Shown: positions 1-25,786 of the stretch, piece by piece
How the letters are laid out: the number at the start of each line of letters is the position of its first letter
How positions within the stretch are numbered: the stretch's first letter is position 1
The notes under the pieces: model-generated
What the model saw: the letters and a program-made list of their open reading frames with translations, nothing else
Databases searched by the model: none
What the model was told of the DNA's origin: nothing
Translations under genes and position numbers: made by a program
NCBI GenBank assembly: GCA_049969715.1
Contig: JBMFOH010000024.1
Coordinates: forward strand, 1 to 25,786
Origin: JBMFOH01 sp049969715 [NCBI: bacterium]
Lineage (GTDB): Bacteria > DUMJ01
DNA length: 25,786 bases
Direction: 5' to 3'

Positions 1-264
1 CGGTCTTTGGAAAGGGGGTGGGCAAAATGATTACAGATCAGATTCCTAGAAGATATATTACCTTTTTTACAGGTCTATGAAATGAATTCTCAATTACTTA
101 ATAGAGCATGGAAAATGTCAAGAGAGCTAAAATTTATGCATATATATGATGCAGTTTATATTGCTTTAGCAGAGGAGATGGAATGTGATTTTTGGACAGC
201 AGACTATAAACTCTATAATATTTTAAAAGAGAGATTCCATTTCTTAAAGTGCATAAAAGAGTAA
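1..264 (+). pseudogene. VapC-type PIN-domain toxin remnant, 5' truncated and frame-broken
   Basis: The C-terminal half of a PIN-domain ribonuclease is readable from about base 43 to the stop at 262-264. It includes YDAVYIALAE and WTAD, which carry two of the PIN acidic metal ligands and match the end of VapC toxins. The only usual start codon in this frame is the ATG at 82, which would give a 60-residue protein lacking the N-terminal catalytic aspartate. The same frame stays protein-like back to 31 but meets a TGA at 28-30. Bases 1-27 read RSLERGWAK, 27-41 read MITDQ in another frame, and the first frame resumes as RFLEDILPFLQVYE. Joined, these give the usual VapC middle (R-G-x-I-T-x followed by a helix). 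I infer a pair of compensating indels in a dead gene. The alternative is that TGA 28-30 ends a vapB antitoxin overlapping an ATG at 27, but the peptide from that ATG is only 17 residues and unlike VapC. The left window edge hides the rest. Confidence 0.6.
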
Positions 265-285
265 CTTTTTGGTTTGTAAATGAGC

Positions 286-361
286 TGGTGCCCCAGGAGG
301 GAATCGAACCCCCAACCAGAGGCTTAGGAGTCCCCTGCTCTGTCCATTGAGCTACTGGGGC
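286..361 (-). tRNA. tRNA-Arg (anticodon CCT)
   Basis: The minus strand folds into a full cloverleaf of 76 nt including an encoded CCA: acceptor GCCCCAG/CTGGGGC with discriminator A, D stem GCTC/GAGC, anticodon loop CTCCTAA (anticodon CCT, reads AGG), variable TGGTT, T stem GGGGG/CCCTC with loop TTCGATT. The anticodon stem GGGGA/GCCTC has one A-G mismatch at 31-39 and one G-U pair. It lies two bases downstream of tRNA-Arg(ACG) and is probably processed from the same transcript. AGG is one of the two favoured arginine codons in this window. Confidence 0.96.
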
Positions 362-363
362 AC

Positions 364-440
364 TGGCACGCCCGAAAGGACTCGAACCTTCAACACGCAG
401 ATTCGTAGTCTGCTGCTCTATCCAATTGAGCTACGGGCGC
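364..440 (-). tRNA. tRNA-Arg (anticodon ACG)
   Basis: The minus strand gives a 77-nt cloverleaf with encoded CCA: acceptor GCGCCCG/CGGGCGT (closing G-U pair) with discriminator G, D stem GCTC/GAGC, anticodon stem GCAGA/TCTGC around CTACGAA (anticodon ACG, presumably A34-to-inosine edited to read CGN), variable GTGTT, T stem GAAGG/CCTTT. It is the promoter-proximal gene of a two-tRNA unit, with its 5' end eight bases after a predicted -10 box. Confidence 0.97.
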
Positions 441-448
441 ACAGTTAT

Positions 449-478
449 ATTTTATCATACTCCTATGATATAATGCAA
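449..478 (-). promoter_or_regulatory. Promoter of the tRNA-Arg pair (extended -10)
   Basis: On the minus strand TATGATAAAAT (459 down to 449) forms an extended -10 box. TTGCAT (478 down to 473) sits 18 bases upstream as the -35. The first tRNA begins eight bases after the -10, as expected for a stable-RNA promoter. The plus strand of the same segment carries TATGATATAAT at 464-474, so the site is an inverted repeat of two -10 elements facing outwards. Confidence 0.6.
464..474 (+). promoter_or_regulatory. Candidate outward promoter, antisense to the polyprenyl synthase 3' end
   Basis: TATGATATAAT is an exact match to the extended -10 form seen at other promoters in this window. It points rightwards, away from the tRNA promoter. 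A transcript would start near 481 and run antisense into the minus-strand gene ending at 485. No convincing -35 is visible, and there is no plus-strand gene for it to serve, so its activity is an inference. Confidence 0.35.
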
Positions 479-484
479 ATCTTG

Positions 485-1492
485 TTACCTTTCTCTCTCT
501 TCTAGATAGGAAGTAAACTCTAAGAGAAGTTTTTTACTCTTTTGTTCGATGTTTAGTTTATCTATAATCTCTCTTGCCTTTGATAGATAGAAAGAGGCCT
601 TTTCCTTGCACTCTTTCTTTACTTCAGCCCTTTCAAGTTCTAATATGATAGATTCTACCTCATTTTTATCCTTCTTCTCCTTTAATATAAGAGGCGCAAG
701 ATTTGGTAACCGATTCATTCCCAATATAATTGGATAGGTCTTTTTGTTCTGCAATAGGTCACTTCCTACAGGTTTTCCAGTAATCTTAGGGTTCCCCCAT
801 AAACCTAATATATCATCGTAGATCTGAAATCCTATACCTAGATTCTTGCCAAATTCTAAAAAACTATCTAAGAACTCTTCTTTCCCTGAAGAGATAACTC
901 CCATTCCAGCACTAGCCTCAAACATTGCTGATGTCTTTCCTTCTACCATTTCTATATATTCTTCTGTAGTTACGATGTCTTTCTTTTCAAAGCTTACATC
1001 GAGGAATTGTCCTTTACAGAGTTTTAAAACTGAGCTATTGAGAAGCATCAAGAGTTTATGTTTTTTTTCTAAGGGAAGAAAGGATTCTATGATAGCTTTA
1101 TAGGCAAGAAATATCATTGCATCTCCTATGTTTATCCCCTGAGGTTCTCCCCATATACTCCATACCGTTTCTCTCCCCCTCCTAAAGATATCTCTATCCT
1201 GTATATCATCATGAACAAGAGAAAAGTTATGAATTAACTCCAAGGCAATCCCTGCAGGATAAGAATCTTCAAGATTTCCTCCTATTAGTTTACATACGAA
1301 ACTGCATAGAAATGGCCTTAATCTCTTCCCTTTATATCCTTCTTCGGCTTGAAAATCTCTGTTTAACCAACCCATATGGTAACGAATAATATTCGTCATA
1401 TTGTCGTTAGGGAGTTTTTCAAAAAAGGATAAAAGATTCCTTTCTATCTCTGTAGATATATGCTTTATTTCGTCCTCAAGCCCTTGGATCAT
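485..1492 (-). CDS. Short-chain polyprenyl diphosphate synthase (FPP/GGPP synthase-like)
   Basis: Cytosolic trans-isoprenyl diphosphate synthase, 335 residues, normal length for the family. It condenses isopentenyl diphosphate with an allylic diphosphate, feeding quinone, carotenoid or cell-wall lipid carriers. Visible motifs are GKRLRP (55-60), first aspartate-rich motif DDIQD (95-99), GDA (123-125), the EGKTSAM lysine region near 186, and second aspartate-rich region DDILG (226-230). The last Asp of the second motif is Gly, as in the DDxLGxWG subfamily, so this need not mean loss of activity. Phe90, five residues before the first motif, with no insertion in that motif, is the pattern linked to geranylgeranyl-length products; product length is an inference. 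It lies 8 bases downstream of rnfC on the same strand, so the two are probably co-transcribed. No terminator is visible after the stop. Confidence 0.9.
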   Translation of the reverse strand: MIQGLEDEIKHISTEIERNLLSFFEKLPNDNMTNIIRYHMGWLNRDFQAEEGYKGKRLRPFLCSFVCKLIGGNLEDSYPAGIALELIHNFSLVHDDIQDRDIFRRGRETVWSIWGEPQGINIGDAMIFLAYKAIIESFLPLEKKHKLLMLLNSSVLKLCKGQFLDVSFEKKDIVTTEEYIEMVEGKTSAMFEASAGMGVISSGKEEFLDSFLEFGKNLGIGFQIYDDILGLWGNPKITGKPVGSDLLQNKKTYPIILGMNRLPNLAPLILKEKKDKNEVESIILELERAEVKKECKEKASFYLSKAREIIDKLNIEQKSKKLLLEFTSYLEERER

Positions 1493-1500
1493 CTCTATGT

Positions 1501-2808
1501 TTATTTCTTCTTTCTTTTAGCAATCTCTAGTTTGGCAAACTTAAATAACTGTACTAGAGGTCTCCTTGCCGGACAGATATATGCGCAGCTCCCACATTCT
1601 ATGCAGTCCATTATATAGAGCCTGGCAGCATCATCGTATCTTTTTTCCTCTACTAGTTTCCCTAACTCTACAGGAAGAAGCCCCATAGGGCAGACATCTA
1701 CACATTTTGCACATCTTAGACAGGGGGATACCTCATCATTTACTTCTGTTAAAGCTATAATTCCTGATGTCCCTTTTATTACAGGAACGTCTAGAGTCCA
1801 TTGTGCTACTCCGGTCATTGGTCCGCCAGATATTACCTTTTTAGTTTCAGACCTAAGCCCAGCATAGTTTAATATCTCTTTAAACTGAGTTCCGATTCTT
1901 ACCCTAAAATTCCCTGGATTTTCTACTCCTTCTCCACTTACAGTTATTACTCTAGAGATAAGAGGAGTTCCTTCACATACTGCCTTTGTTATACTAAATG
2001 CAGTGCCAACATTATTTACTACAACCCCAACATTTAAAGGTAACTTACCAGATGGTACCTCTCTATTAAGTATAGCTTTTATGAGATGTTTCTCAGATCC
2101 TTGAGGGTATCTTGTAGGGAGAGATACTACCTTAATATTCTCATATATCCTTTTAGTCTTTTCAGCTAAAAGTCTTATTGCATCTGTCTTATTATCCTCT
2201 ATTCCTATAATCCCCTGTTTTGCTCCGACTGTCTTCATAATGATCTGAAGACCTATAAGGATATCTTCTGGGGATTCTAGCATCAATCTGTGATCACAGG
2301 TGAGATATGGCTCACACTCTGCCCCATTTAAAATCACTGTATCTATCATTGTTCCTTCTGGAGGAGAGAGTTTTACAGATGTAGGGAATGCTGCCCCTCC
2401 TAGTCCTACGATTCCAGCATCTCTTATTATTCTTATAATTTCTTCCCTACTGAGGTCCTGCCAATTTCTCTTTACTAAGGTCTTTTCTTCTGTAGGGTCT
2501 GATTCTTCCCCTTCTATTATGATAGATGGAACCGTCTCACCAGTTGGAATTGGATGTGGCTCAATAGAAACTACCTTACCAGAGATAGAACTATGAATAG
2601 GGCTTGAAACGAATGCTTTACTATCCCCAATCTTATCACCTATCTTTACCTTATCACCTTGTTTTACCAAGGGTTCTAGAATGGCTCCTGTATGCTGTTT
2701 AAGGGGAATAACTACTCTTTTAGGTATTGGTAAATATTTTATACCAGAAGACTCGCTAAGTTCTTTATACTCTTCTATCTTTAATCCACCACTAAATCTA
2801 AAACTCAT
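1501..2808 (-). CDS. rnfC: RnfC-like electron transport complex subunit
   Basis: 435-residue member of the RnfC/RsxC family, the peripheral NADH/FMN- and Fe-S-binding subunit of the membrane Rnf complex that couples ferredoxin-NAD electron transfer to ion pumping. The N-terminal RnfC domain shows the biotinyl-like segment PIHSSISGKVVSIE near 70-83. The central flavin/NADH domain has GIVGLGGAAFPTSVKL and LNGAECEPYLTCDH. Two ferredoxin-like clusters follow: Cys 363/366/369/373 and 402/405/408/412, each CxxCxxCxxxCP. The ATG has a strong ribosome site (AGGAGGA, four bases away). It is transcribed from the palindromic divergent promoter shared with pyrE. The usual partners rnfD, G, E, A and B do not follow; the next gene is an isoprenoid synthase. 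It could be an Rnf subunit with partners elsewhere or an RnfC-like protein serving another system. Confidence 0.88.
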   Translation of the reverse strand: MSFRFSGGLKIEEYKELSESSGIKYLPIPKRVVIPLKQHTGAILEPLVKQGDKVKIGDKIGDSKAFVSSPIHSSISGKVVSIEPHPIPTGETVPSIIIEGEESDPTEEKTLVKRNWQDLSREEIIRIIRDAGIVGLGGAAFPTSVKLSPPEGTMIDTVILNGAECEPYLTCDHRLMLESPEDILIGLQIIMKTVGAKQGIIGIEDNKTDAIRLLAEKTKRIYENIKVVSLPTRYPQGSEKHLIKAILNREVPSGKLPLNVGVVVNNVGTAFSITKAVCEGTPLISRVITVSGEGVENPGNFRVRIGTQFKEILNYAGLRSETKKVISGGPMTGVAQWTLDVPVIKGTSGIIALTEVNDEVSPCLRCAKCVDVCPMGLLPVELGKLVEEKRYDDAARLYIMDCIECGSCAYICPARRPLVQLFKFAKLEIAKRKKK

Positions 2809-2845
2809 ATATTCCTCCTATCTATTAAAGACATACCTAGGATTA

Positions 2846-2851
2846 ATTATA
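2846..2851 (-). promoter_or_regulatory. Promoter -10 of the rnfC operon (extended -10, half of a palindrome)
   Basis: Minus-strand TATAAT preceded by TG one base upstream (TATGTTATAAT, 2856 down to 2846). A start near 2839 would give a leader of about 30 nt ending in AGGAGGA before the rnfC ATG. The place where its -35 should lie is occupied by the oppositely oriented -10 of pyrE. Confidence 0.6.
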
Positions 2852-2868
2852 ACATAAGATGCTTATGC

Positions 2869-2874
2869 TATAAT
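2869..2874 (+). promoter_or_regulatory. Promoter -10 of the pyrE operon (extended -10, half of a palindrome)
   Basis: Plus-strand TATGCTATAAT at 2864-2874, a perfect TATAAT with the TG extension. A start near 2881 leaves a leader of about 30 nt carrying GGAGAGGTGAG just before the pyrE ATG at 2913. No good -35 is seen; its position overlaps the rnfC -10. Together 2846-2874 form a 13-base inverted repeat (12 of 13 matched) around a 3-base centre. Confidence 0.65.
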
Positions 2875-2912
2875 ATCCTTATGAGACTATTCTTAAACTA
2901 TGGAGAGGTGAG

Positions 2913-3476
2913 ATGGATAATATATTAGAGCTTTTGTATAAGAGAGGGGCGATACTGACAGGACACTTTCTTCTCTCCTCTGGACTGCATAGTGATACCT
3001 ATATTCAATGTGCTCAGGTATCTCAATATCCAGAGGATAATAACTTTTTGGCAAGGGAGATCGCCTCTAATTTTGAGGATAAAGAGATAGATTTAGTAGT
3101 AGGACCTGCCATTGGGGGTATTCTTATAGCTTATGAGGTAGCAAGGGTCCTTAATACTAGGAATATATTTGCAGAAAGAGAGATGGGGGCCCTTACTTTT
3201 AGAAGAGGATTCTTTATAAAAGAGAATGAGAGGGTGCTTATAGTAGAGGATGTTATTACTACTGCTGGTACAGTGAAGGAGTTAAAAGAGCTTGTGACCT
3301 CTTATGGAGGTAATGTAGTAGGAATAGGGAGCATTGTAAAGAGAGGGGATGTAGAAGATTTAGATGGGATTCCCATAAGATCGCTTCTCTATCTGCCCCT
3401 TTCAGTTTATTATCCTTCGGAGTGTCCTCTCTGTAAGGAGAACATACCTATTATAAAGCCAGGGAGTAAAAAGTAG
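2913..3476 (+). CDS. pyrE: Orotate phosphoribosyltransferase
   Basis: Joins orotate to PRPP to give orotidine 5'-monophosphate in de novo pyrimidine synthesis. The protein has 187 residues. The PRPP-binding loop VLIVEDVITTAGTV is at 108-121, the substrate region FLLSSGLHSDTY at 19-30 and GPAIGGI at 64-70. The C-terminal PSECPLCKENIPI (CPLC at 171-174) is typical of the Thermus-type PyrE subfamily. The start is the first ATG after the promoter, with GGAGAGG upstream. The divIVA start codon follows the stop with no gap, so translation is probably coupled. No other pyrimidine gene is adjacent. Confidence 0.94.
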   Translation: MDNILELLYKRGAILTGHFLLSSGLHSDTYIQCAQVSQYPEDNNFLAREIASNFEDKEIDLVVGPAIGGILIAYEVARVLNTRNIFAEREMGALTFRRGFFIKENERVLIVEDVITTAGTVKELKELVTSYGGNVVGIGSIVKRGDVEDLDGIPIRSLLYLPLSVYYPSECPLCKENIPIIKPGSKK

Positions 3477-3914
3477 ATGCCTCTTACCCCTTTAGATGTT
3501 CAAAATGCAGATTTTTCTAGAAGATTTAGGGGATATGATATAGGTGAAGTGAAAGAGTATCTAACCCAGATTGCGGATGAATGGGAGAATCTAATCCACG
3601 AGAATAAAAGACTAGAAACTAGATTAAACGATACCCTAGAACAGCTTGAGTACTACAAGAATATAGAGTCTCTTCTAAAAGAAACATTGTTGTCTACTCA
3701 GAGGGCAATGAATGAGTTAAGAAGGGCAGCAGAAGAAGAAAAGATATCTATAATAAATAAAGCCCACAATGATGCAAAAGAGATACTAAGTAGAGCTGAA
3801 GAGGAGAAAGCTAAGATAGAAATAGAGATAGAGAGGTTAAAGACATTGTCCTCTGAACTAAAGGCGAAGATTATCTCTATTATTGACTCTTATAGAAGAC
3901 TAATCGAGGAATGA
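3477..3914 (+). CDS. divIVA: DivIVA-domain cell division / polar scaffold protein
   Basis: 145 residues. The N-terminal DivIVA signature runs LTPLDVQNADFSRRFRGYDIGEV (residues 3-25; the TPLD and FRGYD cores are characteristic) and is followed by a continuous, strongly charged coiled coil to the end. DivIVA family proteins bind curved membrane at poles and septa and recruit division or segregation factors. It starts directly on the pyrE stop and overlaps the next gene by ATGA. At 145 residues it is a compact member without a C-terminal extension. Which family branch it belongs to (DivIVA, GpsB-like, SepIVA) cannot be settled here. Confidence 0.9.
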   Translation: MPLTPLDVQNADFSRRFRGYDIGEVKEYLTQIADEWENLIHENKRLETRLNDTLEQLEYYKNIESLLKETLLSTQRAMNELRRAAEEEKISIINKAHNDAKEILSRAEEEKAKIEIEIERLKTLSSELKAKIISIIDSYRRLIEE

Positions 3915-4861
3915 GGGCTTTAGGTTTATACTCTGGAGGATTGGATAGTACTTTAGCCATAAAGATTATGATGGCTCATAATATAGAGGTTATTCCTATA
4001 GGATATAGAACCCCGTTCTTTTCTCCGGATGTAGAGTATGGAGAGAGGGTCATTGGGGTACCTATAGTGATAGTGGATGTCTTTGAGGAATACATAGATG
4101 TTCTCCTTTCTCCGTCTTATGGATATGGAAGTAATATGAATCTTTGTATAGACTGTCATAGATTTATGATAAAAAAGACAAAATTATTACTTCCTCTCTA
4201 TGGGGCAAGTTTTATAATAACAGGTGAGGTATTAGGTGAAAGACCAATGTCTCAAAATAAATGGGCTTTAAAGGAGGTAGAGAAAGAAGCAGAAGGACTT
4301 GTGGTAAGACCCCTCTCAGGGAAGCTACTTCCTCCTACTATACCTGAACAGAATGGTTGGATAAATAGGGAGTGGCTCTATGATATCTCTGGAAGGAAAA
4401 GGGATAGACAGATGAAATTAGCAGAGCTTTTTGGTATCAAAGAGTACAAGAATCCGGCTGGTGGATGCCTTCTTACCGATATTAATTTTTCTAAGAGATT
4501 GAGATTCCTCTTAGGTTTGAATACAAGGCCTTCAAGAGAAGAACTTGAGCTTCTGAGGTTTGGACGTCATTTCTATGTTAATGACAGCTGGATCATAATA
4601 GGTCGTAATGAGAGGGAGAATATTATCATTAAAGATGCTTCTCTATGGGAATTTAAGTTGTTTTCTATTGATTATCCTGGTCCTACTGGTATAATAGTAA
4701 GAGGTGACTCCCTAGAGGTAGGAGCAAGGTTATTAGTTAGGTATAGTGATGCTCCTAAGGGTATGAATTCTAGAGTAAGGGTATTTAAAAAGACCGGTGA
4801 GAGTTATATATTAGAAGTAGATGGAATGCCAGAAGAAGAGATTGAGAAAATAAGGATATAG
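3911..4861 (+). CDS. PP-loop tRNA thiolation enzyme (ThiI/MnmA-like) with C-terminal NFACT-R-like domain
   Basis: 316 residues. The N-terminal ATP-pyrophosphatase has the PP-loop YSGGLDS (7-13), used by ThiI, MnmA and TtuA enzymes to adenylate a uridine before sulfur transfer. Candidate catalytic or metal-binding cysteines are CxxC at 79/82 (NLCIDCHRF) and Cys186 in NPAGGCLLTD. There is no THUMP domain as in canonical ThiI. The C-terminal part from about 215 (LRFGRHFYVNDSWIIIGRNEREN) looks like the NFACT-R_2 RNA-binding domain known to be fused to ThiI-like PP-loop domains. A role in tRNA 2- or 4-thiouridine formation is inferred; the exact nucleotide is unknown. The start overlaps the divIVA stop (ATGA). 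Often annotated only as a ThiI family or DUF814 protein. Confidence 0.8.
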   Translation: MRALGLYSGGLDSTLAIKIMMAHNIEVIPIGYRTPFFSPDVEYGERVIGVPIVIVDVFEEYIDVLLSPSYGYGSNMNLCIDCHRFMIKKTKLLLPLYGASFIITGEVLGERPMSQNKWALKEVEKEAEGLVVRPLSGKLLPPTIPEQNGWINREWLYDISGRKRDRQMKLAELFGIKEYKNPAGGCLLTDINFSKRLRFLLGLNTRPSREELELLRFGRHFYVNDSWIIIGRNERENIIIKDASLWEFKLFSIDYPGPTGIIVRGDSLEVGARLLVRYSDAPKGMNSRVRVFKKTGESYILEVDGMPEEEIEKIRI

Positions 4862-4875
4862 GTTGGTGATTTATA

Positions 4876-5913
4876 ATGAGTTATGGAAGTTTGTATTATC
4901 CTGAGCTCTTTTCTCCTATTACCATAGGGAATATGACCTTTAAAAATCGGATAGTTATGCCTCCTATGGCAACAAATTTCGGTATAGTGACAAGGCAGTC
5001 TATAGCATACTATAGAAAGAGGGCATTAGGGGGTGTAGGGTGTATTATAGTAGAAGGAACCCCTACTCATTTATTCTATGACCATAGATTCCAAGATGGA
5101 CTTAAGAGACTTGCTGAAGCCATAAAGTTAGATGATGTTAAAGCTGTCATCCAGCTTACCATAAAGAGTAATCCTCAACCACGTAAGGATGTTACAGATA
5201 TTCCTATAGATGAAGTGAAGGGTTTTATTGATGCTCTTGTATATGCTGCTAGGATTTCATTTGATACAGGTTTTGATGGAGTAGAGCCTCATGGTGCCCA
5301 CGGATTTATAATGAATAGATTCTTTTCCCCAATATCTAATCAGCGCAAAGATGAATATGGTGGAGACCTCTATAATAGGATGAGATTTGGATTAGATGTA
5401 GTTAGGAATATAAAGTCTGCTGTTGGAGAAGGCTTTTTAATCTTTTATCGACATACCCCTGTAGAATGGCAGGATAACGGATATACTCTAGAGGATAGTA
5501 TTGCCTTTGGTAAGGAGTTGAAGAAGGTAGGACTAGATGTATTTGATATATCTCCAAGTACTCCTAGTGGCTCCTACCAGTATGGAGTATTTGCCAAGGA
5601 GATAAGAGAGAAGGTAGATATACCTGTTGTAGCCGTTGGAAAGATGCACGTTCCAGAAATTGCAAGTAAGATGATTAGAGAAAATTATGCTGACCTTGTA
5701 GCTATAGGTAGGGCACTTCTTGCCGATCCATTCTTACCTAAGAAGCTTGAAGAGGGTAGACTTTCTTCTATAAACGTTTGTAAACAATGTAATATTAAGT
5801 GTCATGGATATTTAAGAAGAGGATTGCCAATATCTTGTGTAAATAATCATTCTGTAGGTAGGGAATACTTTGAGATTGGATTTTGGACTAAGGGGGACAA
5901 TGATGTTTATTGA
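4876..5913 (+). CDS. Old Yellow Enzyme-family NADH:flavin oxidoreductase, barrel-only with Fe-S motif
   Basis: 345-residue FMN-binding TIM barrel of the OYE / 2,4-dienoyl-CoA reductase family. Key segments are LFSPITIGNMTFKNRIVMPPM at the N-terminus, GFDGVEPHGAHGF (132-144, active-site His139 and His142), SPISNQRKDEYGGDLYNRMRF, and the FMN-phosphate region VVAVGKM...LVAIGRALLADP. Cys302, 305, 309 and 321 (CxxCxxxCx11C) match the [4Fe-4S] ligands of dienoyl-CoA reductase-type members. It lacks their C-terminal NAD(P)H/FAD domain. The loop that normally follows the QL strand near residue 94 (HxGR and the proline-rich segment) is strongly shortened. It reduces an unknown substrate, probably an activated alkene, using an unknown donor. 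It overlaps the following Mth938-domain gene. Confidence 0.88.
   Translation: MSYGSLYYPELFSPITIGNMTFKNRIVMPPMATNFGIVTRQSIAYYRKRALGGVGCIIVEGTPTHLFYDHRFQDGLKRLAEAIKLDDVKAVIQLTIKSNPQPRKDVTDIPIDEVKGFIDALVYAARISFDTGFDGVEPHGAHGFIMNRFFSPISNQRKDEYGGDLYNRMRFGLDVVRNIKSAVGEGFLIFYRHTPVEWQDNGYTLEDSIAFGKELKKVGLDVFDISPSTPSGSYQYGVFAKEIREKVDIPVVAVGKMHVPEIASKMIRENYADLVAIGRALLADPFLPKKLEEGRLSSINVCKQCNIKCHGYLRRGLPISCVNNHSVGREYFEIGFWTKGDNDVY
5891..5896 (+). promoter_or_regulatory. Ribosome binding site deciding the Mth938-domain start
   Basis: AGGGGG lies inside the end of the flavoprotein gene and six bases before the ATG at 5903 (three before the ATG at 5900). This favours a start at 5900 or 5903 over the upstream in-frame ATG at 5870. 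Confidence 0.55.
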
Positions 5914-6244
5914 ACACTATGAGTTTGGCAAGATTGTTATAGATGGTATATCTTATACCTCAGATATTATCATTTATCCGGACCATATAGAGGATGACTG
6001 GTGGAGAGAAGAGGGGCACCAGTTGAATGTATCTGATATAATAGAAGTGATAGAAGTAAAACCTAAGGTCCTCATTGTAGGAACAGGTGCCTATGGGATG
6101 ATGTCTGTATCATCCGAGGTAGAAAGGTATCTTAGAGAGAATGGAATCCAGCTTATTGCTGAGAACACTAGTAGAGCTATAGAGATTTATAATCAGACTA
6201 CTGATAAGTCAAAAGTAGTATGTGCGTTACACCTTACCTGCTAG
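5900..6244 (+). CDS. Mth938/AAMDC-domain protein (DUF498 family)
   Basis: About 114 residues of the Mth938 fold (PF04430), shared with human AAMDC and NDUFAF3. The diagnostic parts are FIEHYEFGKIVIDGISYTSDIIIYP, then DDWWREEGHQL, and KVLIVGTGAYGMM, where a nucleotide- or ligand-like glycine loop sits. No biochemical role can be assigned with confidence for bacterial members. I take the start as the ATG pair at 5900/5903, which has a purine-rich ribosome site. The longer frame from 5870 would only add residues translated from inside the flavoprotein gene. Overlap with the flavoprotein suggests co-expression and perhaps joint function. A tRNA gene begins one base after the stop. Confidence 0.8.
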   Translation: MMFIEHYEFGKIVIDGISYTSDIIIYPDHIEDDWWREEGHQLNVSDIIEVIEVKPKVLIVGTGAYGMMSVSSEVERYLRENGIQLIAENTSRAIEIYNQTTDKSKVVCALHLTC

Positions 6245-6245
6245 T

Positions 6246-6332
6246 GGAGGGGTGGCAGAGTGGTTGATTGCGGCGGTCTTGAAAATCGCTGGCTGATGAG
6301 GCCCGGGGGTTCGAATCCCTCCCCCTCCGCCA
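6246..6332 (+). tRNA. tRNA-Ser (anticodon TGA)
   Basis: 87 nt with encoded CCA. Acceptor GGAGGGG/CCCCTCC with discriminator G, anticodon stem GCGGT/ATCGC around CTTGAAA (anticodon TGA), a long variable arm as expected for serine, and T stem GGGGG/CCCTC with loop TTCGAAT. It begins one base after the stop codon of the Mth938-domain gene, and no separate promoter is seen, so it is likely cut out of the pyrE operon transcript. Confidence 0.96.
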
Positions 6333-6368
6333 TATTATTTTTCTACTAAAACTTAAAGGACTTTTATA

Positions 6369-7505
6369 GTGAGAAATAGAGAGGGAAATTTTTTTGTAGC
6401 TACATTTCTTTTTTGGGCGTCACTCTATATTTATGTCCCTATTCTTTCTCCATATGCCGAGCATCTAGGGGGATCTCTTCAGGTGATAGGTCTAATTATT
6501 GGTTCTTATGGTTTTGCTCAATTTCTCTTCAGGATCCCTTTAGGTATATGGTCTGATAAGGTGGGTAAGAGAAAGACCTTTGTTATTGTGGGTTTTATCC
6601 TTTCTATTATAAGTGGTTTAGGTCTTGCACTTTCTAGAAACCCCATAGGGCTCTTAATCTTTAGAGGAATAAGTGGTATCTCTGCAGCTACTTGGGTTGA
6701 TTTTACTGTCCTTTTCTCTAGCTATTTTGATCCATCAAAGGTGATAGCTTCCTTAAGTTTGTTAAATTTTTATTCCCAAATAGGTCAACTTGTTGCCAAT
6801 CTCTTAAGTGGATTTATTGCACAGAGATTTGGATGGACGTATCCTTTTTATTCTGCAGGTATTATTGCCTCATTAGGACTAATTTTTAGTTTCTTTATAT
6901 ATGAAAAAGATTCTCCCAATTCCAAAGAGATATCCCTTAAAGAACTCCTTGCTACAGGTAAGGAGCCTTTACTCCTCTTATCTTCTGTTTTGGCGATCTT
7001 GCTTCAATATTTTAGTTTCATTGTAAGCTACGGTTTCTTATCTCTATATGCTACAAACATTGGGGTTTCTAAGAGTGAATTGGGTATCCTTACGTTTATT
7101 GCTTCTGTCCCTGCTGCTATCGCCTCTCTCCTTAACAGTGGTTCTTTTATGAGAAGGTTTAGTCAAAGGTATATCCTTGTCTTTGGGTTTATACTTACAT
7201 CTATCTCCTCAATATTTATTCCGTTTACCAAGAGTTTCTTTATGCTCTCCTTCCTTCAGTGTCTAGGTGGCATAGGTAGAGGGATTAATTATCCCATACT
7301 TATGGGTTTGAGCATTCTAAATATTCCAGAAGAAAAGAGATCTACTGCCATGGGTTTTTTCCAAGCTCTATATGGTATAGGAATGTTTGGTGGTCCATTT
7401 ATTGGTGGATATATAGGTTCTATATGGGGTTTAAATGGAATATTTATATCTACGGGTATTGTTGTAGCGGTAGCTGCAATTCTGTCTAATTGTATATCTA
7501 GGTGA
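6369..7505 (+). CDS. MFS transporter
   Basis: 378-residue major facilitator superfamily permease with about 12 hydrophobic helices in two halves. MFS motif A is at the loop between helices 2 and 3 (LGIWSDKVGKRKTF, 58-71), and a weaker repeat lies in the second half. The GTG start at 6369 is preceded by AAGGA eight bases away. The C-terminal GFFQALYGIGMFGGPFIGG fits drug/sugar-type exporters. The substrate cannot be read from the sequence. It follows tRNA-Ser by 36 bases on the same strand, without a visible terminator between. The rpsO promoter begins inside its last codons. Confidence 0.85.
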   Translation: MRNREGNFFVATFLFWASLYIYVPILSPYAEHLGGSLQVIGLIIGSYGFAQFLFRIPLGIWSDKVGKRKTFVIVGFILSIISGLGLALSRNPIGLLIFRGISGISAATWVDFTVLFSSYFDPSKVIASLSLLNFYSQIGQLVANLLSGFIAQRFGWTYPFYSAGIIASLGLIFSFFIYEKDSPNSKEISLKELLATGKEPLLLLSSVLAILLQYFSFIVSYGFLSLYATNIGVSKSELGILTFIASVPAAIASLLNSGSFMRRFSQRYILVFGFILTSISSIFIPFTKSFFMLSFLQCLGGIGRGINYPILMGLSILNIPEEKRSTAMGFFQALYGIGMFGGPFIGGYIGSIWGLNGIFISTGIVVAVAAILSNCISR

Positions 7506-7518
7506 TTTATGTTAAAAT
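7490..7518 (+). promoter_or_regulatory. Promoter of the rpsO-pnp operon
   Basis: TTGTAT (7490-7495), 17-base spacer, TAAAAT (7513-7518) preceded by TATG and one base, giving an extended -10. The -35 and part of the spacer lie in the end of the MFS gene. A start near 7525 leaves a leader of about 42 nt. Confidence 0.65.
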
Positions 7519-7549
7519 TAATTATAAAGTTTAATAAGATTTTATTTTT

Positions 7550-7557
7550 GGAGGTGA
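7550..7557 (+). promoter_or_regulatory. Strong ribosome binding site of rpsO
   Basis: GGAGGTGA lies nine bases before the TTG at 7567. This supports TTG as the real start of the S15 gene, since no ATG or GTG is at a suitable distance and the protein then begins in the usual S15 manner. Confidence 0.7.
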
Positions 7558-7566
7558 ATAGTAGAT

Positions 7567-7836
7567 TTGAGCCTTAGTAAAGAAGAAAAGTTAGAAGTTA
7601 TAAGTAAATACCAGCTCCATAGCAGAGATACAGGTTCTATAGAGGTACAGATAGCTCTACTGTCTGAAAGGATAAATAGACTTACTGAACATCTAAAGAT
7701 CCATAAGAAGGATTTTCACTCTAGACGTGGTTTGCTTATGATGGTAGGATATAGAAGAAGACTATTGGAATATCTTCGTAAGAATAATCTGGATAAATAT
7801 CAAGAGATTATTAAAGATCTAGGACTCAGAGCATAA
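7567..7836 (+). CDS. rpsO: 30S ribosomal protein S15
   Basis: 89 residues, the standard S15 length. Family features are [22 protein letters not shown] at the start, [32 protein letters not shown] in the middle and [12 protein letters not shown] near the end, covering the 16S rRNA-binding helices. S15 is a primary binder of the 16S central domain. The start is TTG, read as Met. The gene directly precedes pnp (4 bases after the stop), the nearly universal rpsO-pnp pair. In other bacteria S15 represses its own translation; the short leader here shows no structure I could call. Confidence 0.97.
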
Positions 7837-7840
7837 TAGT

Positions 7841-9997
7841 ATGGTAAGATTGGAAAGAAATTTTTTGGGACGTCAACTTATTTTTGAGACAGGGAGGTTG
7901 GCTAAGCAAGCAACCTCTTCTGTTTTAGTGAGATATGGAGATACTGTAGTTCTTGTTACAGTGGTGATCTCAGATGAGCCTGCTGAAGAGGTTGATTTTC
8001 TTCCCCTTACAGTAGATTTTGAAGAAAGATTCTATGCTGCCGGTAAGATACCAGGTGGCTTTATAAAGAGAGAAGGCAGGCCTAGCGAGAGGGCTATCCT
8101 GAGTGCTAGGATCGTTGACCGTCCTCTACGTCCTCTCTTCAAAGAAGGTTTTTTCTACGAGACCCAGATAATAGTGACTACTCTGTCTGCAGATCAAGAG
8201 AATCCACCAGAGCTTTTGGCTTTGTGGGGAGCCTCAGCTGCGTTATGTCTTACTGGAGCTCCCTTTAATGGACCCATAGGGGCAGTGAAGGTGGCACTCA
8301 TTAATGGAGAGCTTGTCTTCAATCCTTCACTTTCTCAGTTAGATGAGAGTGATATGGACCTTTTGCTTGTTGGTAATAGAGAGAATGTAGTTATGATTGA
8401 GACTGAGGCAAAAGAGGTCCCTGAAGAGATATTTATAGAGGCAATGAACAGAGCTATGGAATATATAAGAGAGAATATCTCTCTACAGGAGGAATTTATA
8501 GAAGAGGTTAAAAAGGAATATCCTCTTCTGAATGAGTATCCAATAATAGAGCCTGACCCTGAGTTGGTGAGTTTTATAAGAAGTACTACATATGAACGAT
8601 TAAATGAGATATTAAGGATTAAAAGTAAAAAGGAAAGAGAAAAGAGATTGAATGAACCATTTGAGCTTATCGAATCTAAACTGGTAGAGATGCAAGAAGA
8701 AGGTGTGGCTCTTAAGGAAAAACTTGATAGTAATCCTAGTATGGTAAAGATGATATTTAAGAGTATGGAAAGAGAGATTCTTGAGCGTATAGTGTTGGAT
8801 GAGCATCAGAGATCTGATGGAAGGGCTTTCAATGAGGTTAGGCCTATCTCCTGTGAGGTAGGAGTACTTCCTAGAACACATGGGAGTGCAATATTTACAA
8901 GGGGAGAGACACAGGTGCTTTCGGTAGTTACATTAGGTTCTAAAGGGGAGGAACAGATCATAGATGACCTTGGTATAGAGGAAAGCAAGAGATATATGCA
9001 TCATTATAACTTTCCACCATACTCTACAGGAGAGGTAAGACCCCTTAGAGGACCAGGTAGAAGAGAGATAGGACATGGGGCATTGGCTGAGAAGGCGTTA
9101 CTCCCTGTGATTCCTGATGAGGAAGCTTTTCCATATACTATCAGAGTAGTCTCTGATGTACTTGAGTCTAACGGCTCTACCTCTATGGCTAGTGCCTGTG
9201 GAAGCACCCTTGCTCTTATGGATGCTGGTGTTCCTATAAAGGCTCCAGTAGCTGGTATAGCAGTAGGCCTTATCTCTAGAGGTGATGATGAATGGGTTAC
9301 CCTTACAGATATACAGGGTCTAGAGGATGCCTATGGAGAGATGGATTTTAAAGTTACTGGTACTAAAAGGGGAATTACTGCCATTCAGCTTGATATAAAG
9401 AGATATAGTGGCATTCCAATATATATGTTGGTAAAGGCGCTAGAACAGGCAAAAGAGGCTAGATTATTTATAATAGATAAGATCTTAGAGACTATCCCAG
9501 GACCTAGGCCTACGCTGTCACCTTATGCTCCTAGGATTATCTCTCTTACTATACCGCAGGACAAGATAGGAGAACTGATAGGTCCTGGAGGTAAGGTAAT
9601 AAAGAAGATTATAGAGGAAACTGATGTAAAGATAGATATAGAGCAAGATGGTAAGGTTTATATATATTCCCAGGATGAGTCTTCTGGTAAGTTGGCTCAA
9701 AGTCGTATAGAGGAGATAGCAAAGGAGGTAGAGACAGGAAAGCTCTATGAAGGAAAGGTTACTAGGGTAGCAGACTATGGGCTCTTTGTTGAAGTACTCC
9801 CTGGGAAGGAAGGGTTACTTCATATCTCTCAGATGGAGAAGTTGAAGGCACCAATAAACAAGGTATTTAAGCCTGGGGATTCGGTCTTGGTTAAGGTGCA
9901 AGAGATAGATAACCTTGGAAGAATAAATCTTACTAGAAGAGGAATAAAATCTACAGAGGATGAAGGTAGGAGGAGTACTTATAAACGCCAGAATTGA
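7841..9997 (+). CDS. pnp: Polyribonucleotide nucleotidyltransferase (PNPase)
   Basis: Phosphorolytic 3'-5' exoribonuclease of mRNA decay, 718 residues, full length. Two RNase PH domains flank an alpha-helical domain. The first starts NFLGRQLIFETGRLAKQA; the second carries EGEMDFKVTG-like and LEQAKEARLFI catalytic-core segments. A KH domain follows at about 569-636 with the GxxG loop IGPGGKVI, then an S1 domain at about 637-700 (VTRVADYGLFVEVLPGKEGLLH). There is no good ribosome site before the ATG; initiation is probably coupled to rpsO, whose stop is four bases away. The end overlaps the next start as TTGA. Confidence 0.97.
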   Translation: MVRLERNFLGRQLIFETGRLAKQATSSVLVRYGDTVVLVTVVISDEPAEEVDFLPLTVDFEERFYAAGKIPGGFIKREGRPSERAILSARIVDRPLRPLFKEGFFYETQIIVTTLSADQENPPELLALWGASAALCLTGAPFNGPIGAVKVALINGELVFNPSLSQLDESDMDLLLVGNRENVVMIETEAKEVPEEIFIEAMNRAMEYIRENISLQEEFIEEVKKEYPLLNEYPIIEPDPELVSFIRSTTYERLNEILRIKSKKEREKRLNEPFELIESKLVEMQEEGVALKEKLDSNPSMVKMIFKSMEREILERIVLDEHQRSDGRAFNEVRPISCEVGVLPRTHGSAIFTRGETQVLSVVTLGSKGEEQIIDDLGIEESKRYMHHYNFPPYSTGEVRPLRGPGRREIGHGALAEKALLPVIPDEEAFPYTIRVVSDVLESNGSTSMASACGSTLALMDAGVPIKAPVAGIAVGLISRGDDEWVTLTDIQGLEDAYGEMDFKVTGTKRGITAIQLDIKRYSGIPIYMLVKALEQAKEARLFIIDKILETIPGPRPTLSPYAPRIISLTIPQDKIGELIGPGGKVIKKIIEETDVKIDIEQDGKVYIYSQDESSGKLAQSRIEEIAKEVETGKLYEGKVTRVADYGLFVEVLPGKEGLLHISQMEKLKAPINKVFKPGDSVLVKVQEIDNLGRINLTRRGIKSTEDEGRRSTYKRQN

Positions 9998-11232
9998 TCT
10001 TACTAGATAAGATACCTGGTGCCAAATCAGTTAGTATAGGATTTTGGTATTTTACTGGCTCCCGAATAGAGAGAGAGGGAGAAAAAGGTTATTCTCATCT
10101 TATAGAACATTTGATATTCCAAGGAACAGAGGATAAGGATGCAAAGACTCTGGCTTTAGCCTTTGATAAACTTGGAACAGAGGCTAATGCATTTACTGAA
10201 AGAGACAGTACCTGTTTCTATGTGAAGGTACTGAAAAGGTACGCATTAGAGGCGATAGAGCTATTGGCTGAGATGCTAAGTTTTCCTGCCTTTAGAGAAA
10301 AGGATGTAGAAAAAGAAAAGAAGGTAGTTATAGAGGAGTTTAAATCCTATATGGATAACCCAGAACAGGTAATTCATGATATGGGACTTAAGGCACTTTG
10401 GGGAGAGCACCCTCTAAGTAACTCCCCTCTCGGTGAGATAGATGACCTTCTTTCCGCTGACCCAGATAAGTTGAAGAGATTTTGGAGTAGGACTTATACC
10501 TCAGATAAGCTTCTTGTAGCGATTGCTGGAGATTTGGATGAGAATGATGTAAAAAGGGTTATTTCTTCTTATCCGTTATTTTCAAGGGGGAATAGTTCTC
10601 TAGATTTTGAAGATGCTCCTTCTTTAAACCCCCAACTTTTATATAGGGAGGATGATACCGAAATTACCCATATCGTTTTGATAGGTCCTGGACCTTCATA
10701 CGGGGATCGGGATTTCTATAGCGCCAATGCATTAACGGTAATCCTATCCAATAGTATGGGGGCAAGATTATTTCAGAAGATAAGAGAAGAGAGAGGTCTA
10801 GCATACTCTGTTTATTCATATTTTCTCCCATTTAAGGATACTGGTGTATTTGCTTCATATGTGGGAACTGGGAGTAACTCTAATGAGGAGGTTCTAAGAA
10901 TTATCCTCGATGAATATAGAGGTCTCTGTCATGACCTTATTACAAAAGAGGAATTAGATAGGGCTAAGGCGCATTTATCCTCAGGAATGATACTTGGTAC
11001 AGAGGGGACCTTTGGAAGAATGGAGTATATAGCAAGGTCTTACTATTCTTACGGTAGAATAGTAAGTATAGATGAGATGCTTTCATATATCCAAGATATA
11101 ACTCCAGAGTCTATAAAAGAAGCCTGTTGCAGACTTTTTAATGGTGGTTTTGGGATAGCAGTGTTGGGTAGAGAGGGTAAGAAGATAGGGGAATCCTTGT
11201 GGAAGGTATTAAGCTCTTACTCAAGAGATTAA
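9994..11232 (+). CDS. M16-family zinc metallopeptidase (mitochondrial processing peptidase-like)
   Basis: 412-residue M16B peptidase. The inverted zinc motif HLIEH is at 35-39 and the distal glutamate is in VVIEEF (114/115). The second half holds the pseudo-symmetric domain with IREERGLAYSVYSY. The TTG at 9994 overlaps the pnp stop (TTGA). The protein begins MILLDKIPGAKSVSIGFW, about 12-15 residues shorter at the N-terminus than most homologues, which have a DNGLRV-type first strand. The position directly after pnp is the same as the M16 gene in Bacillus and clostridia. No signal peptide, so it is likely cytosolic, degrading short peptides or leader sequences. Confidence 0.92.
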   Translation: MILLDKIPGAKSVSIGFWYFTGSRIEREGEKGYSHLIEHLIFQGTEDKDAKTLALAFDKLGTEANAFTERDSTCFYVKVLKRYALEAIELLAEMLSFPAFREKDVEKEKKVVIEEFKSYMDNPEQVIHDMGLKALWGEHPLSNSPLGEIDDLLSADPDKLKRFWSRTYTSDKLLVAIAGDLDENDVKRVISSYPLFSRGNSSLDFEDAPSLNPQLLYREDDTEITHIVLIGPGPSYGDRDFYSANALTVILSNSMGARLFQKIREERGLAYSVYSYFLPFKDTGVFASYVGTGSNSNEEVLRIILDEYRGLCHDLITKEELDRAKAHLSSGMILGTEGTFGRMEYIARSYYSYGRIVSIDEMLSYIQDITPESIKEACCRLFNGGFGIAVLGREGKKIGESLWKVLSSYSRD

Positions 11233-11639
11233 ATGATGATAGTATTATCCCTACATATATGAGTAGAGGGGCGTCAGGTCTGGACCTCTACTCAGCGGAG
11301 GATAAGATAATTCCCTCTGGTAGGTGGAGTATTGTTGGGACAGGTATTGCTATAGAGGTTCCTAATGGATATGAAGGAGAGGTAAGGTCTAGGAGCGGAT
11401 TAGCTAAGGATTTTGGGGTATTCGTGTTAAATAGTCCTGGGACTATAGACAGTGATTATAGGGGAGAGATAAAGGTGATTCTTATGAATCTTGGGGATGA
11501 ACCCTTTAGTATAAAAAAAGGGGATAGGATAGCTCAATTAGTGATAAGTCCAGTTGTAAAGGTGGATATCCTTGAGGTAGAAGAGCTTTCTCCTAGTGAA
11601 AGGAATAGTGGCGGATTTGGACACACTGGTAGGAGGTAA
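11199..11639 (+). CDS. dut: dUTP diphosphatase
   Basis: Hydrolyses dUTP to dUMP and pyrophosphate, keeping uracil out of DNA and supplying thymidylate synthesis. It has 146 residues and all five motifs of trimeric dUTPases: RGASGLDLYS, SRSGLA, GVFVLNSPGTIDSDYRGE (with the catalytic Asp), KGDRIAQLVI, and RNSGGFGHTGR as the C-terminal lid. The GTG start gives the normal beginning MEGIKLLLKRL and lies 34 bases inside the peptidase gene, with AGGGGA upstream. The lid motif differs slightly from RGxGGFGSTG but keeps the GGFG core. The stop overlaps the dapB ribosome site. Confidence 0.95.
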   Translation: MEGIKLLLKRLNDDSIIPTYMSRGASGLDLYSAEDKIIPSGRWSIVGTGIAIEVPNGYEGEVRSRSGLAKDFGVFVLNSPGTIDSDYRGEIKVILMNLGDEPFSIKKGDRIAQLVISPVVKVDILEVEELSPSERNSGGFGHTGRR

Positions 11640-11645
11640 GATATT

Positions 11646-12416
11646 ATGATCAATGTGATAGTTTGTGGTGCTTGTGGTAAGATGGGGCAGGAAGTAATAA
11701 AGGCTATCTCGAGAGAATCTGATATAAAGGTGGTAGGAGGCATAGATGTTAAAGGGGTAGGGGAGACTGTGCTTGGTGTGCATATAAGAGATGACCTAGA
11801 GGCAGTTATAAAAGAGGCTAACCCTGATGCAATTGTAGATTTTACAAGAAGAGATGCAGCGTTAAAGAGTATAAAGATAGGATTACAGAATAATATAACT
11901 ATGATTGTTGGTACAACCGGATTTACTCAGGAAGATCTTAATGAAATTAAAGAATCTGTTGCAGCCTATAGAGGCAATGTCCTTATAGTACCAAATTTCG
12001 CCATAGGGATGGTCCTTCTTATGAAATGTGCAGAGCTAGTTGCTCCATTTATGGAGAACGTGGAGATTATAGAACTTCATCACGATGGTAAATTAGATTC
12101 TCCATCTGGGACAGCTATTGCTACAGCTAATACTATTTCAAATCGTAAGAGATTCTATCCGGCTCCTCACTCTTCGGATTCAAGGGGATTAAATGTGGAG
12201 GGGATAGCTATCCATAGCGTGAGACTTCCTGGACTGGTAGCTCATCAAGAGGTGATATTTGGAGCTCTAGGGCAGACCCTTACATTGAGGCATGATTCTA
12301 TATCTAGAGAGTCATTTATGCCTGGGCTCATATATGCATTGAGAAATATGCAGAAGATTAAAGGTTTTGTTTATGGTTTAGACAAATTATTATTTCCGGA
12401 AGGTCTGGTGGTATAA
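11646..12416 (+). CDS. dapB: 4-hydroxy-tetrahydrodipicolinate reductase
   Basis: Second committed step of the diaminopimelate/lysine pathway, reducing hydroxytetrahydrodipicolinate with NAD(P)H. It has 256 residues. The nucleotide-binding loop GACGKMG is at 8-14, VGTTGFT in the middle, and the catalytic/substrate motif ELHHDGKLDSPSGTA near 150, with the conserved HH, Lys and SGT. RGLNVEGIAIHSVRLPG follows as in the family. AGGAGGTAA overlaps the dut stop and gives a strong ribosome site. dapA follows after two bases. Confidence 0.96.
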   Translation: MINVIVCGACGKMGQEVIKAISRESDIKVVGGIDVKGVGETVLGVHIRDDLEAVIKEANPDAIVDFTRRDAALKSIKIGLQNNITMIVGTTGFTQEDLNEIKESVAAYRGNVLIVPNFAIGMVLLMKCAELVAPFMENVEIIELHHDGKLDSPSGTAIATANTISNRKRFYPAPHSSDSRGLNVEGIAIHSVRLPGLVAHQEVIFGALGQTLTLRHDSISRESFMPGLIYALRNMQKIKGFVYGLDKLLFPEGLVV

Positions 12417-12418
12417 CT

Positions 12419-13300
12419 ATGTTTGGAAGGCTTATTACAGCAATGGCGACACCATTTAAGGAGGATTATAGCCTAGATGTAAAGAGAGCCTGTGAATTGG
12501 TTGAGAAACTTATAGATGATGGTTCTGATGGGATACTTGTGGCAGGGACTACAGGAGAATCTCCAACCCTCTCTACGGAAGAAAAGCTTACCCTTTTTAG
12601 GGAGATAAAGAATATAGTAAGGGATAAATCTGCAGTGATTGCAGGGACAGGTAACTATAATACTAAAGAAAGTATAGAACTCACCAAAGAGGCAGAATCA
12701 ATTGGTGTTGATGGGATACTTTTGGTAGCTCCTTACTATAATAAACCTTCGCAGGATGGTTTATATGCGCATTTTAAAGTTATAGCTCAGGCTACAAAAC
12801 TGCCTGTTATCCTCTATAATATCCCATCGAGGACAGGAGTTAATATCCTGCCAAGTACCGTTATACGTTTGGCTAAGGATGTGAAGAATATTGTTGCCAT
12901 AAAGGAAGCCAGTCAGAGTACGGATCAGGCTGTAGAGATCCTTAGGGGAATAGAGAGAGACGATTTCGTTGTATACAGTGGGGACGATTCCTTTACTATG
13001 CCACTTATGAGTGTAGGGGGATATGGCATAATAAGTGTTGCATCTCATATAGTGGGAAGGAAGATAAAGAAGATGCTGGAAGATTTTGTCTCTGGAAATG
13101 TAAGGAGTGCAATAGAACTTAATAAGGAACTATTCCCCATATTTAAGGCGCTATTTGTGACAACAAATCCTGTACCTTTAAAGGAAGCAATGAAGCTTAT
13201 AGGTTTTGATATAGGACCTCCAAGGTTACCTTTAGTGAGGGCAGGAGAAAAGGAGATAAATGTAATAAAGGAGGCGTTAAGGTTCCTCAGTCTTATATAA
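12419..13300 (+). CDS. dapA: 4-hydroxy-tetrahydrodipicolinate synthase
   Basis: Condenses pyruvate with aspartate semialdehyde, the step before DapB. It is a 293-residue TIM barrel. The Schiff-base lysine is Lys162 (VAIKEAS), catalytic Tyr133 and Arg138 are in LYNIPSRTG, and Thr45/46 are in VAGTTGESPTL. It is separated from dapB by two bases, so the two pathway genes are co-translated. RNase J follows, the same order as dapA-rnjB in Bacillus. No lysine riboswitch is seen, consistent with an internal place in a long operon. Confidence 0.96.
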   Translation: MFGRLITAMATPFKEDYSLDVKRACELVEKLIDDGSDGILVAGTTGESPTLSTEEKLTLFREIKNIVRDKSAVIAGTGNYNTKESIELTKEAESIGVDGILLVAPYYNKPSQDGLYAHFKVIAQATKLPVILYNIPSRTGVNILPSTVIRLAKDVKNIVAIKEASQSTDQAVEILRGIERDDFVVYSGDDSFTMPLMSVGGYGIISVASHIVGRKIKKMLEDFVSGNVRSAIELNKELFPIFKALFVTTNPVPLKEAMKLIGFDIGPPRLPLVRAGEKEINVIKEALRFLSLI

Positions 13301-13314
13301 TAAGTTAAGAAGAT

Positions 13315-14952
13315 ATGGGAAAGATTTTAAGGATTATTCCCCTAGGAGGTTTAGGGGAGATAGGTAAAAATATGATGTTAGTGGAGACAGAAGATATTAT
13401 TGTGCTTATTGATAGCGGCCTTATGTTTCCTACTGACGAGATGCCAGGAGTAGATTATGTAATTCCTGATATTTCCTATCTACTTGAAAGGAAGGATAAA
13501 GTAAAGGCGATTATCCTTACCCACTGTCATGAGGACCACGTAGGTGGTCTTCCATATGTACTGAGGGAGATAAAGACATCTCTTATAGGAACCAGACTTA
13601 CTTTAGGTATGGTAAGAGCTAGGCTCAAAGAGTTCGGCCTCAGTAATGATGTAAAGTTTATAGAGATCCAAGAAAGAAGCAGGATAGGAATATCGAACCT
13701 TTCATTTGAATTCTTTTCGGTAAATCATAGTGTCCCAGGAAATGTTGGGGTTGCGATCCATTCTCCTGTTGGTACTATAGTACATAGTGGTGATTTCAAG
13801 TTTGATCATACCCCTGTGGATGGGAAGCTTACAGATTTTTCTAAGCTGGCTTCCCTAGGAGAGAAGGGTGTAAGGCTCCTTTTATCCGATTCCACAAATG
13901 CAGAGAGGCCTGGATATACCCCTTCAGAAAGGGTTGTAGGTGATACACTGGATAGTATTATAAAGGATTCTCCAGGGAGGGTTTTTGTCACTACCTTTGC
14001 AAGCAATATACATCGTATCCAGCAGGTATTCAATATAGCCTATAAATACAAGAGATTTGTTGCAGTTATAGGTAAAAGTATGAACAATACAGTGAATGTA
14101 GCCAGTAGCTTGGGATACTTGGACATACCACCAAATACCCTCATCAAAGACCAGTCTATCTTTGGGTTTAAGAAGAGTAGTCTTGTAATTCTTACTAGTG
14201 GTTCCCAGGGAGAACCTATGTCTGCTTTAACTAGGCTTGCCTTTCATGAGTATAAATCTATAACTATAGAGTCCGGAGATACCGTAGTAATTGCTGCTAC
14301 CCCTGTGCCAGGAAATGAAAAGATGGTGGCAAGGACAATAAATGCTCTGTTCTCTAAGGGGGCAGATGTAGTATATACTACTACCCCTGGGGTTCATGTC
14401 TCAGGACATGCAAGTATAGAGGAGCTCAAATTAATGTATTCGCTTCTAAGACCAGAATACTTTGTTCCTATCCATGGAGAGGTAAAACATCAAGTAGCTC
14501 ATTCTAAATTGATTACTTCTTTAGGTCTACCTGAGGACCATATATTTAGACTAAAAAATGGCGATGTCTTAGAGATAGGGGAGGACAATGTGAGAGTAGT
14601 AGATCATATACAATCAGGAATGACTATGGTAGATGGACTTGAACTTGGAGAGGGAGGAATGGTCTTAAGGGATAGACAGAGATTAGCTCAGGATGGCATA
14701 GTGGTTATGGTGGTTACGATGGATAAAGAAAAGGAAGAGGTGGTTGGGATACCTGAGGTTGTTGTAAGAGGTGTTGTCTATAAGGAAGAAGAGGCATTTG
14801 TTGAGGAACTTAAAGGAGAGACACTTAGAGCTTTAATTACATCTAACACCCCTGTCCTTTCTAGTGATATAATAAGAGATATAGTGGGTAAGTTTATTTA
14901 TGAAAAGACCAGAAGAAGGCCAGTAATAATTCCTGTGTTGGTAGAGGTATGA
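13315..14952 (+). CDS. rnj: Ribonuclease J
   Basis: Metallo-beta-lactamase/beta-CASP ribonuclease with 5'-3' exonuclease and endonuclease activity in mRNA decay and rRNA maturation. It has 545 residues. The zinc motif is HCHEDH (70-75), LGGLGEIGKNM is at 10-20, and the beta-CASP part has SGSQGEP near 297 and the HVSGHAS motif near 362. The C-terminal domain is present. It is the only RNase J in the window, so J1 or J2 cannot be assigned. With pnp in the same operon it makes an RNA-decay unit. The ribosome site is weak (AAGAAG). The end overlaps ftsK as ATGA. Confidence 0.95.
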   Translation: MGKILRIIPLGGLGEIGKNMMLVETEDIIVLIDSGLMFPTDEMPGVDYVIPDISYLLERKDKVKAIILTHCHEDHVGGLPYVLREIKTSLIGTRLTLGMVRARLKEFGLSNDVKFIEIQERSRIGISNLSFEFFSVNHSVPGNVGVAIHSPVGTIVHSGDFKFDHTPVDGKLTDFSKLASLGEKGVRLLLSDSTNAERPGYTPSERVVGDTLDSIIKDSPGRVFVTTFASNIHRIQQVFNIAYKYKRFVAVIGKSMNNTVNVASSLGYLDIPPNTLIKDQSIFGFKKSSLVILTSGSQGEPMSALTRLAFHEYKSITIESGDTVVIAATPVPGNEKMVARTINALFSKGADVVYTTTPGVHVSGHASIEELKLMYSLLRPEYFVPIHGEVKHQVAHSKLITSLGLPEDHIFRLKNGDVLEIGEDNVRVVDHIQSGMTMVDGLELGEGGMVLRDRQRLAQDGIVVMVVTMDKEKEEVVGIPEVVVRGVVYKEEEAFVEELKGETLRALITSNTPVLSSDIIRDIVGKFIYEKTRRRPVIIPVLVEV

Positions 14953-16802
14953 GAAGAAAAAAAAAGAGAACTAAAATATCTTTTCGTATAGTTTTTGCTT
15001 TACTCTTTATATCTATTCTTCTAGTTGGATGCATATGGCATCCAACAATCTTTTCTTACCCGTTTGAGTATATAGGATACTGGGGATTTGTTTTAGGCCT
15101 TTATCTTATATTCTTAAGATTTTTTTGGCTCTTTCTTTGGAGCTTTCCTCTCTTTGTGCTATTTAACTGGGCAGGGAACTTAGGAGAGTTGGTAAAGAAG
15201 ATTGTTGGTTCTGAGATTCCCCTTATTCTTATAGTAGCCACTCCTATAACCCTTTGGATTATAAAAGAGACTATAGATGTTTCCAAGGCTAAGACTAAAG
15301 AAAAGGATCGGATTAAAGAGAAGAGGGTTTTTGTCCCTCCAATGTCTTTAAAGGAAAAAGAGGTTTCTTCTGAGAAGATTCAGAAGAAGCAGCCAGCGAT
15401 AAGTTCTATAGAGACGGTAGATTCTAATTATAAGATGCCGCCATTTTCCCTTCTCAATGAACCTGCTAAAAGACAGAAGAGTGAGGATGTAGGCCATAAT
15501 GGGGAACTTCTTGAGGTTACCCTTGAAAGTTTTGGAGTAGATGCAAAGGTTGTAAATACGGTTATAGGTCCTACCGTTACTAGATATGAATTAGCTTTAG
15601 CTACAGGGGTAAAGGTAAATTCTATAATGAAACTTTCTAATGATATTGCCCTTGCCCTTGCTGCCCCTCAGATAAGGATAGAATCTCCTATTCCGGGTAA
15701 ATCTCTCCTAGGGATAGAGGTTCCAAATAAGAAGATTACAATGGTGACTATAAGAGAGATCATAGAGAGCGAGGAGTTTATAGGGAAAAAATCCCGCCTT
15801 ACACTTGGTATTGGAAAGGATATTGCCGGTAAGGTTATAACAGATAGCTTAGAGGATATGCCACATCTTTTGATAGGTGGTACTACTGGTTCTGGTAAGA
15901 GTGTATGTCTGAATGCCCTAGTTATAAGTCTTCTGTATAAATCTGACCCTTCTATCTTAAGGATTGCTATGATAGACCCCAAAAGAGTAGAGCTTACTCA
16001 ATATGAAGGTTTACCTCATCTTTGGGCTCCGATAGTTACAGACCCAGAACTTTCTGTGAAGTTGCTACGATTCCTCACTAAAGAGATGGATACCAGGTAT
16101 GGGCTCTTTAGAGAGAACGGGGTAAGAAATATCCAAGGATATAACCAAAAGAATAAAGACCACCCTCTTCCTTATATCGTAGTTATTGTTGATGAGTTGG
16201 CTGATCTTATGATGATGTCTCCTAAGGAGATAGAGAAATTGATATGTAGGTTGGCTCAGATGGCAAGAGCTACAGGGATTCATATAATATTGGCTACTCA
16301 GAGACCATCGGTAGATGTTATAACTGGGCTTATAAAGGCAAATTTTCCTTCCCGTATAGCTTTTGCAGTATCTTCTCAGGCTGATTCTCGCGTTATACTA
16401 GATATGGCAGGAGCAGAAAAGCTCCTTGGTAAAGGAGATATGCTCTATTCTCCTGTATGGGCTATGAAACCCATAAGGGTCCAGGGTGCCTATGTCTCTG
16501 ATGATGAGATAGAAAAGGTATTAAACTTTTGGAAGTCTCAAGGAGCACCAAAATATGCAGTTACTCAAGAGGATTTAGAGCTCGAAGAGGTAGAGGTATC
16601 TTTAGACGGAGGGGATAGTGATGAATATCTAGAGGAGGCGAAAAGAATCCTTAAGCAGAAGGGGACGATATCTACTAGCTTGCTCCAGAGGATGCTTAGG
16701 ATTGGCTATGGAAGGGCAGCAAGGATTATCGACCTTCTAGAAGCAGAGGGATATGTAGAAAGGGGTGATGATGGTAGAGTAAGAGTGGTAAGGATGGGAT
16801 AA
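14949..16802 (+). CDS. ftsK: FtsK/SpoIIIE DNA translocase
   Basis: Septal double-stranded DNA pump that clears chromosome ends at division. It has 617 residues, shorter than most members. The N-terminal membrane part (about 10-110) has three or four hydrophobic helices, followed by a short charged linker (about 112-180) instead of the long one in E. coli. The alpha/beta motor has Walker A GGTTGSGKS (310-318) and Walker B VVIVDE (411-416). The C-terminal gamma winged helix (about 552-617) contains KGTISTSLLQRMLRIGYGRAARI, which recognises polar sequence guides. It starts on the RNase J stop (ATGA). A 9-bp perfect hairpin lies in its first 100 bases. Confidence 0.95.
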   Translation: MRRKKKRTKISFRIVFALLFISILLVGCIWHPTIFSYPFEYIGYWGFVLGLYLIFLRFFWLFLWSFPLFVLFNWAGNLGELVKKIVGSEIPLILIVATPITLWIIKETIDVSKAKTKEKDRIKEKRVFVPPMSLKEKEVSSEKIQKKQPAISSIETVDSNYKMPPFSLLNEPAKRQKSEDVGHNGELLEVTLESFGVDAKVVNTVIGPTVTRYELALATGVKVNSIMKLSNDIALALAAPQIRIESPIPGKSLLGIEVPNKKITMVTIREIIESEEFIGKKSRLTLGIGKDIAGKVITDSLEDMPHLLIGGTTGSGKSVCLNALVISLLYKSDPSILRIAMIDPKRVELTQYEGLPHLWAPIVTDPELSVKLLRFLTKEMDTRYGLFRENGVRNIQGYNQKNKDHPLPYIVVIVDELADLMMMSPKEIEKLICRLAQMARATGIHIILATQRPSVDVITGLIKANFPSRIAFAVSSQADSRVILDMAGAEKLLGKGDMLYSPVWAMKPIRVQGAYVSDDEIEKVLNFWKSQGAPKYAVTQEDLELEEVEVSLDGGDSDEYLEEAKRILKQKGTISTSLLQRMLRIGYGRAARIIDLLEAEGYVERGDDGRVRVVRMG

Positions 16803-16849
16803 GCAGCTTTTCTAATTTTATTAAAAATCTTGTATAGGAGGGATAAAGA

Positions 16850-17836
16850 ATGAAGAAGTTTTTGGTGGCAATATTGATTATAGGTTTAATTATAGTGTCT
16901 GTACCAATGAGCTATGCTACAAACATAAAGGTTGGGGTAGTGTATGATGTGGGTGGAAGAGGAGACAAGAGTTTTAACGATGCTGCTTACAAGGGATTGC
17001 AGGATGCCATAAAGAAACTTGGAGTAGAGGGAAAAGATGTGGAACCAGGTGCAGGGGGAGCAAACAGAGAGGAACTTTTAAGGCTTCTTGCTGAACAGGG
17101 CTATGACCTTGTTATAGGCGTAGGTTTCCTATTTACCGATGCATTAACAAAGGTGGCTAAGGAGTTCCCCAATACCAAGTTTGCAATTGTAGACGGTGTA
17201 GTAGAAGGACTTCCGAATGTTCGTTCTTTGACATTCACCGAGCATGAAGGTTCATTCTTGGTAGGTGCTATAGCCGGTCTTATGACAAAGACAAACAAGG
17301 TAGGTTTTGTTGGCGGGATGGATATGGACCTGATCCACAAGTTTGAGGCAGGATATAAGGCTGGAGTAAAGTATGTAAATCCCAAGGCACAGGTTTTAGT
17401 AAATTATATAGGTGTTACTGGGGATGCATTTAAAGACCCAGTTAAAGGTAAAGAACTGGCTCTTTCTCAATTTAAGCAGGGAGCAGATATAGTCTACCAT
17501 GCTTCAGGAGCATCTGGAGAAGGGGTTATAGAGGCGGCAAAAGAGATGAAGAAGTTTGCCATAGGAGTAGATTCTGACCAGAACTGGATTGCCCCTGGTT
17601 ATGTGCTCACGAGTATGCTTAAGAGGGTGGATGTGGCAGTATATAATACTATAGAGGACGTAGTGAAGGGCAAATTTACTGGTGGAATAAAGATTTACGG
17701 CCTTAAAGAGAATGGTGTGGGTGTGGCATATGACCAGTATAATGCCAATTTGATACCTGCATCTGTGAGAAATAAGATCAGTGAACTAAAGATAGATATA
17801 ATAAAGGGTAAGATAAAGGTTCCTTCTACTAGGTAG
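16850..17836 (+). CDS. BMP-family nucleoside-binding protein of an ABC importer
   Basis: 328 residues. The N-terminal signal peptide (about 1-23, MKKFLVAILIIGLIIV...SYA) has no lipobox cysteine, so it looks like a signal-peptidase-I substrate. The mature part is a periplasmic-binding fold of the BMP/PnrA family: GVVYDVGGRGDKSFNDAAYKGL, then DLVIGVGFLFTDAL, EGSFLVGAIAGLM, and GVDSDQNWIAPG. Family members bind purine nucleosides or riboflavin. The ribosome site AGGAGGGAT is one of the best in the window, fitting a protein made in excess over its transporter. It is followed by its ATPase and two permeases. The 47-base gap from ftsK holds no clear promoter or terminator. Confidence 0.92.
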   Translation: MKKFLVAILIIGLIIVSVPMSYATNIKVGVVYDVGGRGDKSFNDAAYKGLQDAIKKLGVEGKDVEPGAGGANREELLRLLAEQGYDLVIGVGFLFTDALTKVAKEFPNTKFAIVDGVVEGLPNVRSLTFTEHEGSFLVGAIAGLMTKTNKVGFVGGMDMDLIHKFEAGYKAGVKYVNPKAQVLVNYIGVTGDAFKDPVKGKELALSQFKQGADIVYHASGASGEGVIEAAKEMKKFAIGVDSDQNWIAPGYVLTSMLKRVDVAVYNTIEDVVKGKFTGGIKIYGLKENGVGVAYDQYNANLIPASVRNKISELKIDIIKGKIKVPSTR

Positions 17837-17840
17837 AGGA

Positions 17841-19340
17841 ATGGAAGATACCTATATCCTTGAGACTCAGAATATAGTTAAACACTTCCCTGGAGTTTTA
17901 GCTAACGATAATGTGAGTATATCTGTAATGGAAGGAGAGATACACTCTGTTATAGGAGAGAACGGAGCAGGAAAGACCACATTAATGAATATTATATATG
18001 GTCTTATCCGTCCAGAGAGAGGAAGGATTCTAGTTAGAGGTAAAGAGGTAAATATTTCTAGTCCTGCAGTTGCTATTAAGCTAGGGATAGGAATGGTGCA
18101 CCAGCATTTTATGCTGGTGCCACCGTTTACTGTGTGGGAAAATATTGTCTTAGGGAAGGAAAGAACGAAAAGGGGAGGTTTAGATAAAGAAAACATATAT
18201 TCAGAATTGAAAAAACTTATAGATGATTATAAGTTCAATATACCCTTAGATGAAAAGGTAGAGAACCTTCCGGTTGGGATTGCTCAAAAGGTAGAACTTA
18301 TTAAACTCTTATATAGAGGAGCAGAGATCCTTATTTTAGATGAACCTACTGCCCTCTTGGTTCCTCAAGAGGTAGAAGAACTCTTTGAAACCTTATATGC
18401 ATTGAAGTCTCAAGGTAAGACAATAATATTTATATCTCACAAACTAAAGGAAGTATTGAGGATATCAGATAGGATTACTGTAATGAGAAAGGGAAAGGTA
18501 GTAGGGGTACTGAATAGAGATGAGGCTGATGAAGAGACCTTGGCTCAGCTTATGATAGGGAAGACACTTGAACCTGTTCGTTCTGTAATTTCTCAGAGGC
18601 AAGAAGAGATATTGAGACTTGAAAATATAAAATTATCTCCTAAGTTAAAACGGATAGACCTCTCCCTATATAAAGGAGAGATTCTAGGGTTAGCTGGAGT
18701 AGAAGGAAATGGCCAGAGGGAACTTTTAGATATTATTACAGGGCTTACCGTCCCTGAGGATGGAAGGATATTCTTTGCTGGTAAAGAGGTCCAACACGTA
18801 GACCCTAAGACGATAAGAGAGATAGGTATAGGATTTATTCCAGAAGATAGACAGGTGATGGGACTCATTTTAGATTTCTCTGTAGCAGAAAATATTATCC
18901 TAGGAAGGCATTATAGACCCCCATATACTATAGGGGAGAGACTAAATCTTCCTGTAATATACCGAGATGCTGAAGACATAGTGAAAAGATATGATATAAG
19001 GACCTCTTCCATATATAAGGCAGTTAGATTTCTCTCTGGGGGAAATCAGCAAAAGGTAATATTGGGGAGGGAATTATCTGCTAATCCACTTGTTCTTGTG
19101 GCTTCCCAGCCTACTAGAGGGCTAGATATAGGTGCTACAGAGATGATACATAGTTTACTATTGGATGCAAAAAGGAACGGAATGGCTGTGCTTTTGCATT
19201 CTTCAGACTTAGATGAGATTATATCTCTAAGTGATAGGATAGCGGTTATGTATGAGGGTGAGATAGTAGGTGTTTTTTCTTCCAAAGAGGTAGATGAAAC
19301 AGCCCTAGGGTTATATATGACTGGAGTTAGGAAGGATTAG
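17841..19340 (+). CDS. Nucleoside ABC transporter ATP-binding protein (YufO-like, two ABC domains)
   Basis: 499 residues with two fused ABC domains. The first has Walker A GENGAGKTT (39-47), Q-loop region GMVHQHFMLVP, a modified signature LPVGIAQKVELIK and Walker B ILILDEPTA (163-171). The second has a degenerate Walker A (GVEGNGQRE), a canonical signature LSGGNQQKVILGREL and SQPTRGLD in place of a DEP Walker B. This two-domain pattern with a weakened second site is usual for the sugar/nucleoside (RbsA, YufO) class. It powers uptake with the preceding BMP protein and the two permeases. Four bases separate it from the BMP gene. A strong inverted repeat lies at 18095-18124. Confidence 0.93.
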   Translation: MEDTYILETQNIVKHFPGVLANDNVSISVMEGEIHSVIGENGAGKTTLMNIIYGLIRPERGRILVRGKEVNISSPAVAIKLGIGMVHQHFMLVPPFTVWENIVLGKERTKRGGLDKENIYSELKKLIDDYKFNIPLDEKVENLPVGIAQKVELIKLLYRGAEILILDEPTALLVPQEVEELFETLYALKSQGKTIIFISHKLKEVLRISDRITVMRKGKVVGVLNRDEADEETLAQLMIGKTLEPVRSVISQRQEEILRLENIKLSPKLKRIDLSLYKGEILGLAGVEGNGQRELLDIITGLTVPEDGRIFFAGKEVQHVDPKTIREIGIGFIPEDRQVMGLILDFSVAENIILGRHYRPPYTIGERLNLPVIYRDAEDIVKRYDIRTSSIYKAVRFLSGGNQQKVILGRELSANPLVLVASQPTRGLDIGATEMIHSLLLDAKRNGMAVLLHSSDLDEIISLSDRIAVMYEGEIVGVFSSKEVDETALGLYMTGVRKD

Positions 19341-19342
19341 AG

Positions 19343-20422
19343 ATGACAAGACGGATTCTTATATCTATCTTGGCTCCTTTCTTTGCTGTTGTCTTGGCTT
19401 TTCTTTTAGGGGCAATAGTAATAGCTTTCTTGGGACAGAACCCCATTTATGTCTATAAGGTTTTATTTTCCAACTCCATAACCAATATAGATGGATGGGG
19501 TTATGTACTCTTTAATGCTACTCCATTTATCTTTAGTGGACTAGCGGTAGCTTTAGCCTTTAAGGGTGGACTTTTTAATATAGGTGTTGAGGGACAGATA
19601 TATATGGGGGCATTTGCTAGTGCTTTGGTAGGGATCACAGTGAATCTTCCCCCTATATTAGAGATTTCTCTAGCACTTCTTTTTGGGATGATAATAGGTG
19701 GGTTTTGGGGATTGATCCCTGGGTTTTTGAAGGCTCGCTTTGGAGCCCATGAGGTAATAAATACTATAATGTTGAATTTTATTGCAATGGCTCTTACTAA
19801 CTATCTAGTAAATAATCCTTTCAAAGAACAGGGACAGATAAATCCTATCCCTCAGACAAAAGAATTGTATAGTGGAGCAATTATACCAAGGGTCTATCCC
19901 ATGCTTAATAGACTTGGGATAAAGATGTCTCCTAGTGTCCCTTTAAACTATACATTCTTTCTTGCTCTAGTTTTCTGTCTTCTTACCTGGTATCTATTAG
20001 AAAGGACTAGGTGGGGATATGAGATCAAGGCGGTGGGATTAAACCCCAAAGCTAGTCGGTATGGTGGGATAAAACCAGAATTTATAGTCATTCTTACTAT
20101 GTTTTTGAGCGGAGCCTTAGGAGGTTTAGGGGGAATTAATGATGTAATGGGATATAGATATAGATTTCTTGATGGATTCTCCCATGGGATAGGTTTTACT
20201 GGTATTGCAGTTGCCCTTTTAGGTAAGAGTAATCCAATTGGTATTATCTTTGCTAGCATCCTCTTTGGGATACTCGACAGAGGGGCTTTGGCAATGGATG
20301 TCTTTACAAATACTCCTAGAGAGCTTATCCAGGTAATTCAGGCAATTATCATCATTTTCGTAGCTATAGGGAATGAGTTGATCTTTAGACTACTTATGAG
20401 ACTAGAGAGGGAAAGGGAATGA
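19343..20422 (+). CDS. Nucleoside ABC transporter permease 1 (YufP-like)
   Basis: 359 residues, about nine to ten membrane helices, BPD_transp_2 family. The conserved GGLFNIGVEGQIYMGAFA sits near 74-91, and FGAHEVINTIMLNFIA and ASRYGGI follow in cytoplasmic loops that contact the ATPase. It pairs with the next gene as a heterodimeric channel. The start is two bases after the ATPase stop; the end overlaps the second permease as ATGA. Confidence 0.92.
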   Translation: MTRRILISILAPFFAVVLAFLLGAIVIAFLGQNPIYVYKVLFSNSITNIDGWGYVLFNATPFIFSGLAVALAFKGGLFNIGVEGQIYMGAFASALVGITVNLPPILEISLALLFGMIIGGFWGLIPGFLKARFGAHEVINTIMLNFIAMALTNYLVNNPFKEQGQINPIPQTKELYSGAIIPRVYPMLNRLGIKMSPSVPLNYTFFLALVFCLLTWYLLERTRWGYEIKAVGLNPKASRYGGIKPEFIVILTMFLSGALGGLGGINDVMGYRYRFLDGFSHGIGFTGIAVALLGKSNPIGIIFASILFGILDRGALAMDVFTNTPRELIQVIQAIIIIFVAIGNELIFRLLMRLERERE

Positions 20423-21309
20423 TTGGAAGTATCTTTTCTTTAGAGGTTTTAGCATCGGCATTACGGATGTCTGTTCCTCTTACCTTTGCTGCCCTTGGAG
20501 GGGTGTATAGTGAAAGAGGCGGGGTAGTAAATATAGCCTTAGAGGGGATAATGCTTGTAGGTGCCTTTGGGGCGGTATTGGGTGCGTATCTTACAGGTAA
20601 CTCCTGGATAGGGTTATTAGTGGCAATGAGTTTCGGCCTTTTGATTGCCCTTATCCATGCGGTTGTATCAATAACCTTTAGGATTAATCAGATAGTCAGT
20701 GGAACAGCATTAAATATAATGGCTACAGGGCTTACTACTTTTCTTTCTAGGCTGATCTTTAAGGCTGCCGGCTCCTCTCCTCATATAGAGGGTATGACTC
20801 AGTGGTATATTCCAGGAATAGGTGGAAGTGTATCCCCTCTTATGGTGATAATGTTTTTGAGTATTATCTTGAGTCAATTTGTAATATTCCGGACTAGATA
20901 TGGACTAAGACTTAGGGCATGTGGAGAGAATCCGTTTGCTGCCGATAGCTTAGGGATAAATGTTATAAGAATGAGGTATAGCGGAGTTTTGATAAGTGGT
21001 GCCCTTGGAGGGTTAGGGGGAGCTTTTTTGAGTCTAGAACATGCCCGTGTCTTTGTAGAAGGGATGACGACAGGAAGAGGTTTTATAGCCCTAGCAGCTA
21101 TGATCTTTGGAAGATGGACTCCTATAGGTTCATTTGGTGCCTGTTTTTTATTTGGGTTTGCAGAAGCCTTAAGGATGAGATTGGAGGGTTTAGGTATCCC
21201 TACTCAATTTATTCAGATGATACCTTACATAATCACTATGCTTGTACTAGTAGGAGTCGTTGGAAGGGCAGTTGCACCTGCTTATGATGGGGTACCTTTT
21301 GAGAAGTGA
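20419..21309 (+). CDS. Nucleoside ABC transporter permease 2 (YufQ-like)
   Basis: 296 residues, about eight to nine membrane helices, BPD_transp_2 family. Conserved segments are GGVVNIALEGIMLVGAFG (near 31-48), INQIVSGTALNIMATGLT and GRGFIALAAMIFGRWTP. It is shorter than permease 1, as usual for the YufP/YufQ pair. It overlaps permease 1 (ATGA) and rodZ (GTGA), so translation of the transporter and the cell-shape gene is linked. Confidence 0.92.
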   Translation: MIGSIFSLEVLASALRMSVPLTFAALGGVYSERGGVVNIALEGIMLVGAFGAVLGAYLTGNSWIGLLVAMSFGLLIALIHAVVSITFRINQIVSGTALNIMATGLTTFLSRLIFKAAGSSPHIEGMTQWYIPGIGGSVSPLMVIMFLSIILSQFVIFRTRYGLRLRACGENPFAADSLGINVIRMRYSGVLISGALGGLGGAFLSLEHARVFVEGMTTGRGFIALAAMIFGRWTPIGSFGACFLFGFAEALRMRLEGLGIPTQFIQMIPYIITMLVLVGVVGRAVAPAYDGVPFEK

Positions 21310-22028
21310 ATGGGAGAAAACTTGGGGATATTCTTAAAGAGAGAAGAGAGGCCCTTAACCTAAGTATAAAAGAAGTTGCTGATGCTACTAAGTTGAAGAA
21401 GAGTATAATTGTTGCGCTAGAAAATGGAGACTATAGAGAACTTCCAGAGCCTGTGTATATCCGTGGCTTTTTGAAGTTGTATGCCTTAGTATTGGGGCTA
21501 GACTACAGAGAATTGTCTCTTTTATTGGACAAAGAATTAGAATCAGCTGGTAAGGTAGAGAAGGAGTATGAGGAAGAAAAACGTAATTTATTCTTGCCTT
21601 TACTTACTCTGATTATCGTTATAGGAGTAGTTGTCTCTATATTTTATTTCCTATCCTTGAGAAGGCAGTTGCAAAATCCTAAGATCCTAGGGCAACCCCC
21701 ACCCATATCTAATCCTATACAACAGCCAGTTCAAGGGTCTTCTCAGTCTTCTTCACCTGAAGGTGCAAAGAAGATTGAACCTATCAAGAAAGAGGTAGTA
21801 GTAGATATAGAGGGCTTAGATTATTCTTGGCTTAGGGTAACAGTTGATAATAACAAGGTTTTTGAAGGATTTATCAATAAAGGCGACCACTTTGAATGGA
21901 AAGGCGTAGATAGGATAAAGATAAGAATTGGAAATGCTGGTGGTGTCAGTGTTATTGTAAATGGTCAGGATTTGGGAGTCTTAGGGAAAAGAGGAGAAGT
22001 TTTGGAGAGAGAATTTTTGCCAAAATGA
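21306..22028 (+). CDS. rodZ: RodZ-like cell shape protein
   Basis: 240 residues. The N-terminal Xre-type helix-turn-helix (about 4-70) starts LGDILKERREALNLSIKEVADATKLKK and contains ENGDYRELPEPVYIRGFLKLYA, diagnostic for RodZ. One membrane helix lies near 93-115 (LFLPLLTLIIVIGVVVSIFYF). A proline/serine/glutamine-rich linker and a C-terminal DUF4115-like beta domain (about 165-240) complete it. RodZ anchors MreB to the membrane in rods. The GTG start overlaps the preceding stop. The position before rimO and cinA matches the Bacillus ymfM locus. Confidence 0.9.
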   Translation: MNGRKLGDILKERREALNLSIKEVADATKLKKSIIVALENGDYRELPEPVYIRGFLKLYALVLGLDYRELSLLLDKELESAGKVEKEYEEEKRNLFLPLLTLIIVIGVVVSIFYFLSLRRQLQNPKILGQPPPISNPIQQPVQGSSQSSSPEGAKKIEPIKKEVVVDIEGLDYSWLRVTVDNNKVFEGFINKGDHFEWKGVDRIKIRIGNAGGVSVIVNGQDLGVLGKRGEVLEREFLPK

Positions 22029-23335
22029 ATGTGTACATATTTACCCTTGGTTGTTTCAAGAACGAGGTAGATTCTTTGGGTATTGCAGGATCCCTTGAGG
22101 ATGCAGGTCTTAATATTGTTAGTAGGAGGGAAGAGGCAGATATCATCATAATAAATACCTGTGGATTTATTAATTCTGCTAAGGAAGAGGCTATAGATAC
22201 AATCCTAGAGTTTATAGATTATAAACAAACTAGAGATGTGAAACTTATAGTGACAGGGTGTCTTGTCCAGAGATATTTAGATGAACTCAGGAGAGAATTC
22301 CCTGAGATGGATGGATTTGTTGGTTTAGGAAGATTTAAAGATTTCCCTAAGATTATTTCAAAGATAATATATGGAGACAGGGTCATTGAGGAAGGTAAAA
22401 TAGGAGAGTTGCTTGACTTCAAGGTGAAGGATTTTTCTCTCTCTTATTTTTTAAAAATCTCTGATGGATGTAATAATAGATGCTCTTATTGTGCTATCCC
22501 CTTGATAAGAGGTCCGCTTCAGGTAAGACATCCGGAGGATATACTTAAAGAAGCTAAGATAGCTATTAATTCAGGAAGTAAAGAGATTGTTCTTATTGCC
22601 CAAGACCTTACTTCTTACGATTATAAGGGATATAGGCTTCAAGACCTTTTGAGGGACATTAATACTCTTCCAGGAGAATTCTGGATAAGATTATTATATC
22701 TTCATCCAAGTAGAATAAATAAAGAGATAGTTAATGCTATAGCTAGTTTAGAGAAGGTTGTAAAGTATGTAGACATCCCTCTTCAGCATTCCAATGAAGA
22801 TGTCCTTAAGAGTATGGGTAGACCTGGAATAGGCATAGCAAGAAATGCATTGAGACTGATTAGAGAGATACCTAACGTGATAATAAGAACTACATTTATA
22901 GTGGGGTACCCTACTGAAACCCCAGAAGCATTTGAAGACCTTGCCAATTTCATCTTAAATGAGAGATTTCACAGGGTAGGATTTTTCAAATATTCTCAGG
23001 AGGAGAATACTCCTGCATTTAGCTTAGGTGACCCTATCCCTGAAAGGGTAAAGAGATACAGATTGAGAAAGGTCCAGGATATACAGGAAGAGATTACTCG
23101 TGAATTCCATTTAAGCCTTATTGGTAATGTCTTTAAGGTGTTGATAGAAAGAGAGTATAATGATATTGATGGTAGTTCTAAAATATTTGTAGGGAGAACA
23201 TATATGGATGCACCAGAGATAGACTCCAGAGTGTTTGTAGAAAGTACTGAGAATATAACAGGAAGATTTATAGAAGTAAGATTAACTAGATTGGATAGAT
23301 ATGATTTCTATGGTGAGATTTGGAGGAATGAATGA
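22025..23335 (+). CDS. rimO: Ribosomal protein S12 methylthiotransferase RimO
   Basis: Radical-SAM enzyme adding a methylthio group to the conserved aspartate of S12. It has 436 residues. The N-terminal MTTase domain holds cluster cysteines 10, 46 and 79. The radical-SAM CxxxCxxC is Cys149/153/156 (DGCNNRCSYCAIP). A C-terminal TRAM domain occupies about 370-436. Features such as YLHPSRI, DIPLQHSNEDVLKSMGR and FFKYSQEENTPA separate RimO from the tRNA enzyme MiaB. The start overlaps rodZ and the end overlaps cinA, both as ATGA. Confidence 0.94.
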   Translation: MNVYIFTLGCFKNEVDSLGIAGSLEDAGLNIVSRREEADIIIINTCGFINSAKEEAIDTILEFIDYKQTRDVKLIVTGCLVQRYLDELRREFPEMDGFVGLGRFKDFPKIISKIIYGDRVIEEGKIGELLDFKVKDFSLSYFLKISDGCNNRCSYCAIPLIRGPLQVRHPEDILKEAKIAINSGSKEIVLIAQDLTSYDYKGYRLQDLLRDINTLPGEFWIRLLYLHPSRINKEIVNAIASLEKVVKYVDIPLQHSNEDVLKSMGRPGIGIARNALRLIREIPNVIIRTTFIVGYPTETPEAFEDLANFILNERFHRVGFFKYSQEENTPAFSLGDPIPERVKRYRLRKVQDIQEEITREFHLSLIGNVFKVLIEREYNDIDGSSKIFVGRTYMDAPEIDSRVFVESTENITGRFIEVRLTRLDRYDFYGEIWRNE

Positions 23336-24528
23336 AGGCATATATATTAGGTGTAGGAAATGAACTTACCAATGGGACAATTACTAATACAAATGGCTCA
23401 TATATTGCCAAAAGATTGGTAGATCTTGGTATAGATGTAGCGGGAATAGTAGATACTAAAGACAGCATTGATCTCATGGTCTCTGTTCTTAGATATGCGT
23501 TCCCAATATCTGACATTATAGTAATTACAGGTGGACTAGGTCCTACCCATGATGACCTTACTAGAGAGGCCATAGCAGTCTTTACTGGATTACCTCTAGT
23601 ATTTTCAGAGGAGGCATTTAAAGGTGCCCAGGATTATTTTATTGTCAGAAAAAGGCCTATGGGTCCTGGAACCCCTAAGGAGGCATTTGTTCCTAGAGGT
23701 GCTGTGCCTCTTAATAATAATGTTGGTGTGGCTTGCGGCTTTTGGCTAGAGTGGAAGGGCAAATACATAATAGCCCTGCCAGGCGTTCCTAGAGAGGCCA
23801 GGTCTATCTGGGAAGATGAGGTGATGAAGAGATTAGAGAGGATTGTTGGGAAAAGAAACCCTTCTATCTTTTCTTTTAAGATATTCGGTTATGGAGAATC
23901 TATAGTAGAGGCTAAAATTTTAGATGTGATTAGAGAAGACTTCTCTAATGTGGAGATCCTTATTGGAGAGCCATTAGAGATAAAATTAAATATAAGGGGA
24001 GAAAAGGCGGAAGAGATTGCTTCAAAGATTATTCACTCTTTAGGTGATGCTATATTTACTACTAGTGGTGAAACTATGGAGGAGGTAGTGGTAAAGAGAC
24101 TTATAGAGAAGGATATCACTATAGCGGTAGCTGAATCCTGTACAGGAGGACTGCTCTCTCAAAGGATAACAAGTGTCCCTGGAAGTTCTAAGGTCTTTAG
24201 AGGGGGGTTTGTTCCATACTCTGGGTGGGCAAAAAGAATGCTGGGTGTTCCCCCATATATCCTTCAAGAGGGGGAGGTAAGTGTAGAAATAGCTGAAAGT
24301 CTTGCCAACCTGGCAAGAGAAAGATTATCTTCTACTATTGGGATAGGTATCACAGGGAATGCAGGCCCTACTGCTGGTGATCCCAATCAACCTGTTGGGT
24401 ATACCTGTATAAGTTTAGTAAATCCTGATGGCTGTATTTCTAGGGAGTTTCAGTTAGAAGGTGACCGAGATAGAGTAAGATTTACAGCTACTCAGTGGGC
24501 ACTGGATATGATAAGGAGGGCAGTTTGA
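23332..24528 (+). CDS. cinA: CinA-family protein (nicotinamide mononucleotide deamidase / ADP-ribose pyrophosphatase)
   Basis: 398 residues with both CinA domains. The N-terminal MoCF-like COG1058 domain has GVGNELTNGTITNTNG and TGGLGPTHDDLTREA (67-81). The C-terminal deamidase domain has AESCTGGLLSQRITSVPGSS (267-286) with the catalytic serine, and GITGNAGP. CinA recycles NMN and cleaves ADP-ribose; the name comes from competence induction, which is not implied here. It is followed by thpR with a TTGA overlap, a pairing also seen in the Deinococcus cinA-ligT-recA operon. Confidence 0.94.
   Translation: MKAYILGVGNELTNGTITNTNGSYIAKRLVDLGIDVAGIVDTKDSIDLMVSVLRYAFPISDIIVITGGLGPTHDDLTREAIAVFTGLPLVFSEEAFKGAQDYFIVRKRPMGPGTPKEAFVPRGAVPLNNNVGVACGFWLEWKGKYIIALPGVPREARSIWEDEVMKRLERIVGKRNPSIFSFKIFGYGESIVEAKILDVIREDFSNVEILIGEPLEIKLNIRGEKAEEIASKIIHSLGDAIFTTSGETMEEVVVKRLIEKDITIAVAESCTGGLLSQRITSVPGSSKVFRGGFVPYSGWAKRMLGVPPYILQEGEVSVEIAESLANLARERLSSTIGIGITGNAGPTAGDPNQPVGYTCISLVNPDGCISREFQLEGDRDRVRFTATQWALDMIRRAV
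24513..24519 (+). promoter_or_regulatory. Ribosome binding site deciding the thpR start
   Basis: AAGGAGG lies five to six bases before a TTG at 24525 that overlaps the cinA stop as TTGA. This picks the TTG over an in-frame GTG at 24495 upstream of the site. Confidence 0.75.
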
Positions 24529-25046
24529 GACTTTTTATAGCAATAGAGCTTCCTCAAGATATAAAAGAAGGCTTAATGAAGATGGAAGACGCTCTTAAAC
24601 CGCATATTGCTGATATAAAGTGGGTGGAGAAAGAAAATTTTCACATTACTTTGAGGTTCCTTGGAGAGATAGAAGAAGCCCTCTTAAAGGATGTAGAAGT
24701 CTCCGTAGAGGAAACGGCTAATAATTGCTCGTCATTCGATATATCCTTATCTAAGATAGGGACGTTCCCCTATGTTATATGGGTAGGGATAGACAAGGGA
24801 AAGGAAATTTTAGCTGATATCGCCCGTAAACTAGATGAGTCTCTTGTTAAATATGGCTTTTCTCCTGCTGATAAGCCGTTCTCCCCTCATATAACATTGG
24901 GAAGGTCTAAAAGGACAATAAAAAAGATACCCCAAGTAGACATTAAAGCACTCCAGTTTAGGGCTGAGTCAGTTACTATAGTCAAGAGTACATTACTTCC
25001 TAGGGGCCCTATCTACGAACCTGTTAGAAGATTTCCTTTTCTATAG
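24525..25046 (+). CDS. thpR: RNA 2',3'-cyclic phosphodiesterase (LigT/ThpR)
   Basis: 2H-phosphoesterase that opens 2',3'-cyclic phosphates on RNA, historically called 2'-5' RNA ligase. It has 173 residues from the TTG at 24525. The two catalytic HxT motifs are HITLRFLG (40-47) and HITLGRSK (122-129). The TTG start gives MRLFIAIELP, the usual LigT beginning, while a longer frame from 24495 would add ten unrelated residues. The last 23 bases overlap a convergent gene on the other strand. No terminator hairpin is visible at the end. Confidence 0.93.
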   Translation: MRLFIAIELPQDIKEGLMKMEDALKPHIADIKWVEKENFHITLRFLGEIEEALLKDVEVSVEETANNCSSFDISLSKIGTFPYVIWVGIDKGKEILADIARKLDESLVKYGFSPADKPFSPHITLGRSKRTIKKIPQVDIKALQFRAESVTIVKSTLLPRGPIYEPVRRFPFL

Positions 25047-25434
25047 CCTCCCAATTTTCTTTCCAGAATCTTCCTACATCAATGAGTTCTTGAAGGATGA
25101 CCTTTCTCGTTCCTTCATCTTCTACAAGGTTTGTATTTTCAAAGTATTTAATTAAAGACACAAGCCTTTTTAGAGAGAAGTCCCTTGCCTGTAACTTTAG
25201 CTTGTCTATTCTTTCTGGATCTCCAGATCCTTCTTTTATTGCTACTATCTTTCTCTTCCATCTTTCAAGCCAATCCTCAGGGGGCATCCTTGTAGAAATA
25301 ATATATTCGGCGATTTTATGAGTTTTCTCTACATTTTTTGCTGCAATCCTGCCTGCTAATATCGTAGTATATCTAAAAGAGAGCGTAAATATGGCAATAA
25401 AGGCTAGAAATAGTATGATTATTCCCCAGATCAT
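25024..25434 (-). CDS. Small single-pass membrane protein of unknown function
   Basis: 136 residues that I do not recognise. One N-terminal membrane helix (about 3-20, [18 protein letters not shown]) is followed by a charged helical region of about 110 residues rich in Lys and Glu, with [15 protein letters not shown] and [14 protein letters not shown] at the end. There are no cysteines and no known catalytic motif. The start overlaps the stop of the oligopeptide ABC ATPase gene as ATGA, so it is the downstream gene of that operon. Its stop lies inside the convergent thpR gene. Tight coupling and clean translation make it a real gene; a role with the peptide transporter is only a guess. Confidence 0.7.
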
Positions 25435-25786
25435 TCTATACCTACTAGGCTTAGCTTCTCTGCAAAGTGGCAGGCTACAAAGTGGTCATTACCTAGGTTC
25501 CTTAACTGCGGATGCTCTTCTTTGCATATCTCTTTTACATATGGACATCTAGGATGGAAGTAACATCCACTAGGCGGATTTGATGGGTCTGCTACCTCTC
25601 CAAATAATAGCTTCCTTGTCTCTCTATACTTCGGATCTGGCTTCGGTACTGCTGCTAGTAATGCCTCTGTATATGGATGCTTTGGATTCTTAAATAGCTC
25701 CTCTGTCTCTGCCATCTCTACTAGTTTACCTACATACATCACTGCTACCCTATCACTTATATGCTCTACTACCCCTAGGTCATGTG
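25431..25786 (-). CDS. Oligopeptide/dipeptide ABC transporter ATP-binding protein, C-terminal part
   Basis: The right window edge cuts the gene; 117 residues of the C-terminus remain. The first readable residues [23 protein letters not shown] contain the switch (H-loop) histidine of the ABC domain. The oligo_HPY C-terminal domain follows: [19 protein letters not shown], then [15 protein letters not shown] and a final Cys in VACHF. These mark the OppD/OppF/DppD/DppF class that powers peptide (in some thermophiles, sugar) uptake; which subunit it is cannot be decided. The frame is open to the window edge, so a start at the Met near 25742 would be wrong. Confidence 0.92.

What the first reader, a model, noticed from the sequence alone, without database searches (positions are those of the whole stretch)
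2846..2874. Divergent rnfC/pyrE promoter built as a palindrome of two extended -10 boxes
The sequence ATTATAACATAAG-atg-CTTATGCTATAAT is an inverted repeat with 12 of 13 positions matched. Each arm is a complete extended -10 (TATGnTATAAT), one facing rnfC and one facing pyrE. The expected -35 place of each promoter is the -10 of the other, so polymerase binding one way should block the other. Both leaders are about 30 nt and end in good ribosome sites. This could act as a symmetric switch between redox/isoprenoid genes and the pyrimidine/division/tRNA operon, or as an operator for a dimeric regulator.
Basis: partly seen in the sequence, partly recalled or inferred. Interest (0 to 1): 0.6.

Follow-up and report, generated by a model that had tools for sequence, protein, structure and literature searches.

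The report
Two ordinary promoters, back to back
A short palindrome between two genes that point away from each other is most likely just two standard start signals for RNA polymerase placed back to back; the mirror symmetry comes from both being the same signal and is not evidence of a special switch.

Summary
ATTATAACATAAG-ATG-CTTATGCTATAAT lies at 2846-2874, 12 of 13 positions paired, between divergent rnfC and pyrE. Each arm is an exact extended -10 (TATGnTATAAT); the hexamers are 17 bp apart. Both are probably real promoters: of ten window sites with at most one mismatch, five lie in 676 noncoding bases (0.38 expected), two of them upstream of tRNA-Arg and rpsO-pnp. The palindrome needs no further explanation: its only mismatch is the motif's free base, pairing stops at the hexamers' outer edges, and with both -10s fixed 18% of shuffles give an equally good one. 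In 299 genomes of one phylum, back-to-back extended -10s occur at spacings of 6-36 bp, and none of 68 matches has 17 (38 for the reversed control, so many may be chance). A second pair in this window has 14 bp. A symmetric switch or dimeric operator is not supported. Mutual exclusion of polymerases is likely but inferred; at five E. coli bidirectional promoters basal competition was negligible, though it arose at higher activity (PMC12825309). No relative close enough for a conservation test was found. Verdict: ordinary overlapping divergent promoters, low interest.

The parts
2864..2874 (+). extended -10 (TATGCTATAAT) of the pyrE promoter; hexamer 2869-2874
   Evidence: exact match to TATGNTATAAT; 5 of 10 window sites with at most 1 mismatch are in noncoding DNA, 0 of 1000 shuffles of that DNA reach 5
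2846..2856 (-). extended -10 (TATGTTATAAT) of the rnfC promoter; hexamer 2851-2846
   Evidence: exact match to TATGNTATAAT
2846..2874 (.). inverted repeat formed by the two extended -10 boxes, 12 of 13 paired, 3-base loop
2881..2912 (+). predicted pyrE leader, 32 nt, GGAG 7 nt before the ATG
   Evidence: read; start site inferred, not mapped
2809..2838 (-). predicted rnfC leader, 30 nt, AGGAGG 5 nt before the ATG
   Evidence: read; start site inferred, not mapped
1501..2808 (-). rnfC (RnfC_N, Complex1_51K, SLBB, 4Fe-4S)
   Evidence: Pfam; phmmer to PDB chains 7zc6_C (named RnfC) and 9eri_C
485..1492 (-). polyprenyl synthetase gene, same direction, 8 bp behind rnfC
   Evidence: PF00348
2913..3476 (+). 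pyrE (phosphoribosyltransferase domain)
3477..3914 (+). divIVA-like gene
   Evidence: PF05103
3911..4861 (+). ThiI-like / NFACT-R_2 protein
   Evidence: PF18297 over its cut-off; PF02568 (ThiI) 19.5 bits, just under its cut-off of 20.5

Best explanation
The palindrome is two independent housekeeping (sigma-70/sigma-A type) extended -10 promoters placed back to back in a short divergent intergenic region, one for rnfC plus the polyprenyl synthetase gene and one for pyrE-divIVA-thiI-like. Shown from sequence: the two exact motifs, their orientation and spacing, ribosome sites, and that the symmetry is no more than the two motifs imply. Inferred: that both are used, where they start, that they depend on TGn rather than a -35, and that only one polymerase can sit there at a time (recalled footprints of about -55 to +20 would share about 68 bp), giving at most modest competition. 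No switch or special regulator is needed.
For: Exact motifs on both strands. Motif sites are concentrated in noncoding DNA: 5 of 10, shuffles of that DNA give a mean of 0.378 and 0 of 1000 reach 5. The motif with one mismatch stands upstream of tRNA-Arg (449-459 -) and of rpsO-pnp (7508-7518 +; rpsO named by eye). The dyad's mismatch is at the n (2852/2868), the six positions tested outside the hexamers all fail to pair, and the palindrome arises in 3642 of 20000 shuffles once both -10s are fixed. A scan that requires a -35 lists neither promoter, as expected of extended -10 promoters. Back-to-back TGnTATAAT pairs occur in 52 of 299 genomes of the phylum of G016, with 68 forward matches against 38 for the reversed pattern (sums are mine). 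Thirty of those 68 were stored; 27 could be classed: 9 divergent, 12 tandem, 6 inside ORFs, and 3 lacked an ORF on one side.
Against: No transcript data, so neither start is proven. At up to 2 mismatches the motif is at chance level in the window (68 found, 69.19 expected), and the -35/-10 scan of 1-20000 also finds only the chance number (54 against 54.3). The reversed control reaches 38 against 68, so many of the pairs elsewhere may be chance. The exact 17-bp register is unusual (0 of 68) and has to be taken as coincidence. Competition is not excluded: PMC12825309 saw it when activity was raised, and two consensus extended -10s might be strong. No close relative was found to show that both promoters are kept, and the organism's promoter habits are known only from this window.
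Confidence: 0.82

Rival explanations
1. A symmetric polymerase-exclusion switch: because each -10 is the other's -35, polymerase chooses one direction, and activation of one gene set represses the other.
For: Predicted footprints (recalled size) overlap almost fully (positions). PMC12825309 shows that raising one direction can repress the other. pLS20 Pc/Pr is a Gram-positive switch that includes overlapping divergent promoters.
Against: PMC12825309 found basal competition negligible at five tested promoters. The PMC4207663 discussion, citing others, says a switch needs promoters of different activity plus a regulator acting differently on them; here the boxes are the same apart from the n base and no regulator is known. 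The 17-bp register was not seen elsewhere (0 of 68).
Confidence: 0.1
2. A palindromic operator for a dimeric repressor or activator that controls both operons, overlapping the promoters.
For: The 29-bp dyad is centred between the promoters, and CATAAG-ATG-CTTATG pairs perfectly.
Against: Symmetry stops at the hexamer edges and fails at the motif's free base; only two pairs (A-T, G-C) go beyond the promoter elements. The inner dyad at up to 2 mismatches has 2 matches (itself and one that starts just right of it), 2.0 expected. The other pair in the window has 14 bp between hexamers and lacks the inner arm. Apart from a RodZ-like ORF judged by eye I noticed no regulator among the window's ORFs (only six ORFs were scanned with Pfam).
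Confidence: 0.06
3. Only one of the two -10 boxes is a working promoter; the other is a chance AT-rich match.
For: Consensus matches alone are not proof; at up to 2 mismatches TATGNTATAAT is at chance level in the whole window.
Against: Both are exact, both face a gene with a good ribosome site, and exact matches in noncoding DNA are expected 0.015 times and found 3.
Confidence: 0.08

Closest known systems
Extended -10 sigma-70/sigma-A promoter
   Same: TATGnTATAAT on both strands and a poor -35; in B. methanolicus TGN precedes 33% of -10 motifs (PMC4342826, passages)
   Different: nothing seen in sequence; starts not mapped
Overlapping divergent promoters, e.g. Pc/Pr of plasmid pLS20 (PMC4207663, passages)
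   Same: two opposed promoters whose polymerase sites overlap
   Different: pLS20 has promoters of unequal strength, a regulator (RcoLS20) and looping; none is seen here
Bidirectional promoters of Warman, Grainger and colleagues (PMC12825309, abstract and four named sections; PMC10268837, part 1 of 3)
   Same: pseudo-symmetric promoter DNA, divergent mRNAs, opposing polymerases cannot bind together
   Different: theirs share one -10 element, with starts most often 18, also 10 and 23 bp apart; here two separate hexamers and predicted starts 43 bp apart

Membership tests
Extended -10 promoter | TG one base upstream of a TATAAT-like hexamer | tested here: met
   exact TATGnTATAAT on both strands
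Extended -10 promoter | often lacks a good -35 hexamer | tested here: met
   ATTATA at the 17-bp place, 3 of 6 to TTGACA on each side; neither site listed by the -35-requiring scan
Extended -10 promoter | transcript starts about 7 nt downstream | not testable with these tools
   no transcript data; candidates A2881 (+), A2838 (-)
Overlapping divergent promoters | opposed promoters upstream of divergent genes | tested here: met
   by sequence:
Overlapping divergent promoters | polymerase binds only one at a time | not testable with these tools
   predicted footprints (recalled size) share about 68 bp; no binding data
Bidirectional promoter (Warman/Grainger sense) | starts either side of or within one shared -10 element, usually 18, 10 or 23 bp apart | tested here: not met
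   hexamers 17 bp apart and not shared; predicted starts 43 bp apart (one search read); starts not mapped
Promoter switch from overlapping divergent promoters (pLS20 type) | unequal promoters plus a regulator acting differently on them | tested here: inconclusive
   boxes are the same apart from the n base; no regulator noticed among the window ORFs, which does not exclude one elsewhere
Operator of a dimeric regulator | symmetry beyond what the promoter elements impose | tested here: not met
   two extra pairs only; 3642 of 20000 conditional shuffles reach the same symmetry
Operator of a dimeric regulator | dyad kept in relatives | not testable with these tools
   no genome held for the window and no close relative found

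The most novel reading that the evidence does not exclude
The exact 17-bp register makes each -10 serve as the other's degenerate -35, so that one 29-bp palindrome is a self-exclusive, balanced two-way promoter that couples an Rnf/isoprenoid unit to a pyrimidine/division unit by polymerase competition alone.
Probability: 0.05. Interest if true: 0.4.

Novelty: new member of a known kind. Interest (0 to 1): 0.12.

Why it matters
It matters little as biology, since overlapping divergent promoters are a known arrangement. It is useful as a caution: two consensus promoters facing apart are by construction an inverted repeat, so a palindrome in a divergent intergenic region should be tested against the promoter motif (where the mismatch and the edges fall) before it is read as an operator or switch.

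Tried and rejected
The noncoding set used is my own feature list and counts 1-285 and the window's end as noncoding.

Relatives: PyrE in genome contigs gave 42 loci, best 54% identity. Searched with six neighbouring window proteins at E 1e-4, 3 of the 42 (L002, L005, L037) had an RnfC-like stretch (29-39% over 112-157 aa), on the same strand downstream and so not divergent; none matched the other five. Several of the 42 loci have short flanks. RnfC in 61 genomes of the phylum of G004: 57 matched at E 0.001 (many only by shared domains), best 53%. I fetched the best 14 places plus G010 (found) with upstream DNA: 0 of 15 showed PyrE, DivIVA or other window neighbours there. L088 (G010) has only about 130 bp upstream, and downstream DNA was not fetched for most. 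RNase J in 299 genomes of the phylum of G016: best 56%; the class of its best hit has nothing beyond that hit's own score (0 of 26 at E 1e-196; the hit itself was 1.4e-196). The phylum of G010 gave 0 of 17 at 1e-100 (an empty answer proves little). PNPase in 16 genomes: best 53%. Viral contigs: no RnfC relative, one PNPase match at 43%.

Rfam: nothing but three tRNAs at gathering threshold. Papers: the 2021 bidirectional-promoter paper and a 2011 paper on overlapping promoters (both DOIs recalled) were not held and not read. PMC4469952 was seen as passages and not used. The other papers in the listings were not opened, except those cited.

Full report
Observation. The 29-mer is at 2846-2874 as stated, with 12 of 13 positions paired and a 3-base loop. 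It is the only inverted repeat of its class in the window (arm 13, at least 12 matches, loop 0-20), and dinucleotide shuffles of the 104-bp intergenic region give one in 18 of 2000. It lies between rnfC (1501-2808, -) and pyrE (2913-3476, +), whose domains were checked by Pfam and, for RnfC, by phmmer against PDB sequences.

Are the promoters real? Exact TATGNTATAAT occurs three times in the window: 464-474 (+), 2846-2856 (-) and 2864-2874 (+). With at most one mismatch there are ten sites, and five of them lie in noncoding DNA, 676 bases by my feature list. Shuffled noncoding segments give a mean of 0.378 and never five in 1000; exact sites are expected 0.015 times and found three times. Two of the other noncoding sites are the likely promoters of tRNA-Arg (449-459, -) and of rpsO-pnp (7508-7518, +; rpsO named by eye). 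Against this: at up to two mismatches the motif is at chance level over the whole window (68 against 69.19), and the generic -35/-10 scan of 1-20000 finds only the chance number (54 against 54.3) and lists neither promoter. At the 17-bp place each has ATTATA, 3 of 6 to TTGACA. They are therefore best read as extended -10 promoters. PMC4342826 (passages) reports TGN before 33% of B. methanolicus -10 motifs and notes that extended -10 promoters often lack a -35, though in that species the -35 was not less conserved beside TGN.

Does the palindrome mean anything more? Any two identical promoters facing apart form an inverted repeat. Here the pairing begins exactly at the outer edge of each hexamer, the six positions tested outside all fail to pair, and the one mismatch (2852/2868) is the motif's free base. 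Only two further pairs lie inside. With both extended -10s held fixed, 3642 of 20000 shuffles of the other intergenic letters give at least 12 of 13. The inner dyad at up to two mismatches is found twice, itself included, with 2.0 expected. The symmetry is thus adequately explained as a by-product of the two promoters.

Does the 17-bp register mean anything? In 299 genomes of the phylum of G016 (Bacillota by record title) the pattern ATTATANCA-N{0,30}-TGNTATAAT has 68 forward matches in 52 genomes, against 38 for the same pattern read backwards (sums are mine), so many matches may be chance. Hexamer spacings run from 6 to 36 bp and none is 17. About 2.2 would be expected if all spacings were equal, so there is no sign of a preferred register, and zero is not itself significant. 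Some of the 68 are the same sequence in two genomes (G106/G173, and both pairs of G105/G140). Of the 30 stored as loci, 27 could be classed by a simple ORF rule: 9 divergent, 12 tandem, 6 inside ORFs; 3 could not. In the window itself a second back-to-back pair, 449-459 (-) and 464-474 (+), has 14 bp between hexamers.

Mechanism. Candidate starts are A2881 and A2838. With a polymerase footprint of about -55 to +20 (recalled) the two sites share about 68 bp, so simultaneous occupancy is unlikely. This does not make a switch. Warman et al. 2026 (PMC12825309; abstract, Introduction, two Results sections and Discussion read) found basal activity of five E. coli bidirectional promoters too low for competition, but substantial competition when one direction was made stronger; whether two consensus extended -10s reach that level here is unknown. 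The discussion of PMC4207663 (passages) cites work that a switch needs unequal promoters and a regulator acting differently on them. Here the boxes are the same and no regulator was noticed among the window ORFs. By the Warman/Grainger definition this is not a 'bidirectional promoter', because the -10 elements are not shared; it is a pair of overlapping divergent promoters.

Limits. No whole genome is held for the window and no close relative was found, so conservation is untested. In 0 of 15 RnfC loci from other genomes was PyrE or another window neighbour found in the upstream DNA fetched, one of them with only about 130 bp, so the pairing of these genes is at least not widespread in that sample. 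I had no transcript data.

Verdict. It is most likely two ordinary extended -10 promoters back to back; the switch and operator readings are not supported. Interest is low.

Noticed in passing
window 449-474: A second back-to-back pair of extended -10 boxes (TATGATAAAAT on -, TATGATATAAT on +, 14 bp between hexamers) between the idsA end and tRNA-Arg. The minus box is the likely tRNA-Arg promoter; the plus box would drive an antisense transcript into idsA.
   Followed up: partly
   Followed up: partly
window 485-2808: rnfC stands with a polyprenyl synthetase gene and tRNA genes; I recognised no rnfD/G/E/A/B beside it in the window (ORF list, read by eye).
   Followed up: no
window 7567-25046: Gene order rpsO-pnp-M16 peptidase-dut-dapB-dapA-rnj-ftsK-BMP/ABC transporter-rodZ-rimO-cinA-thpR resembles the Bacillota order (order recalled, gene names by eye), yet PNPase and RNase J are at most 53% and 56% identical to the genomes sampled, so the organism may be a deep or unsampled lineage.
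   Followed up: partly
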